Assembly (NCBI RefSeq): GCF_001040945.1
Contig: NZ_CP011930.1
Location: forward strand, 5,017,021-5,081,020
Direction of reading: 5' to 3'
DNA: 64,000 nucleotides
Origin: Herbaspirillum seropedicae
GTDB lineage: Bacteria; Pseudomonadota; Gammaproteobacteria; Burkholderiales; Burkholderiaceae_D
A model generated the notes under the pieces. It saw only the letters and a list, made by a program, of their open reading frames with translations. It did not search any database and was not told where the DNA came from. Shown piece after piece: positions 1 through 64,000 of the stretch. The position numbers were made by a program, and so were the translations under genes. The stretch's first letter is position 1. Every line of letters begins with the position of its first letter.

Positions 1-272
1 CCAGTGCCTTGGGTGGCCTCTTCCATGGCGCGCTTCTGGTTTTCCATGCGATTGGACCAGATGTTGCCCGCCACCGCGCCGATCGCGCCGCCGATGGCCG
101 CACCGCCCAGGGCGCGTCCGCCGCCCCCGCCGCCAGTGGCGGCGCCAATGATGCCGCCCAGGCCTGCACCAATGCCCGCGCCGGTCGCGGTGCCGCGCTG
201 GGTGGGGCTCATATCGGCGCAGCCCGACAGGGCCAGTACGCCGGCAATGGCTGCAATGGAAAGTTTCTTCAT
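1..272 (-). CDS. Glycine-zipper outer-membrane lipoprotein, N-terminal part (YiaD/OmpA-like)
   Basis: The reading frame starts at an ATG at 272 and runs off the left edge, so only about 90 N-terminal residues are visible. They form a lipoprotein signal peptide with a lipobox (LSGC, Cys at about residue 18). A long Gly/Ala-rich glycine-zipper segment follows (about residues 30-70), and then a charged stretch (NRMENQKRAMEE). This arrangement is typical of YiaD-like lipoproteins, which carry an OmpA peptidoglycan-binding domain further on. That domain lies outside the window, so the OmpA part is an inference. The protein is expected to sit in the outer membrane facing the periplasm. Confidence 0.75.
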   Translation of the reverse strand, partial: MKKLSIAAIAGVLALSGCADMSPTQRGTATGAGIGAGLGGIIGAATGGGGGGRALGGAAIGGAIGAVAGNIWSNRMENQKRAMEEATQGT

Positions 273-374
273 GTCACGTCCTTTCTGCCTTCTCATGTTG
301 TTGTCCAGGCCCTGGGCCGGTGTTCTTCAGAGCGACTTGCGGCGAATATGTTCCTGATGGGCTTGTCCAAATGA

Positions 375-403
375 CAAAGGCATCCGGAAAACGGATGCCT
401 TTG
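375..403. terminator. Hairpin terminator between lipoprotein and YqjDE-like operon
   Basis: A perfect 12-bp stem (CAAAGGCATCCG and its complement) with a short A-rich loop lies downstream of the minus-strand gene ending at 432. The run of T after the stem is short, so termination strength is uncertain. Confidence 0.6.
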
Positions 404-431
404 TGTCTATCCTGCCCGCCACGCCATGGCC

Positions 432-863
432 TTACGGTTCAGGCGGTCCTTCCAGCGGCAGCTGCTCTTGCTCCGCCGCTGCGCCGCGCTGGCTGAAGTA
501 ATAGGCCAGCCCGCCCACCATGGCCACTACGCCGCCCAGCATCAGGGGCTTGCGCAGCCAGCGTCGCGACAGCAGGGAAGCGCCCGTCATCAGCAAGGGC
601 GTCACTGTCTGCAGGTTCAGGTTGCCCAGACCGCCCGCGGTGAGGGACTTGATGGATTGCACCGTCCTGCCGCCGCCGAAGAGGGAAACGGCAAAATGGC
701 CCACGCGGCTCAGCGCACCCTTGGCCAGCGATTCGGCGCTGAGGTTCTCGCGCACGACTTCACGCGCCTCCATCACGCCCAGCCGGTACAGCGCGCCCTG
801 CGCCAATACCTTGCGCTTGCGCTCCTCGTGGGTCATGCCGTGATCCTGGTCTGTTGTCTGCAT
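432..863 (-). CDS. Conserved hypothetical protein, third gene of a YqjD/YqjE-like operon
   Basis: This 143-residue protein is not recognised as a characterised family. It has a hydrophilic N-terminus, a middle part with many short helical stretches, and one probable membrane segment near the C-terminus (about residues 108-125, LMLGGVVAMVGGLAYY), followed by an acidic, Pro-rich tail. It sits 21 bp behind the YqjE-like gene and shares its strand, so it is probably the third cistron of the operon, the position YqjK holds in E. coli. Similarity to YqjK itself is not evident. A role in membrane or stress physiology is inferred from context only. Confidence 0.7.
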   Translation of the reverse strand: MQTTDQDHGMTHEERKRKVLAQGALYRLGVMEAREVVRENLSAESLAKGALSRVGHFAVSLFGGGRTVQSIKSLTAGGLGNLNLQTVTPLLMTGASLLSRRWLRKPLMLGGVVAMVGGLAYYFSQRGAAAEQEQLPLEGPPEP

Positions 864-884
864 GGCTATCCTCGAAAAATACGC

Positions 885-1292
885 TTACAGCAAGGCATCA
901 CGGTCCTTGCGCAGCTCGGCCATGGTCTGCGGCAGCGACAGCTTGCCCTGCAACAGCACCGAACGCGCATACCAGACTAGGCCGACCGTGGCCACGGTAA
1001 ACACCATGCCCAGGAGAGCCAGGATCTTCCAGCCCCAGGTATCCCAGGCGAGCATGACGATCAATACCGACCAGAAGGCGATGGCGAACCACAGCCCCAC
1101 TGCCGCCAAGACGAAGATGACGGCGAAACGCACCAGGTTGGCGCCGATCTCCGACATCTCCAGAGAGGCCAGCTCAATACGGCTGATGATCAGGCCGAGC
1201 AGGTTCTTGGCCAGGCCCAGCAGGCCTGCCGTCAGCCCGGGATGGGCGGCCGGGGCGGGTGCGCCCTGGCCTTCCTTGTGGGGATTGGGCAT
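885..1292 (-). CDS. YqjE-like phage-holin-superfamily membrane protein
   Basis: This 135-residue protein has a Pro/Ala-rich N-terminus, an amphipathic segment (LLGLIISRIELASLEMSEIG) and two hydrophobic helices at about residues 55-80 and 88-108. That pattern matches the YqjE / holin-X (DUF1469) family of small inner-membrane proteins, which despite the name are chromosomal and not phage lysis proteins. It lies directly behind the DUF883 gene (11-bp gap) and ahead of another small membrane protein, the same order as E. coli yqjD-yqjE. The exact function is unknown; the family is linked to stationary phase and envelope stress. Confidence 0.8.
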   Translation of the reverse strand: MPNPHKEGQGAPAPAAHPGLTAGLLGLAKNLLGLIISRIELASLEMSEIGANLVRFAVIFVLAAVGLWFAIAFWSVLIVMLAWDTWGWKILALLGMVFTVATVGLVWYARSVLLQGKLSLPQTMAELRKDRDALL

Positions 1293-1303
1293 CGCTGCAG
1301 CGC

Positions 1304-1612
1304 TTACTTGCTACGACCGATGACCAGGCCCACCAGCAGGCCCAGGCCGGCCGAGATGGCCACCGCGCGCCACGGATTCTCGTGCACGTAGTCATCGGTC
1401 TTGGCGGCGACTTCCTTGCCCTTCTCGATGGCGGCGGCCTGGGCGCTCTGGGCGGCTTCGGCAGCGGCTTCCAGCAGGGTCAGGCCGCGTGCGCGCAGCT
1501 CGTCGGCCTTTTCACCGGTCGCGGCAGCCGCCTCGGCGAACAGGGCCTGGGCGTCCTTGACCAGCGTCTTCATGTCGTTGCGGACGGTCTTCAGTGCGGG
1601 GGATTGAGGCAT
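1304..1612 (-). CDS. DUF883 (YqjD/ElaB-type) membrane-anchored protein
   Basis: This 102-residue protein has a long Ala/Glu/Lys-rich amphipathic helix followed by the family's signature C-terminal anchor (ENPWRAVAISAGLGLLVGL) and a basic end. In E. coli, YqjD and ElaB are tail-anchored inner-membrane proteins that bind ribosomes in stationary phase; that role is known for the family and is not shown here. It is the first gene of a three-gene minus-strand unit. The start is the ATG at 1612, preceded by an AAGGAGAA-type ribosome binding site. Confidence 0.85.
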   Translation of the reverse strand: MPQSPALKTVRNDMKTLVKDAQALFAEAAAATGEKADELRARGLTLLEAAAEAAQSAQAAAIEKGKEVAAKTDDYVHENPWRAVAISAGLGLLVGLVIGRSK

Positions 1613-1833
1613 TCAAATTCTCCTTTTTAGCCGGTTCAGGGAAAAGACAGGCAGTGCTGTCAGTGCAGGCTGTCCACAGATGCTGCAATGCGGACATGAA
1701 TGATTCTACCTAGGCTGCAGCACTGCGGATAGCTGCCTGCAGCTGGCTTGCGCCAGCGCAAACCAGTTCGATGGCGCATGCAGGCATTAGTTTCAGGCAA
1801 TTTTCCGCGCGATGGCCGGCGGCTTGCCGCCCC

Positions 1834-2970
1834 TCAGAAGCGGGTCTCGCGCGCCGCCCGCAGGAAACTGTCGAGCACTGGCGTGCAATCGAGCAGTTCG
1901 GGACTGCCGGCGCGGTGGAATTCCGGGTGCCATTGCAAGCCCATCACGAAGGGCGCCTTGCGGTAGCGGATCGCTTCGACGATCTGGTCGGGACCGGATA
2001 CCGCCTCCACCGACAGGTCGCGGCCCAGGTCGCGCACGGCCTGGTGGTGGATGGAGTTGACCACGGCGTTCTCGGCCTTGAGCAGATTGGCCAGCGACGA
2101 GCCCTGCGGGAAATGCAGGGTGTGGTAATTGCTGTCGTATTGCTCGTTGACGTGGGGGATGGCGGTGGGAACGTCGGTGGCGATGTCCTGGTAGAGCGTG
2201 CCGCCGAAGGCCACGTTGATCAGCTGGCAACCGCGGCAGATGCCCAGCACCGGCTTGCCCGCCTCGATGAACTCATGCAGCAGCTCCAGTTCGTACATGT
2301 CGCGCACGCGGTCGCCACTCCATTCGGGACGGGTCGCCGACTGCGCATAGCTCTGCGGCGAGACGTCCGCGCCGCCCTGCAGGACCAGTCCGTCCAGATG
2401 CTTGGCGTAGTCGCGCAAGCGGATGTTGCTGGGGTGGACCAGGCCGTTGGTATTGACGGTGGGGATCATGAAGACCAGCACGTCGCGCGACATGACCCAC
2501 TGGGCGATCGATTCTTCCAGGTATTGCAGGGTCTTGCTGCGCAGCCCCTTGGCGCCCGCCTCGGGGTGGAAGATGCGGGCCGACACGCCGATCTTGAGCG
2601 TACGCTGCATGACACGGCGACCCGCCTTGTCCGACAGTTGCCGCAAGCGCGCCGTCAGGAAGCGCCAGGTCTGCGCCCACGGCGCATCGCCGGCGTGATG
2701 CGGCGGCGGCACGGCCGAGTAGGGACTGTGGGCAGACTGCTGAGCCTGCTGGGCCTGGCCGGCCGGCGCAGATTCGGGACTGGGCTGGGCTGGCGGGACG
2801 GCTGGCGGGGCCGCCGCTGCGACCGGAGCCGGAGCGGCAGGAGCGGCAGCAGCCGGCGCAGGAGTCTGCGAGGCGGCCGGTGTGCCAGAGGCGTCGGCGG
2901 AGACAGGCTGGGCCGGGGTGGAGGGTCGGTCGGGCGGCAGGTTGGCTTCGGAGTCTTGGATGTCGGACAT
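1834..2970 (-). CDS. Gamma-glutamyl-GABA hydrolase family protein (peptidase C26) with long Ala/Pro-rich N-terminus
   Basis: Residues from about 122 to the C-terminus form a class I glutamine-amidotransferase-like hydrolase. The nucleophile is Cys245 in the GICRGC elbow, and the His-Glu pair is in the GLQWHPEF motif near residue 350. This family (PuuD and relatives) cleaves gamma-glutamyl-gamma-aminobutyrate in polyamine breakdown or removes gamma-glutamyl groups from related compounds. The first ~95 residues are almost entirely Ala, Pro, Gln and Ser with no signal peptide, far longer than in PuuD (about 254 residues). The gene appears monocistronic, and its substrate cannot be settled from sequence. 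Confidence 0.85.
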   Translation of the reverse strand: MSDIQDSEANLPPDRPSTPAQPVSADASGTPAASQTPAPAAAAPAAPAPVAAAAPPAVPPAQPSPESAPAGQAQQAQQSAHSPYSAVPPPHHAGDAPWAQTWRFLTARLRQLSDKAGRRVMQRTLKIGVSARIFHPEAGAKGLRSKTLQYLEESIAQWVMSRDVLVFMIPTVNTNGLVHPSNIRLRDYAKHLDGLVLQGGADVSPQSYAQSATRPEWSGDRVRDMYELELLHEFIEAGKPVLGICRGCQLINVAFGGTLYQDIATDVPTAIPHVNEQYDSNYHTLHFPQGSSLANLLKAENAVVNSIHHQAVRDLGRDLSVEAVSGPDQIVEAIRYRKAPFVMGLQWHPEFHRAGSPELLDCTPVLDSFLRAARETRF

Positions 2971-3263
2971 GGCTGCAATCAGGGGTCAATAGGGGGCACT
3001 GCGGCGAGCGTCATCCTCAGCCGCGCAAGGCTGCGGCGGAGAATCCGGGGAGTGGCTGAGTATAAGCGCATTGCCGGGCTTTGGACACCTGCGCGCGGGC
3101 AGGCGCTTTCCGGCAAAACGCCGTGACGCCGTAGCAAGCAGTTTCGTACAAGCCGGGCGCGTGCTTTCGTGGCAAACTCCTTGCGCTCACCAGAGCAGAC
3201 AACACCAAGCCCGCCCATGTTCCGGCCAATTTTGCAGCTCGTTTCTCCCTTGCCCGATTCCCC

Positions 3264-3785
3264 ATGCCCAAGGCCCTCATCCTCTACGCCCATCCCACCG
3301 CCGAGCTGTCGCGCACCAATCGCCTGCTGCTCGATGCGGCCGCGCGCCTGCCGGAAGTGCAGATCCATGACCTCTACGAACACTACCCCGACTTCCACAT
3401 CGACGTGGAACACGAACAGCAATTGCTGGGTACGGTCGAGCTGATCGTGATGCAGCATCCCATCCACTGGTACAGCATGCCGGCCCTGCAGAAGCAGTGG
3501 CTGGACAGCGTGCTCACCCGCGGCTGGGCCTTTGGCCACGGCGGCCATGCGCTGCACGGCAAGCGCTTCTGGCTGGTGGCCACCACCGGCGGAGAGGAAG
3601 CCGCCTACCGCCCCCAGGGCCGCCACGGCCATCGCTTCGCCGACTTCCTGCCGCCCTATCAGCAAACTGCCGCGCTGTGCGGCATGCAATGGCAGGAACC
3701 GCTCATCCTGCATGGCGCACACCATATCCCGCCGGAACAATTCCAGCGCCATCTGCAGCATTATCTGGCGGGCCTGCAAGCATGA
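3264..3785 (+). CDS. KefF/KefG-type NAD(P)H:quinone oxidoreductase, ancillary to Kef antiporter
   Basis: This 173-residue flavodoxin-like protein has the FMN-binding opening ILYAHPTAELSR and the family motif QHPIHWYSMPALQKQW. The GWAFGHGG stretch is typical of KefF/KefG/MdaB-like quinone reductases. In E. coli such proteins bind to KefC or KefB and are needed for full antiport activity. Here the gene lies 69 bp upstream of a KefC-like gene on the same strand, supporting a two-gene unit. The choice between kefF and kefG cannot be made safely, so no symbol is given. Confidence 0.85.
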   Translation: MPKALILYAHPTAELSRTNRLLLDAAARLPEVQIHDLYEHYPDFHIDVEHEQQLLGTVELIVMQHPIHWYSMPALQKQWLDSVLTRGWAFGHGGHALHGKRFWLVATTGGEEAAYRPQGRHGHRFADFLPPYQQTAALCGMQWQEPLILHGAHHIPPEQFQRHLQHYLAGLQA

Positions 3786-3854
3786 GCCCGCGCCCGCTCC
3801 ACCCCTTCTTGCCTTTGCCCTTGCCCTTCTTCACGCCCACGACTGGAACTGCCC

Positions 3855-5675
3855 ATGGATGAACAACTGCTCATCGCCCTCGTCTATCTGCTCGCGGCGG
3901 TGGCCGCCGTGCCTATCGCCAAGCGCCTGGGGCTGGGCGCCGTGCTGGGCTATCTGCTGGCCGGCATCGTCATCGGTCCGTGGGGACTGGGGCTGATCAC
4001 GGAGGTCAAGCATATCCTTGAATTCTCGGAGTTCGGGGTGGTGCTGCTGCTCTTCCTGATCGGCCTGGAACTGGACCCCAAGCGGCTCTGGGCCTTGCGC
4101 CGTTCCATTTTCGGCTGGGGCAGCATCCAGGTCGCGGCGGTCTCGCTGGCCTTGCTGGCGGCGGCGCTGGCCGCTAGCGTGCCCTGGCGCATCGGCCTGA
4201 TCGGCGCACTGGGGATGTCGCTCTCATCGACCGCCATCGCCCTGGCGACCCTGGGCGAGCGCAAGCTCACGGCCACGCCGGCCGGTTCCGCGGCCTTTTC
4301 CATCCTGCTGTTCCAGGACATCGCCGCCATCCCCATGATGGCCGCCGTACCACTGCTGGGCGTGGCGGCCAGCCAGGGCAGCGGACAGGGCTGGCTGCAC
4401 GCGGGCCAGGTGGCGCTGGTGATTGCACTGCTGATCTTCGGCGGGCGCGTGCTGATGCGCCCCATCCTGCGCATCATCGCCAAGACCGACATGCGCGAGA
4501 TCTTCACCGCCTTCGCGCTGCTGCTGGTCATTGCCACCTGCCTGCTGATGCAATCGGTGGGCATGTCGATGGCGCTGGGGACCTTCCTGGCCGGCGTGCT
4601 ACTGGCCGATTCCGAATATCGCCACGCACTGGAAAGCGATCTCGAACCCTTCAAGGGCCTGCTGCTGGGCCTGTTCTTCATTGCCGTGGGCATGTCGGTG
4701 GATTTCGGCGTCTTCTTCGCCCAGCCCTGGCGCATCCTCGGCATGGTCCTGGGTTTCCTGGCCATCAAGACCTGCGTGATGTGGGCGCTGGGACGCTGCT
4801 TCGGCATCCCGCGCGGGCAGCAATTGTTCTTTGCCTTCCTGCTCTCGCAAGGCGGGGAGTTCGCCTTCATCGTCTTCGGCGCAGCAGTCACGGCCAAGGT
4901 GCTCACGCCCGAGACCTCGTCGCTACTGGTGGTGGTCGTGGCGCTGTCGATGCTGGTCACGCCGCTGCTGTTGCTGGTGCATGACCGTCTGCTGGTGCGC
5001 TGGATGGAAGGCGGCAAGCGCCGCCCCGAGGACAAGATCGATCCCCAGGACCATGCGGTCATCATCGCCGGCTTTGGCCGCTTCGGCCAGATCATCGGGC
5101 GGCTGCTGGCGGCCAATGGGATCGGCGCGACCGTGCTGGACCATGATCCGGACCAGATCGATTTCCTGCGCAAGTTCGGCTTCAAGGTCTTCTATGGCGA
5201 CGCCACCCGCATCGACCTGTTGCGCACCGCCGGGGCGGACAAGGCGCGCGTGCTGGTGATCGCCATCGACGATGCGCAGGCAGCGCTGGAGATGGTGGAC
5301 AAGGTGCGCGAGGAATTCCCGCACCTGCAGATCGCCGCCCGCGCCCGCAATGTCACCCACTACTACGACCTGATGGATCGCGGCGTCACGGTGCTGGAGC
5401 GCGAGACCTTCGAGAGCGCCCTGCACATGGGCCGCCAGGTGTTGCAGCAGCTGGACTTCGGCGCCTATCGCGCGCGCGAGGCGGCCATGAAGTTCCGCGC
5501 CCATAACCTCAAGACCCTGGAAGCGCTCTACCCGCATTACAAGAACCAGGCGCAGATGGTGTCCATGGCCGTGCAGGCGCGCGAGGAACTGGAAGCCATG
5601 TTCGCCGGCGATCGCCAGGCCATGGAGCGCGAGCACAGCCATGACCAGTGGCGCGGCGAGCCGCCGCCGCAATAA
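3855..5675 (+). CDS. Glutathione-regulated potassium-efflux type antiporter (KefB/KefC-like)
   Basis: This 606-residue protein has about 12-13 transmembrane helices in a CPA2 monovalent cation:proton antiporter domain (residues 1-385), with motifs such as LLLFLIGLELDP and LFQDIAAIPMM. A cytoplasmic RCK/TrkA-N domain follows, with the dinucleotide-binding GFGRFGQ at about 405-411 and the downstream VFYGDATR. Kef systems export K+ in exchange for protons and are held closed by glutathione and opened by glutathione-electrophile adducts, acidifying the cytoplasm for protection. The flavodoxin-like gene upstream is the expected partner. The TAA stop lies inside the A-run of a minus-strand terminator. 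Confidence 0.9.
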   Translation: MDEQLLIALVYLLAAVAAVPIAKRLGLGAVLGYLLAGIVIGPWGLGLITEVKHILEFSEFGVVLLLFLIGLELDPKRLWALRRSIFGWGSIQVAAVSLALLAAALAASVPWRIGLIGALGMSLSSTAIALATLGERKLTATPAGSAAFSILLFQDIAAIPMMAAVPLLGVAASQGSGQGWLHAGQVALVIALLIFGGRVLMRPILRIIAKTDMREIFTAFALLLVIATCLLMQSVGMSMALGTFLAGVLLADSEYRHALESDLEPFKGLLLGLFFIAVGMSVDFGVFFAQPWRILGMVLGFLAIKTCVMWALGRCFGIPRGQQLFFAFLLSQGGEFAFIVFGAAVTAKVLTPETSSLLVVVVALSMLVTPLLLLVHDRLLVRWMEGGKRRPEDKIDPQDHAVIIAGFGRFGQIIGRLLAANGIGATVLDHDPDQIDFLRKFGFKVFYGDATRIDLLRTAGADKARVLVIAIDDAQAALEMVDKVREEFPHLQIAARARNVTHYYDLMDRGVTVLERETFESALHMGRQVLQQLDFGAYRAREAAMKFRAHNLKTLEALYPHYKNQAQMVSMAVQAREELEAMFAGDRQAMEREHSHDQWRGEPPPQ

Positions 5676-5708
5676 AAAAGGGCCGGAGACGCTTGCGCGC
5701 ATCCGGCC
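5673..5708 (-). terminator. Rho-independent terminator for the degP/degQ-like gene
   Basis: Read on the minus strand, a GC-rich stem (GGCCGGA / TCCGGCC, 5681-5708) is followed by six T residues (5673-5678). It lies downstream of the protease gene and overlaps the stop codon of the convergent Kef gene. Confidence 0.7.
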
Positions 5709-5716
5709 AAATCCCT

Positions 5717-5815
5717 CACTGCTTACTGCTTACCACTTACTACGAGGCTACTGCTCACTACTTGCTACTCACTGCTTACTGCTTACTACCTACTGCTCAC
5801 CGGTACTACTCACTG
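5717..5815. repeat. Imperfect short tandem repeats of ACTGCTTACT type
   Basis: About 100 bp between two convergent genes is made of many near-copies of a 7-11 nt unit (TACTGCTTAC, TACTGCTCAC, TACTCACTGC). No reading frame or hairpin stands out. It may be a slippage-prone simple repeat. Confidence 0.6.
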
Positions 5816-5872
5816 CCAAACACAAAACCACACAAATCATTTAAATCATTTAGCTAATTCAACTCATCGGAC

Positions 5873-7357
5873 TCAATTCAGCGCCAGCGGCACGAAGATC
5901 TTTTCGTCGCCGCGCTCCACCAGCAAGGCCACGTTCTTGCCCGCGTCGGTGGCCAGCTTGCGCAGCTGCGCCACGCTGGAGACCGGGGTGCCATTGACCG
6001 CCAGGATCACGTCCCCGCTCTGGATACCCGCCACCGCTGCCGGACCGCTCACGTCTTCCACCAGCAAGCCCTTCTGCCCGCCCAGCTGGGCCTGTTCATC
6101 CTTGTCCAGCGGACGCACCGCCAGGCCCAGGCGGCCCTGGTCATCGGACTTGCTGGCCTTGGCGTCATTCTTGGCCTGCTTCATCTCGCCCACGGTCACA
6201 TTGATGGTGCGCACCTTGCCGGCACGCATCACTTCCATGGGCTTGGTGCTGCCCGGCGGCGTATCCGCCACCAGGGTCGGCAGATCCACGGAATGGTCGA
6301 TGGCATGGCCGTTGAAGCTGATGATCACGTCGCCAGCCTGCAGCCCCGCCTTGTCAGCCGGACTGCCCTTTTCCACCGAGCTGACCAGCGCACCCTCGGC
6401 CTTCTTCAATCCGAAGGAATCCGACAGGGCCTGGTTCAGATCCTGTACCGACACGCCCAGGCGGCCACGCGTTACCTTGCCATGCGTGACCAACTGCTGT
6501 TCCACCTTCATGGCCACGTCGATGGGGATCGAGAACGACAAGCCCTGGAAGCCGCCCGTCTGGCTGTAGATCTGCGAATTGATGCCGATCACCTGGCCGT
6601 TCAGGTCGAACAGCGGGCCGCCGGAGTTACCCGGATTGACCGCCACATCGGTCTGGATGAAGGGCACGTAGTTGTCATCCGGCAGGCTGCGCGACTTGGC
6701 GCTGATGATCCCGGCCGTGGCCGTGTTGTCAAAGCCGTAGGGGGAGCCGATGGCCAGCACCGGCTGGCCGACCTTGACCCGGGACGGATCGCCGATCTGC
6801 ACCGTCGGCAGGTTCTTGGCGTCGATGCGGATGACGGCGATATCGCTCTGCTTGTCGATGCCCAGCACCTTGGCCTTGAACTCGCGGCGGTCGGTCAGCT
6901 TGACCACCACTTCCTGGGCGCCATCGACCACGTGGGCATTGGTCAGGATCAGGCCATCCGGCGAGATGATGAAACCGGAACCCAGGCCGTGCATGATGCG
7001 CGGCTGCTGCGGCATCTGCAGTTGCGGGCCGAAGCGCTTGAAGAATTCGGAGAAGGGATCGTTGGGGTCGAGACCATTGTCGTCATCATCGGCCACCTTG
7101 CGCGCCTTGCCAGTGACGCTGATGTTGACCACGGCCGGACCATAGCGCTGCACGATGCCCGAGAAATCGGTGGCCGCCGCGACCACCGGTCCGGCCGGGG
7201 CAGCGGGCGCGGAATTGGACGCCACCAGCGGGGCGTTGACCGCGGCCGCGTGCGCCGACGGCAGGTCGGCGCCGCGAAAATAGACGTAGCTGCCGCCGAC
7301 CACTGCGGCAATCATGACAGCCAAAGTGTTACGAACGAAAACGATGCGACGGCTCAT
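5873..7357 (-). CDS. Periplasmic serine protease/chaperone of the DegP/DegQ (HtrA, MucD) family
   Basis: This 494-residue protein has an N-terminal membrane or signal segment (about residues 10-27) and a trypsin-like domain with the triad His142 (TNAHVV), Asp172 (SDIAV) and Ser245 (GNSGGP). Two C-terminal PDZ domains follow (about residues 290-385 and 400-490). HtrA proteases degrade or refold damaged envelope proteins in the periplasm. The gene follows a sensor kinase/response regulator pair on the same strand. A terminator separates them, and the leader carries paired CTTAAT/ATTAAG boxes, so regulation by that system is likely. DegP, DegQ and MucD cannot be told apart confidently. Confidence 0.92.
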   Translation of the reverse strand: MSRRIVFVRNTLAVMIAAVVGGSYVYFRGADLPSAHAAAVNAPLVASNSAPAAPAGPVVAAATDFSGIVQRYGPAVVNISVTGKARKVADDDDNGLDPNDPFSEFFKRFGPQLQMPQQPRIMHGLGSGFIISPDGLILTNAHVVDGAQEVVVKLTDRREFKAKVLGIDKQSDIAVIRIDAKNLPTVQIGDPSRVKVGQPVLAIGSPYGFDNTATAGIISAKSRSLPDDNYVPFIQTDVAVNPGNSGGPLFDLNGQVIGINSQIYSQTGGFQGLSFSIPIDVAMKVEQQLVTHGKVTRGRLGVSVQDLNQALSDSFGLKKAEGALVSSVEKGSPADKAGLQAGDVIISFNGHAIDHSVDLPTLVADTPPGSTKPMEVMRAGKVRTINVTVGEMKQAKNDAKASKSDDQGRLGLAVRPLDKDEQAQLGGQKGLLVEDVSGPAAVAGIQSGDVILAVNGTPVSSVAQLRKLATDAGKNVALLVERGDEKIFVPLALN

Positions 7358-7445
7358 CTTCTTCTCCTTGATCGAACGGGTAATCGATGGTCGGGGCTGG
7401 CTCGCCGCACTTGGCGGCGTATCGGCCTCAACCGTTGGAGTGAAG

Positions 7446-7509
7446 ATTAAGCAGTGAAAATTAAGACAAACTTAAGGCCGGATGAATGCTGACTTAATGC
7501 TGGCTTAAC
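7446..7509. promoter_or_regulatory. Two PmrA/QseB-like response-regulator boxes upstream of the protease gene
   Basis: The sequence contains ATTAAG-N5-CTTAAG at 7460-7476 and CTTAAT-N5-CTTAAC at 7493-7509, plus a lone ATTAAG at 7446-7451. The known PmrA consensus is a pair of HTTAAK hexamers separated by 5 bp. The first box matches fully and the second has one mismatch. The box centres are 33 bp apart, about three helical turns. They lie 90-150 bp upstream of the protease start. Confidence 0.6.
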
Positions 7510-7514
7510 GCTGG

Positions 7515-7559
7515 AAAAAGGAGCATTCATCCCAGCTAAATGCTCCCTTTCCGGGAGCA
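7515..7559 (-). terminator. Terminator after the sensor kinase gene, with an overlapping alternative hairpin
   Basis: On the minus strand GGAGCATT (7546-7539) pairs with AATGCTCC (7527-7520), followed by five T (7519-7515), a standard terminator. The 5' arm overlaps another possible stem, TGCTCCC / GGGAGCA (7559-7541), so the two hairpins exclude each other. Confidence 0.6.
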
Positions 7560-7566
7560 AGCGCCC

Positions 7567-8901
7567 TCACGCAGGCGATAGCGGAAACACCACCCGCGCC
7601 TGCAGCCCATGGCCGGTATTGCGCAACTCCACCGGCACGCGATGCAGGTCGGCGATCTGGCGCACGATGGCCAAACCCAGCCCGCTGCCGAAGGCGGCCC
7701 GGCTGCCGCTGCCCTCTTGGCTGTGCTGGGCGCGATAGAAACGGTCGAACACACGCGGCAGTTCGCTCTCGGCGATGCCCGGCCCGCTATCCTGGACCAC
7801 CACCGTGCAATATCCGGCTGTGGACAGATCAACGCCGACATCGACCACGCCGCCGGCCGGGGTATAGCGCAAGGCATTGTCCACCAGGTTGTTGAAGAGG
7901 ATGCGCAAGGCATCGGCATTGCCTGTCACGCGCAAGGGCCGGCCATCGTCGCCCTGGTCCGACAACCCCAGGTCGATGCCGCCATGCTCGGCCACCGAGG
8001 ACAGGTCGCCCACCACGCTCCCCAGCAAGGCGCGCAGATCGACTTGCGTGAAGCTCATGGCATCGGGCTCTTGCCGGGCCAGCGTGAGCAGCTGGTGGAC
8101 CAGATGGGTAGTCCGTTCCAGCCCGTTCTTGAGATCGGCGAAGGCGGCGCGGCGCTCCTCCTCATCGACAGCGCGCTCGGCCAGCTGCGTCTGCAAGCGC
8201 AGGGCGGTGAGGGGCGTGCGCAATTCGTGGGCGGCATCGGCAACGAAGGCGCGCTGGGTCTCGGTGGCGTGCTTGAGCCGCGCCAGCAGATCGTTCAAGG
8301 CGTGCGTGAGCGGCTGGATTTCCTGCGGCATGCCCACATCGGCCAGCGGCTGCAGCGAATTCATGTCGCGCGCGGCCACCTCGGCGGCCGCCTTGCGCAC
8401 CGGCGCCAGCCCACGGCTGACCGCCACCCACGAGAGCACGCCGATGAGCGGGAACAGCAACAGCAAGGGCACCACCGTCTTGACCGCCATCTGCGCCGCG
8501 ATCTCATCACGCGCACTCTGCGGCTGCGCCACCTGCACCACGGTACTGCCGATCTGGGCGCTGTAGACGCGCCACATGCCGTTAGGCCCGCTGACGTTGG
8601 CAAAACCCAGTTCGGCCTGGCGCGGCATGGCGCCGCGTGCATGCGAGTGATAGATGACCGCGCCACGGCTATCCCAGATCTGCATCATGATCTCGTCTTC
8701 CAGCTCGGGGAACTGCTGGCCCGGCGAGATCGGCGAAAATGCCTGGCGCGGCAGCGAGGCGGCGATCTGGCGCATCTGGTAATCGAAGATCTGGTTGGCT
8801 TCGCCACGCGCCTGGAAATACAGCGCCACCCCGGCCAGCACAATGATGGAGAACAGGCCCAGGCCCAGCCACAGCAGCAGCTTGTTGCGCACCGAGTTCA
8901 T
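7567..8901 (-). CDS. Sensor histidine kinase of a QseC/PmrB-like two-component system
   Basis: This 444-residue inner-membrane kinase has a first transmembrane helix at about residues 8-29, a periplasmic sensor region of about 125 residues and a second helix near 160-180. A HAMP-like linker leads to the dimerisation domain with the phospho-accepting His in HELRTPL (about residue 235). The ATPase domain carries the N box (NLVDNALRYT), DSGPGI and GSGLGLAIV motifs. The start codon overlaps the stop of the response regulator gene by 4 bp, so the two are translationally coupled. The signal sensed is unknown; cations, pH or antimicrobial peptides are possible by analogy only. Confidence 0.92.
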   Translation of the reverse strand: MNSVRNKLLLWLGLGLFSIIVLAGVALYFQARGEANQIFDYQMRQIAASLPRQAFSPISPGQQFPELEDEIMMQIWDSRGAVIYHSHARGAMPRQAELGFANVSGPNGMWRVYSAQIGSTVVQVAQPQSARDEIAAQMAVKTVVPLLLLFPLIGVLSWVAVSRGLAPVRKAAAEVAARDMNSLQPLADVGMPQEIQPLTHALNDLLARLKHATETQRAFVADAAHELRTPLTALRLQTQLAERAVDEEERRAAFADLKNGLERTTHLVHQLLTLARQEPDAMSFTQVDLRALLGSVVGDLSSVAEHGGIDLGLSDQGDDGRPLRVTGNADALRILFNNLVDNALRYTPAGGVVDVGVDLSTAGYCTVVVQDSGPGIAESELPRVFDRFYRAQHSQEGSGSRAAFGSGLGLAIVRQIADLHRVPVELRNTGHGLQARVVFPLSPA

Positions 8902-9554
8902 GCCGGCACCAGATAGCCCACGCCGCGCACGTTCTTGATGAAGTCGCTGCCGACCTTCTTGCGCAGGGCGTGGATGTGGACTTCGACGGCATTGCTCTCG
9001 ATGCTGTCATCCCAGCCATAGAGCTTTTCTTCCAGCTGCGCGCGCGAGAGCACCACGCCAGGGCGGTCCATGAAGGCCTGCAAGAGCGTGAACTCGCGCG
9101 CCGACAGGTTGACCGGCTTGCCACTGACCGTCACTTCATGGGTCGCTGGATTCAAGATCACTTCGCGCACCTGCACCAGGCTCTCGGCGCGCCCCGCCTG
9201 GCGGCGCGAGAGGGCGCGCATGCGGGCCGACAGTTCTTCCAGGTCGAAGGGCTTGATCAGGTAATCGTCGGCGCCGGCATCGAGCCCGGCCACGCGGTCG
9301 GCCACAGCATCCCGCGCCGTGGTGATCAACACAGGGATGGCATTGCCGCGCTCGCGCAGCGTGCGCAAGACCGCCAGCCCATCCTTCTGCGGCAGTCCCA
9401 GGTCCAGCAGCAGCATGGCGTAGTCCTCGGTGCGCAGCGCCACGTCGGCCGACTTGCCATCCTGCACCCAGTCGATGGCAAAGCCATCCTGGCGCAAACC
9501 CTTGCGCACCGCTTCGCCCACCATGGGATCGTCTTCCACCAGCAATACGCGCAT
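8898..9554 (-). CDS. OmpR-family response regulator (QseB/PmrA-like)
   Basis: This 218-residue protein has a receiver domain with the acidic pocket (EDD at 8-10), the phosphorylated Asp51 (LLLDLGLP) and Lys in the LIKPF motif. A winged-helix DNA-binding domain of the OmpR/PhoB type follows, ending with VRGVGYLVP. It is the first gene of a two-gene operon with the overlapping sensor kinase. The PmrA/QseB subgroup binds paired TTAA-containing hexamers, and such pairs occur at 7460-7509 in front of the adjacent protease gene. Confidence 0.92.
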   Translation of the reverse strand: MRVLLVEDDPMVGEAVRKGLRQDGFAIDWVQDGKSADVALRTEDYAMLLLDLGLPQKDGLAVLRTLRERGNAIPVLITTARDAVADRVAGLDAGADDYLIKPFDLEELSARMRALSRRQAGRAESLVQVREVILNPATHEVTVSGKPVNLSAREFTLLQAFMDRPGVVLSRAQLEEKLYGWDDSIESNAVEVHIHALRKKVGSDFIKNVRGVGYLVPA

Positions 9555-9576
9555 CTCAGGGCTCCTTGGATCAATC

Positions 9577-9771
9577 TCAGAGTAGCTTCGCCAGCAGGAA
9601 GACCACCACCGAGATCAGGATGGTCGAGGCGAAGGGCAGCGAAAAGATGCGGCCAAACAAACGGAAACGCAAGTCCCCCGGCAAGCGGCCTATCCCCAGT
9701 TTTTCCAGCCAGGGCAACAGCGTCGAGAAGACGATGACCGAGAGAAAGATGACGACGATCCAGCGAATCAT
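9577..9771 (-). CDS. Small DUF2905-type membrane protein
   Basis: The start is placed at the ATG at 9771, giving 64 residues, because the upstream part of the longer frame is low-complexity and overlaps the next gene. The protein has two hydrophobic helices separated by the family's basic, Gly/Pro-containing loop (LPGDLRF). DUF2905 proteins are small inner-membrane proteins of unknown function. The gene sits 10 bp downstream of the MidA-like methyltransferase gene and is probably co-transcribed with it. Confidence 0.8.
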   Translation of the reverse strand: MIRWIVVIFLSVIVFSTLLPWLEKLGIGRLPGDLRFRLFGRIFSLPFASTILISVVVFLLAKLL

Positions 9772-9781
9772 GCGCCTCTCC

Positions 9782-10966
9782 TCAGAGCCGGTGGGTACGG
9801 TCGTGGCGCAGCATGCGCTGCGGCCATTCGACATTCTTGCCAATGGCCAGCACCTTGAACAGCTCGCCCATCTCGGCCGGGGAAATCAGTTTCTGCATGC
9901 CATTGGCCAGCGGCAGGTAGCGTGCGCTGTCCTCGGGCGAGGTGCGCAGCAGCAGCTCGCCGATGCCGGCATTGAGCAGGAAGGCGCCCTGGCTGGTATA
10001 GGCCAGCACTTCGGCGCCCTCTTCCACGGCGGCCACCGCCATGGCAGTGAAATCGACGTGGGCGGTGATGTCCTGCAAGCCCGGCCAGTAGAAGGGATCG
10101 GTATGGGCGTGATGGCGGTAATGGCACATCAGCGTGCCCTGGTCGCGGTCGTGCAGATAATATTCTGCGGCCGGGAAACCATAGTCCGGGAGGATCGCCA
10201 GCGCACCCGGCCCGCTGGCCAGCATGCGGCCCAGCGTGTGCATGAAGCCGATGGCCACCGGCGCGACTTCGGTGAGATAGCCTGGCGGCAATTCGTGGGC
10301 ATCGGGAATCTGCGCCAGCGGCAAGTCGTCCACGCTGCGGTCCTCGAAACGCAAGCGGCCTTCTGCATCGAGCGCCACGCCGCGCTCCTGCCAGCCTTGC
10401 TCGGCCTTCACGGCCAGGCGCACCGGCATGGCGTCGAGCACTTCATTGCCGACCACCACGCCCGAAAATGTTGCCGGCAAGGCATCGAGCCACTGCACCA
10501 GCGGCGCAAAGGCGGCCAGTGTCTGCTGTTGTCGTGCGCGCAACTGGGCCGAGATTTCCACGATGAAATAGCGCTGCGGCAAGGCCGCGCGCGCTTGCAG
10601 TTCGGTCAGGATATCGTGGGCCAGCTTGCCGGTGCCGGCGCCGAACTCCAGCAGTACATTGTCCACTGACGGGCTGGCGGCGATCACCTCGGCGGCCAGG
10701 CTGGCCAGGGTCGCGCCGTACAGCGGCGAGATTTCCGGGGCAGTTGTAAAATCCCCCTCTTTGCCCAGCTTGGCCGAACCACCGCTGTAGTAGCCGACCT
10801 GCGGCGCATACAGCGCCAGTTCCATGTAGCGCTGGAAGGAGATCCAGCCGCCGGCCGCGGCGATCTCGCCGGCGATCTGGTGCTGGAGGGTGTGCGAGGC
10901 GGCCTGTGCGTCCTCGCCTGGTTCGGGTAGTTGCAGTTGCATGGGCCGTATTGTAGTAGAACTCAT
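9782..10966 (-). CDS. SAM-dependent methyltransferase of the MidA/NDUFAF7 family (COG1565)
   Basis: This 394-residue protein shows the family's opening (ISFQRYMELALYAPQVGYY), the GDFTTAPEISPLYG segment and the SAM-binding LLEFGAGTGKLAHDI motif at about residues 100-115. The mitochondrial homologue methylates an arginine of a complex I subunit, while the bacterial proteins are less well defined. The start at 10966 gives MSSTTIRP; a second ATG eight codons later is equally plausible. The gene is divergent from the pteridine reductase gene, leaving only about 50 bp for both promoters. Confidence 0.85.
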   Translation of the reverse strand: MSSTTIRPMQLQLPEPGEDAQAASHTLQHQIAGEIAAAGGWISFQRYMELALYAPQVGYYSGGSAKLGKEGDFTTAPEISPLYGATLASLAAEVIAASPSVDNVLLEFGAGTGKLAHDILTELQARAALPQRYFIVEISAQLRARQQQTLAAFAPLVQWLDALPATFSGVVVGNEVLDAMPVRLAVKAEQGWQERGVALDAEGRLRFEDRSVDDLPLAQIPDAHELPPGYLTEVAPVAIGFMHTLGRMLASGPGALAILPDYGFPAAEYYLHDRDQGTLMCHYRHHAHTDPFYWPGLQDITAHVDFTAMAVAAVEEGAEVLAYTSQGAFLLNAGIGELLLRTSPEDSARYLPLANGMQKLISPAEMGELFKVLAIGKNVEWPQRMLRHDRTHRL

Positions 10967-11014
10967 TTCATCGATCGTCGCGAGATGCGTTCTGGCGTAT
11001 TGGAAACCGGGAAC

Positions 11015-11782
11015 ATGACATCACCCTCTTCTGCAGGCATCGCGCTGGTCACCGGCGCGGCACGGCGCATCGGCCGCCACATCGCCCTGGCCCTGGCGCA
11101 GTCGGGCTGGGACGTGGCCGTCCATTACAACCGCTCGCGCGAAGAAGCCGACACGCTGGTGCGCGAGATCGAAACCCTGGGCCGACGCGCCCTGGCCGTG
11201 CAGGCCGAGCTGGGCGATGAAACCCAGGTGCGCAGCCTGCTGCCCCAGGCCGCCCCGCTGGGACGCATCTCCTGCGTGGTCAACAACGCTTCGCTATTCG
11301 ATTACGATGACGCCGCCAGCTTCGGCAACGAGCGCCTGTTGCGCCACATGAGCGCCAACGTCGGTGCGCCGGTGCTGCTGGCGCAGGCCTTGTACGAGGC
11401 CACGCCGCAAGGCCAGCAGGCCGTCGTCATCAACCTGCTGGACCAGAAACTGTACAATCCCAATCCCGACTTCCTGTCCTACACCCTTTCCAAGGCGGCG
11501 CTGCACAGCGCCACCACCCTGCTGGCGCAGGCGCTGGCGCCCAAGGTGCGGGTGGTGGGCGTGGCGCCGGGCCTGACCATGGTCTCGGGCGACCAGACCG
11601 AGGAACAGTTCGGAAAAGCCCACCAGGTCACCCCGCTGGGCCGTGGCAGCACGCCCGAGGACATTGCCGCTGCGGTCTGCTACGTCGCTTCGGCGCGGGC
11701 CGTGACGGGTACCACCCTGCTGGTCGATGGCGGCCAGCATTTGCTTCCCCTTTCGCGCGACGTCATGTTCGTGGCGAAATAA
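11015..11782 (+). CDS. folM: Pteridine reductase / dihydromonapterin reductase-like short-chain dehydrogenase
   Basis: This 255-residue SDR has the nucleotide-binding motif TGAARRIGR. Its Arg is the hallmark of PTR1/FolM pteridine reductases (TGX3RXG) and favours NADPH. The YTLSK catalytic Tyr/Lys pair is present. The start is set at the ATG at 11015, because the 28 upstream codons do not resemble the family. It lies 17 bp ahead of folB on the same strand, so the pair probably acts in tetrahydropterin/folate metabolism. FolM reduces dihydromonapterin and, weakly, dihydrofolate. The symbol rests on motif and context. Confidence 0.8.
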   Translation: MTSPSSAGIALVTGAARRIGRHIALALAQSGWDVAVHYNRSREEADTLVREIETLGRRALAVQAELGDETQVRSLLPQAAPLGRISCVVNNASLFDYDDAASFGNERLLRHMSANVGAPVLLAQALYEATPQGQQAVVINLLDQKLYNPNPDFLSYTLSKAALHSATTLLAQALAPKVRVVGVAPGLTMVSGDQTEEQFGKAHQVTPLGRGSTPEDIAAAVCYVASARAVTGTTLLVDGGQHLLPLSRDVMFVAK

Positions 11783-11799
11783 CCTTTATATTTCTGATC

Positions 11800-12195
11800 A
11801 TGCTCTTCCTGTCCCATCCTTCCCTGCAAGATTGCCGCCGCCTGTTCCTGCGCAACTACGAGGTGTTCATCAACATCGGCGTGCACGAGTTCGAAAAGAA
11901 GGGTGAGCAGCGCATCCTGATCAACGTCGACCTCTACGTCCCGCTGGCCGAGACCACGCCCACCGCCGACCACCTCGACGAAGTGGTGGACTACGACTTC
12001 ATCCGCTCGACCATCGCCCAGCGCATGGCCCGTGGCCATATCCACCTGCAGGAAACCCTGTGCGACGACGTGATGACGGCCATGCTGGCCCATCCCAAGG
12101 TGCGTGCGGTGCGGGTGTCGACGGAGAAGCCGGATGTGTATCCGGATTGCGATTCGGTGGGGGTGGAGACCTTCCGTATCAAGACGGTTGGCTGA
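11800..12195 (+). CDS. folB: Dihydroneopterin aldolase
   Basis: This 131-residue enzyme carries the family core: LRNYEVFINIGVHEFEKKGEQ near residues 17-38, the YDFIRSTI segment and the HLQETLCDDV stretch with the catalytic Glu. It converts 7,8-dihydroneopterin to 6-hydroxymethyl-7,8-dihydropterin plus glycolaldehyde in folate synthesis. It follows the folM-like gene closely and is followed by a strong terminator. The last 30 codons shift to G/T-ending codons compared with the C/G-ending codons before, as seen also at the end of glmS. Confidence 0.92.
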   Translation: MLFLSHPSLQDCRRLFLRNYEVFINIGVHEFEKKGEQRILINVDLYVPLAETTPTADHLDEVVDYDFIRSTIAQRMARGHIHLQETLCDDVMTAMLAHPKVRAVRVSTEKPDVYPDCDSVGVETFRIKTVG

Positions 12196-12226
12196 TCCCA
12201 CTGCCGTTGGCCCTGCCCGAACCCCG

Positions 12227-12256
12227 AACCCCGCCGCTGCGGGGTTTTATTTTTTC
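12227..12256 (+). terminator. Rho-independent terminator of folM-folB
   Basis: A seven-bp GC-rich stem (AACCCCG / CGGGGTT) is followed by a T-rich tract (TTTATTTTTTC) about 30 bp after the folB stop. Confidence 0.85.
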
Positions 12257-12300
12257 GAGAATGGCCTGCTGTTTGCCACTTCCGCGCCGCTCCCAAGGTG

Positions 12301-12312
12301 GTAGCATGCTAC
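12301..12312. promoter_or_regulatory. Perfect 12-bp palindrome in front of higB, candidate HigA operator
   Basis: GTAGCATGCTAC is self-complementary and lies nine bases before the higB start codon. HigA antitoxins usually repress their own operon through a palindrome at this place. Confidence 0.5.
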
Positions 12313-12321
12313 GGTGCGTCG

Positions 12322-12615
12322 ATGCGCATCATCGCCCTCTCCACCTTACGGACTTTCTGGACCGCCCACCCTGCGGCGGAGACTGCGCTGCGCGCCTGGT
12401 ACGCGCTGGCCAGCCGGGTGAACTGGAAGACACCCGCTGATATCAAGGCGGCCTACCGCAACGCCAGTTTCACCAGAAACAATAAAGTGGTGTTCAACAT
12501 CAAGGGCAACGATTACCGCCTGGTGGTCGCCGTGCGCTATGACCAGGAATTGATCTACATCCGCTTCGTCGGTACACATCGCCAATACGACGCCATCGAT
12601 GTCGAAACGATCTGA
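12322..12615 (+). CDS. higB: HigB-type mRNA interferase toxin
   Basis: This 97-residue RelE-superfamily toxin starts at the ATG at 12322 (MRIIALSTL); a frame-extended start at 12298 is unlikely. Family features include the conserved FNIKGNDYRLV segment and the C-terminal YIRFVGTHRQYDAID. HigB cleaves mRNA on the ribosome until neutralised by HigA. The antitoxin gene follows 11 bp downstream, the reverse of the usual antitoxin-first order and typical of hig loci. Confidence 0.88.
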   Translation: MRIIALSTLRTFWTAHPAAETALRAWYALASRVNWKTPADIKAAYRNASFTRNNKVVFNIKGNDYRLVVAVRYDQELIYIRFVGTHRQYDAIDVETI

Positions 12616-12626
12616 AGGAATGTCAC

Positions 12627-13025
12627 ATGCCCATGCAACTCAAACTGATACGCACCCGCAAGGATTACCGCGCCGCGCTGGCCGAAGCCGAGCGTCTGTG
12701 GGACGCGCCGGCCCGCTCGGCGCAAGCCGATCAACTCGATGTCCTGACGCTGCTGATCGCCCATTACGAGCGTGCGCACTTCGCCATCGATGATCCCGAT
12801 CCCATCGACTTCCTGCTCCATGTGATGGAGGCGCGCGGTTTGTCGCGCAAGGATCTGGAGCCCTACCTGGGATCACGCGGCCGCGTCTCCGACATCCTCA
12901 ACCGGGTACGTCCGCTGACCCTGGACATGATCCGCAAGCTCAGCGCCGGCCTGAACCTTCCGGCTGATCTGCTGATTCAGCCCTATCCGGTGAGGTCGGA
13001 TTGCGCCGAATTGCTCAGCGCCTGA
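12627..13025 (+). CDS. higA: HigA-type helix-turn-helix antitoxin
   Basis: This 132-residue protein has an N-terminal region containing RTRKDYRAALAEAERLWDAP, the part characteristic of HigA-type antitoxins. An XRE-type helix-turn-helix follows at about residues 72-110 (GLSRKDLEPYLGSRGRVSDI). It should bind and silence HigB and repress the operon, probably through the palindrome at 12301-12312. It ends next to a strong inverted repeat. Confidence 0.88.
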   Translation: MPMQLKLIRTRKDYRAALAEAERLWDAPARSAQADQLDVLTLLIAHYERAHFAIDDPDPIDFLLHVMEARGLSRKDLEPYLGSRGRVSDILNRVRPLTLDMIRKLSAGLNLPADLLIQPYPVRSDCAELLSA

Positions 13026-13038
13026 AGCCGCCAAGAGA

Positions 13039-13068
13039 AATGCCGTTCAGTCTGCACTGAACGGCATT
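13039..13068. terminator. Hairpin between higA and the convergent yitT-like gene
   Basis: A perfect 12-bp stem (AATGCCGTTCAG and its complement) has a 6-nt loop. No long T run follows, so it may act as a weak or Rho-aided terminator for both convergent genes. Confidence 0.6.
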
Positions 13069-13111
13069 ATCAAGGTGACCAAGGAGCCCAGGCGATCCCG
13101 CCTCACCCTCG

Positions 13112-13744
13112 CTACATCCCCATATACCTTCCCGCCCGATGATTCAGGGCGATGATCAGGTTGGCCGTCACCGCTCCCAGAATGGAAGCCAGCAAGACCT
13201 TGGGCGCGACCACCCACAGCGAGCACAGCACGATCACCACATCCACGCCCATCTGCAGCTTGCCCGCCCGCAGGCCATAGCGATCCTGCAGGAACAGCGT
13301 GACCACGTTGATGCCGCCCAGGCTGGCGCCATGGCGGAACAGCATCACGAATCCCACCCCGATCAAGAGGCCGCCCAGGACGGCGCTGTAGAACAGGTCC
13401 AGCTTGCCGTAGCTGATGAAGTAAGGATGCATCAGCGAAAATCCCGACACCAGCGCGACTGCGCAGAAGGTCTTGAGCATGAAGCGCTTGCCCATGCGCC
13501 GCCAGGCGAAGTAATAGAACGGCAGGTTGATGGTGAAGAACACCGCGCCGAACGGCAGCCCCGTCAGGTAATGCGCCAGGAAGGCCAGTCCGGCCGTGCT
13601 GCCGGTCAACAGGCCCACCTGGGTATACATGTTCACGCCCAGCGAGATGAAGAGCGTACCGGCCACCAGCGCCAGCACGTCCTCATAGCTCCTGTGACGT
13701 ACATCGGCCGCAGCCACCACGGCCTTGCCTGCCACTTCAGCCAC
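13112..13744 (-). CDS. YitT-family inner-membrane protein
   Basis: The GTG at 13744 is chosen as the start. It follows a GAGG ribosome binding site by a good distance and gives about 210 residues; a longer ATG start at 13780 would overlap the upstream gene by 44 bp. The protein has five or six transmembrane helices, with family features such as NMYTQVGLLTGSTAG, the NLPFYYFAWR segment and RHGASLGGINVV. YitT/DUF161 proteins are uncharacterised membrane proteins. It overlaps the aminotransferase stop by 8 bp and is likely co-transcribed with it. Confidence 0.85.
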   Translation of the reverse strand: MAEVAGKAVVAAADVRHRSYEDVLALVAGTLFISLGVNMYTQVGLLTGSTAGLAFLAHYLTGLPFGAVFFTINLPFYYFAWRRMGKRFMLKTFCAVALVSGFSLMHPYFISYGKLDLFYSAVLGGLLIGVGFVMLFRHGASLGGINVVTLFLQDRYGLRAGKLQMGVDVVIVLCSLWVVAPKVLLASILGAVTANLIIALNHRAGRYMGM

Positions 13745-14927
13745 GCAACACCTCGGCCATCGTCTCGGCCACGCGTGCAACGTTGCTGTCGTTCAAGCCG
13801 GCCACGCAGATGCGGCCGGTACCCACGGCATAGACGCCGAACTCTTCGCGCAGGCGATCCACCTGCGCAGAGGACAGGCCGGTATAGCCGAACATGCCGT
13901 TCTGGCGCAGCAGGAAAGAGAAGTCCTGGTCCGGCACGGCGCTCTTCAATTGCGAGGCCAGCTTCACGCGCATGTCGCGTACGCGCACACGCATCTCTTC
14001 GACTTCGCCGCGCCATTGCGCAGCCAGCTTGTCATCGCCCAGCACATGCGCCACCAGCAAGGCGCCGTTGCGCGGGGGGCTGGAGTAGTTGCGGCGCACA
14101 GTCAGCTTGAGCTGGCCCAGCACGTTGGCGGCCTGGCCGGCTTGCGGGCAGAACACCGAGAGCGCACCGATGCGTTCGCTGTAGAGCGAGAAGATCTTGG
14201 AGAAGGAATTGCTGAGGAAGAACGGAATCTGGCGACGCACGGCCTCGCGCACCGGCCAGATGTCCTCGTCCAGGCTCTCGGCAAAGCCCTGGTAGGCCAG
14301 GTCGAAGAAGGGCAGCAGGCCGCGCTTTTCCACCACCTCGACGATCTGCTCCCACTGGGCGCGGGTCGGGTCCACGCCGGTCGGATTGTGGCAGCAGGGA
14401 TGCAGCAGCACCACCGCGCCCCTGGGCAGCGAGTCGATCTTGGCCAGCATGCCCTCGAAGTTCAGGCCCTTGGTCTGGGCGTCATAGTAGGGGTAACGCT
14501 CGGTCTTGAAGCCGGCGCCTTCGAAGATGCCGATGTGGTTGTCCCAGGTCGGGTCCGGCAGCCAGATGGTGGGTTGTGGGAAGAAGCGTGCGATCAGGTC
14601 CGCCCCCACCTTGAGCGCACCCGAACCGCCCAGGGTCTGGACGATGGCCAGGTGCTCGGGCGCGGGCAGGTCCGCGCCGAAGAGCAGCTTGGCGACGGCC
14701 TGGCGATAGGCGCCATGGCCTTCCATGGGCAGGTAGACATACGGGGCATCGGCCTGCGCCACCGCCGCCGCTGCGGTGCGCACCGAGGGCAGCACCGGAA
14801 CGACGCCCTTGCCATCGGTATAGATGCCGATGGAAAGGTTGACCTTGTTGCTGCGCTCGTCGCGCTGGAACTGTTCCATCAGGCTCAGGATAGGATCGCC
14901 GGCATAGGGCGGGAGATGCGAAAACAT
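13737..14927 (-). CDS. tyrB: Aromatic amino acid / aspartate aminotransferase (class I)
   Basis: This PLP enzyme of about 396 residues starts at MFSHLPPYAGDPIL (ATG 14927, GAGGT ribosome binding site five bases upstream). Family marks include the HPCCHNPTGVDP stretch, the PLP lysine in SNSFSKIFSLY and the C-terminal YAVGTGRICVAGLN. It transfers amino groups between aromatic amino acids or aspartate and 2-oxoglutarate. Betaproteobacterial members of this group are mostly annotated as aromatic aminotransferases, but aspC activity cannot be excluded. Confidence 0.88.
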   Translation of the reverse strand: MFSHLPPYAGDPILSLMEQFQRDERSNKVNLSIGIYTDGKGVVPVLPSVRTAAAAVAQADAPYVYLPMEGHGAYRQAVAKLLFGADLPAPEHLAIVQTLGGSGALKVGADLIARFFPQPTIWLPDPTWDNHIGIFEGAGFKTERYPYYDAQTKGLNFEGMLAKIDSLPRGAVVLLHPCCHNPTGVDPTRAQWEQIVEVVEKRGLLPFFDLAYQGFAESLDEDIWPVREAVRRQIPFFLSNSFSKIFSLYSERIGALSVFCPQAGQAANVLGQLKLTVRRNYSSPPRNGALLVAHVLGDDKLAAQWRGEVEEMRVRVRDMRVKLASQLKSAVPDQDFSFLLRQNGMFGYTGLSSAQVDRLREEFGVYAVGTGRICVAGLNDSNVARVAETMAEVLRG

Positions 14928-15404
14928 GAAGACCTCGTCAGATGAAGGAAACGCTGCTGCCGACACGGTCGCGCTGCGCCGGCAAAACCGCCATGGTAGC
15001 GCGGCGCGGAGAAAATTTCCCGCCTAGCGCAACAGTGACAGGTTTTTTTCAGGCGCAGGCGCCACACGCCGACGCAATCCAGGCTGACGGCGGCGCAGAC
15101 CATCAGGGAGAAGCTGGCCGACGCGAAGTTGCCGGTATTGCGGGAGACGGCCAGCATCGAAAGGCCCGCTGACCTGCGAAAACGTTTCTACAATATCAAC
15201 TCCTGGAAGGAGAGCCTTCACTAAATTAGAAAATAATTTATCCTGATTTAACGGCGACGGAGCCCGACAAGCGGGCCTGATCCGCATTAACATGCCAATT
15301 CGGCGCGATTCTTGAGCTTGCCCTGCCCTGACTACCTTGTCGTCATTTTGACCAACAACGACCTGGATTGTCATAAAGTGAAATCTTCCTGATTACCTTC
15401 TCCC
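14928..15404. other. Intergenic control region between divergent tyrB and LysR genes
   Basis: No convincing gene is seen. The right half (about 15180-15400) is more A+T-rich and should hold the promoters of the divergent genes. An antisense open frame at 15024-15374 lacks recognisable features. Confidence 0.5.
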
Positions 15405-16328
15405 ATGCAAAGCACCTCTCTGCGCTATTTCTACCAGGTCGGCCGCACCGGTTCGCTCACGGCGGCAGCCGAACGCCTGGATGTAGCGGTCTCGGCGGTC
15501 AGCCGCCAGATCGCCAAGATGGAGGAAGAGACCGGCGTCCCCCTGTTCGAGCGACGCGCCCGCGGCATGGTGTTGACGCCCGCCGGGGAAGTGCTGATGG
15601 CCTATGCGCGCCGCAACCTGCTGGAGATGGAACAGGTGCTGGCCGAGGTCAGGGGCTTGCATGCGGTGGGTCAGGGCGTCATCACACTGGCCTGTTCGGA
15701 GGGCTTCGCCTGGGACCTGCTGCCCAACGTGACCGCCCAATTCCGCGAGCAATACCCGGGCCTGCAATTCAAGCTCCACGTGGTCGGCGCTGCCAGGGCT
15801 TCGCAGATGGTCATCGACGGCGAGGCCGATATCTCGGTCACCTACAGCCTGGCGCCGGCTGAAGGCCTGGCCGTCGCCTATCGCGAATCGGGGCCGGTGT
15901 TCGCCCTGATGAAGCGGGATCACCCGCTGGCCTCGCGCACGCTCTTGGCCTTGAGCGACCTGTCGCCCTACCCGCTGGCGCTGCCAGAGGTGGGCACGAC
16001 CGTGCGCCAGCTCTTCGATATCGCCTGCAGCATGCGCGGATTGCTGTTCTCCCCGGTCTTCACCAGCCATTCGCTGGGCGCGGTGTACCGCTTCACCACC
16101 CGCTCGCCGGATACGGTGGCCCTGGGCGGCTTCCTGACCGTCCACGAGCGCGCCGAGGAAGACGGCATGATCCTGGTGGCCATGGCCGAGAGCGAACTGC
16201 ACCAGCGCACGGTGCAGGTGCAGACCATGGCCGGCCGCAAGTTGCCGCCGGCGGTGGCGGCGTTCTCGGACTTTCTCATCGCCGCCCTGCGCCAGGTGCG
16301 CGCGCGCCAGGAACTGGGTGTGCGCTGA
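15405..16328 (+). CDS. LysR-family transcriptional regulator
   Basis: This 307-residue protein has an N-terminal winged helix-turn-helix (LRYFYQVGRTGSLTAAAERL, then AVSAVSRQIAKME) and a periplasmic-binding-protein-like effector domain from about residue 90. LysR regulators usually control an adjacent divergent gene, which here is the aminotransferase gene 477 bp away. The effector and regulon are unknown. Confidence 0.9.
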   Translation: MQSTSLRYFYQVGRTGSLTAAAERLDVAVSAVSRQIAKMEEETGVPLFERRARGMVLTPAGEVLMAYARRNLLEMEQVLAEVRGLHAVGQGVITLACSEGFAWDLLPNVTAQFREQYPGLQFKLHVVGAARASQMVIDGEADISVTYSLAPAEGLAVAYRESGPVFALMKRDHPLASRTLLALSDLSPYPLALPEVGTTVRQLFDIACSMRGLLFSPVFTSHSLGAVYRFTTRSPDTVALGGFLTVHERAEEDGMILVAMAESELHQRTVQVQTMAGRKLPPAVAAFSDFLIAALRQVRARQELGVR

Positions 16329-16505
16329 GGCGTCCGCGCGACGCTTGCAGCACGGCAAGCATCAGGAAAATGGCGAGAAGCGGCGCTGCATGAGAAAATG
16401 CCGGTCCTCCGCCCGCTCCCCGTGGTCACGCCATCCGCCCCGCGCTTGATGGCCGGCAACAGCGTTGATGCGGCAGCAACAGCCTACCGATTGAAGGAAT
16501 TTCCC

Positions 16506-17468
16506 ATGAACGACATGGCGGCCGCAGTGCCACTGTCCGATCCCATCCAAGCCGATGAGCTGGCGCAGGCCGGCTCCGGGCCCGCCGGCCAGAGCGAAGT
16601 GACCGCGCCCGGTTCGCGCCGCTTCGAGCTGCTGCAAAAGAACATCCGCCGCCTGACCGGGCGCGCCATCGCCGACTTCGACATGATCCGCGACGGCGAC
16701 GTCATCATGGCCTGCATGTCCGGCGGCGCCGACAGCTACACCATGCTCGACACCCTGCGCTACCTGCAATCGGTGGCCCCGGTGAAGTTCGAGATCATCG
16801 CCGTGAACCTGGACCAGAAACAGCCGGGCTTCCCCGAGCACATCCTGCCCGAATACTTCGAACGCATCGGCGTGCGCTACCGCATCGTCGAAGAAGACAC
16901 CTACAGCATCGTCAAGGACAAGATCGCCCCGGGCAAGACCACCTGTTCGCTGTGCTCGCGCCTGCGTCGCGGCATCCTCTACCGCGTGGCCAAGGAACTG
17001 GGCGCCACCAAGATCGCGCTGGGCCATCACCGCGACGATATCCTGCACACCTTCATGCTCAACATGTTCTACGGCGGCAAGATCAAGACCATGCCGCCCA
17101 AGCTGATCGCCGACGATGGCGAGAACGTGGTGATCCGCCCGCTGGCCTATGTGCGCGAGCCCGACATCAAGAAATACGCGGCGGCGATGCAGTTCCCCAT
17201 CATTCCCTGCAACCTGTGCGGCTCGCAGCCCAACCTGCAGCGCCAGGCCATGCGCGAGATGTTGAATGAATGGGAAAAGACCAACCCGCTGTGGATCAAG
17301 AGCATGTTTACCGCCATGGGCAATATCGCCCCCTCGCACATGCTGGACCGCAGCCTGTTCGACTTCACCCACTTCACCCCAGGCCCGGGCAAGGAAGCCA
17401 GCGGCGACACCCTCTTTGACCGCGACGACAAGGTAGAAGACGGCCAGTCCGTCATCAACCTGCTCTGA
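16506..17468 (+). CDS. ttcA: tRNA 2-thiocytidine(32) synthetase TtcA
   Basis: This 320-residue protein starts at the ATG at 16506 behind a GAAGGAA ribosome binding site. It has a PP-loop ([11 protein letters not shown] at 70-80), the paired cysteines CSLC and a third cysteine in CNLCG, which hold the [4Fe-4S] cluster used for sulfur transfer. TtcA thiolates cytidine 32 of certain tRNAs. The gene stands alone and is followed by a hairpin. Confidence 0.95.
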
Positions 17469-17535
17469 AGCAACATTTGATGCAATGACGCGCGATGCGG
17501 CCAGACGATACACACCGTCTCACCTCATCAACTGG

Positions 17536-17558
17536 AAAGCCGCTCCCCAAGCGGCTTT
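17536..17558 (+). terminator. Hairpin downstream of ttcA
   Basis: A perfect nine-bp stem (AAAGCCGCT / AGCGGCTTT) has a five-base loop and ends in TTT; the T run is short. Confidence 0.6.
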
Positions 17559-17896
17559 GAGCGCCCCTCCCCTGCCTGCACGGAGCGTTCGACGTAAATT
17601 TTTGTTACCCCCAGGCTATAGTTCCGGATTGGACGACAAATACCCTCCTGATCCTCGCTTGAAGCCCAAAAACCGCATGTTCTAATCGGGTCATTCGCAG
17701 TCAGATGCCGCGAGGCAGGTCTGCCTGGATCAAGATAAACACAACCAAGCAGTCGAGGTTTCGCAGGGAAACGTGATCCCGACACGAAAAATACCGGGAG
17801 GCTGGCCACGAGCATGGCCCGGCCATACGCGTGAAACATCGCATTCGCTCCTCTGCACCCGAACGACTCTCTGCCATACGTGTAAGAGGCTGCCTG
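17559..17896. other. Non-coding leader of the polysaccharide locus
   Basis: No gene was recognised in about 340 bp. The base composition is mixed, and no JUMPstart/ops element (GGCGGTAG) was found. The promoter of the sugar-nucleotide operon is probably here. Confidence 0.45.
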
Positions 17897-18970
17897 ATGG
17901 CTAACTTTTGGCGCGACAAGCGCGTTTTCATCACCGGTCACACCGGCTTCAAGGGAAGCTGGCTGACGCTGTGGCTGCACCTGATGGGCGCGAAAGTCAG
18001 CGGCTATTCCCTGCCTGCGCCCACCAGCCCCAGCCTGTTCCACCTGGCGCGCCTGCACAATTGCGTGCAGACCACCACCGGTGATGTGCGCGACCCCAAG
18101 CACCTGGCCGAGACCATGGCGGCGGTGCAGCCCGATGTGGTATTCCACCTAGCCGGACAGCCGCAGATCGAACATTCCTACCTGACTCCGCTGGACACCT
18201 TCGCCACCAACGTCATGGGCACGGCGCATCTGCTGGAAGCCGTGCGCAGCACGCCCAGCGTGCGCGCGGTGGTGGTGGTCAGCAGCAACAAGTGCTATGA
18301 GAACCGCGAATGGCTATGGGGCTATCGCGAAGACGACCCCATGGGCGGCCACGATCCCTTCAGCAGCAGCAAGGGCGCAGCCGAACTGGTGACGGCGGCC
18401 TATCGGCGCTCCTTCTTCTCGGCCGATCCCGACAGTCCGGTCGGCGTGGCCAGCGTGCGCACCGGCAACGTCATCGGCGGCGGCGACTTTGCGGCAGACC
18501 GCCTGATCCCCGATTTCATCCGCGCGCTGGAAACGGACCAGCCCGTCACCATCCGCCAGCCGCATGCCGTGCGGCCCTGGCAGTTCGTGCTGGAGCCGCT
18601 GTCGGGCTACTTGCAGATCGGCAAGATGCTCTACGAACACGGCGCCAGCTACGCCGAGGCCTGGAACTTCGGCCCCACCGACACCGACCTGCAGACAGTG
18701 AGCCAGCTCTGCGCGACCTTCAACCACTCGCTGCAGAAGAACGATGTCGAACCCGTCGAGGTCCGCCTGGAACAGGCCGGCGCCACCCTCTCCGAAGCGG
18801 TGCTGCGGCTGGATACGTCCAAGGCGCGCCAGCGCCTAGACTGGATTCCGCGCATGGAGCTCTACACGGCGCTGGAACTGACCGCGCAATGGTATGCCGG
18901 CTACCTGAACAATGAAGACCTGCGCGCCCTGTCCGAGAATCAGATTGCCTTCTACCAGAGTCTGACATAA
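17897..18970 (+). CDS. rfbG: CDP-glucose 4,6-dehydratase-like SDR with Phe in place of the catalytic Tyr
   Basis: This 357-residue extended SDR (start MANFWRDKRV) has the family-typical GHTGFKGSWL nucleotide-binding motif, SSNKCYEN, and the GGHDP segment. RfbG turns CDP-glucose into CDP-4-keto-6-deoxyglucose, the entry to 3,6-dideoxyhexoses. In the SDR YxxxK motif the Tyr is replaced: the codons read Phe155-Ser-Ser-Ser-Lys159. No rfbF (CDP-glucose synthase) or rfbH gene is nearby. The enzyme may be inactive or may use another base. It is the first gene of a run of four sugar-nucleotide genes. Confidence 0.8.
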   Translation: MANFWRDKRVFITGHTGFKGSWLTLWLHLMGAKVSGYSLPAPTSPSLFHLARLHNCVQTTTGDVRDPKHLAETMAAVQPDVVFHLAGQPQIEHSYLTPLDTFATNVMGTAHLLEAVRSTPSVRAVVVVSSNKCYENREWLWGYREDDPMGGHDPFSSSKGAAELVTAAYRRSFFSADPDSPVGVASVRTGNVIGGGDFAADRLIPDFIRALETDQPVTIRQPHAVRPWQFVLEPLSGYLQIGKMLYEHGASYAEAWNFGPTDTDLQTVSQLCATFNHSLQKNDVEPVEVRLEQAGATLSEAVLRLDTSKARQRLDWIPRMELYTALELTAQWYAGYLNNEDLRALSENQIAFYQSLT

Positions 18971-19024
18971 TTGCGGGATCGCGCTCGCGCATCGCTTTCC
19001 GATCCTGAACAAGACCTTTCGCTC

Positions 19025-20035
19025 ATGAATATCCTCGTCACTGGGGGAGCCGGCTACATCGGTTCCCATACCTGCGTGGAACTGCTCAAGGCAGGCCACG
19101 AGGTCATCGTCTTCGACAACTTCTGCAACAGCAGCCCGGAATCGGTCAAGCGGGTGCAGCAGATCACCGGCAAGACGCTCTCCCTGGTCAAGGGCGATAT
19201 CCGCAACCGCGAGCAGCTCGAAAGCGTACTGCGCGAATTCAAGTGCGAGGCGGTGATCCATTTCGCTGGCCTCAAGGCCGTAGGCGAATCGGTCGAGCAG
19301 CCCCTGATGTACTACGACAACAACGTGGTCGGCACGGTCCGACTGCTCGAAGCGATGCAGGCCACGGGCGTGAAGACCATCGTGTTCTCGTCCTCGGCCA
19401 CGGTCTACGGCGATCCGCAATACCTGCCGCTGGACGAAGCCCATCCGCTCTCGGCCAGCAACCCCTATGGCCGCAGCAAGATCGTCATCGAAGACATGCT
19501 GCGCGACTACTACCGCGCCCATCCCGACTGGAAGATCGCGCTGCTGCGCTACTTCAACCCGGTGGGCGCGCATGAGAGCGGCCTGATCGGCGAAGACCCG
19601 GGCGGCATTCCCAACAACCTCATGCCCTTCGTGGCCCAGGTCGCCATCGGTCGCCGCGAGCGCCTCAACATCTGGGGCGGCGACTATCCCACCCCCGACG
19701 GCACGGGCGTGCGCGACTTCATCCACGTAGTGGACCTGGCGCGCGGCCACGTGGCCGCCCTGCAAGCGCTGGACGCGCCGCAATGCTTTGCGGTGAACCT
19801 GGGCACCGGCGTGGGCTACAGCGTGCTCGACGTGCTCAAGGCCTACGAGAAGGCCTGCGGCAAGACCCTGCCCTATGCCATCGCCGAGCGTCGTCCCGGC
19901 GACATCGCCTCGTGCTACGCCAATCCCGCCGAAGCCAAGCGCAAGCTGGGCTGGGAAGCCACGCTGGGACTGGAGGCGATGTGTGCTGATTCGTGGAAGT
20001 GGCAGCAGATGAATCCGAACGGCTTCAAGGCCTGA
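19025..20035 (+). CDS. galE: UDP-glucose 4-epimerase
   Basis: This 336-residue SDR starts at the ATG at 19025 ([15 protein letters not shown]). It shows [13 protein letters not shown] and the catalytic pair in NPYGRSK, plus the GalE-specific [12 protein letters not shown] and [18 protein letters not shown]. It interconverts UDP-glucose and UDP-galactose (or the N-acetyl forms) with tightly bound NAD, supplying galactose-type precursors for surface glycans. It sits 54 bp after rfbG and 14 bp before rfbB. Confidence 0.93.
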
Positions 20036-20049
20036 AGCCTCGCCAGACC

Positions 20050-21066
20050 ATGCTCTTCGTCACAGGCGGCGCCGGTTTCATCGGCGCCAACTACATCCTG
20101 CATTTCCTGGCGGCCCCGCACGATGAGGCCGTGCTCAACATCGACAAGCTGACCTACGCCGGCAATCCCGACAACCTGGCCAGCGTGGCCGGCGATGCGC
20201 GTTACCTGTTCAGCCAGACCGATATCTGCGACACCGCGGCCATTGCCCGCCTGTTCGCGCAGCACCGCCCGCGCGCCGTGGTCCACTGCGCCGCCGAGAG
20301 CCATGTGGACCGCTCCATTGCCGGCCCGGCGGTGTTCATCCAGACCAATGTCAACGGCACCTTCAGCATGCTCAGCGCGGCCTACGACTACTGGAGCACG
20401 CTGCCAGCGGCTGAGCAGGCGGCCTTCCGCTTCCTGCACATCTCCACCGACGAGGTATTCGGCAGCCTGGCCGCAGACGCGCCGCCCTTCACCGAAACTT
20501 CGCCGTACGCCCCCAACAGCCCCTACTCCGCCTCCAAGGCGGCTTCCGACCATCTGGTGCGGGCTTTTCACAGCACCTATGGCTTGCCGGTCCTCATCAC
20601 GCATTGCTCCAACAACTACGGGCCGTTCCACTTCCCGGAAAAGCTCATCCCGCTGGTGATCACCAACGCCCTGGCCGGCCAGCCTCTGCCCATCTATGGC
20701 GACGGCCAGCAGGTGCGCGACTGGCTGCATGTGGCCGATCACTGCCGCGCCATCGAACTGGTCCTGGCCCGCGCCCGTCCGGGCGAGAGTTATAACATCG
20801 GCGGCAATAGCGAGAAGACCAATCTCGAGGTGGTCCTGACCCTGTGCGACCTGCTCGATGAACTCGCCCCCAAGGCGCAAGGCCAGTACCGCGACCAGAT
20901 CTGCTTCGTGCAAGACCGCCCCGGCCATGACCGCCGCTACGCCGTCGACACCAGCAAGATCCAGCGCGAGCTGGGCTGGTCGCCGCAGCACGCCTTCAGG
21001 CAGGGGCTGCGGCAGACCGTGCAGTGGTTCCTGGCGGCACGCCATGCGTCCGGAGCGAGGCCATGA
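20050..21066 (+). CDS. rfbB: dTDP-glucose 4,6-dehydratase
   Basis: This 338-residue SDR starts at the ATG at 20050 ([15 protein letters not shown]). Family motifs are the catalytic [11 protein letters not shown] and YSASKAASD segments, [18 protein letters not shown] and the C-terminal [10 protein letters not shown]. It makes dTDP-4-keto-6-deoxyglucose, the precursor of dTDP-L-rhamnose and related sugars. It overlaps rfbC by 4 bp. The usual partners rfbA and rfbD are not in this window. Confidence 0.95.
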
Positions 21067-21608
21067 AGATCGCCGCCACCCTGCTCCCCGGCGTGCTGGT
21101 GCTGGAACCCACGGTCTTCGAAGATGCGCGCGGCCATTTCTTCGAAGCCTTCAATGCGCGCCAGTTCAAGGCCCTCACGGGGCTGAGCCCGGAGTTCGTC
21201 CAGGACAACCAGTCGCACTCCAAAGCCGGTGTGCTGCGCGGCCTGCACTACCAGCTGCACCAGCCGCAGGGCAAGCTGGTGCGCGTGATCCAGGGCGAGA
21301 TCACCGACGTGGTGGTGGACCTGCGCCGCCAGTCGCCCAGTTTCGGGCAATGGGCCAGCGTCACCCTGTCGGCGCAGAATCGCCGCCAGCTGTGGATCCC
21401 GGAAGGTTTCGCGCATGGCTTCCATGTCCGCAGCGACATTGCCGATGTGCAATACAAGACCACCGCCTACTGGTCTGCGCCGGATGAGCGCTGCATCCGC
21501 TGGGATGATCCCGATCTGGCCATCGACTGGCAACTGACCGCCCCGCCCCTGCTCTCGGACAAGGACCGGCAAGGCGTGTACTGGCGCCAGGCCGAGCTTT
21601 TTCCCTGA
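21063..21608 (+). CDS. rfbC: dTDP-4-dehydrorhamnose 3,5-epimerase
   Basis: This 181-residue cupin-fold enzyme has the catalytic-His segment [17 protein letters not shown], the [15 protein letters not shown] stretch and the GFAHGFHV motif. It epimerises dTDP-4-keto-6-deoxyglucose at C3 and C5 on the way to dTDP-L-rhamnose. The start codon overlaps the rfbB stop (ATGA), showing coupled translation. It ends the first sugar-nucleotide block; a 520-bp gap follows. Confidence 0.94.
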
Positions 21609-22128
21609 AATCGCAACGATCGGCGCGCGGCATTGCCTGCTGTCACTACCCTGATCCGCCCTGCCCATGCGCCTGCCCGGCGCGCACGCTAATACAAAAG
21701 GTGGACCGGAAAATCCCCTGTAATCCCGCCATCCGATCCGGCCAATCCACGTAGACTCCTCAGGATGCCCCTCTCCCGCAGCCCTGCTGCGACAAGGAGA
21801 ACAGGCGGAGAACAGTCGTTTTGCCTTGCCCAATCGATGCATGATGGAAAGTCTGGCCGATGGCATTGCAAGCGCCATGAGGAGATATCCAACGTGCCAG
21901 AAGCAAAGAATATCGATGTCCTGCCCGGCAATCCCGACCGTCGGCGCGCTCTCCTGCCGCATGGGCTGACCCGGAGCGGCGCCGCTATTTTCGGCCTGCC
22001 CGACGGCGCCCAGCCGTGCATGCAAGGCATGACCAGGCCACCGCGCAAGATCCTCGGAGACTGAACCCCGGCGGCGGCGCCTGGCGCTGCCCATCCCTTC
22101 TGCAGGGCCAACAGCACGGATAACGATA
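21609..22128. other. 520-bp gap between rfbC and hddA
   Basis: No known gene was recognised. The gap contains one small open frame with a good ribosome binding site, listed separately, and a purine-rich stretch just before hddA (ACAGCACGGATAACGATA). A promoter for the heptose block is expected here. Confidence 0.4.
21894..22064 (+). CDS. Possible small protein of 56 residues, doubtful
   Basis: A GTG at 21894 stands eight bases behind a strong GGAGA ribosome binding site and opens a 56-codon frame rich in Arg, Pro and Gly. No family is recognised, and codon use does not strongly support translation. It is listed because the start signals are good and the gap is otherwise empty. Confidence 0.2.
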   Translation: MPEAKNIDVLPGNPDRRRALLPHGLTRSGAAIFGLPDGAQPCMQGMTRPPRKILGD

Positions 22129-23127
22129 ATGATCATCACCCGTACCCCTTTTCGCATGTCCTTCTTCGGCGGCGGCACCGACTATCCGGGCTGGTATGCC
22201 GAACATGGCGGGGCCGTCCTGGCCACCAGCATCGACAAGTACTGCTACATCACCTGTCGCCACCTGCCGCCGTTCTTCGAGCACAAGCACCGCATCGTCC
22301 ACTCCCTGATCGAGAACGTGCAGACGGTCGAGGAGATCAAGCATCCGGCCGTGCGCGGCATCCTCGGCTGGACCGGCTGCGAGCGCGGCCTGGAAATCCA
22401 TCACGACGGCGACCTGCCGGCGCGCTCCGGACTGGGCTCCAGCTCTTCCTTCACGGTCGGCATGCTGCATGCGCTGGCGGCGCTGGAGGGGCGCTATGCA
22501 TCCAAGCAATACCTGGCCAGCACCGCCATCCATATCGAACAGAACGTCCTGGCCGAAAATGTCGGCTCGCAGGACCAGGTGTCGGCGGCCTATGGCGGCT
22601 TCAACATGATCGAATTCCATCGCAACGGCAGCTTCTCGGTCTCGCCGGTGGTCTTGCGGCAAGAGCGGCTCAATGAATTCCACAGCCACCTGATGCTGTG
22701 CTTCACCGGTTTTTCCCGCATTGCCTCGGAAGTGGCCAAATCGCAGATCGACAACCTCAAGCAGCGCCAGGCGCAGCTGCATCGCATGCGCGAGATGGTC
22801 GATGAGGCCATGTCCATCCTGCAAAGCGAGCATACCTCCATCGATGAGCTGGGCAAGCTGCTGCACGAAAGCTGGCTGTGCAAGCGCTCGCTCTCCGACA
22901 AGGTCTCCACCAGCGAAATCGACTACCTGTACCAGGAAGCGATGCAGGCAGGCGCCATCGGCGGCAAGATCATGGGCGCGGGCGGCGGTGGTTTCCTGAT
23001 GCTCTTCGTCAAGCCCGAACAACAGCCGGCCGTGCGCGAACGCCTGAAGCACTTGATCCATGTCCCCTTCAAGTTCGATGACGGCGGCACTCGCATCGTC
23101 ATGTACAACCCCACTGGATTGAATTGA
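22129..23127 (+). CDS. hddA: D-glycero-alpha-D-manno-heptose 7-phosphate 1-kinase (GHMP kinase)
   Basis: This 332-residue GHMP kinase has the N-terminal TRTPFRMSFFGGGTDYP signature of HddA and the ATP-binding motif LPARSGLGSSSSF at about residues 99-111. The C-terminal KIMGAGGGGFLM motif is also present. HddA phosphorylates heptose 7-phosphate at C1 with alpha configuration, the step that commits it to GDP-heptose instead of ADP-heptose. With hddC, gmhA and gmhB nearby, the locus holds all four activities needed for GDP-D-glycero-alpha-D-manno-heptose. The stop overlaps the next start by one base. Confidence 0.92.
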   Translation: MIITRTPFRMSFFGGGTDYPGWYAEHGGAVLATSIDKYCYITCRHLPPFFEHKHRIVHSLIENVQTVEEIKHPAVRGILGWTGCERGLEIHHDGDLPARSGLGSSSSFTVGMLHALAALEGRYASKQYLASTAIHIEQNVLAENVGSQDQVSAAYGGFNMIEFHRNGSFSVSPVVLRQERLNEFHSHLMLCFTGFSRIASEVAKSQIDNLKQRQAQLHRMREMVDEAMSILQSEHTSIDELGKLLHESWLCKRSLSDKVSTSEIDYLYQEAMQAGAIGGKIMGAGGGGFLMLFVKPEQQPAVRERLKHLIHVPFKFDDGGTRIVMYNPTGLN

Positions 23128-24116
23128 TGACGCTTTCCACTCCCGCAGCGCTGCCGGCCGACATGCCCTCGCGCGACGCCTCCATCTTCGTGGCAGGCCA
23201 CGCCGGCCTGATCGGTTCGGCCATCCTGCGCGCATTGCAACAGGCCGGCTACCGCAAGCTGATCACCCGCACCCGCGCCCAGCTGGAGCTGCGCGACAAG
23301 CAGCAGGTCGACGCCTTCTTTGAAGCGGAACGTCCGGACTACGTCATGCTGGCCGCCGGCAAGGTCGGCGGCATCCTGGAAAACCAGAGCTTCCCGGCCG
23401 ACTTCATCAACGCCAACCTGGCCATTTCGCTCAACGTGCTGGAGGCGGCCCATCGTTGCGGGGTCAAGCGCCTGGTGATGTTCGGCTCTTCCTGCATGTA
23501 TCCGCGCGAAACGGCGCAGCCGATGGCCGAGACGGCGCTGCTGAGCGGCCACCCGGAACCGACCAGCCTGCCCTATGCCATCGCCAAGCTGGCCGGCGTG
23601 CAACTGTGCCTGGCCTACAACCGCCAGTATGGCCAGCAGCGTTTCATCCCGCTCATTCCCAACAGCGCCTACGGCCCCAATGACAACTTCGACCCCAAGT
23701 CGGGGCATGTGCTGTCCTCGCTGATGGCGCGCTTCCACCAGGCCAAGCTGGATGGCGCCGAGGCCGTCACGCTATGGGGCAGCGGCACGCCGCGGCGCGA
23801 ATTCATCCACGCCGATGACATCGCCGCCGCCGCACTGCTGATGATGCGCGAGCAATTGCCTGCGCTCACGCTGCCCCTCAATGTCGGCTCGGGCAGCGAC
23901 ATTTCCATCCGCGAACTGGCCCAAGCCATCGCCGGCGTGGTCGGCTATGAAGGCCGGCTGGAATGGGACAGCAGCAAACCCGACGGCGCCCTGCGCAAGC
24001 TGCTCGACAGCAGCCTCATGCACCAGCAAGGCTGGCGCCCCCAGGTGGGATTTGCCGAAGGACTGCGCGATACTTACGCCTGGTATGTGCAGAACAAGGC
24101 CGGCCGCGCCGTCTGA
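23127..24116 (+). CDS. GDP-fucose-synthase-like epimerase/reductase (Fcl/WcaG, ColC or heptose reductase type)
   Basis: This 329-residue SDR has AGHAGLIGSAILRAL, the catalytic SSCMYP (Ser and Cys), YAIAKLAG (Tyr and Lys) and the downstream GHV histidine. All residues used by GDP-L-fucose synthase for C3/C5 epimerisation and C4 reduction are therefore kept. Similar enzymes act in GDP-colitose synthesis (ColC) and on GDP-4-keto-heptose in Campylobacter capsule loci. No GDP-mannose 4,6-dehydratase gene is near. The neighbours hddA and a ColD-like dehydratase suggest a GDP-heptose or GDP-deoxy-sugar substrate. The start is ATG 23127, overlapping hddA. Confidence 0.8.
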   Translation: MTLSTPAALPADMPSRDASIFVAGHAGLIGSAILRALQQAGYRKLITRTRAQLELRDKQQVDAFFEAERPDYVMLAAGKVGGILENQSFPADFINANLAISLNVLEAAHRCGVKRLVMFGSSCMYPRETAQPMAETALLSGHPEPTSLPYAIAKLAGVQLCLAYNRQYGQQRFIPLIPNSAYGPNDNFDPKSGHVLSSLMARFHQAKLDGAEAVTLWGSGTPRREFIHADDIAAAALLMMREQLPALTLPLNVGSGSDISIRELAQAIAGVVGYEGRLEWDSSKPDGALRKLLDSSLMHQQGWRPQVGFAEGLRDTYAWYVQNKAGRAV

Positions 24117-24182
24117 CCGGCGCATGGGATTTCCCGACAACGACAAGCAATGCTCTCCCTCACCCTCGCATAACGGAACCGC

Positions 24183-25355
24183 ATGATGAAATACCCACTG
24201 ATGAGAAACAATATCCTGCGTGAAGACCTCGATGCCGTCATCGAGCATCTGCGCCAGGACGATCCCATCCTGACCAACGGACCGAACGTACGCGCCTTCG
24301 AGAAGGAATGGTCCGAGTGGCTGGGCGTGAAGTACAGCGTCTTCGTCAACTCCGGCGCCTCGGCCAACCTGCTGAGCATGGCCGTGCTCAAGCTGCGCCA
24401 CCCGGAAGGCGGCGAAGTCATCGTGCCTCCACTGACCTGGATCTCCGACGTGGCCACGGTCATCCAGAACGGCTTCACGCCGGTCTTCGCCGATATCGAT
24501 CCGCGCTCGCTGGCCATGGCCCCGGAGCAGATCCTGGCCAAGATCACCGAGCGCACCCGCGCCGTGTTCCTGACCCATGTGCAGGGCTTCGACGGGCTCA
24601 CCGACGAACTGCTGGCCGAGCTGGAACGCCGCAACATCCCGCTCATCGAAGACGTCTGCGAATCGCATGGCGCTACCCACAACGGCCAACGCCTGGGCAG
24701 CTTCGGCTGGATGTCGAACTTCTCCTTCTACTATGCCCACCACATGAGCACCATCGAAGGCGGCATGGTCTGCACCAACGACCCCGAGGTCTACCAGCAG
24801 GTGCGCATGCTGCGCTCGCACGGCATGGTGCGCGAAGCGACCGATGACGACTTGAAGCTGGGCTATCGCCAGGACAATCCGCAGCTCAATCCGGACTTCA
24901 TCTTTGCTTTCCCGGCCTACAACGTGCGCAATACGGAAATCGGCGCCATCATGGGCCGCAGCCAGCTCAAGCGCCTGGACGCCAACTGCGCGCGCCGCAC
25001 CGCCAACATGATGCGTTTCCTCGACCAGATCGACAGCCAGCGCTACCGCGTCGATTTCAAGACCGAGGGTTCCAGCAACTACGCCTTCAACCTGGTGCTG
25101 CGCGAGGCCGACGACGTCTTCGTCGAGCGCCTCATGCAGACCATGCGCAGCAACGGCATCGAATTCCGCCGCGGCAGCGCCGGCGGTGACAACCAGGTGC
25201 GCCAGCCCTACCTGAAGGGCATCGTGCCGGCCGACCACTACCTGCAATTCCCGCAGACCGAGCACATCCATTTCTACGGCTTCTACATCGGCAACTTCCC
25301 CGACCTGTCCGACGCCGAAGTGGATGACATCTGCCGCATCCTCAACGCGGTCTGA
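24183..25355 (+). CDS. DegT/DnrJ-fold PLP enzyme with His in place of the PLP lysine (ColD-like sugar 3-dehydratase)
   Basis: This 390-residue protein has the fold and motifs of sugar aminotransferases (NSGASANLL, IEDVCESHGA), but the segment SFYYAHHMSTIEGG has His186 where aminotransferases have the Schiff-base Lys. The same exchange defines ColD (GDP-4-keto-6-deoxymannose 3-dehydratase, about 388 residues) and the CDP-sugar dehydratase E1. The iron-sulfur cysteine pattern of E1 is absent, so it is closer to ColD. It should remove the 3-hydroxyl of a 4-keto sugar using PMP and an amino donor. Neighbours point to a GDP-linked, possibly heptose, substrate. Confidence 0.82.
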   Translation: MMKYPLMRNNILREDLDAVIEHLRQDDPILTNGPNVRAFEKEWSEWLGVKYSVFVNSGASANLLSMAVLKLRHPEGGEVIVPPLTWISDVATVIQNGFTPVFADIDPRSLAMAPEQILAKITERTRAVFLTHVQGFDGLTDELLAELERRNIPLIEDVCESHGATHNGQRLGSFGWMSNFSFYYAHHMSTIEGGMVCTNDPEVYQQVRMLRSHGMVREATDDDLKLGYRQDNPQLNPDFIFAFPAYNVRNTEIGAIMGRSQLKRLDANCARRTANMMRFLDQIDSQRYRVDFKTEGSSNYAFNLVLREADDVFVERLMQTMRSNGIEFRRGSAGGDNQVRQPYLKGIVPADHYLQFPQTEHIHFYGFYIGNFPDLSDAEVDDICRILNAV

Positions 25356-25358
25356 GCC

Positions 25359-26081
25359 ATGACGATACAGTCCGCCGTCATCCTGGCCGGAGGCCTGGGC
25401 ACCCGTCTGCGCAGCGCCGTCCCTGACCTGCCCAAGCCGATGGCGCCGATCGAGGGCCGTCCCTTCCTCGAATACCAGCTCGACTACTGGATCGCCCAGG
25501 GCATCGCTCACTTCGTGCTGGCCGTGGGTTACCGGCACGAGGCCATCAGCGGGCACTTCGGCCAGCAGTACCGGGGCGCGCGACTGGACTACGTGGTCGA
25601 GGAAACACCGCTGGGCACCGGCGGCGGCCTGCTGCTGGCGCTGCAGCGCTTGCCGGCGGACCAACGCTTCCTGTTGCTCAATGGCGATACCTACTTCGCC
25701 GTGCAGTTGCCGGCGCTGGAACAGTTCGCCCTGCAGCAGGACAGCGACTGGTGCTTCTCGCTGTTCCGCACCGGCCAGACCAGCCGTTACCTGGGCATGG
25801 GCGTGGCTGCCGATGGCCGCATCACCGAACTCAAATCCAGCCAGGATGGCGACGAATGCCTGGCCAATGGCGGCGTCTATTGCATCCACCCGCGCGCCCT
25901 GGCCAGCCTGGGCGTGCAGGCCGGCGCCAGCACGTCGCTGGAAAACGATCTGTTCCCGCGCGCCTTCGCCGCCGGGCAGCGCATGGTGGGACTGGAATTC
26001 GACGGCAGCTTCATCGACATCGGCATCCCCGATGACTACCACCGCGCCGCCACCGTACTCAATGCAAAGGAGACCCCATGA
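25359..26081 (+). CDS. hddC: Sugar nucleotidyltransferase, likely GDP-heptose synthase HddC
   Basis: This 240-residue nucleotidyltransferase has the signature AVILAGGLGTRLRS at the N-terminus, the DLPKPMAPI segment, the LLNGDTYF motif and the C-terminal DIGIPDDYHRA. HddC guanylylates D-glycero-alpha-D-manno-heptose 1-phosphate with GTP. The call relies on context (hddA, gmhA, gmhB) and on size; other hexose-1-phosphate nucleotidyltransferases look similar. It lies 3 bp after the DegT gene and overlaps gmhA by 4 bp. Confidence 0.82.
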   Translation: MTIQSAVILAGGLGTRLRSAVPDLPKPMAPIEGRPFLEYQLDYWIAQGIAHFVLAVGYRHEAISGHFGQQYRGARLDYVVEETPLGTGGGLLLALQRLPADQRFLLLNGDTYFAVQLPALEQFALQQDSDWCFSLFRTGQTSRYLGMGVAADGRITELKSSQDGDECLANGGVYCIHPRALASLGVQAGASTSLENDLFPRAFAAGQRMVGLEFDGSFIDIGIPDDYHRAATVLNAKETP

Positions 26082-26665
26082 GCTCGCCACTGCTGCGCCT
26101 GCAACGCAACCTCGACGCTTCCATCCGCGCCAAGCAACAGCTCATGCAGGAGAGCGCCACCCTGGCCGTCTTCGACGCCGCCGTGGCCGCCACCATCGCG
26201 GCCTATCGCAATGGCCGCCGCATCTACATCGCCGGCAACGGCGGCTCGGCCGCCGATGCCCAGCACCTGGCGGCCGAGTTCGTCAGCAAGCTGGCGCGTG
26301 ATCGTGCGCCCCTGCCAGCCGAAGCGCTGACCACCGACAGCTCCATCCTCACCGCCATCGGCAATGACTATGGCTACGAGCAGGTGTTTTCGCGCCAGCT
26401 GGCCGGCAAGGCGGTGGCTGGCGATATCTTCCTGGGCATCACCACCTCGGGACGCTCGCCCAATATCCTGCGCGCGCTGGAGCAATGCCGCGCCATGGGC
26501 GTGCCCAGCATCCTGTTTACCGGCCGCGACGGCGGACCGGCGCGGCCCCTGGCCGACCACGCCATCGTCGTCCCCGGCGAGGCCACCAGCACCATCCAGG
26601 AATTGCATATCGTATTGGCGCATACCCTGTGCGAGAGCGTGGAAGCGGCCCTCTTCGGCGAATGA
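26078..26665 (+). CDS. gmhA: Sedoheptulose 7-phosphate isomerase
   Basis: This 195-residue SIS-domain protein has the AGNGGSAADAQHLAAEF motif and the downstream TTSGRSPNIL phosphate-binding loop. GmhA converts sedoheptulose 7-phosphate to D-glycero-D-manno-heptose 7-phosphate, the first step of both ADP- and GDP-heptose synthesis. The cell probably has another copy for lipopolysaccharide core heptose; this one belongs to the GDP-heptose operon. It starts inside the hddC stop (ATGA). Confidence 0.92.
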   Translation: MSSPLLRLQRNLDASIRAKQQLMQESATLAVFDAAVAATIAAYRNGRRIYIAGNGGSAADAQHLAAEFVSKLARDRAPLPAEALTTDSSILTAIGNDYGYEQVFSRQLAGKAVAGDIFLGITTSGRSPNILRALEQCRAMGVPSILFTGRDGGPARPLADHAIVVPGEATSTIQELHIVLAHTLCESVEAALFGE

Positions 26666-26688
26666 TCTTCAGCAAAGGACGATCCATC

Positions 26689-26837
26689 ATGTCTTACCAC
26701 ATCCTCGTCACCGGCGGTGCCGGCTATCTCGGCTCGAAGCGACCGGATTCAAGAACGAATTCTCCCTGGACCGCGGCATCGCCGAACTGGTCAAGGGCTA
26801 CACCATGACCAAGAACACCAAGTACGGCAATGTCTGA
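26689..26837 (+). pseudogene. Deletion remnant of an NAD-dependent SDR epimerase/dehydrogenase gene
   Basis: The first 16 codons from the ATG at 26689 encode a clean SDR start with a Rossmann motif ([11 protein letters not shown]). From about 26739, in a different frame, there are about 30 codons of a typical SDR C-terminus (GFKNEFSLDRGIAELVKGYT, ending KYGNV) with a stop at 26835-26837. The roughly 270 codons in between are missing. The old stop overlaps the gmhB start, so the gene once sat in this operon. Its ends resemble the SDRs of heptose loci such as Campylobacter Cj1427, a GDP-heptose 4-dehydrogenase; that link is an inference from memory of the family. Confidence 0.8.
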
Positions 26838-27420
26838 ACCCGCACGCCCCTGCGTCTTCATCGATCGCGATGGCACGCTCAATGTCGAGAAGAACTACCT
26901 GCACCGCTACGAAGACTGGGAATGGATCCCAGGTTCGGTGGAGATGCTGATGCAGCTGCATGCAGCCGGCTTCCTCAATATCGTGGTGACCAACCAGGCC
27001 GGCGTAGCGCGCGGCTACTACGACGAGCAAGCCATCAGCCGCCTGCACGCCCAGGTCGACGCCGGCATGGGAGAGGCCGCCGGCTGCATCGACGCCTACT
27101 ATCACTGTCCGCATCATCCGCTGCATGGCCAGGTGCGTGACTGCGATTGCCGCAAACCCGCTCCCGGCATGCTCTTGCGCGCCCAGCGCGAATGGAACAT
27201 CGACCTCTCGCGCTCATGGATGGTGGGCGACAAGCTCAGCGACATACAGGCCGGACTGGCCGTGGGTGCGCGCTGCGTGCTGGTGGCCACCGGCTATGGC
27301 CGCGAAGAACGCGACCACTGTCCCCCCGGCGTCCTGCTGGCCGACGATTTCGCCCGCGCGGGTGCGCTGATCCTGCGCGAATCCCGCCAGGCCGGCGCAG
27401 CCAGCGCCGCTCTTGCATGA
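26830..27420 (+). CDS. gmhB: D-glycero-D-manno-heptose bisphosphate phosphatase (HAD-IIIA)
   Basis: This 196-residue HAD hydrolase has the nucleophile motif FIDRDGTLN (Asp12, Asp14), TNQAGVARG, the zinc-binding loop CPHHP with a downstream CDCRKP, and MVGDKLSDI. GmhB removes the C7 phosphate from heptose 1,7-bisphosphate; with HddA and HddC this completes GDP-heptose synthesis. The ATG overlaps the stop of the SDR remnant by 8 bp. Confidence 0.92.
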   Translation: MSEPARPCVFIDRDGTLNVEKNYLHRYEDWEWIPGSVEMLMQLHAAGFLNIVVTNQAGVARGYYDEQAISRLHAQVDAGMGEAAGCIDAYYHCPHHPLHGQVRDCDCRKPAPGMLLRAQREWNIDLSRSWMVGDKLSDIQAGLAVGARCVLVATGYGREERDHCPPGVLLADDFARAGALILRESRQAGAASAALA

Positions 27421-27430
27421 GGTCAATGAC

Positions 27431-28579
27431 GTGACGACTCCCACTCCCCGCATCCTGTTCATCTTCCTGGAGTTCCCCGACTGGCGCCTGGCGCGCAGCC
27501 TGGGCTATCCCACCCAGATGGGCGTGGAGCAAGCGCTGCGCCAGAGCGGCGCCGATGTGCTCAGCATTCCCAGCATGTTCCGCATGGACAATACCAGCCG
27601 CGGCAACTGGCTCTCCCGCTTGCGCCAGATGGTGGGCCAGCGGACCTATGACCAGGTCTGGATCGAACTGGTCCATGCGGACTACGACGAGCAGTTCCTG
27701 TCCTGGATCAGCGGCCTGGCGCCGGTGCGCCTGGGCTTTGTGATGGAGTCGCTGCAATACGAGCCCTATGTGTACGAGCTCGAACCCAAGCTCAAAGAAC
27801 GCAAGGAGCGCGTGGTGCAGCGCCTGTCCTACATGACCCACGTGCTGCTGGCCGACGAACAGGACGCCACCGACCTGAACCGGGATGGCAAGGTCCAGGC
27901 CATGTGGTGGCCGCAGACGGTGCCGCGCGACAGTATCCAGGTCGCCTCCCGCCCAGCCCAGCCCTATGCGGTCTTCTACGGGGCGCTGTATGGCAAGCGG
28001 CAGAGCTGGCTCAAGCATCCACAGCTCGATGGCCTGCTGGTGCAGCCGGGCCCTTCGCTGGAATACCAGACCGAATTCCCGGCCCTGTTCGACCGTCTGC
28101 AAGCCCTCACCACCGAGGCGCTGGAACAAGGCCTGCAGGCCACGCCGGTGGTGCTGGAGCGCTATCTGCAACTGCTGCGCACATTGCGCCAGGATATCTT
28201 CGCACTGTGGCTGCGCAGCCTGCAGCAGGGCGTGGCGGTGGTGAATCTGCCGTCCTTCTTCCAGGGCTTCCCGGGTCGCGTCTACGAGGGCATGGCGGCG
28301 GGCAAGCCGGTCATCTCCTGCACCATCCCGGGCCGGCCGCGCACCAACGCCCTGTTCGCCGACGAGCAGGACATCCTGCTCTACGACCCCGAATCACCGG
28401 AACACCTGGCCCACCAGATCCGCCGCCTGCAGCAAGATCGCGCATTGGTGCAGCGACTGGTCGGCAATGCCCGCCACAAGCTGCTCACCCTGCATACGGC
28501 TGAGCTGCGGGTCAAGCAGATCCTGCGTTGGCTGGAAGACGGTGTCGAGACCGATTTCAGTCGTGTAGAGGCGGCATGA
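27431..28579 (+). CDS. Glycosyltransferase-like protein (GT-B fold, family unassigned)
   Basis: The GTG at 27431 is preferred as the start because a GAGGT ribosome binding site lies seven bases upstream, giving 382 residues; a TTG at 27413 is possible. The C-terminal half has the glycosyltransferase GT-B signature FPGRVYEGMAAGKPVISC with the conserved Glu, followed by a segment like those that bind the sugar nucleotide. The N-terminal half is not recognised. It closely follows gmhB, so transfer of the heptose-derived sugar is a reasonable inference without direct support. Confidence 0.7.
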   Translation: MTTPTPRILFIFLEFPDWRLARSLGYPTQMGVEQALRQSGADVLSIPSMFRMDNTSRGNWLSRLRQMVGQRTYDQVWIELVHADYDEQFLSWISGLAPVRLGFVMESLQYEPYVYELEPKLKERKERVVQRLSYMTHVLLADEQDATDLNRDGKVQAMWWPQTVPRDSIQVASRPAQPYAVFYGALYGKRQSWLKHPQLDGLLVQPGPSLEYQTEFPALFDRLQALTTEALEQGLQATPVVLERYLQLLRTLRQDIFALWLRSLQQGVAVVNLPSFFQGFPGRVYEGMAAGKPVISCTIPGRPRTNALFADEQDILLYDPESPEHLAHQIRRLQQDRALVQRLVGNARHKLLTLHTAELRVKQILRWLEDGVETDFSRVEAA

Positions 28580-28685
28580 ACTGCTACAATCGTTTGCACC
28601 TACGGCCAGCACGAGGATGTGAGCCGACCCAGGGCAGCGTCGCCGGAAAGCCCTTCCTTTTCAAGTTCTTCTCATAGGAACCATC

Positions 28686-29756
28686 GTGACAGCAGCAAGC
28701 TTCTTCATCAAACCGGGATATCGGGCCCGTACTCAACCGGAATACTACGCCGACGTCCACGATGACGGCACCATCTGGCAACCGGAGGTCTATCCGCTGG
28801 CAGCCACCCTGGCGCGCCAGTACGGTTGCCGCTACATCATCGATATCGGCTGTGGACGCGCGCGCAAGCTGTCGATGATGTACCCCGAGTTCCAGATCAT
28901 CGGCATGGACTTCGGCAGCAACCTGGAGCACTGCCGCGCCCAATATCCGTTTGGCAACTGGGTCGAGGTGGACCTGGAAAACAGCGACGGCGTGCAATTC
29001 CCGCCCGAGGTGCTACAAAACGCGGTGGTGATCAATTCCGACGTGATCGAGCACCTGGTCAACCCGACCCGCCTGATGGCCCTGATCCGTTCCTACCTGG
29101 TGCATGCCAAGGTCGCCGTGATCTCGACCCCGGAGCGCGATCTCGAACGCGGTACCCACGACATGGGTCCGCCGGCCAATCCCACCCACATCCGCGAGTG
29201 GAACCTGGCCGAGCTGGAAACCATGCTCAGCAGCGAAGGCCTGCGTCCGGCCTATTGCGGCCTGACCATCAGCAACGACCGCGACATGCTGCGCAAGACC
29301 TCGCTGGCGGTGGTGCCGGGCTTGTCGCTGAACTCGTCGGCGGTGCGCGAGCTGGGTGCGTTCTGCGAAAAATGGCTGGCGGCTTCGCCGGAGATGCGCG
29401 ACGCCGGCAATGGACAGTACCTGCAGAACCTGGCCCAGCTGGAACGTGAAATGGCCTCGGCGCAGTCCGCCGCGCAGCCGCTGCTGGCGCCCATGAGCCC
29501 GCTGGAAATCGGCATGGAGCACATTGCCGCAGCCCGTTACGAGGAAGCCTTCAAGGTCCTCACGGAAGCCCTGCAGAACGACGGCGAGAATCCGGCGGTG
29601 GTGTTCCAGCTGGGTCGCCTGGCGGCCATCTGCAACATGCCCGAGGATGCCAAGGAACTGTTCTACCAGGCCGCATTGCGCGCACCGGAAATCGTCAAGG
29701 ACATCTTCGATTTCTACCAGGAGCAATTGGCGCGGGCCCGCGCCGGCCTGGAATGA
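28686..29756 (+). CDS. Class I methyltransferase fused to a tetratricopeptide-like tail
   Basis: This 356-residue protein starts at a GTG (28686) with an AGGA ribosome binding site. Residues about 45-190 form a SAM-dependent methyltransferase (IIDIGCGRARKLSM, then a conserved SDVIEHLVNP). Residues about 275-350 look like two TPR helical pairs (MEHIAAARYEEAFKVLTEAL and after). It could methylate a glycan residue, but the acceptor is unknown. It is the last gene of the plus-strand block and is followed by a bidirectional terminator. Confidence 0.75.
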   Translation: MTAASFFIKPGYRARTQPEYYADVHDDGTIWQPEVYPLAATLARQYGCRYIIDIGCGRARKLSMMYPEFQIIGMDFGSNLEHCRAQYPFGNWVEVDLENSDGVQFPPEVLQNAVVINSDVIEHLVNPTRLMALIRSYLVHAKVAVISTPERDLERGTHDMGPPANPTHIREWNLAELETMLSSEGLRPAYCGLTISNDRDMLRKTSLAVVPGLSLNSSAVRELGAFCEKWLAASPEMRDAGNGQYLQNLAQLEREMASAQSAAQPLLAPMSPLEIGMEHIAAARYEEAFKVLTEALQNDGENPAVVFQLGRLAAICNMPEDAKELFYQAALRAPEIVKDIFDFYQEQLARARAGLE

Positions 29757-29774
29757 AGACCACGGCATGGACGT

Positions 29775-29803
29775 GAAAAAAGGCTCCCGCGGGAGCCTTT
29801 TTC
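29775..29803. terminator. Bidirectional terminator between convergent genes
   Basis: AAAAAGGCTCCC / GGGAGCCTTTTT forms a perfect stem with A and T runs on the two sides, so it can stop transcription from either side. Confidence 0.85.
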
Positions 29804-29853
29804 CATGGCGCCGACAGGGCCGGCGCAAGCTAGATCAGTGAGTGCAGTACAGC

Positions 29854-30774
29854 TCAGCTATTGAAACGATGCTGCGCCGTCAGGCTCAGGCCGAAGTCTT
29901 CGTAGCCAGCCAGTTCCTTCAACGGCACCTGCTCGACCATGAGGGCGTCGCCCACCAGCTTGTCCTCGTAGTATTCGCCATCGAACAGTCCGGGGAAACG
30001 CATCATCGTCATGACCAGTTTTTCCAAGGGCCCCGGGCCCAGGTAATAGGCCCCGCCCATGGCCCAGTGCCGCCAGAAGGGCTTGCCATAGGAGATGGTG
30101 TTGAGGGCCTTGTCCTGGCACTTGTTCCAGTGCCAATTGCGGTCATGGGTGGTGCCCGAGACCGGCACACCCGCATACACATTCAGGGTATGCAGCTGGT
30201 CCAGCAGTTGGCGCGCACGCACCGGATCGAACAAGGTCTGGTCATCGTCCACCTTGAGGATGCCGACGTTGCGACCCACGTTCTCGTAGACCCAGGTGCA
30301 GGCCGCCACGGTCTTGCGCGGCAGACCCTCGTAGTTATCGGGCGCGGCCACCTGCACGGCGCGTGGATGGTTGATGGCCTCGGTATCGTGACCGGAGATG
30401 ATCAGGCTTTCGATCCCCGCTTCCTCGTACTGGCGCTGCAAGCTCAGGGCCTTCTGTTCGTACTTCTTGCAGCTGATGATCAGGGCCAGGTTCTTGATGG
30501 TGGAGGCGTTGGCGACCAGGTCGCGGTATTCGCGGATCAGGTCTTCGTTGTAGGGATTGAGCGCCACCGCGCGACGCGCATGGGCCACCGCGCCGGGCTT
30601 GTCGCCGCGCAGCTTGCTGACCTGCCCACGCTTGTACTCGAGCACCCACAGGAAACCTGAAGGGATATAGGGATTGTCCTGCTCGATACGGACGCACTCG
30701 CGCAGGATGCCATCGGCATTGAGCACGGTCGGGCGGATGTTGAGCAGCTCGGAGATGCGTTGATTGAAATCCAT
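29854..30774 (-). CDS. Putative glycosyltransferase with GT-A-like DDD motif and TPR-like N-terminus
   Basis: The start is the ATG at 30774 (306 residues). The N-terminal 100 residues are helical and TPR-like (GAVAHARRAVALNPYNEDLI). The remainder has features of a GT31-like galactosyltransferase domain: a Rossmann-type opening (LALIISCKKYEQKA), the metal-binding KVDDDQTLF at about residues 187-195, the GGAYYLG segment, and an EDKLVGDAL stretch where such enzymes keep a conserved acidic residue. The assignment is by motif only. It is downstream of another glycosyltransferase gene on the same strand. Confidence 0.6.
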   Translation of the reverse strand: MDFNQRISELLNIRPTVLNADGILRECVRIEQDNPYIPSGFLWVLEYKRGQVSKLRGDKPGAVAHARRAVALNPYNEDLIREYRDLVANASTIKNLALIISCKKYEQKALSLQRQYEEAGIESLIISGHDTEAINHPRAVQVAAPDNYEGLPRKTVAACTWVYENVGRNVGILKVDDDQTLFDPVRARQLLDQLHTLNVYAGVPVSGTTHDRNWHWNKCQDKALNTISYGKPFWRHWAMGGAYYLGPGPLEKLVMTMMRFPGLFDGEYYEDKLVGDALMVEQVPLKELAGYEDFGLSLTAQHRFNS

Positions 30775-30821
30775 GATGGGCAAACGTTGGCTAAGGATGT
30801 GGGGATCAGGTACTGGGCGGA

Positions 30822-31871
30822 TCAGAATCCCATCTGCTTGACGGCGATCTGCGCCTGCACCCGATAGATCAGGCGTTCGAAGGCGTCGGCCCAGTCACTG
30901 GTGAGATTCTTGAGCAGCAGGCTCTTGCCGGCCCGGGTGATGCGACGGCGCACATCGTCGTGATAGAGCACCATCTGCAGGTTCGAGGCCAGCAGCTCCA
31001 TATTGCCCATCGGGTGCATCATGGCGTTGACGCCGTGCTTCAGGCCGATGTGGCGATAGGTCTCCAGGTCCGACAGGCAGACCGGGACTTCCAGCTCGAA
31101 GGCTTCCCAGATCGTCAGCGGCTGGGACTCGCTGGAACTGGCCAGCACATAGGCGTCCGCCGAGGCCAGGTAGCGCAGGGTTTCTTCGTTGGGCTGCTCG
31201 CCCAGGAAGCGGTAACGCTCCGGCAGTGCTTCAGCCAGCTTGCGCGCGCCATCGCCCAGCTGCAGGTACTTGCCGATGAAGACGCACTCGATCTCGGCAC
31301 GCTGCGCGCTGCTCATGGCATTGACGGCCAGGATGGTGTCTTCCATACGCTTGCGCGGTTCAATGGTGCCAATGCAGACGATGCGCTTCTTGTCCTTGGG
31401 CTTGGGCTGCAGATCCTGCTGGCGGTAGATGGCGTCGTTCCAGAACGGCAGCACATGCACCATGGCCGGACTGTCGAAGAGGAAGCTGCCATAGACGATG
31501 CGCTGGAACTCGGTCTGGAAGACGATGTGCGAGGCGCTCTTGAAGCCCTGCGCCATCTGCGGATAACGCAGCAGCAGGTCACGGCCGACCTCGGCCTCGT
31601 GCACCCACCAGATCACCGGGCAACGCGGCGCCAGCTCGCCCACCAGCGAACCCGACAGGATGCAGTTGGACACGATCAGATCAGGCTCGCCGGCCAGGTC
31701 CTTGACGATGGGAATGCCCAGCGCTTCGAACTGCTTGCGGATCTCGCCCTGGCCATCGATACGCGGCAAGACCGACACCTCGTGGTTCTGCACCAGCCGC
31801 TCGGCCAGGCGCAGCATGGCCGTGCTGGCGCCGGTGGTGTAGAACTCGTCGTTCAACAAAAGAATCTTCAT
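30822..31871 (-). CDS. Glycosyltransferase, GT-B fold (GT4-like)
   Basis: This 349-residue protein starts MKILLLNDEFYTTGAS. It has an N-terminal acceptor domain and a C-terminal donor domain with CIGTIEPRKRMEDTILAV and SSSESQPLTIWEAFELEVPV, the GT4 region with the E-x7-E pair. The donor and acceptor sugars are unknown. It is a close paralogue of the protein encoded at 33548-34594 on the far side of glmU; the first 56 residues differ at only about eight positions. It forms a two-gene minus-strand unit with the gene at 29854-30774. Confidence 0.85.
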   Translation of the reverse strand: MKILLLNDEFYTTGASTAMLRLAERLVQNHEVSVLPRIDGQGEIRKQFEALGIPIVKDLAGEPDLIVSNCILSGSLVGELAPRCPVIWWVHEAEVGRDLLLRYPQMAQGFKSASHIVFQTEFQRIVYGSFLFDSPAMVHVLPFWNDAIYRQQDLQPKPKDKKRIVCIGTIEPRKRMEDTILAVNAMSSAQRAEIECVFIGKYLQLGDGARKLAEALPERYRFLGEQPNEETLRYLASADAYVLASSSESQPLTIWEAFELEVPVCLSDLETYRHIGLKHGVNAMMHPMGNMELLASNLQMVLYHDDVRRRITRAGKSLLLKNLTSDWADAFERLIYRVQAQIAVKQMGF

Positions 31872-32139
31872 GCAATGTCCAAAGAGGGCGCGACCGCAGG
31901 GCCGCCAATCGCTTATCGCTTATCCGTGAGGATGCTGCGCCGCCGCCAAAAGATTTCCCTGACGCAAAACACGCGCAGCAAGCCGCAATCTGCCATCTTA
32001 ATGAGCCATGCAAGCCTCAAAGGGCGGAGCACACGCGCAAATGCCCTTCAGCTTCCTTTTTGACCACAAGCAGCCCGGCAGCGCCGGGGCTGCATGCTAG
32101 ACTTTGCCTTTTCGGCAAGTCCACCAACCCCGCTACGCC

Positions 32140-33498
32140 ATGAACATCGTCATCCTCGCTGCCGGCATGGGCAAACGCATGCAATCCTCCCTTCCCAAGG
32201 TCTTGCACCCGCTGGCCGGCAAGCCCCTGCTGGGCCACGTCATCGACACCGCCCGCGCGCTCGCACCGTCTCGCCTGTGCGTGATCTACGGCCACGGCGG
32301 CGACGCCGTGCCGCAGGCCTTTGCCGACCGCGACCTGGCCTTTGCCCGCCAGGAACCGCAGCTCGGCACCGGCCATGCCGTCATGCAGGCCCTGCCGCAC
32401 CTGGAAGACGGCGTCCCCACCCTGGTGCTGTATGGCGACGTCCCCCTGACCACCGCCGCCTCCCTGCAAAGGCTGCTGGCCGCAGCCGGTCAGGACAAGC
32501 TGGGCGTGCTCACCGTGACCCTGGACGACCCCACCGGCTACGGCCGCATCGTGCGCGAGAACGGCAAGATCACCCGCATCGTCGAGCAGAAGGACGCCAG
32601 CCCCGCCGAGCGCGCCATCACCGAAGTCAACACCGGCATCATCGTCGCCCCCACTGCCCGCCTGCGTGACTGGCTGGCCAAGCTGTCCAACGACAACGCC
32701 CAGGGCGAGTACTACCTCACCGACGTGATCGCCGCCGCCGTGGCCGATGGCGTGGACGTGGTCTCGGCCCAGCCCGATGACGTCGCCGAGACGCTGGGCG
32801 TCAACAGCAAGGTGCAACTGGCCGAGCTGGAGCGCGTGCACCAGCGCAACATCGCCACCGCCCTGCTGGAAGCCGGCGTGACCCTGGCCGACCCGGCCCG
32901 CATCGATGTGCGCGGCACGCTCGACTGCGGCCGCGATGTCAGCATCGACGTCAACTGCGTCTTCGAGGGTTGCGTGAGCATCGGCGAAGGCGCCAGCATC
33001 GGCCCCCACTGCGTCATCCGCAACGCCAGCATCGCCGCCGGCGCCAGCATCAAGGCCTTCACCCACATCGAAGATGCGGTGGTTGGCGCGGGTGCGCAGG
33101 TCGGCCCGTATGCGCGCCTGCGCCCCGGCACCGAGCTGGCCGACGAGGTCCACATCGGCAACTTCGTCGAGGTCAAGAACAGCGTCATCGGACTGGGCAG
33201 CAAGGCCAATCACCTGGCCTACGTGGGCGATGCGGACGTGGGCAGCAAGGTCAATATCGGCGCAGGCGTGATCACCTGCAACTACGACGGCGCCAACAAA
33301 TTCCGCACCACCATCGAGGACGAGGCCTTCATCGGCAGCGACAGCCAGCTGGTCGCCCCAGTAGTCGTGGGCAAGGGCGCCACGCTGGGCGCAGGCACCA
33401 CGCTGACCAAGGACGCCCCGGCTGGACAGCTGACCATCTCGCGCGCCAAGCAACTGTCCCTGCCGGGATGGCAGCGACCGGTGAAGATCAAGAAGTAA
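32140..33498 (+). CDS. glmU: Bifunctional GlcNAc-1-phosphate uridyltransferase / GlcN-1-phosphate acetyltransferase
   Basis: This 452-residue enzyme starts at the ATG at 32140. The N-terminal pyrophosphorylase domain has [22 protein letters not shown] and YGDVPL. The C-terminal half is a left-handed beta-helix of hexapeptide repeats (for example [38 protein letters not shown]). GlmU makes UDP-GlcNAc for peptidoglycan, lipopolysaccharide and surface glycans. It is embedded on the plus strand between two paralogous glycosyltransferase genes on the minus strand. Confidence 0.96.
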
Positions 33499-33547
33499 GG
33501 TCTGCGGCGGCAAGCCGCCTCAGCAGCTCAAGTTCAGCAGCTCAGCC

Positions 33548-34594
33548 TCAATAGCCGAGCTTCCTGAGTTCCGCGCCCATGGCGGCGCGGGCAATGATGC
33601 GTTCGAACTCATCGGCCCAGTCGCGGGTGAGGTTCTTCAACAGCAGGCTCTTGCCCGCGCGCGCCAACTCCCGCGCCAGCGTGGGACGGGTCAGCAGTTG
33701 CTGCAGGTTGGCGCTCAACACCGCGGTCTGACCGACCGGATGCATCAGCGCATTGCGGCCATGCTGCAGGCCGATGTGGCCATAGGTTTCCAGGTCCGAG
33801 AGGCAGACCGGCACTTCCAGCTCGAAGGCTTCCCAGATGCTCAGCGGCTGCGATTCGCTATAGCTGGCCAGCACATAGGTATCGGCCGACGCCAGGTAGC
33901 GCAATACCTCGTCATTGGCCTGCTCCCCCAGGAAACGGTAGCGCTGCGGAGCCGCATCGGCGATCCGGCGCGCCTGCTCCGGCAATTCCAGGTACTTGCC
34001 GATGAAGACGCACTCCACCTCCTCGCGCAAGGCCGGCGGCATCGCCTCCACCGCCAGGACCGTATCTTCCATGCGCTTGCGCGGCTCGATGGTGCCGATG
34101 CAGACGATGCGCTTGCCGCGCTTGGGCTTGGGGCCCAGGTCTTCCTGCCGATAGATGGCGTCATTCCAGAACGGCAGCACATGACAGCTCGCCGGACTAT
34201 CGAAGAGGAAGCTCTGGTAGACCTTCTGCTGATAGCTGGTCTGGAAAACGATCTGCGACGCATGCTGGAAAGCCGGCGCCAGCGCCGGAAAGCGCAGGAT
34301 CAGGTCGCGCCCCACCTCGGCCTCATGGATCCACCACACCACCGGCACCTTGGGCCCGGCCTCGGCCACATGCAGGCCAGCCATGAGCGTATTGGCCACC
34401 ACCACATCCACGGTAGTGACGTTGTGGACGATGGGAATGCCCAGCGCCTCAAATTGTTTACGGATTTCTCCCTCGCCATCGCGGCGCGGCATCACCATCA
34501 CCTCATGCTGCTGAACCAGCCGCTCAGCCAGCCGCAGCATCGCAATGCTGGCGCCGGTGGTGTAGAACTCATCGTTGAGCAGGAGGATTTTCAT
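33548..34594 (-). CDS. Glycosyltransferase, GT-B fold, paralogue of the 30822-31871 gene
   Basis: This 348-residue protein shares start (MKILLLNDEFYTTGAS), length and nearly all motifs with the gene on the other side of glmU (CIGTIEPRKRMEDTVLAV, YSESQPLSIWEAFELEVPV). The two differ most around residues 55-80 and at the C-terminus, and so may use different acceptors. The pair looks like a local duplication around glmU. No other gene appears to share its transcript. Confidence 0.85.
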   Translation of the reverse strand: MKILLLNDEFYTTGASIAMLRLAERLVQQHEVMVMPRRDGEGEIRKQFEALGIPIVHNVTTVDVVVANTLMAGLHVAEAGPKVPVVWWIHEAEVGRDLILRFPALAPAFQHASQIVFQTSYQQKVYQSFLFDSPASCHVLPFWNDAIYRQEDLGPKPKRGKRIVCIGTIEPRKRMEDTVLAVEAMPPALREEVECVFIGKYLELPEQARRIADAAPQRYRFLGEQANDEVLRYLASADTYVLASYSESQPLSIWEAFELEVPVCLSDLETYGHIGLQHGRNALMHPVGQTAVLSANLQQLLTRPTLARELARAGKSLLLKNLTRDWADEFERIIARAAMGAELRKLGY

Positions 34595-34766
34595 GGGCAG
34601 GCAAAAAAGGCAAAGGTGAGAAGGATGAGGACAACATCAAGCTCATGGCCCCGATAGGGCAGACCGACAGCATAAGCCCACCCACGCCAGCCAAAGGCCG
34701 AAGAACCACCGCAAACCCGCGCGATCTCGGCCCTTTGCATGCGCCGCGCACAGGCTGCAAGCCGAT

Positions 34767-35246
34767 TCAGCTGGCCGCGTCATCGATGGGAATAGCCGTC
34801 TCGAACTTGCTGCGATGGATGGAGAAATAACTGCGCACATTGCGCACATTGCGCTGCGAGGCAAACAGCCGGTGCGCCAGCGCATGATAGGACGACATGT
34901 CCCGCACCAGCACCACCAGCACGAAATCCGGCCCCGGCGAAACCCGATAGCACTGCTGCACCGCCGGCTCATCGGCCACCAGCGCCTCGAAGGCCTGCTG
35001 CTCCTCCTCGCCCTGGCGATCCAGCGTGATTTCCACCACCGCCGTGAGCGCCGCCGCCACCTTCTGCGCATCCAGCAAGGCCACCTGCCGCGCAATCACG
35101 CCCCCCTCAACCAGGCGCTTGACCCGGCGCAGGCAGGTCGGCGGCGAAGCATGCACCCGCGCAGCCAGCTCCTGGTTGGTCTGGCTGGCATCGGCCTGCA
35201 AGGCCTTCAGGATGCGGCGGTCGAGGTCGTCGAGTTCAAATGTCAT
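34767..35246 (-). CDS. Lrp/AsnC-family transcriptional regulator
   Basis: The ATG at 35246 is used (159 residues); a TTG four codons earlier is less likely. It has an N-terminal helix-turn-helix (LDDLDRRILKALQADASQTN, then VHASPPTCLRRVKRL) and a C-terminal RAM domain (VLVRDMSSYHAL). Lrp-type regulators bind amino acids or related ligands. The gene is divergent from glmS, and the shared 160-bp control region contains a long inverted repeat, so autoregulation and control of glmS are both possible. Confidence 0.9.
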   Translation of the reverse strand: MTFELDDLDRRILKALQADASQTNQELAARVHASPPTCLRRVKRLVEGGVIARQVALLDAQKVAAALTAVVEITLDRQGEEEQQAFEALVADEPAVQQCYRVSPGPDFVLVVLVRDMSSYHALAHRLFASQRNVRNVRSYFSIHRSKFETAIPIDDAAS

Positions 35247-35256
35247 CAGGATGGGC

Positions 35257-35295
35257 AATATTCATTCAAATATGCACCTAATTTTAATGAATATT
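35257..35295. promoter_or_regulatory. Long inverted repeat in the Lrp-glmS divergent region
   Basis: AATATTCATT (35257-35266) and its exact complement AATGAATATT (35286-35295) face each other in a very A+T-rich stretch, with a related partial copy at 35316-35330. The arms are 29 bp apart centre to centre. This fits an Lrp/AsnC binding region; which gene is controlled is unknown. Confidence 0.5.
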
Positions 35296-35405
35296 TCATG
35301 AGTTTTGACGTCAGCAATATTAATTCATTAGTCACTATTTTTAGAAATCATATTTCACACCCCCTCGCCTAATATGCATGCACATTCTTTCACACGAGGT
35401 ATTCC

Positions 35406-37223
35406 ATGTGCGGCATCGTCGGCGCGGTTGCGCAGCAAAACGTCACCCCCATCCTGCTCGAAGGCTTAAAGCGCCTCGAGTATCGCGGCTATGACTCCTG
35501 CGGCGTAGCGCTGCACGTGGACGGCAAGCTGCAGCGTTCGCGCAGCACCTCGCGCGTGGCTGAACTGCAGCAGCAGATCGCGCAGAGCGGCCTGTCCGGC
35601 TTCACCGGCATCGCCCACACCCGCTGGGCCACGCACGGCGCGCCCGCCACGCACAACGCCCACCCGCACTTCTCGCGCGACCGCATCGCGCTGGTCCACA
35701 ACGGCATCATCGAGAACCACGACGAACTGCGCGCCGAATTGCAGGCCGTCGGTTACGTCTTCGAGAGCCAGACCGACACCGAAGTCATCGCCCACCTGGT
35801 CGACCACATGTATGACGGCGACCTCTTCAACACCGTGCAACAGGCCGTGCGCCGCCTCACCGGCGCGTACGCCATTGCCGTGTTCTGCGCCGACGAACCG
35901 CACCGCGTCGTCGCCGCGCGCCAGGGCTCACCACTGATCGTGGGCGTGGGCGAAGGCCAGAACTTCGTCGCCTCCGACGCCATGGCCCTGGCCGGCACCA
36001 CCGACCAGATCATCTACCTGGAAGAAGGCGACGTCGTCGACCTGCAATTGCAGAAAGTCTGGATCGTCGACGCCGCCGGTCGCCCGGCCGAGCGCGAAGT
36101 GCGCACCGTGCAGGCCTACACCAGCGCGGTCGAACTCGGCCCCTACCAGCACTACATGCAAAAGGAAATCTTCGAGCAGCCGCGCGCCATCGCCGACACC
36201 CTCGAAGGCGTGGTCGGCATCATGCCCGAGCTCTTTGGCGACAAGGCCTACAAGGTCTTCAAGGAGATCGACTCGATCCTGATCCTGGCCTGCGGCACCA
36301 GCTACTACGCCGGCCTGACCGCCAAGTACTGGCTGGAATCGATCGCCAAGATCCCCGTCAACGTCGAGATCGCCAGCGAATACCGTTACCGCGACAGCGT
36401 GCCCAATCCGAAATCGCTGGTGGTGACCATCTCCCAGAGCGGCGAAACCGCCGACACCCTGGCCGCATTGAAGCATGCGCGCAGCCTGGGCATGCAGCAC
36501 ACGCTGACGATCTGCAACGTCGCCACCAGCGCCATGGTGCGCGAATGCGAACTGGCCTACATCACCCGCGCCGGCGTGGAAGTGGGCGTGGCCTCGACCA
36601 AGGCCTTCACGACGCAACTGGCCGCCCTCTTCCTGCTCACGCTGGCGCTGGCCCAGACCCGCGGCCTGCTGACGGAAGAACAGGAAGCCGAGCACCTCAA
36701 GGCCATGCGCCACCTGCCGGCGGCATTGCAGAGCGTGCTGGCGCTGGAGCCGTCCATCGTCGCCTGGGCCGAATCCTTCGCCCGCCGCGAGAACGCCCTG
36801 TTCCTGGGCCGTGGCCTGCATTATCCGATTGCCCTGGAAGGCGCGCTCAAGCTCAAGGAAATCACCTACATCCACGCCGAAGCCTATGCCGCCGGCGAAC
36901 TGAAGCACGGCCCGCTGGCGCTGGTGACGGACCAGATGCCGGTGGTGACCATCGCGCCCAATGACGCGCTGGTGGAAAAGCTCAAGTCCAACATGCAGGA
37001 AGTGCGTGCGCGTGGTGGGCAGTTGTATGTGTTTGCGGATGGTGATTCGCACATCAGCTCGGCAGAGGGACTGCATGTGATCCGTATGCCGGAGCACTAT
37101 GGGGTGTTGTCACCGATCTTGCATGTGGTGCCGCTGCAGTTGCTGTCGTATCACACGGCATTGGCTAGGGGGACGGATGTGGATAAGCCGCGGAATTTGG
37201 CTAAGTCGGTTACGGTGGAGTGA
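35406..37223 (+). CDS. glmS: Glutamine-fructose-6-phosphate aminotransferase
   Basis: This 605-residue enzyme has the N-terminal glutaminase nucleophile Cys2 (MCGIVGAV), the [13 protein letters not shown] segment and two SIS domains ([14 protein letters not shown], then [13 protein letters not shown]), ending LAKSVTVE. It makes glucosamine 6-phosphate, the first step toward UDP-GlcNAc, and so feeds GlmU upstream. From about codon 535 to the stop, codon choice changes from C/G-ending to T/G-ending, right next to the island border. No glmS ribozyme features are expected in this group and none were seen. Confidence 0.96.
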
Positions 37224-37309
37224 GGGGACTGGGCGGTGGAACTTTTGTTTCGTACAATCAATGTCAGAGATATGCAATTAAAGTCTGAGACAAGTCTTTA
37301 GTACGGCTC

Positions 37310-37359
37310 TAGGATTGAAAATCCTTATGTTGGTGGTTCGATTCCGCCCCGGGCCACCA
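37310..37359 (+). pseudogene. 3' fragment of a tRNA-Phe gene (putative attachment scar)
   Basis: This is 50 nt with a complete 3' tRNA half: anticodon stem and loop with GAA (loop 37315-37321), 5-bp T stem with the T loop TTCGATT (37337-37343), the acceptor 3' strand CCGGGCC, and the encoded ACCA end. The D arm and the matching 5' acceptor strand are absent upstream. A 3' tRNA fragment of this size is what tyrosine-recombinase islands leave on integration into a tRNA gene. The intact gene is not in the window. Confidence 0.75.
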
Positions 37360-37360
37360 A

Positions 37361-37414
37361 GAATGTTCTAAGCAAAACCGCCAGCCCTCGCCGGTTGGCG
37401 TTTTTCATTTCTGG
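37361..37414. repeat. Post-tRNA terminator, copy 1 of an imperfect repeat
   Basis: The sequence directly after the tRNA fragment holds a hairpin with CGCCA / TGGCG arms flanked by A and T runs. A diverged copy (GAATG, CTAAGCAAAA, GGTTGGC, TTTC and TTTCTG in the same order) recurs at 38619-38673. Confidence 0.65.
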
Positions 37415-37437
37415 GACTGAAAATCTTCGGCTTCGAC

Positions 37438-37632
37438 CTATGTTTGCTTTCCGCCTGCCGATTTTTCCTCCTCGCATACCAGCTCTCCCAAGTCCAAAAA
37501 CATCCGCTTCAGGCTCCTTCTTGGCTTCCGAGATTTGACCGCCTCTGCACTTAGCCAAGTGAAAAGTCCGACAGTAAAGTCGTCGAGCGAGCACTTGGGA
37601 GCGCCTTGCTGACTAAGAACATACGCTGACAT
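37438..37632 (-). CDS. Small hypothetical protein behind the DUF4365 gene
   Basis: This 64-residue frame starts at the ATG at 37632, or a GTG at 37647 that would overlap the DUF4365 stop. The protein is mixed, with a basic stretch (KSRKPRRSLKRM) and an acidic, Lys-containing end; no family is recognised. Its position a few bases after the nuclease-like gene suggests co-transcription. It is too short and too poorly supported for a function. Confidence 0.4.
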   Translation of the reverse strand: MSAYVLSQQGAPKCSLDDFTVGLFTWLSAEAVKSRKPRRSLKRMFLDLGELVCEEEKSAGGKQT

Positions 37633-37636
37633 CGAA

Positions 37637-38548
37637 TCATTCTGCACCCTCCAAATAATCCGACACCAACAAAAAAGCTCTTCCCAACTGGTTTAGCCTA
37701 AGCTGCAGCCGATAACAATCGACTTCTCCACTGTCATTTTTGTATGGATAAATCTCCTTCTCTCCAGCAGATTCATATTCAAAACCATTGTCATGGTCGG
37801 CCATTCGAGAGACGACAGAATAGATATCTTGATTGTCCTCACAATTTTCATCATAAAAATCGACATCGATGCTTGCTACCGACCAAGGAAATAGCGTTTC
37901 GACCAACTCCTTCATTGGGCGGTGCATGTAATACTGAAACCACTCTTTGCTTAAAGTCTCGCGTCCGTATTTATCATAGACGTACACTGTCACGTTGCCA
38001 CGTCGCAACCCTTTGTTAACCCAGTCCTCAAGTTCAACAGATACCTTCATGCCCGCCTTAACATGGCGCATTAACGATGCATCGATAGCCAACCTTCGCA
38101 TACGATTCTGAGCAGGAGATCCAGCAAAAACTTTCGCTAAAGCAGCGCGTGTTTTTTTACCTAGTTTATTTTCCTTAGGAATAGCGATGGTCCAGGACTT
38201 CCCCGCGCGACGAACCTTGCCCTCATCAACGAGAACCCAATAGGTCTCATTTTCCTCATCGAAATGCGCAACCAATATGACCGGCAAAGAGTGATTGATC
38301 CAATATTCTAGATGCGTGAGGCTTCCTCGAAACACGTATGCATCTTCACGCTCGACAAAATGGCTTGGCCCCGTTTTAATTTGCAACGCAACTAACTTCC
38401 CGGTCGGCTCGTCCTGTACCAATTCGATATGTGCATCAATTCCCATATCAACTAACGGCTGTTCACGAAAAATCCAACCGAGTTCTTTCAAAACTATTTT
38501 CTGAACTGCATTGACACCAATTTGTTCTTTAGGATCGTACCGTGCCAT
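37637..38548 (-). CDS. DUF4365 domain protein, nuclease-like, probable defence gene
   Basis: The N-terminal part of this 303-residue protein has the DUF4365 pattern. It opens with EQIGVNAVQKIVLKELGW, then GIDAHIEL (Asp38) and, after a short gap, KLVALQIKTG (Gln56, Lys58), matching a PD-(D/E)xK-like nuclease core. The C-terminal half is unrecognised. DUF4365 genes occur mainly in mobile islands and defence loci. The gene is A+T-richer than its surroundings, is bounded by the two repeat copies and shares the strand of the Hachiman genes. It could be a separate single-gene system or an accessory. Confidence 0.75.
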   Translation of the reverse strand: MARYDPKEQIGVNAVQKIVLKELGWIFREQPLVDMGIDAHIELVQDEPTGKLVALQIKTGPSHFVEREDAYVFRGSLTHLEYWINHSLPVILVAHFDEENETYWVLVDEGKVRRAGKSWTIAIPKENKLGKKTRAALAKVFAGSPAQNRMRRLAIDASLMRHVKAGMKVSVELEDWVNKGLRRGNVTVYVYDKYGRETLSKEWFQYYMHRPMKELVETLFPWSVASIDVDFYDENCEDNQDIYSVVSRMADHDNGFEYESAGEKEIYPYKNDSGEVDCYRLQLRLNQLGRAFLLVSDYLEGAE

Positions 38549-38618
38549 TTCATCTTCGCCTTCTTAAATCAGCAACTAGCAATACTTGAATATAAAACCC
38601 CGGAGCGGTCCGCCCCCC

Positions 38619-38673
38619 GAATGCCTAAGCAAAAACGCAAGCCTCCGCGGGTTGGCCTTTTCGTTTCTGAGGG
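38619..38673. repeat. Diverged second copy of the post-tRNA sequence
   Basis: The copy keeps GAATG, CTAAGCAAAA, GGTTGGC, TTTTC and TTTCTG in the same order and spacing as 37361-37414. It is preceded by a C-rich stretch similar to the end of the tRNA T arm (CGGTCCGCCCCC). It separates the DUF4365 gene from hamB and may mark an older insertion boundary. Confidence 0.5.
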
Positions 38674-38704
38674 CACGAATCCATGCTCCGGTCTACTCTC
38701 GGCC

Positions 38705-41278
38705 TTAGGCCGAAGTTTCTAAGCCAATTCGCTTTATCTCGCTAACGATAATGGGAGACAACTTAAGACTCGCACCCTTTAGATTTATTAGCCTACGTTT
38801 GATAGCGACAGCGTCTAAGTCACTTTTCCCTAGCAGGTCTGTCAATTCTCTTGCTGCAATTCTGGATAGCCCTAGCTCCATGCATCCAATCATCGTTCCA
38901 CTGCATGCGCCTAGCTCCAAAAATAAGGGAATAGGCGGAACATCGAGCTCTCGGTCAGGAGATACCACGCCGACGGCATGCTTCAATAGATCAATGTAGC
39001 AACCGATGTATCGCACGTAATGAAACCTCAGCTTATTCTCCACATCATCTAGCACCTTGATAATGGTTTTCCCTGGTTCCGGCTCCTCGTCACCATTCAC
39101 CTCGGCCTTTCTACGCTCATATTGAATTTGGTGTTCTATCATGTCCCTCAAGGAACTCCCCCGCATCCAACTTAAGGCGAACCAGCCAAAGTAATATTGC
39201 TGATTGGTCTCTTTCCCTTCTAAATGGCGGTGAATCAAATCCATGATGGACTCGAGACGTTCTTTGACTTGACCAGACTGCAGCGGATGATGGGGCACAA
39301 GCTGTGCCGTTCCTCCCCTTTTCACCACAGCTAAGAGGACGTCAAACATTGCCTGCTGTCGTAGGGGTGATACAGAGGAATTGCGCTTCAATAGTTCCGG
39401 GGGGAGCATGACCTTGTCCAGATGTTCTCGGATTGCATCACTTATGGAAACGGCGCTTTCCATTGCAATCCCCCTCGTCGCACGCTCAATCGTCTGTTCC
39501 ATGACGCCCTCTTTTGCGTCGATGAATAGTCGTGCAAAAACACTCTCAGCGAAATTCGTATCCTTGGCACCTGAAACATGGTTCTCGTCACGTATGAAAT
39601 CCATCACTTCTGTATGCGAAGTGGTGAAGGCTTTACTCAACGAAGGCGTGACCTCCTTTTGCCTCACCTCTTCAACTGGCTGCCTATCCCATTTTTTATA
39701 TTCAATCAGGAACACGTTGCCGTGTGTGTCCTTAGACAACCTTCCTGCTCGGCCAGCCAAATTCCAGAAATCATCTGGCCCCATTGGCTTTCCCATCCCC
39801 TTCTTTGGATTGCGGATGAAGATATTTCGAGCAGGAAGATTTACTCCCTGTAGCAAAGTCGATGTACAAACCAGATATTTAAGGGCGCCATTGGCAAAGT
39901 ATTCTTCAATAGCCTTCGTGAGGGTGGTCGGCATACTGCCGTAGTGATAGGCAACACCTGACTTAATAGAATCGACAAGTGCATATTGAGGATGGACGTG
40001 TTTCTTAACAAATTCTGAAAGCTCAAGGAGAGCTTCTGTCTGCTTAACAAAATTGTCTTTACCGCCTAAGGCGGCTGCTATTGCCTCCGCCATTTTTTCG
40101 GCAGCAGCTTTTCCTGATGCGTAGACGAGATTTTGCCCTTCGTCTCCAAGGGTCATCACAGCGGTCAGGAAGCGTGCTCCGGCATTTGAAACCGGCTCTC
40201 CTTCCAAGTCCACATTCTCTAGTGCTAATGGCTTCTGGTTTTCGCGATGAAGCGTTAGCTGTAGATGCTGCTTTTTCTTCGCGCTTTTGAAGTTCACATA
40301 GATTAAATTTTGCCGCACTGGACGCAGAGTAGTCTCTACAGATGGCAACTCACCTAATCCCATAAGCGAGCCAATAGAAGCACCACTTCGTGAGCCGGGT
40401 GTTATGAATAAAATCTGCGCTTGGGGTGCTCGTTCATTTACATCCTCGAGACACGATAACAGGAGCATTCCACGCGAGCCATCGGCGATTTGCTGTGCCT
40501 CGTCAACTATCAAGCAATCTAATGCCAGGTCGGCTTCATCCATTGCAGTTCTAAGCCGCTCTTGGGTAAAGACGAAAATGCGCGACTGGGTCGCTGCCAA
40601 TCTTTCGTCTGCACGTGGAATACTGCTGATTACTGGAGGATTCTCGAAGCCCGTGAACGCCTTGATTAAGGATGCATGCACCTCATGAATTAGCGAACGC
40701 GTTGGAACAACATAAGCTATGTCTAACAGGCGGTCCGAATTACCGAGAAGCGACTTCAGATAGAGTTGAATCAAGAACGACTTGCCAGCAGATGTGGGCG
40801 CAGCGATGCTAAGGAATTGCTGCGTTTTTAGCTCATCCCATACATCGGCCTGGAAGTCAGTCAGCAAGATTTCTTTGCCGAGAACCGAAACATAATTCTC
40901 GTCTCGCCGCACCTCCTCACTGAGCTTAAGATTCCAGGGTAACCTCCCATGCGCAAGATTGTTCCCTTTTAGAAAGTCGCTAGCCGGAAAATTCCCCAAC
41001 ATTGCCAAGATGTGCTCGCATACAGCTCGCTGGCTGGTCTCCAAGGGGAGTGTTGCGAGGGCGTATACGATATCTTGAGACAATGTCGAATATTGCTTGC
41101 TTCCAGACTGTGCCAGTATGAGGGCCGACCGCAACAGCTTATTTCGCTCACCTATATCGATGCTGGGAGTTCTTCCCGAGAGGGACGCTAGGCTTTCCTT
41201 TTGCAGCGTCTCATAGGCAATCTGAAATTTCTGGCTGCTAGCTACGCGCTGAGCCAACTGTAAATTGAAGTTACCCAT
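38705..41278 (-). CDS. hamB: HamB helicase of a Hachiman anti-phage system
   Basis: This is an SF2 DExH-type helicase of about 857 residues; the start is set at the ATG at 41278 behind AGGGAA, overlapping hamA by 8 bp. Motifs in order are Walker A APTSAGKSF, motif II VDEAQQIADG, the region TSTLLQGVNLPARN and motif VI NLAGRAGR, as in Ski2-like helicases. The long C-terminal part is helical. In Hachiman, HamB scans DNA and holds the HamA nuclease inactive until it meets abnormal or phage DNA ends. The tight overlap with the DUF1837 gene makes the assignment strong. Confidence 0.88.
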   Translation of the reverse strand: MGNFNLQLAQRVASSQKFQIAYETLQKESLASLSGRTPSIDIGERNKLLRSALILAQSGSKQYSTLSQDIVYALATLPLETSQRAVCEHILAMLGNFPASDFLKGNNLAHGRLPWNLKLSEEVRRDENYVSVLGKEILLTDFQADVWDELKTQQFLSIAAPTSAGKSFLIQLYLKSLLGNSDRLLDIAYVVPTRSLIHEVHASLIKAFTGFENPPVISSIPRADERLAATQSRIFVFTQERLRTAMDEADLALDCLIVDEAQQIADGSRGMLLLSCLEDVNERAPQAQILFITPGSRSGASIGSLMGLGELPSVETTLRPVRQNLIYVNFKSAKKKQHLQLTLHRENQKPLALENVDLEGEPVSNAGARFLTAVMTLGDEGQNLVYASGKAAAEKMAEAIAAALGGKDNFVKQTEALLELSEFVKKHVHPQYALVDSIKSGVAYHYGSMPTTLTKAIEEYFANGALKYLVCTSTLLQGVNLPARNIFIRNPKKGMGKPMGPDDFWNLAGRAGRLSKDTHGNVFLIEYKKWDRQPVEEVRQKEVTPSLSKAFTTSHTEVMDFIRDENHVSGAKDTNFAESVFARLFIDAKEGVMEQTIERATRGIAMESAVSISDAIREHLDKVMLPPELLKRNSSVSPLRQQAMFDVLLAVVKRGGTAQLVPHHPLQSGQVKERLESIMDLIHRHLEGKETNQQYYFGWFALSWMRGSSLRDMIEHQIQYERRKAEVNGDEEPEPGKTIIKVLDDVENKLRFHYVRYIGCYIDLLKHAVGVVSPDRELDVPPIPLFLELGACSGTMIGCMELGLSRIAARELTDLLGKSDLDAVAIKRRLINLKGASLKLSPIIVSEIKRIGLETSA

Positions 41279-42242
41279 GAAGTTCCCTATTGAATTCATC
41301 CCGGAACGACTGCACATCGGGCAGGGGAAGGAAAAATAAATCAACGGCGGCCAGCGAAATCTCGTGCCTTTCTAAGTGAGATTGGGCAGTGCGTAGCTTC
41401 TGGCTTAGACTTTTCCGATAGAGCTCTTTGAAATACTCTTCCGCTTCCTCCACACCCTTTTTAGCCAATTTGTTATAGGCGGCGTAGTCATAGCCAATCA
41501 GAATTGCAAATCTGTCGCTACGACGGTTACCTTCATCTGTATCGTAAGGATGAAGAAAACGAAGAAGGTACTCCTGCAGCTCTTCGGGGAAGCCGTCTAA
41601 ATCTATATTCCCACTGGTAAGCTGAAGCTCATTGTCCATCCGCCCATCTGCATTCTTAGCAAGCCAGCTTATAGATTCGGCAGCGTCTGACATCGCGCTG
41701 GCAAAGGACTCGTGCATTTTTGACTCGCCGAAGAACATCGTCAGCCGCTCGCCATGCTCATCCCACATTGCATGAACGCCGTCGGCCCCATGTATTGGCA
41801 TTGAAGGCGATGTCTTCAAGCGCATCTTCGACAGCACGAGCGGTGCTTTCAGATAATGCTCAATGAAAACGTAAAGCAGTAGTTCCCCACCTTCACCTGA
41901 CCGACTACTGGACTCCTTTGTTTTGATGAACAGAGCCTTCGCCCAGTCGGCAAGGTCTTCTGTTTCGCGAGCGTCATATGTACTCAGCCGATCTTTCTCT
42001 TTTGCTCTACGACGCTGCAGCTTGGTGGCGCAAAAACCGGTAATTTCTCTCATGAGCATTTTCACCAACTCAGCAACCGATGGCTTCCCGCCCTTGAACG
42101 CCGGATACAAGAAATGGGCCGAAACCAGAGGCAGGCCCTCCTCGTGAACACTACAATTTTTTATCCTTGCATCAACATTCCGACGCCCCAATAAGTTATC
42201 AAAATGTCTACCAGGTTGATGCTCATCAACATGCACTGTCAT
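41271..42242 (-). CDS. hamA: HamA nuclease (DUF1837) of a Hachiman anti-phage system
   Basis: This 323-residue protein matches the HamA/DUF1837 pattern: GEGGELLLYVFIEHYL, then KAPLVLSKMRLKT, GADGVH (Asp154) and FFGESKMH (Glu173 and Lys175). These form a D-ExK nuclease active site. HamA is the effector that degrades DNA when released by the HamB helicase. The gene is first in the two-gene unit. Its promoter and first codons are crowded with GTTGATG/CATCAAC repeats. Codon use is A+T-richer than the backbone, indicating transfer. Confidence 0.88.
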   Translation of the reverse strand: MTVHVDEHQPGRHFDNLLGRRNVDARIKNCSVHEEGLPLVSAHFLYPAFKGGKPSVAELVKMLMREITGFCATKLQRRRAKEKDRLSTYDARETEDLADWAKALFIKTKESSSRSGEGGELLLYVFIEHYLKAPLVLSKMRLKTSPSMPIHGADGVHAMWDEHGERLTMFFGESKMHESFASAMSDAAESISWLAKNADGRMDNELQLTSGNIDLDGFPEELQEYLLRFLHPYDTDEGNRRSDRFAILIGYDYAAYNKLAKKGVEEAEEYFKELYRKSLSQKLRTAQSHLERHEISLAAVDLFFLPLPDVQSFRDEFNRELHG

Positions 42243-42291
42243 TCGTGAAGTTCCCCTTGCAGAATTTGCATCAACGTCCCCACGTTGATGC
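42169..42291. promoter_or_regulatory. Cluster of GTTGATG/CATCAAC repeats at the hamA start
   Basis: A perfect 10-bp inverted repeat, GCATCAACGT-CCCC-ACGTTGATGC (42268-42291), lies 25 bp upstream of the hamA start. A second pair, GTTGATG-CT-CATCAAC (42215-42230), and a single GCATCAAC (42169-42176) lie within the first codons. This may be an operator or a leader hairpin; no regulator gene is next to it. Confidence 0.5.
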
Positions 42292-43231
42292 CCAATGTCG
42301 AGCTTACAACTTAACTAAACTTTACCGTTCTACGGCACTTTTGTTAATTATTCTTAGGCAAGAATTTGCAATAATTTTTGACTTCTTTTCATCAGAACTG
42401 CATGTCCCTATAAGAAAGGACAAATTCATTAATGATTCCTCACGACCGCATACGTTGCCACTCCACAACTTTAATGGGTGCCTGATCGGAAGAAGACCCT
42501 ACTGCACCATGAAGAAATTGTGACAGAGGACCCAAAACGACCATTACTATTGCGTGGTCGACCGTGTCAAGAAGGAAAATGAGACCTTGGGCATGCAGCC
42601 AGGACAGGCGGCTTCGTGCCACACCTTTTACGTCCACCATGAAAAAAACCACAGGTGCGGGCTTGAAAGGACTACTTGTGATACGCCTTGAGGTGCTGGG
42701 TCGTCCTTAAATGGTCGAGCAGATGCGCTTCAATTGCGATTGCGCGAAGCGGTTGGCAGTACCGGCACCGCAACCTCCTCCGCCGCGACCATATTGCGAC
42801 CGGCGTCAGGCTTATAGACCGTTACCGGCGATGCGCTGTTCGGCGCCTCCTTCTTTCCTCACGCTCACGGCGCTCATGCTCGCTCGGAAATGGTCGCCCA
42901 TCGAGAGTGCACTCATAGTCTGCTTCGGCTTCTTTTTTACTCTTGGTCATTTTCAAGTCGCTATGTGTAGGTCCTAGAAAGACCCCGGCCGCTGAGGCGT
43001 ATTACACGCCGCAGCACCGGATACCAATGATGCGTAGGAATTGCCGAGCACCCGAGGACGGTCTTAGGCCGCAAGCCAATACATGCTGATCAGATTTTCA
43101 TGTAACGCCTGCATCTGACAAAACAAGCATGCCGCTAATTCGCCCATGCTCCTCTCATGAAAATCACGACTCAGATATCACCACTGCAACCTCTTGATGC
43201 GCACGCACCGCCCATCACCTCGCCGCCACAA
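42292..43231. other. Island debris with no recognisable complete gene
   Basis: About 0.9 kb of mixed composition: A+T-rich to about 42700, then G+C-rich. Short open frames occur on both strands but none shows a known domain. There is a hairpin near 42992-43016 (GCTG-A-GGCGT and complement). It looks like eroded mobile DNA and probably contains the right border of the island. Confidence 0.5.
42822..42950 (-). CDS. Possible very small charged protein of 42 residues, doubtful
   Basis: An ATG at 42950 opens a 42-codon frame starting MTKSKKEAEADYECTLDG and ending in a run of Glu and Arg. The composition looks protein-like, but the ribosome binding site is weak and no family is recognised. Confidence 0.2.
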   Translation of the reverse strand: MTKSKKEAEADYECTLDGRPFPSEHERREREERRRRRTAHRR

Positions 43232-43687
43232 TCAAGCTAACGGCAACACAAACCATTGCCCAACTGAAAGCCTGCGCCAAGGAAGCCGGCGTATGATGCC
43301 CCCAGCCAGACTGAAAAACACGCTACCAGTAACCGCCACCCCAAGCACAGCGTTAATCTGCAAAGCGGAATTCACAATCCCCGCCACCATGCCGGCACCG
43401 CCTGTCGGTGCACAATCGATCAACGATCGCACCAGCGTCGGAACCGCGATCCCCTGGCCGAAGCCGATCAACCACAGCGCGACCACAACATCAAAAAGGG
43501 CGGGCGCTTGCCCAGCGGGCGTAGTAGCCACCACTGCACTGAGCACCAGCGCGCCAACAATCTCAAGCGCCATCCCCAATACGAGCACCCATTGCCCAAA
43601 CCGACGCGTCGCAGCGGGTGTCGTCAGTGGGCCGACGAAGAAACCCAAGCCGCAAGGAACGAACCATGCCCGCAGCCTGATCCGAAA
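43232..43687 (-). pseudogene. C-terminal fragment of an MFS drug-efflux transporter
   Basis: About 150 codons encode the last helices of an EmrB/QacA-type MFS transporter (WFVPCGLGFFVGPLTTP, then GFGQGIAVPTLVRS and GMVAGIVNSALQ). The remaining two thirds of the gene is missing: upstream the frame is closed by a stop at 43688-43690 and the mechanosensitive channel gene begins its 3' end at 43709. It is most likely a backbone gene cut during island insertion or deletion. Confidence 0.75.
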
Positions 43688-43708
43688 TCATCAGCAACGA
43701 CGATGATG

Positions 43709-44290
43709 TCAGAACAAAGACCCAGACCCATCACTCCACCTACGCACGATCCGCTGGAAGAACAGGCTGTTAGGCAGTTGCAAGGTCGTCTCGCCCCCCT
43801 CGTGCTCCTCCGCAAGGGTGGTATAGACCAGGTTGATATCGAGCACCCGTCCCTTTAACCCCGGCTTGTCGCCACCTTCGAGAACCTCGATCACATCGCC
43901 GACCCGGAATGGCTGGGTGGTGTAGATCAGAATGGCGCAGAACAGGTTGGACAGCACGCTCCACGCGGCAAAGAACGCCACTGCACCCACTGCCGCAAAT
44001 CCGGTAAAGGCAGACCATAGCGCGGCGCTGGAAACACCCATGCGCTCCAGCGCCCACAGCAGCGCGCCCCCATAGACAAAGAACCCGAGCACGCGCTGCG
44101 TCAGTGCGGCCGCTTTGTTAGGAAAACCGTAGGTGAGCGCCAGCCTGCCGATCAGCATCCTGGCCACGCGCATGATCGCCAGCGCGCCGAGCACGATGAG
44201 GATGACCTCTGCGGTCGGCACCAGGACATCGAACCAGTCGGCCAGCCATTGAGGCAGGCCGTCATGTATCGATTGCAGAAATTTACTCAT
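43709..44290 (-). CDS. Small MscS-family mechanosensitive channel protein
   Basis: This 193-residue protein has three hydrophobic helices, the last being the MscS pore-type helix rich in Ala and Gly (GFAAVGAVAFFAAWSVLSN). The beta-domain follows (QPFRVGDVIEV, then VLDINLVYTTL and QLPNSLFFQRIV). It lacks most of the large C-terminal vestibule of E. coli MscS (286 residues), but short versions exist as separate genes. It should release solutes on membrane tension. It lies beside a metal-resistance cluster on the same strand but is separated by a terminator. Confidence 0.85.
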   Translation of the reverse strand: MSKFLQSIHDGLPQWLADWFDVLVPTAEVILIVLGALAIMRVARMLIGRLALTYGFPNKAAALTQRVLGFFVYGGALLWALERMGVSSAALWSAFTGFAAVGAVAFFAAWSVLSNLFCAILIYTTQPFRVGDVIEVLEGGDKPGLKGRVLDINLVYTTLAEEHEGGETTLQLPNSLFFQRIVRRWSDGSGSLF

Positions 44291-44406
44291 TCAACTCCTC
44301 TTTTATCAGGGACGGAATCTCATCGACTTGCCTGAATAGCTCAACGATGAATAGCGGCGGATCGAAAATTATAAAAGAGCGAGGGATAGGACACCGAGGA
44401 TCGACC

Positions 44407-44432
44407 AAAAAAAGGGGCGCACAATGCGCCCC
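44407..44432 (-). terminator. Rho-independent terminator of the czc operon
   Basis: Read on the minus strand, an eight-bp stem (GGGGCGCA / TGCGCCCC, three-base loop) is followed by seven T. It lies about 20 bp after the DUF2846 lipoprotein stop. Confidence 0.85.
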
Positions 44433-44453
44433 CTACTCCATGATCAGATTCGC

Positions 44454-44964
44454 TCAGTCGGTGTTGGTGACGACCAGATCAAGCGGCCGCATCGACTCTC
44501 GCGCACGTCCTCGGCTGACCGGCTTGATGGTCGGCTCGACCGAAAACAGGTGCTCTACGATCTGGTATTCCAGGAAGGCCTCCTTTGCCATCTCGACCGG
44601 GATCGATACGGCCTCACTCTCTTCCGCAGTCAGCTTGATCGTATGCGTTCCCGGCCTCAGCTTTATCCGGGCAAAGGTCTTCGGCCCTAACTCTGCATGC
44701 AATGCGTCATCCACGAATATCCGCGATTTGATGCTGCGCTGCTGGGAATACGGCCTCGTCACGTACAGATAGCCCCATCCCTCGGGCGCAGGCGCCAATG
44801 CCTTGGCCTCATCCTCATGGATATCCTCATGCAGCGGCACCGCTACGCAGGTGCTGGACTGCTGCAAGATCGTGCAGGGCACGCTGTCACGTGCAGGAGC
44901 AGCACATGCGGACATCAAGATCGCTGATGCTACCAGCAGCGACACCCGGACAGAACGCCTGGTA

Positions 44965-44975
<11 letters not shown>
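44454..44975 (-). CDS. DUF2846-type lipoprotein at the end of the czc operon
   Basis: This 173-residue protein has a lipoprotein signal peptide (lipobox LMSAC, Cys at about residue 24) and a DUF2846-like domain from about residue 60 (GWGYLYVTRPYSQQRS, then FVDDALHAELGPKTF and LRPGTHTIKL). The start overlaps the czcA stop by 11 bp, so it is translated with the efflux genes. Its role in metal efflux is unknown; a periplasmic accessory is a guess from position only. Confidence 0.75.
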
Positions 44976-48186
<3,211 letters not shown>

Positions 48187-48215
48187 GATTATCGTCTCTC
48201 TCGAAGTCGCCGGTC

Positions 48216-49478
48216 TTAGTGGCTATGTTCGGCGGAACCCTTGCCCAGCTCGGCCTTGATGGCGAAGCTGCCGGTGGCGGCATATTCGTCGCCGGCGTTG
48301 AGGCCGGAACGGATTTCCACGAACTTGCCGTTGCTGCGTCCGGTGACGACCTGCTGGGCCGCAAAGCCGCCAGGCACGCGCACGAAGATGACGCTCTTTT
48401 CTTCCACGGTCTGCAGCGCCTCCGCGGAAACCGCCACGGGAACCTGCGCCTCGTCCGACACGACCTCGACGTTCACGAACAGACCGGGGCGCCAACTGTC
48501 GTCCGGATTGGGCAGGATCACGTGGGCCTTGGCGGTGCGGCTCTGTTCGCCGATCAGGGAGCCGACGTAGGAGATCTTGCCGCTCGCGCTGGCGTCGAAG
48601 GCGGTGGCGCGAACGGTGACCTTCTCGCCCGTGCGGACGAACTGCATGTCCTTGGGCGAGACGATGATCTCGGCCCATACGCTGCTGAGGTCCGAAATCA
48701 GGAAGGCGTTGGCGTCTTCCTTGACCGCCTCGCCCAGGCCCAGGTGTTTTTCCACAACGACGCCATCAAATGGCGCGCGGATTTCATAACGGTTCAGGCC
48801 ACCGGAGGATGCCGTCGCGCCGATGGCGCGCAGCTTCTGCTGGGCGTTGCGCACGGCCACTTCGGCTTCACGCAATGCGGCCTGGGCTTGCAGGTAGTCT
48901 TGCTCGGCGGAGATCTTCTGTTCCCATAGCTGCTTCTCGCGTTGATAGGCGGTCCTGGCCAGCGCCAGGCGCTGCTCGGCGTTGAGCATTTCAGAGCGCT
49001 GCTCCGACACGGCGCTGCTGTTGATCACCGCCAGAACTTGTCCCTTCCTGACTTTCTGGCCCAGCTTGGCCGAGACCGATTCCACGATGCCGGCCACCTG
49101 CGGCACGACGTGCGCGGTGCGATCTTCGTTGAAGCGGATCTCGCCCGGCAGTTGCACGCTGCTGTTCAAGATCATGGGGCCAGCGGTCTTCACCTCGATG
49201 CCGGCGGTCGCGATCTGCTCAGGGTTCAACGCGATCTTGCCCTCTTCGCTGGAGGGCTCAGCGTCGTGGTGCTCCCCCTCGCCGTGTTCTGCGGCGTCCT
49301 TGTGCTCGCTGCCTTTCTCTTCGCCGTGGTGCTCGTTATCCTTGTGGCCGCCCTCCTCCTGGTGTGCGGGGGATTTTTCTGCGCCGGCTGGAGTGCCGGC
49401 CTGCATCAGGCTGATCCCCGACAAGATGGCGGCGATGGCGATGATCGCCGCGATGGCGAATTTCTGCTTCCTGGTCAT
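48216..49478 (-). CDS. czcB: CzcB-type periplasmic adaptor with His-rich segment
   Basis: The ATG at 49478 is used (420 residues, MTRKQKFAIAAIIAI). After the membrane anchor there is a His/Glu/Asp-rich stretch at about residues 35-80 (repeated HH, EHH and EH groups), as in CzcB and NccB, which probably binds metal. A typical HlyD-type adaptor follows with lipoyl and alpha-hairpin parts. It links CzcA to CzcC across the periplasm. The gene lies between czcC and czcA in the usual C-B-A order. Confidence 0.9.
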   Translation of the reverse strand: MTRKQKFAIAAIIAIAAILSGISLMQAGTPAGAEKSPAHQEEGGHKDNEHHGEEKGSEHKDAAEHGEGEHHDAEPSSEEGKIALNPEQIATAGIEVKTAGPMILNSSVQLPGEIRFNEDRTAHVVPQVAGIVESVSAKLGQKVRKGQVLAVINSSAVSEQRSEMLNAEQRLALARTAYQREKQLWEQKISAEQDYLQAQAALREAEVAVRNAQQKLRAIGATASSGGLNRYEIRAPFDGVVVEKHLGLGEAVKEDANAFLISDLSSVWAEIIVSPKDMQFVRTGEKVTVRATAFDASASGKISYVGSLIGEQSRTAKAHVILPNPDDSWRPGLFVNVEVVSDEAQVPVAVSAEALQTVEEKSVIFVRVPGGFAAQQVVTGRSNGKFVEIRSGLNAGDEYAATGSFAIKAELGKGSAEHSH

Positions 49479-49485
49479 GTTGTGC

Positions 49486-50772
49486 TCACTCTGTTGAAGG
49501 GGTCTCATTGCCGGCCAGACGATCCAGGTCTGCGGCGGCTTGGAATGCGGTAGAAAGCGCTTTCCAGTACTGCGCCTTGGCCTGGAAATAGGTGCGCTGT
49601 GCGTCCAGCACATCCAGGTAGGCGAACTTGCCCAGTTCGAATCCTGTGCGCGCGGCCTGGTAAGCGCTTTGTGCGCCGGGGACGATCTCGTTGCGCAAGG
49701 CGACGGCTTCTTCCCTGGCGTTGCGCAGGCGCTCGAAGCTCTGGGCGGCCTCGCTCTGCATCTGCACCTCCACGATGGACAGCTCGTCGCGGGCGATGTC
49801 GACGCGCTTCAAGGCTTCCAGCTCGTTGCCCTTGTTGCTGTCCAGCACGGGGATGGGAACGGAGAATCCGACCACCCACATGTTTCTGGCATTGGACTCG
49901 TCACGCTTGTTACCGAAACTGAGAGTTACGTCCGGTGTGCGCTTGCTGGTCTCTATCCGCGCCAGTGCGCGGCGGCGCTCCACTTCCAGCTGCGCCAGCT
50001 GCACCGCCGGACCTGCGGCCACCTTCTCGGTCAGCTGTGCGATTGACGGGAGCGCTGGCAAGCTTTCGACGCCGCCGTCAGTGAGCTGGAATGCATTTCC
50101 AACCGAACCCCAGAACGTCGCCAGTTTCTTCTGCGCAAGCAGCACATCGCTGTCGGCCTGATGCAATTCCAGTTGCGCACTGGATTCGGCCACTCTGGCC
50201 TTGGTCTGCTCGACCGGCGATATCTTGCCCGCCGTGACGCGACGGCTGGTCATGTCCGCCGAGGTCTTGGCCAGTCCCAGCAACTCCTTGGCCAGACGCT
50301 GGCGCTCCATCGCGACCATGACCTCGTAATAGGCCGCGATCACGCCTGCGCGAATCTCAGTGCGCTTGGCGGCGTAGTCCAGCAAGGCCATCTCCCGCGT
50401 GCGCTGGGCGGCCTCGATGCGGGCGCTGCGCTTGCCACCGAGTTCAATGGGCTGGGTGAGCTGGTAGGTGGTGGTGCGGCTGGACTTGCGGAAGTCCTCC
50501 ATCAGGGCCGAGAACTCAGGATTGGGCCGTGCTCCCGCCTGGATGATGGTGGCCTCGACCGCCTCGATTTCCTTGCGGGCGGCGGCCAGGGTCTTGTTCT
50601 GCTCGAGCGCCAGGCTGATGGCTGCCGGCAGCGACAGCAAGCGGGGCTCGCTGGCAAGAGACGAGGCGGTGTGGGGTTGGGGGTGTTCCGTGTTTGCAGG
50701 CGCAGTGTCCTGCGCATGGCTGACGCCGGCTGCAAGCAGCCCGAGCGCCAGCAAAATGCTGTGCCGATACAT
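49486..50772 (-). CDS. czcC: CzcC-type outer-membrane efflux protein (TolC family)
   Basis: This 428-residue protein has a signal peptide (first ~20 residues, ending SHAQD) and two TolC-like repeats of long helices (SLPAAISLALEQNKTL, QLTQPIELGGKRSARI, then FSVPIPVLDSNKGNEL). It forms the outer-membrane channel of the Czc pump. It is the first structural gene of the czcCBA operon and follows the small czcI-like gene by 68 bp. Confidence 0.9.
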   Translation of the reverse strand: MYRHSILLALGLLAAGVSHAQDTAPANTEHPQPHTASSLASEPRLLSLPAAISLALEQNKTLAAARKEIEAVEATIIQAGARPNPEFSALMEDFRKSSRTTTYQLTQPIELGGKRSARIEAAQRTREMALLDYAAKRTEIRAGVIAAYYEVMVAMERQRLAKELLGLAKTSADMTSRRVTAGKISPVEQTKARVAESSAQLELHQADSDVLLAQKKLATFWGSVGNAFQLTDGGVESLPALPSIAQLTEKVAAGPAVQLAQLEVERRRALARIETSKRTPDVTLSFGNKRDESNARNMWVVGFSVPIPVLDSNKGNELEALKRVDIARDELSIVEVQMQSEAAQSFERLRNAREEAVALRNEIVPGAQSAYQAARTGFELGKFAYLDVLDAQRTYFQAKAQYWKALSTAFQAAADLDRLAGNETPSTE

Positions 50773-50840
50773 CGAATTCTCCGGTGATGAAAAGGGGAAT
50801 CCGGCGAGAGCGCGTGGGGGTGCGGGTCAGTCTCGCCGAG

Positions 50841-51194
50841 TCAGGCGGCGAGCAGCCAGTTGGGCTTGTCGGGCCCTTCGGCGATATGGGAGGCGGGATG
50901 GTGGACGTAAGCCGGATGCGCCTTTTGCTGAGGAGCCAGCGGAACGGCCACGCTCAAGCGGCAGATCTCCACCGACTTGATGCAGGAAAAATGGCACAGT
51001 GAACAGTCAGCGTCGCTAACGCTGGGCGCTGGTTTCTCGGTCCCTGTTGGCGCATCTGCTGTTGCAGACGGATGTTCGTGATGCCCCAGATGGGTCGTGA
51101 TCCGTTCGCCTTCTTCCTGGCAATACGCCGCCACTGCCGCCCAGGAGAGCTGCATCGGCAACAACAAAGCAAGCAGGACAATCAGTGCGCGCAT
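50841..51194 (-). CDS. czcI: CzcI-like periplasmic metal-response protein
   Basis: This 117-residue protein has a signal peptide (MRALIVLLALLLPMQ), a His-rich part (HLGHHEHP) and a Cys cluster (CSLCHFSC, then EICRL). These features and the place just upstream of czcC match CzcI/NccX-type proteins, which affect induction of czc operons. The mechanism is not well established. The identification rests on context and composition. Confidence 0.75.
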   Translation of the reverse strand: MRALIVLLALLLPMQLSWAAVAAYCQEEGERITTHLGHHEHPSATADAPTGTEKPAPSVSDADCSLCHFSCIKSVEICRLSVAVPLAPQQKAHPAYVHHPASHIAEGPDKPNWLLAA

Positions 51195-51430
51195 GGGAAG
51201 AAAAGGAGGATGGCTGCCGACCGGGCCGGTCGTTAGCGACGCGCGTGGCGAGCGACATGCCAGTCATCGGCGGCGATTATGCATCATGACAGGCCCACTG
51301 TCAGTGCGAAAAATCGTCGGGGTGGATTCTACGGCGAGGCTGCGTACAAAAAGATTGCCCAGTGATTACAGCTTTGTAATGAATGCCGTACGGAAAATGG
51401 AAGGCCTGGCCCCATGCCGGCGCTGCCCCC

Positions 51431-51466
51431 CTGTCATCCCCCCTGTCATCCCTCCTGTCATCCCTC
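51431..51466. repeat. Three copies of a 12-bp tandem repeat at the LysR stop codon
   Basis: CTGTCATCCCYC is repeated three times (51431-51442, 51443-51454, 51455-51466). The stop codon of the LysR gene (51458-51460) lies in the copy nearest the gene, and the next copies repeat the same stop in frame. Confidence 0.8.
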
Positions 51467-52381
51467 CTGCCTGAGCGGATGCCGGCGGCGGAAATAGTCT
51501 TGAATATGCTCCACGCACACCAGCACCTTCTGCGGCACCTGGTCACGGTAGTTGGTGGACAGGAAGGCACAGTAGCCATTGGCCGTCCACTCCGGCAGCA
51601 CCCGTTGCAGCCGGCCGGCGTCGAGGTCTTCCTGCACCTTGGTCTGCAGCAGCCGCGCCACGCCATGTCCCTGCAAGGTCAACTTGTGCAATGAATGGGT
51701 GTGGTTCACCGAGATGCGCGGTGTCAGGCGCATCTGCACCTGCTGTCCGTGGCGGTCACGCAGGCCCAGTTCCATGGTCGACCCCAGCGGCGTAAAGAAC
51801 ATGAACTCATGCCCCATCAGATCCTCGGGCGTGCGGATGGGGGCGGATCGTTGCAGGTAGGCCGGCGCTGCGCACAGCACGGACTCCAGCGGGGCCAGGA
51901 ACACATCCTCCGGCCCGGGCGCCTTGCCTGCGCGCAAGGCGATATCGACGCCCTTTTCCATCAGGTCGACGTTGTGGTCATTGACGTCGATATTGATGCG
52001 TAGTTTGGGATACTGCTGGATGAGACCTTCCAGCGCCGGCACCAGATATTCGGAAGCCATGAAGCTGGAGGTGGCGATACGCAGTTCACCGACCACTTCC
52101 TTGTGCAGGTTTTCGGCGGTCTGGCGGGCCTCATTGGCCAGCACGACGATGCGCGCGCAATTGGCATAGAAGGTCTGCCCGGCTTCGGTGAGACTGAGCT
52201 TGCGGGTGGTCCGATGCAATAGCGTCATCCCCATGGCGGCTTCGAGGGCGCTGATGTGCTGGCTGACGGAAGAGGAACTCAGCCCCAGCGCGCTGGCCGC
52301 CCCGGAGAAGCTGCCCATTTCAACTACCCTGGAAAAGATCACCATGCGCGGCAGGTAATCCATGACATCGTTTTTTATCAT
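51458..52381 (-). CDS. LysR-family transcriptional regulator
   Basis: The ATG at 52381 is used (307 residues, MIKNDVMDYLPRM). It has an N-terminal helix-turn-helix (VVEMGSFSGAASALGLSSSS, then VSQHISALE) and a CrgA-type effector domain. It is divergent from the unknown gene at 52685 and unrelated in strand context to groESL. Its target is unknown. The last codons run into a 12-bp tandem repeat. Confidence 0.88.
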   Translation of the reverse strand: MIKNDVMDYLPRMVIFSRVVEMGSFSGAASALGLSSSSVSQHISALEAAMGMTLLHRTTRKLSLTEAGQTFYANCARIVVLANEARQTAENLHKEVVGELRIATSSFMASEYLVPALEGLIQQYPKLRINIDVNDHNVDLMEKGVDIALRAGKAPGPEDVFLAPLESVLCAAPAYLQRSAPIRTPEDLMGHEFMFFTPLGSTMELGLRDRHGQQVQMRLTPRISVNHTHSLHKLTLQGHGVARLLQTKVQEDLDAGRLQRVLPEWTANGYCAFLSTNYRDQVPQKVLVCVEHIQDYFRRRHPLRQEG

Positions 52382-52684
52382 TGCGGTTTCGTGATTGCGT
52401 TGCGCGAGGCCCCGGACTTCGGGCGCTGCCACCGCAAACCCGCATGCTGTCTTGGCACAGGCCGTTTGGGGGGAATGCCTAGGCCAGGCAAGGATGAGAC
52501 TCTAGTGCAGATCGGTGCTTTTGATTAGCGGCAAAAAATTAAGAGATGTGTTCAGCAGAACCGTGGAATGGAAGCGATCCTCCCGCCACCGCGAGGGATT
52601 GAAATTCCAACTCGACAACTTCTAGAATAAATAAAGAAAGTTGCCGACACCCTTGCCACCGTCCCGCTACAGGAGATTTGATCG
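52382..52684. other. Divergent promoter region between LysR and the unknown gene
   Basis: No gene is seen in 303 bp. The right part (52520-52640) is A+T-rich and should contain the promoter of the plus-strand gene. Confidence 0.4.
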
Positions 52685-53320
52685 ATGGAAATCTTCGACG
52701 ACGTCACGGCCCAGATGGAGGCCATCCGGCTGCCGCTCTATGCGGTCAGCGTCAGCGCTGCCCATGCGGCGGACAGTCCGCTTTATCTCTTCCTCCACTG
52801 GCATGGTTTTCAACGCGCCACCCCGCTGCACCTGCCGGGAATATCGATTCCGCCCAGGCCCGTGCCCAGCTCACTGCTGCAGGTGGACGGCCCCTGGTAT
52901 TCCGATCTGCTGCGCGACGAAGTGGTGCTGCAGCTGGCCTGGCGGCTGGGCGCCTGGGATGTCAGGCGCACCTACGCGCGCGCCTGCAATGAAATCGGTG
53001 CGCCGCCCCGAGAGGCGCTGCAATGCCGTCAGGCTTTCGGTGAGGGGGACGAGGATCACCCCGTCACCCTTGACGAGACCCCGCAGGGGCGACGCGATGC
53101 GATGCAGCTCGCGGCCCGCCGGGGCTACTGGCGCTGGCTGTTCCATCCGGTCAAGGGCGGCTTGTGGTCGCAGCTGGCGCAGGATGACGAAACCCTGGCC
53201 AGCGATGGCGCACGCGCCGGCCCCTGTCCCGTGGCGCCGCTGCCGACCGAGGGGCGCGGGCGGCAGACGGTCTATCGCATGGGGCGCATTACGCGGCTGA
53301 TCCTGCCGCGCCGACTGTAA
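52685..53320 (+). CDS. Hypothetical protein upstream of groESL
   Basis: This 211-residue protein is not recognised. It has a compact N-terminal half with many hydrophobic and aromatic residues (SPLYLFLHWHGFQRATPLHL) and conserved-looking Trp and His residues. The more polar C-terminal part ends in a basic tail. An AGGAG ribosome binding site lies 7 bp upstream of the start. It has no signal peptide or membrane helix. It lies about 150 bp before groES on the same strand, but a probable separate promoter for groES makes co-transcription uncertain. Confidence 0.7.
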   Translation: MEIFDDVTAQMEAIRLPLYAVSVSAAHAADSPLYLFLHWHGFQRATPLHLPGISIPPRPVPSSLLQVDGPWYSDLLRDEVVLQLAWRLGAWDVRRTYARACNEIGAPPREALQCRQAFGEGDEDHPVTLDETPQGRRDAMQLAARRGYWRWLFHPVKGGLWSQLAQDDETLASDGARAGPCPVAPLPTEGRGRQTVYRMGRITRLILPRRL

Positions 53321-53351
53321 CAATCAGTTACAAATTGAGTCCGAAGCGGGC

Positions 53352-53380
53352 CTTGATAAGGCCGCCAGTGAGACCTATTT
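53352..53380 (+). promoter_or_regulatory. Candidate heat-shock (sigma-32-like) promoter of groESL
   Basis: CTTGAT (53352-53357) and CCTATTT (53374-53380) are separated by 16 bp and resemble the sigma-32 -35 and -10 elements. No CIRCE inverted repeat was found. The match is partial. Confidence 0.3.
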
Positions 53381-53467
53381 CCTGCATCGCCGAATTTGCA
53401 AGGCCGGGATCGCCAGATCCCTGATTCTCTTTTCTTCACGTGACATTGACCATTCTGGAGATTGAAC

Positions 53468-53785
53468 ATGAAACTTCGTCCCCTTTATGACCGAGTGATC
53501 GTCAAGCGAATCGAACATCAGCGCCAGACCGCCTCGGGCATCGTCATTCCCGACAGCGCCACCGAAAAGCCCGAGCAGGGCGAAGTGCTGGCCGTGGGCA
53601 ATGGCCGCGTGCTGCCCGACGGCAGCCTGCGCGCCCTGCAGCTCAAGGTCGGTGACCTGGTGCTCTTTGGCAAGTACGCCGGGCAGACCGTCAAGCTCGA
53701 TGGCGAGGAACTGCTGGTCCTGCGCGAGGAAGACATCTTCGGTGTCTTCGAGCCTGCTGCTGCGCAGGACAAGAAAGCCGCCTGA
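53468..53785 (+). CDS. groES: Co-chaperonin GroES
   Basis: This 105-residue GroES starts at the ATG at 53468 ([14 protein letters not shown]), with the mobile loop region around residues 16-33 ([19 protein letters not shown]) and the usual core [12 protein letters not shown]. It is slightly longer than E. coli GroES (97 residues), with an Ala/Lys-rich tail. It caps the GroEL ring during protein folding in the cytoplasm. groEL follows 48 bp downstream. Confidence 0.95.
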
Positions 53786-55456
<1,671 letters not shown>

Positions 55457-55506
55457 ACCGGGGGTGTGATCCGGATAGATCGCACCGTTGATGAGGAAAA
55501 AACTGA

Positions 55507-55532
55507 CGCCCGCGTAATGCGGGCGTTTTTTT
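55507..55532 (+). terminator. Rho-independent terminator of groESL
   Basis: A seven-bp stem (CGCCCGC / GCGGGCG) with a five-base loop is followed by seven T, about 50 bp after the groEL stop. Confidence 0.9.
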
Positions 55533-55566
55533 CGGATGGCGCGTATCCCTTCCTGATCGGGAATCC

Positions 55567-57003
55567 CTACGCGGCTACCCGCTCAAGTTCACCGAGCTTG
55601 CGCAGCCAATCCTCCCGATAGGCCGCCAGCCCGCGCAGCGCAAGCGGCTCGGCCGGCAACAATGCGGGCAGCGTGGCAGTTTCCGGAGCGCGCTCCCATC
55701 GATCCAGCAGCCACCCGCCCAGGGTCGTCCCACTAGCATCGCTGGAGCGATAGACCGTGCGCGAGACCAGCGCCGCCAATAGCGCTGCGAAGTGCGGATT
55801 GGCCGTAAAGCTGCCTTCGACGACGATCTCGCCCGGAGCGTCCAGCGCATCCAGGCAATACGCGGTCATCAGCGCGCAGTACAGCGTGGCCAGGGCATAG
55901 CGGCTGCCGGGCTGCTGCGGCGCCTGGCCGACGATGCTGCCGCGGCGTCCGGCAAACGGGCCGCCGCATTCCGAAAAGCAAGGCAAGGCAAAGACCTGCG
56001 CATCGATCAGGGCCTGCAATTGCTCAGCGCTGCAGGGGAGATCATCACCGGCAATCTGTGCGAATTCCCGTCCTCCCATGAAGCGCATGCAGGCCACTGG
56101 TGCGCCCAGCACGTTGACGTTGGCGAGCATGTCGGCCTCTTCCCGTAGGCCGCTCACGCACCCATCGAGCGCGGCGGCGATGAGCCAGGTGCCGCTGGAG
56201 AGCACGATGCGCGGCCCGCCGCCAGTGCCGCGCAGATAGCGCAGCAAGGAGGCATTGCTGTCATGCACGCCGCACAGGACGGCGCAATCGGCAGGCAGGC
56301 CGGTGCGCTGCGCCAGCTCGGGACGCAAGGGCCCCAGCCTCTCCCAGGCCGCACGCAAGGGCGGCATCAGCGGTGTCCAGTTGCATTGCGCCAGCAGCGA
56401 GGAATAGCACTGCTGTCCCGGCTGCCACAGGTCGGTATGGCAACCCAGCGAACTGAGCTCGCCCGCGGCCACCCCCGAAAGCCGCCAGGACCAGTATTGC
56501 GGATACATCAGCAGATAACGGGCGCGGGCGAAGGCGTCCGGATAGCGCTGCGACTGCCAGTAGAGCTGCCGGCCCAGGTTCAAGCCCATCCCCAGCAGCG
56601 GCGAGGCACTCTGCGCGAAGGGCGGGCGCAGCGATTCGTAGGGACGATGCGCGGGCGGCAGCGCAAAGTCGTGTTCGTAATCCGCCACCGGCAGCACGAG
56701 GCCCGCCTCATCCACCAGCGCCGCCGTCGCCCCATGGGTGACCGGGACGATGGCGCGGATGCGCCATTGGCGCGCCAGGGCGGCGAGATTCTCCAGCAGC
56801 CAGGCCTCGATGGCGGCCACGTCGTGGTGCGGATAGGGACCGTCCTGGCGCGGCTGGTTGGGACGACGTCGCACGGCCAGCTCTTGCCCGTGCTCATCGA
56901 CCAGGGTCAGCTTGATGTTGGTCTTGCCGATGTCGAAGACAGCAATGGCGGCGACGGCGGCGGCGACGGCGCTCGAGGCGTTATGGGTGGCGGCTTGCAT
57001 CAT
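55567..57003 (-). CDS. rhaK: FGGY-family sugar kinase, rhamnulokinase-like (RhaK)
   Basis: The ATG at 57003 overlaps the rhaU stop (ATGA), so it is preferred over the much longer upstream frame, giving 478 residues. The N-terminal FDIGKTNIKLTLVDEHG is the FGGY phosphate-binding loop, with a later CGVHDSNASLLRYL segment and EGSFTANPHF. In the Rhizobium-type pathway RhaK is the kinase needed for rhamnose catabolism and transport. It is the last gene of the rhaSTPQUK order. Confidence 0.88.
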   Translation of the reverse strand: MMQAATHNASSAVAAAVAAIAVFDIGKTNIKLTLVDEHGQELAVRRRPNQPRQDGPYPHHDVAAIEAWLLENLAALARQWRIRAIVPVTHGATAALVDEAGLVLPVADYEHDFALPPAHRPYESLRPPFAQSASPLLGMGLNLGRQLYWQSQRYPDAFARARYLLMYPQYWSWRLSGVAAGELSSLGCHTDLWQPGQQCYSSLLAQCNWTPLMPPLRAAWERLGPLRPELAQRTGLPADCAVLCGVHDSNASLLRYLRGTGGGPRIVLSSGTWLIAAALDGCVSGLREEADMLANVNVLGAPVACMRFMGGREFAQIAGDDLPCSAEQLQALIDAQVFALPCFSECGGPFAGRRGSIVGQAPQQPGSRYALATLYCALMTAYCLDALDAPGEIVVEGSFTANPHFAALLAALVSRTVYRSSDASGTTLGGWLLDRWERAPETATLPALLPAEPLALRGLAAYREDWLRKLGELERVAA

Positions 57004-57314
57004 GGCAGATGGAACATCGGGATCAGGGGCTGCGTCAGCGGTTGATGGTTGCGCGAGGTCTCCATCAGGTCGGCCATCGAGGTCCACCAGCGCTGCATCA
57101 GGGGATTGAGCGGCAGGCTGTCCATGCAATGCTCCGGCGTTCTGCGCAGCACCGCGAAGAGCTTGCCGCTGTCGGCATCGAGGAAGATGCTGTAGTCGCG
57201 CACGCCGGCCTGGTGCAGCAGCACGGCCAGTTCCGGCCACAAGGCGTCATGCCGGGCGCGATACTGCTCGGCGCAGCCAGGGCGCAGCTGCATGGTGAAG
57301 GCGATCTGCTCCAT
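57000..57314 (-). CDS. rhaU: L-rhamnose mutarotase (RhaM/RhaU)
   Basis: This 104-residue protein has the mutarotase features AFTMQLRPGCAEQYRARHDALWPEL, the GVRDYSIFLD strand and MQRWWTSMADLMET. It interconverts the anomers of L-rhamnose to feed the isomerase. It overlaps rhaQ by one base (TGATG) and rhaK by four. In Rhizobium this position is called rhaU; in E. coli the orthologue is rhaM. Confidence 0.92.
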   Translation of the reverse strand: MEQIAFTMQLRPGCAEQYRARHDALWPELAVLLHQAGVRDYSIFLDADSGKLFAVLRRTPEHCMDSLPLNPLMQRWWTSMADLMETSRNHQPLTQPLIPMFHLP

Positions 57315-58342
57315 CAGCGTCCTGCCCCCTGCCGGCCGCGCAGCAGGCGCGGTATCGCAATGGTGGCCAGCAGCAGCGCGCCGACCACGATGGTCATGAT
57401 GATGCCAGGGATATTGGCCAGCGCCAGCCCATAGGTGAGCATGCCCATGACCAGCACCGACAGCATCACGCCGCCGATGCTGCCCGTGCCGCCGGCAATG
57501 CTCACGCCGCCCAGGATGACCACCGTGATGATCTCCAGCTCCCAGCCCATGGCGATGTTCGGACGGGTGCTGCCGATGCGTCCGGTCAGGAAGAAGGCCG
57601 CCAGGCCCGCCATCGCACCGGTCAGCACGAACAGCGCCAAGCGGTAGCGGTCCACCGCCACGCCGGAGAAACGCGCCGCCACGGGATTATTGCCGATGGC
57701 ATAGAGACGGCGGCCCCAGCGGGTGACGTGCAGCAGCACGGCGAACACCACGGCGGCCAGCAGCCAGACCACGAAGGGGCGCGGCAGGACATCGAAGAAG
57801 TAACCCTGGCCCCAGTCGCCCAGCACCTCCGGGTATTGGGTAAAGGCCTGGTCGCCCAGCACCACGCTGGCCAGTCCACGGAAGAGCGACATCGAGCCGA
57901 TGGTCACCACGATGGACGGCAGGCCCAGGCGCGTGACCAGCGCGCCATTGAGCAGGCCGCAGGCGGTGCCGGTGGCGATGGCCACCAGCAGCAGCCCCAG
58001 CGGCGGCACGCCGGCCTGGTTGGCCAGGCCCATGGCCACCGAGGCCAGCGCGATGATGGCCGAGACCGAGATGTCGATCTCGCGGCAGATGATCAGCAAG
58101 GCCATCGGCAAGGCGATCATGGCCTTCTCGCTGAAGTTGAAGGTGCTGTCGGCGAGATTGTAGGGATCGAAGAAATGCGGCAGCAGCAGGCCATTGACCG
58201 CGCACACCAGCACCAGCAGGATGGCCAGCAAGGCCTCCCAGTGGCGCAGCAGGTCGCGGGGCTGGAAGCGCGCCTTCTCGTCGATGCGATAACGGGACCG
58301 TGGCGGGGACGCCGGCTCGTTCATGCTGCTCATGCTGCTCAT
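57314..58342 (-). CDS. rhaQ: Rhamnose ABC transporter permease RhaQ
   Basis: This permease of about 340 residues has 8-10 helices of the BPD_transp_2 (RbsC-like) family, with the EAA-like cytoplasmic region RRLYAIGNNPVAARFSGV. Three possible ATG starts stand in a nine-base tandem repeat (58342, 58333, 58324), and the first overlaps the rhaP stop. With RhaP it forms the membrane channel. It is named by its place after rhaP in the rhaSTPQUK order; P and Q could be swapped. Confidence 0.88.
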   Translation of the reverse strand: MSSMSSMNEPASPPRSRYRIDEKARFQPRDLLRHWEALLAILLVLVCAVNGLLLPHFFDPYNLADSTFNFSEKAMIALPMALLIICREIDISVSAIIALASVAMGLANQAGVPPLGLLLVAIATGTACGLLNGALVTRLGLPSIVVTIGSMSLFRGLASVVLGDQAFTQYPEVLGDWGQGYFFDVLPRPFVVWLLAAVVFAVLLHVTRWGRRLYAIGNNPVAARFSGVAVDRYRLALFVLTGAMAGLAAFFLTGRIGSTRPNIAMGWELEIITVVILGGVSIAGGTGSIGGVMLSVLVMGMLTYGLALANIPGIIMTIVVGALLLATIAIPRLLRGRQGAGR

Positions 58343-59397
58343 GCTCTACTCCCGGTAATGACGGACTTCTGCCCGTGCAAGGGCAGGATCTGCTTGCGGC
58401 GGCCCTGCTTGCCGCGGGCATTGAGCACCACGGCGCAGAGGATGACCAGGCCGGTCAGGGCGCTCTGCCAGAAGGGCGAGATGCGCATGATCGGCAGCGC
58501 ATTGTTGATCACCGACAGGAACAGCGCGCCCAGCACGGCTCCGCTGACCTGGCCGACGCCGCCGGCGATGCTCACGCCGCCGATCACGCAGGCGGCGATC
58601 ACGGTGAGTTCGAACCCGTAGGCGATCTCGGTATAGGCCACCGCATAGCGCGCCACCCACAGATAACCGGCCAGCCCCGCCATGGCGCCGGAGAGGCCAT
58701 AGGTCCACAGCAAGCGTCCACGGCTGGCAATGCCGACATAGGCCGCTGCGGCGGGATCGTTGCCGATGGCGTAGAGGTCGCGGCCAAAGCGCGTATGGCG
58801 CGCCAGGAACCAGATCGCCACCACCGCCAGCGCGCCCAGCCAGACCAGGTGCGTCAGGCCGCCCAGCCGCGCCAGCGGGAAGGCGATGAAATCGGCCGGC
58901 ATGTTGCGCGAAGACACCCACGCGCCGCCCGAGAGCACGAACACCATGCCGCGATAGACGCTCATGCTGCCCAGCGTCACCACGATGGGCGGCAACTCCA
59001 GGTAGCCGATCAGCCAGCCATTGAGCAGTCCCAGCATCAAGCCGATCAGCACCGCCATGAGGATGAACACGCCCACCGGCAGCGCCGGGAAATGCATCGC
59101 CAGCAGCGCCGACATCATGCCCGACAGCGCCAGGTTGGAAGCCACCGACAGGTCGATGCCGCGGGTGAGGATCACCAGCATCTGCGCCAGCGCCAGCATG
59201 ATGGTGATGGCGCTGTCGGTGAGCAGGTTGTCCATGCTCTGCGCACTGAGGAACACCGGTGCGCGCACGCCCACCAGCAAGATCAGCACCACCGTCAGCA
59301 GCGCCAGCAGGGGTTCGCGGCGCTGCCATAGCGGTTCTCCGGCCTCGCGGCCGGGGGCGCTGGAAGCGCGCAGGGAAGTCAGGAAATTCAATGCCAT
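58339..59397 (-). CDS. rhaP: Rhamnose ABC transporter permease RhaP
   Basis: This 352-residue RbsC-like permease has about ten helices and the conserved cytoplasmic loop GRDLYAIGNDPAAAAYVGI. The start at 59397 overlaps the rhaT stop by 10 bp. It pairs with RhaQ. A paralogous relation to RhaQ is visible (shared GNxPxAA segment and GGVSIAGGxG). The substrate is inferred from the rhamnose context. Confidence 0.88.
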   Translation of the reverse strand: MALNFLTSLRASSAPGREAGEPLWQRREPLLALLTVVLILLVGVRAPVFLSAQSMDNLLTDSAITIMLALAQMLVILTRGIDLSVASNLALSGMMSALLAMHFPALPVGVFILMAVLIGLMLGLLNGWLIGYLELPPIVVTLGSMSVYRGMVFVLSGGAWVSSRNMPADFIAFPLARLGGLTHLVWLGALAVVAIWFLARHTRFGRDLYAIGNDPAAAAYVGIASRGRLLWTYGLSGAMAGLAGYLWVARYAVAYTEIAYGFELTVIAACVIGGVSIAGGVGQVSGAVLGALFLSVINNALPIMRISPFWQSALTGLVILCAVVLNARGKQGRRKQILPLHGQKSVITGSRA

Positions 59398-61028
59398 GTG
59401 GCCTCTCCGGCAAGGGTTGCGGTTGCAGCGTCGGCGTGCAGGCCGCCCGAGGCAGCGGCGGCCAGCGCCTCGGCGCTGGCTTCGGCGCGGCTGAAGACCT
59501 GTTGCACGCGGCCCTGGTGCATGACCACGATGCGGTCCGACATGCCCATCACCTCCGGCAGTTCCGAAGACACCAGGATCACCGCCAGGCCCTGCGCCAC
59601 CAGTTCGCCGATGAAGCGATGCACGGCGGCCTTGGAGCCGATGTCGATGCCCTTGGTCGGCTCATCCAGGATCAGCACGCGCGGCTGCGTGGCCAACCAC
59701 TTGGCCAGCACTACCTTCTGCTGGTTGCCGCCCGAGAGCTGCGCCACATGCTGGTGGAAATGGCTGGCCTTGAGTTCGAGCTGTTCGCACAGGCGGCGGG
59801 CGATGTCGATCTCGCGGCGGCGATGACGACGCAGGAAGAAGCCGATGCCAGGCAGCACCGGCAAGGTGATGTTCTGGAAGATCGGCAGGGACAGCAAGGC
59901 GCCCTGGCGCTGGCGGTCTTCCGGGACATAGGCCAGGCCATGGGCGATGGCCTGGGCGGGCGAGCACAGCTTGACCTCGCGGCCATCGATCCAGACGGCG
60001 CCCTGCGCCTCGGGTGACAGCCCGAACAGCGCATGCATGACCTCCGAGCGCCCGGCCCCGACCAGTCCATAGAAGCCCAGGATCTCGCCAGGCCGCACGG
60101 CAAAGCTGACGTCATCGAATTCGCTGGGGTGGGACAAGTGCTTGACCTCCAGCACCGGCGCGGTCTGGTCCTCGGTGTTGCTGGCGGCGCGGCTGAACAC
60201 CTGGCCGACCTCGCGTCCCACCATCAGGGCCACCAGTTGCTGCTCGGTGATGTCGGCCAGTTCGCCGCTGGCGATGAAGCGGCCATCGCGCAGCACCGTA
60301 TAGCGGTCGGCCACGGCATAGATCTCGTCGAACTTGTGGGAGATGAAGATGACCGCCGTGCCAGCGCGACGCAGTTGCCCGATGATCCGGTACAGCTCGC
60401 CGATCTCGTGGTGCGACAGCGCAGCGGTGGGTTCGTCCATGATCACCACTTGCGCCTGTTGCGACAGGGCCCGTGCGATCTCCACGAAATGGCGCTGCGC
60501 CACGCTCAGGTCCTTGACCCGCGCGCGCACCGGCAGGTCCACTTCGAGACGGGCGAACAAGGCGCGCGCCTCGTCCTCCATGCGCCGCCAGTCTATGCGC
60601 CGGGGCGTGCCGCACAGCGGCTGGCGACCGATCCAGATGTTCTCGGCCACGCTCAGTTCCTCGAACATCACGGTCTCCTGATGCACAGCGGTGATGCCGC
60701 CGCGCATCGCATCCTGGGCGCTGGCAAAGCGCACTTCGCGCCCACCCAGGTGGATGCTGCCTTCGTCGGGCTGATGAATGCCGGTGAGGATCTTGACCAG
60801 CGTGGACTTGCCCGCGCCATTCTCGCCCAGCAGCGCCATGACTTCACCGGGGCGCACCGTGAAGCCGACATCCTGCAGCGCTACCACGCCCTGGAAGCGT
60901 TTGCCGATGCCGGACAAGGACAGCACCGGCGCGGTGCTGTCATCAGCGACGGCGCGCATGGCGCTGCGCGCAGGCGCCTGGGGAGGATGCAATGCAGTCC
61001 CTGGGATGGACATGACGTGACTAGACAT
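59388..61028 (-). CDS. rhaT: Rhamnose ABC transporter ATP-binding protein RhaT
   Basis: This 546-residue protein has two ABC domains. The first has a full Walker A (GENGAGKST), a divergent signature (LSVAQRH) and Walker B (VIMDEPTAALS). The second has the degenerate A loop GLVGAGRSE, a canonical LSGGNQQK signature and LILDEP. This double-domain layout is typical of sugar importers of the RbsA/MglA type. It powers import of L-rhamnose with RhaS, RhaP and RhaQ. Confidence 0.92.
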   Translation of the reverse strand: MSSHVMSIPGTALHPPQAPARSAMRAVADDSTAPVLSLSGIGKRFQGVVALQDVGFTVRPGEVMALLGENGAGKSTLVKILTGIHQPDEGSIHLGGREVRFASAQDAMRGGITAVHQETVMFEELSVAENIWIGRQPLCGTPRRIDWRRMEDEARALFARLEVDLPVRARVKDLSVAQRHFVEIARALSQQAQVVIMDEPTAALSHHEIGELYRIIGQLRRAGTAVIFISHKFDEIYAVADRYTVLRDGRFIASGELADITEQQLVALMVGREVGQVFSRAASNTEDQTAPVLEVKHLSHPSEFDDVSFAVRPGEILGFYGLVGAGRSEVMHALFGLSPEAQGAVWIDGREVKLCSPAQAIAHGLAYVPEDRQRQGALLSLPIFQNITLPVLPGIGFFLRRHRRREIDIARRLCEQLELKASHFHQHVAQLSGGNQQKVVLAKWLATQPRVLILDEPTKGIDIGSKAAVHRFIGELVAQGLAVILVSSELPEVMGMSDRIVVMHQGRVQQVFSRAEASAEALAAAASGGLHADAATATLAGEATWH

Positions 61029-61093
61029 GAATAGACCGTGAGCGTAAGCAGAGGAAGAAAGGAGCGCCGGGCGCTCCCGCTGGCGGCGGATCG

Positions 61094-62128
61094 TCAGAAG
61101 ATCTTGGCGAATTTGTCCACGTTGCTGGCGTCGTAGGTAAAGGGCGGCGCCAGGGCTGCCTCGCCTGCGGCGTCCAGCTTGATGCTGCCCATGCGTCCCA
61201 CGGCAATGCTCTCGCCTTCCTTGCCCTGGGCCTTGCCCTTGACGAACTGGTAGGCGGCATAGGTCGCGGCGTAGCCGAGGTCGATCGGATTCCAGATGGC
61301 GAAGCTCTTGACCGCGCCGCTCTTGACGTGGCCTGCCATCTCCGAGGGCAGGCCCAGGCCGGTCACGTAGACCTTGCCGACCAGCTTCTCATCGACCACC
61401 GCCTTGCCGGCCGCATTGATGCCCACGGTGGTCGGCGCGATGATGGCCTTGAGGCCAGGATGGCTGCGCAACAGGCCAATGGCTTCGCGATAGCTCTTGT
61501 CGGACTGGTCGTCGCCATAGACGGTGGCCACCAGCTTCATGCGCGAGAACTCGGGACGGGCCAGCGCCTTCTTCATCTCGCCGATCCAGATGTTCTGGTT
61601 GGTGGCCTGCGCGGTGGCCGACAGGATCGCCACGTCACCCGCGCCGCCGATGGCCTCAGCGGCCATCTGGATCTGCTTCAGACCAATGAGCTCGGCATTG
61701 GAGGGATTGAGCTGCATCAGGCGGCCGCCCTTGGCGATGCCGCTGTCGAAGGACAGCACCTTCACGCCACGCTGCATGGCGCGCTTGGTGATGGGCACCA
61801 GCGCATTGGCGTCGTTGGCCGAGATGACGATGGCGTCGACCTTCTGGCTGATCAGGGAATTGACGATCTCGATCTGCCCTTCGGCGGTCGGTGTGGTCGG
61901 GCCGGTATAGATGACCTCCACATCACCCAGTTCGCGCGCGGCTTCCTTGGCGCCTTCATGGGCGGCGTCGAAGAAGCCGTTGCCCAGGCTCTTGACCACC
62001 ATGGCGATACGTACCTTCTCGGCCGCATGGGCGGGGGCGGCGGCGATCAGACCGATGGCGCCGGCGGCCAGGGCCAGCAACGCTGCGCGTAAAGGCCGTG
62101 CGGCCGCATTGAACGTGTTGCGGGTCAT
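61094..62128 (-). CDS. rhaS: Rhamnose ABC transporter substrate-binding protein RhaS
   Basis: This 344-residue periplasmic protein has a clear signal peptide (residues 1-35, ending PAHAAE) and a Peripla_BP_4-type fold (VVKSLGNGFFDAAHEGA, then FDSGIAKGGRLMQLNPSN). The ATG at 62128 has an AAGGAGA ribosome binding site. It captures L-rhamnose in the periplasm. It is the first transport gene after the regulator rhaR on the same strand (93-bp gap). Confidence 0.92.
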   Translation of the reverse strand: MTRNTFNAAARPLRAALLALAAGAIGLIAAAPAHAAEKVRIAMVVKSLGNGFFDAAHEGAKEAARELGDVEVIYTGPTTPTAEGQIEIVNSLISQKVDAIVISANDANALVPITKRAMQRGVKVLSFDSGIAKGGRLMQLNPSNAELIGLKQIQMAAEAIGGAGDVAILSATAQATNQNIWIGEMKKALARPEFSRMKLVATVYGDDQSDKSYREAIGLLRSHPGLKAIIAPTTVGINAAGKAVVDEKLVGKVYVTGLGLPSEMAGHVKSGAVKSFAIWNPIDLGYAATYAAYQFVKGKAQGKEGESIAVGRMGSIKLDAAGEAALAPPFTYDASNVDKFAKIF

Positions 62129-62221
62129 GTCTTGTCTCCTTGTTGGATGAGTAAGTTGCGGCCCTGTCTGCGCAGGCGCCGTGTTGCAATCAAGCTGCGA
62201 TGTGCTTGTTACGGATGAAGC

Positions 62222-63025
62222 TCAGCCGACCAGGGCCAGCCGTTCGTGCTCGGGCGCCACCGTGACGACCTTCACCCCGGCCTGCTCCATCATCTGCGCG
62301 GCAGCGTCCGAGATGCCGGTGTCGGTGACCAGGCAGTTCACCCGGTTCAGGCCGCACAGGATCAGGCCGGCCTTGCGCGAGAACTTGCTGCTGTCGGCCA
62401 GCACCACCAGCTGTTCGGCCTGGCCCAGCAAGCGCTTCTCGGCCTGGATCAGCAAGGGATCGGCTTCCATCAGGCCCAGCATCGACACGCCGTAGATGCC
62501 CATGAACATCTTGCTGGCGTAGTGATGCTGGGTGATGTCGTTCTCGAAGGGACTGAGGATGACGTTCTGCTCACGATAGATCTGGCCACCCGGAACGATG
62601 ATCTGGTTCTCGCTGGTGGTGAGCAGGCGCTCGGCCATCAGGAAGGAATTGGTCAGGATCTTCAGGCGCTTCTGGGCCAGGTACTCGGCCATCAGGAAGG
62701 TGGTGGTGCCGCCATTGATGATGATGGTCTCACCGTTGTCGCACATCTCGGCTGCATGGCGGGCGATGGCGCGCTTCTGCGCCGGCTGCCGCGCCAGGCT
62801 GGCCTGGAAGGTCTCGCCGGAGAGCGCAAAGGCGCTGCGCTTCTGGGCCAGGCGCTCGGCCCCGCCACGGGTGCGGGTGAGCATGTCGCGCTCGGCCAGC
62901 CAGGCGATATCACGCCGCACCGTTGCCGCCGAGGCATTGAGCAAGTGGCAGAACTGCTCGACGGTGAGCGCCGTATGCTCGCCCAGGAGCGAAAGCAGGC
63001 GCTTGCGGCGATTGTGATTGATCAT
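62222..63025 (-). CDS. rhaR: DeoR-family regulator of rhamnose genes (RhaR)
   Basis: The ATG at 63025 is preferred (GGAGA seven bases upstream), giving 267 residues; a TTG at 63052 opens a longer frame. It has a DeoR-type helix-turn-helix (RRKRLLSLLGEHTALTVEQF, then NASAATVRRDI) and a sugar-phosphate-sensing domain (NGGTTTFLMAEYL, VPGGQIYRE). It should repress the rha genes until a phosphorylated sugar intermediate appears. Repeated GATTG elements in the divergent region are candidate binding sites. Confidence 0.9.
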   Translation of the reverse strand: MINHNRRKRLLSLLGEHTALTVEQFCHLLNASAATVRRDIAWLAERDMLTRTRGGAERLAQKRSAFALSGETFQASLARQPAQKRAIARHAAEMCDNGETIIINGGTTTFLMAEYLAQKRLKILTNSFLMAERLLTTSENQIIVPGGQIYREQNVILSPFENDITQHHYASKMFMGIYGVSMLGLMEADPLLIQAEKRLLGQAEQLVVLADSSKFSRKAGLILCGLNRVNCLVTDTGISDAAAQMMEQAGVKVVTVAPEHERLALVG

Positions 63026-63130
63026 CTCTGTCTCCATGATGATTGCCGGCAACCCTGGTCTTGGCCAGGCGCCTTGTCCGGCGTTTTTCGTTATGGAGCA
63101 AGACTAAGCGATCGCCAAAAAGCAAGTCAA

Positions 63131-63220
63131 CAATCAATCAATCAACTTGATGATTGATTTACAAACAATCAGAAAGTTGATTGCAGATCGATTGACTCTG
63201 ATTGCTGGCTGCTTTTTACT
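63131..63220. promoter_or_regulatory. Rhamnose control region: phased GATTG/CAATC repeats and promoter
   Basis: GATTG occurs at 63152, 63179, 63190 and 63200; CAATC at 63131, 63135 and 63166. AATCAATC (63136-63143) and GATTGATT (63152-63159) form a perfect 8-bp inverted repeat. The three GATTG copies at 63179-63204 are 10-11 bp apart, one helical turn. TTGACT (63192-63197) with TTTACT (63215-63220), 17-bp spacing, is a candidate promoter for the plus-strand gene. Confidence 0.55.
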
Positions 63221-63288
63221 AGCCTCCATGCTGTTCAAGCAGGATTCTTGCGCCATTGCGCGCAACCATAACCAGAACTGGAGACCCC

Positions 63289-64000
63289 ATGACTATCGCT
63301 TCACCGACCGGACTCGCCCACCCCAAGGCGGGCCAATCGCGCATCGCCTCGGCCTGGGATGAGGCCTACGCCGCCACCCTGGACGAGCCGCAGCTGCTGC
63401 TGTACCGCTCCAACCTGCTGGGCGCGGACAAGGAGATCACCAACTTCGGCGGCGGCAATACCTCGGCCAAGATCGCCATGCCCGATCCGCTGACCGGACA
63501 GACGGTGGAGGTGCTGTGGGTCAAGGGGTCCGGCGGCGACCTGGGCAGCATCAAGCTGGACGGCTTCGCCACCCTCTACATGGACAAGCTGGAAGCCCTG
63601 CGCAGCCGCTATCGCGGCCTGGAGCACGAAGACGAGATGGTGGGCTACCTGCCGCATTGCACCTACAACCTCAATGCCCGCGCCGCCAGCATCGATACGC
63701 CGCTGCACGCCTACATCCCGCGCCGCCATGTGGACCACATGCACCCGGACGCGGTCATCGCCATCGCCGCCTGCAAGAACAGCCGCGACCTGACGGCGCG
63801 CATCTTCGAAGGTGAGCTGGGCTGGCTGCCCTGGCAGCGTCCGGGCTACGACCTGGGCCTGAAGCTGGAACAGCTGGTGCGCGCCCAGCCGCATCTGAAG
63901 GGCATCGTGCTGGAAGGACATGGCCTCTTCACCTGGGGCGACAGCGCCCGCGAATGCTACGAGAACACCCTCAACGTGATCCGCCGCGCCGATGCCTGGC
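63289..64000 (+). CDS. rhaD: Bifunctional rhamnulose-1-phosphate aldolase / lactaldehyde (alcohol) dehydrogenase, N-terminal part
   Basis: The frame starts at the ATG at 63289 (MTIASPTGLAHPKAGQ) with a GGAGA ribosome binding site and runs off the right edge with 237 residues visible. They form the class II aldolase domain, with FGGGNTSAK, LWVKGSGGDLG, the metal ligands in VDHMHPDAV and EGHGLFTW. The SDR half expected for this family (about 690-700 residues) is outside the window. It cleaves rhamnulose 1-phosphate and oxidises the lactaldehyde formed. It is transcribed away from rhaR, and the isomerase gene probably follows. Confidence 0.9.
   Translation, partial: MTIASPTGLAHPKAGQSRIASAWDEAYAATLDEPQLLLYRSNLLGADKEITNFGGGNTSAKIAMPDPLTGQTVEVLWVKGSGGDLGSIKLDGFATLYMDKLEALRSRYRGLEHEDEMVGYLPHCTYNLNARAASIDTPLHAYIPRRHVDHMHPDAVIAIAACKNSRDLTARIFEGELGWLPWQRPGYDLGLKLEQLVRAQPHLKGIVLEGHGLFTWGDSARECYENTLNVIRRADAW

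Follow-up and report, generated by a model that had tools for sequence, protein, structure and literature searches.

The closest described systems come from Campylobacter jejuni, in which HS:5 and HS:11 make GDP-3,6-dideoxyheptoses (PMC10440746), the 4-keto group being introduced by a 4,6-dehydratase so that C6 is deoxygenated as well. Cj1427, the C4-dehydrogenase of the HS:2 route, spares the 6-OH, and when it was combined in vitro with the HS:5 C3-dehydratase, the pair yielded GDP-D-glycero-3-deoxy-4-keto-heptose and, from there, GDP-D-glycero-3-deoxyheptoses (PMC10680097). Branching of deoxysugars by ThDP enzymes is known from YerE in LPS and from E1-type enzymes and split transketolases in antibiotics (PMC12247030); the split transketolases of that review comprise 13 sequences, all from streptomycetes and none tested in vitro, and the term "GDP" is absent from its text. 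Two unusual higher sugars are also relevant. Caryose is the 4,8-cyclo-3,9-dideoxynonose in the LPS of Pseudomonas (Trinickia) caryophylli (PMC9026286), and no genes for its biosynthesis were found in the literature examined. For bradyrhizose, PMC4743980 presents the genes as an eleven-gene cluster including "gdh".

A GDP-heptose operon with a ColD-like protein

The window, which is the whole 64,000-nucleotide stretch of the Herbaspirillum seropedicae chromosome analyzed here, carries an operon on its forward strand that begins with a GHMP kinase resembling D-glycero-D-manno-heptose 7-phosphate kinase (hddA, 22129-23127), followed by a GDP-fucose-synthase-like epimerase/reductase (GFS, 23124-24116) that starts with TTG and overlaps hddA. 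Downstream are a DegT-fold protein (24183-25355), a nucleotidyltransferase resembling D-glycero-D-manno-heptose 1-phosphate guanylyltransferase (hddC, 25359-26081), a sedoheptulose 7-phosphate isomerase-like gene (gmhA, 26078-26665) and a heptose 1,7-bisphosphate phosphatase (gmhB, 26830-27420). The genome has a single copy each of hddA, hddC and the DegT orthologue. The sequence-only reading had already seen a GDP-heptose operon with a fucose-synthase-like reductase and an unusual DegT protein, and this arrangement holds. The heptose enzymes are the best matches for all four assigned functions, yet GmhB alone exceeds its curated NCBIfam cut-off (180.1 versus 178), with HddA (147.6 versus 600 bits), HddC (160.8 versus 300 bits) and GmhA (182 versus 276 and 166.8 versus 209.45) falling below theirs, so the name of the pathway rests on gene set and synteny. 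GFS aligns with the E. coli GDP-fucose synthase at 339 bits over residues 20-325 and retains the GSSC and YxxxK motifs and the His of SGHV, which we take to be the catalytic residues, as had been proposed.

The DegT protein is predicted, from residue, tree and fold, to be a PLP-dependent 3-dehydratase of the ColD/E1 type. By sequence, the four nearest proteins of known structure are each ColD (184 bits), as are Foldseek ranks 1-11, and its His186 aligns with the ColD residue altered in the PDB entries titled H188N and H188K. This substitution for the PLP lysine, singled out earlier as the mark of a 3-dehydratase, is shared by all 82 DegT proteins of the conserved module described below, all 10 RfbH and RfbH-like proteins, ColD and one Paracoccus protein; the four aminotransferases of this genome have Lys (three) or Ser (one) at that position. 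In a tree of 36 of the 98 aligned sequences, including 20 of the 82 module members and 10 of the 14 RfbH-family loci, these proteins split from the aminotransferases, whose branches are long, with 100/100 support, and the module clade is sister to ColD with 96/86 support. The grouping with true aminotransferases, named beforehand as the outcome that would refute the idea, did not occur. The AlphaFold model has a mean pLDDT of 82.4 but falls below 50 at residues 185-190, and for this reason we make no claim about active-site geometry.

Since ColD is the nearest characterized clade, a hexose substrate has to be considered, either GDP-4-keto-6-deoxymannose, in a colitose route with GFS, or CDP-4-keto-6-deoxyglucose, together with the rfbG-like gene upstream (17894-18970), a CDP-glucose 4,6-dehydratase relative that does exceed its cut-off (457 versus 278 bits). 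Of the 20 GDP_Man_Dehyd matches in this genome, however, the 11 best include no GMD by NCBIfam, the other nine scoring below 60 bits, and the colitose route was judged unlikely on this ground. The CDP-dideoxyhexose (RfbF/G/H) route was likewise judged unlikely, because no glucose-1-phosphate cytidylyltransferase (RfbF) scored above cut-off in the complete genome and the DegT protein itself reaches only 187 bits against an RfbH cut-off of 423.

A conserved gene neighborhood around the DegT protein

We fetched 80 loci by similarity to the DegT protein, many of them from metagenome bins and labelled Pseudomonadota, Nitrospira, Acidobacteriota and others, and counted neighbors in the 56 that have 5 kb on either side of DegT. 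A Cj1427-like C4-dehydrogenase adjoins DegT in every one of these 56 relatives. The hddA and hddC genes each adjoin it in 53, an association beyond chance which, together with the presence of GMD in just 1 of the 80 loci, further argues against a hexose substrate, and we regard that alternative as very unlikely. Of the 56 relatives, 54 also have a split ThDP enzyme pair, a putative carboligase, which is of the transketolase type in 31 and of the E1 type in 23 and never of both together, and a B12 radical-SAM enzyme is present in 47. There is no link between radical-SAM type and ThDP type, as each radical-SAM type co-occurs with both ThDP types. GFS belongs to the module in only 27 relatives, so the reductase is not part of its core.

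This gene set is widespread and apparently undescribed; a search of openly licensed papers listed no description of it. Surveys for the DegT protein located it in 3 of 392 genomes of the family, 2 of 248 at completeness 100 and 2 of 34 genomes of the genus. Plasmids are represented by five records with relatives at 33-36%, and the one inspected, from Paracoccus, has a gmd-fcl-DegT cluster. Among the named entries, fewer than half, of the 120 best dehydrogenase matches listed, no photosynthetic Bradyrhizobium was recognized.

Gene loss in the window and a complementary second locus

Comparison with a syntenic congener reveals that the window has lost part of this module. Just upstream of hddA, at 21894-22064 on the forward strand, lies the remnant of a B12 radical-SAM gene (compared with 7953-9440 of the congener), with its first and last codons within one short open frame and the middle missing. 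The ThDP enzyme pair, which in the congener is of the E1 type and about 1.25 kb long, is gone from the site that corresponds to 24106-24172 on the same strand. Downstream of gmhA, also on the forward strand, 26689-26837 is what remains of a Cj1427-like C4-dehydrogenase, namely codons 1-16 followed by the C-terminal 35 codons in a different frame, with about 790 bp missing between 26731 and 26732. Neither remnant had been recorded in the sequence-only reading. With the C4-dehydrogenase reduced to a remnant and no GMD among the 11 best GDP_Man_Dehyd matches of the genome, the 4-keto step must come from outside the operon.

The functions missing from the window are encoded, in module order, elsewhere on this chromosome, at locus B (323.8-328.2 kb), which lies outside the window and about 0.8 Mb from the operon if the contig is read as circular. 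Its genes are those of a Cj1427-like C4-dehydrogenase, of a transketolase split into TktN and TktC and of a B12 radical-SAM enzyme, with motifs intact. The dehydrogenase matches 6vo6, which we take to be Cj1427, at 377 bits and retains YxxxK. The radical-SAM enzyme differs in type from that of the window remnant, and the carboligase is of the transketolase type, from which a carboligation reaction is predicted. Genes for HddA, HddC and DegT are absent from locus B, and the gaps between its genes contain, among the matches listed, only chance-level similarity to hddA, GFS, DegT, hddC and gmhA, giving no sign that those genes were formerly there. The two gene sets are therefore complementary, and the 4-keto step is most likely supplied by locus B.

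Two remnants and a lost gene pair could also mean that the operon is decaying and now supplies GDP-heptose only, with DegT and GFS as relics that lack a substrate. We consider this quite unlikely. An intact C4-dehydrogenase and the other lost functions are encoded elsewhere on the chromosome, at a locus devoid of its own hddA, hddC and DegT. In addition, the retained genes are under purifying selection relative to the congener, with dN/dS values of 0.045 for DegT, the lowest of the seven genes compared, 0.074 for hddA, 0.096 for hddC and 0.154 for GFS, next to 0.101 for the neighboring galE, although these values span the whole time since the split and do not show continued use of the genes once the losses had occurred.

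A proposed split pathway to a branched deoxyheptose

The operon and locus B are probably the two parts of a split nucleotide-sugar pathway, whose product would be a branched deoxyheptose. If the two loci are co-expressed, as this model presupposes, the C4-dehydrogenase of locus B would oxidize GDP-heptose to the 4-keto sugar, and DegT would then strip the 3-OH to give GDP-3-deoxy-4-keto-heptose; homologs have carried out both steps in vitro, and by analogy these enzymes may do the same. The ThDP enzyme could then place a two-carbon unit on the C4 ketone, producing a 3-deoxy-4-C-branched sugar that the radical-SAM enzyme and GFS might complete before it enters the final glycan.

The 3-deoxyheptose that had been expected from the operon fares well as an intermediate, and GDP-3-deoxyheptose is the best reading at that stage, but the operon has no enzyme for the 4-keto group, and the conservation of ThDP and B12 radical-SAM enzymes beside DegT suggests that the product is branched and not the plain sugar. 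If GFS instead reduced C4 and the sugar were used unbranched, with the transketolase and radical-SAM enzyme of locus B serving some other role, the preserved GFS motifs and the loss of the ThDP pair from the window itself would make sense, and C. jejuni C4-reductases did reduce this 3-deoxy-4-keto sugar in the published in vitro work (PMC10680097). That outcome nonetheless appears unlikely, given a ThDP pair that stays with DegT in nearly all relatives and sits alongside the dehydrogenase at locus B, and a GFS missing from 29 of the 56 relatives.

A more specific form of the branched product is carbocyclic. The constitution of caryose is that of a 3-deoxyheptose (C1-C7) plus a two-carbon unit (C8-C9) bonded to both C4 and C7, and in such a scheme the radical-SAM enzyme would join C7 to the unit on C4 and close a cyclopentane. 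With an E1-type carboligase delivering acetyl, this would give the exact constitution of caryose; the transketolase type that this genome has would lead to the 9-hydroxy analogue. The best NCBIfam matches of the B12 radical-SAM enzymes are the carbocycle formers HpnJ and BchE, although the scores (175.5/132.3 for the congener and 110.9/86.7 for locus B) are far below the cut-offs of 577.6/481.4. We offer the carbocyclic product tentatively, as possible but rather improbable.

If the split pathway is correct, it would be a natural route pairing a C4-dehydrogenase with a C3-dehydratase, enzymes that the single paper found on the subject had put together in vitro, and adding a carboligase. GDP-heptoses would join the substrates of ThDP sugar branching, and orphan higher sugars such as caryose would gain a testable source. 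It would also show how, after gene loss, a single pathway can be divided between two incomplete gene sets in one genome.

Comparison with known systems

The DegT protein resembles ColD of the colitose pathway in fold, in the His that replaces Lys and in its position as a sister clade, but it belongs to a separate clade on a long branch, with heptose genes in place of gmd. The pathways of ThDP-branched deoxysugars may offer another likeness: they have a carboligase next to a 3-dehydratase and a 4-keto-3-deoxy sugar as acceptor, as is predicted for the module. The deoxyheptose chemistry itself has been published for C. jejuni, and the earlier impression that such a product was undescribed therefore holds only in part. 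Unlike the 3,6-dideoxyheptose pathway, the module nearly always lacks GMD and has C4-dehydrogenase, ThDP and radical-SAM enzymes instead. Addition of a C3-dehydratase to the Cj1427 route leads to exactly the intermediate proposed here, and that pairing was an in vitro combination of enzymes from two serotypes, termed novel by its authors (PMC10680097), whereas the corresponding genes are neighbors throughout the relatives counted and, in this genome, are split over two loci.

The window operon and the class of its DegT protein

All six genes on which the sequence-only reading rested are present on the + strand at positions 22129-27420 of the window, within a 5.51-Mb genome assembled as one contig. 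HddA, HddC and GmhA have the expected NCBIfam families as their top matches but fall under the curated cut-offs, GmhB is over its cut-off, and the GFS-like protein matches E. coli GDP-fucose synthase at 339 bits. The best solved match of the DegT protein is ColD (184 bits), and its closest relatives are from Herbaspirillum among the listed matches that bear organism names.

That reading took DegT for a ColD-like 3-dehydratase, and the phylogeny supports this, with DegT placed away from true aminotransferases. His186 aligns with the ColD residue altered in the PDB entries titled H188N and H188K. Histidine occupies this position in 82 of 82 DegT proteins, namely those of the window, a congener and 80 related loci. 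It also does so in all ten RfbH or RfbH-like proteins of the comparison, in ColD and in a Paracoccus protein encoded in a gmd-fcl cluster; four aminotransferases of the same genome have lysine (three) or serine (one). The tree, built from 36 of the 98 aligned sequences and with long aminotransferase branches, groups its 20 module members in a single clade (100/100) whose sister group is ColD together with the Paracoccus protein (96/86), and it separates the histidine enzymes from the aminotransferases at 100/100. A Foldseek search with the AlphaFold model of DegT returned ColD chains at all of ranks 1-11 and E1 at rank 33.

3-Dehydratases of this kind require a 4-keto sugar, as is established for ColD and E1, and the window operon contains no enzyme that would make one from GDP-heptose. 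Of 20 GDP_Man_Dehyd profile matches in the genome, none of the best 11, named by NCBIfam, is GMD, and the remaining nine each score below 60 bits.

Several neighbouring genes are recorded here in their own right. A CDP-glucose 4,6-dehydratase lies at 17894-18970 (457 bits, cut-off 278), and no glucose-1-phosphate cytidylyltransferase (RfbF) is over cut-off in the genome. Relatives of rmlB and rmlC, over or near cut-offs, lie directly upstream of the operon at 20050-21608, with no rmlA or rmlD seen adjoining them. A protein of TPR repeats fused to a methyltransferase domain (28686-29756) is also found beside the module in the congener, and two similar - strand glycosyltransferase genes (30822-31871 and 33548-34594), both beginning MKILLLNDEFYTTGAS, stand either side of glmU in what looks like a duplication.

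A conserved module in relatives

From 121 DegT relatives, the loci of the 80 best (62-83% identical) were retrieved and annotated by comparison, and gene context was counted in the 56 loci with at least 5 kb either side of DegT, the other 24 being omitted. A Cj1427-like C4-dehydrogenase of 312 aa is present in 56/56, hddA and hddC in 53/56 each, a ThDP enzyme pair in 54/56, a B12 radical-SAM gene in 47/56, gmhA in 28/56 and GFS within the module in 27/56. These counts do not describe a random sample, since similarity to DegT decided which loci were taken and metagenome bins make up many of them. With contig ends counted, all 80 loci give the dehydrogenase in 75, the ThDP pair in 71 and GMD in one. 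The most frequent order is radical-SAM, hddA, GFS, ThDP pair, DegT, hddC, gmhA, C4-dehydrogenase, with genes absent in some loci and the radical-SAM gene downstream in others. The ThDP pair is of transketolase type in 31 loci and of E1 type in 23 (two of these, L072 and L084, called on weak matches of 30-32%), never both together, the minimal E1-like pair occupying the place of the split transketolase. In the congener (positions 11564-12712 of its syntenic stretch, L153) this pair is very short, at 199 and 178 aa, with E1_dh and Transket_pyr domains only.

Gene loss in the window and a second locus

The congener (genome G033) carries an E1-type module syntenic with the window, against which the window shows three losses: a radical-SAM remnant at 21894-22064 that keeps both gene ends, loss of the ThDP pair between 24105 and 24173, and a C4-dehydrogenase gene from which about 790 bp are gone between 26731 and 26732. 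Because 31 of 34 residues at the C-terminus of the dehydrogenase remnant are those of the congener and 23 of 34 those of the second locus, the remnant is, by this comparison, the old resident copy. There is gene loss on the congener side too, where gmhA is reduced to about its last 46 bp (L153:14621-14711). Between window and congener, dN/dS is 0.045 for DegT, 0.074 for hddA, 0.096 for hddC, 0.154 for GFS and 0.101 for the neighbouring galE, values that span the entire time since the two diverged and so give no date for the losses.

A second locus on the same chromosome, at 323803-328217, carries a radical-SAM gene, TktN, TktC and a C4-dehydrogenase in module order. The expected motifs (CxxxCxxC, GDG...N, YxxxK) are intact in its proteins, and its dehydrogenase matches structure 6vo6, which we take to be Cj1427, at 377 bits across 311 residues. 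The radical-SAM gene is 83% identical to a Methylobacter copy, the corresponding figures being 74% for TktC and 72% for the C4-dehydrogenase, and the top matches among the 80 loci all lie in transketolase-type loci: radical-SAM 91% and TktC 82% (both L077), TktN 92% (L021) and dehydrogenase 85% (L028). Across the genus (34 genomes) no other genome has a TktC of this type, the rest reaching at most 36% identity, or a radical-SAM gene of this type. Downstream (12780-18756 of L152, the stretch containing this locus) is a two-partner secretion pair, an ShlB-type transporter and a 1422-aa TPS-domain protein.

In the whole genome hddA, hddC and the DegT orthologue each occur once, with the next-best matches to hddC and DegT at 45 and 118 bits. 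From their gene content, the window operon and the second locus thus add up to a full transketolase-type module, of which each alone carries only a part; we assume that the two are expressed together. Judging by the congener, the radical-SAM and ThDP genes gone from the window differed in type from those of the second locus (radical-SAM, 42%; ThDP enzymes, an E1-type pair), so the sugar product may have changed when the gene types were exchanged.

Proposed pathway and known systems

By analogy, the Cj1427-like dehydrogenase would oxidize GDP-heptose at C4, and DegT would then dehydrate C3 to give GDP-3-deoxy-4-keto-heptose. In vitro, Cj1427 with the HS:5 C3-dehydratase yields GDP-D-glycero-3-deoxy-4-keto-heptose (PMC10680097). 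A plain 3-deoxyheptose, with GFS as the reductase, is a less probable product. Within the fetched stretches no radical-SAM gene was seen in 9/56 relatives and no ThDP pair in 2/56. The longer, favoured route would continue with ThDP-dependent carboligation at C4, a step we infer because the ThDP pair is conserved and ThDP-branched sugars are reviewed in PMC12247030. According to that review, E1-type ThDP enzymes appear specialized for C2 branches and split transketolases are so far without in vitro tests. Ring closure from C7 to the branch would, as a hypothesis drawn from constitution, lead to the skeleton of caryose (PMC9026286). Both radical-SAM types have HpnJ and BchE as top NCBIfam families, with scores far under cut-off, and the best solved match of one type is AprD4 (42 bits); according to a preprint (PMC13142503), B12 radical-SAM enzymes known not to methylate are few, and all of them either close rings or carry out rearrangements.

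Our search of openly licensed papers found no description of the module as a linked set, of the interchange between its two ThDP types or of the two-locus split. The novelty claimed from sequence is narrowed, since 3-deoxyheptoses have been made in vitro and 3,6-dideoxyheptoses are already described in C. jejuni (PMC10440746).
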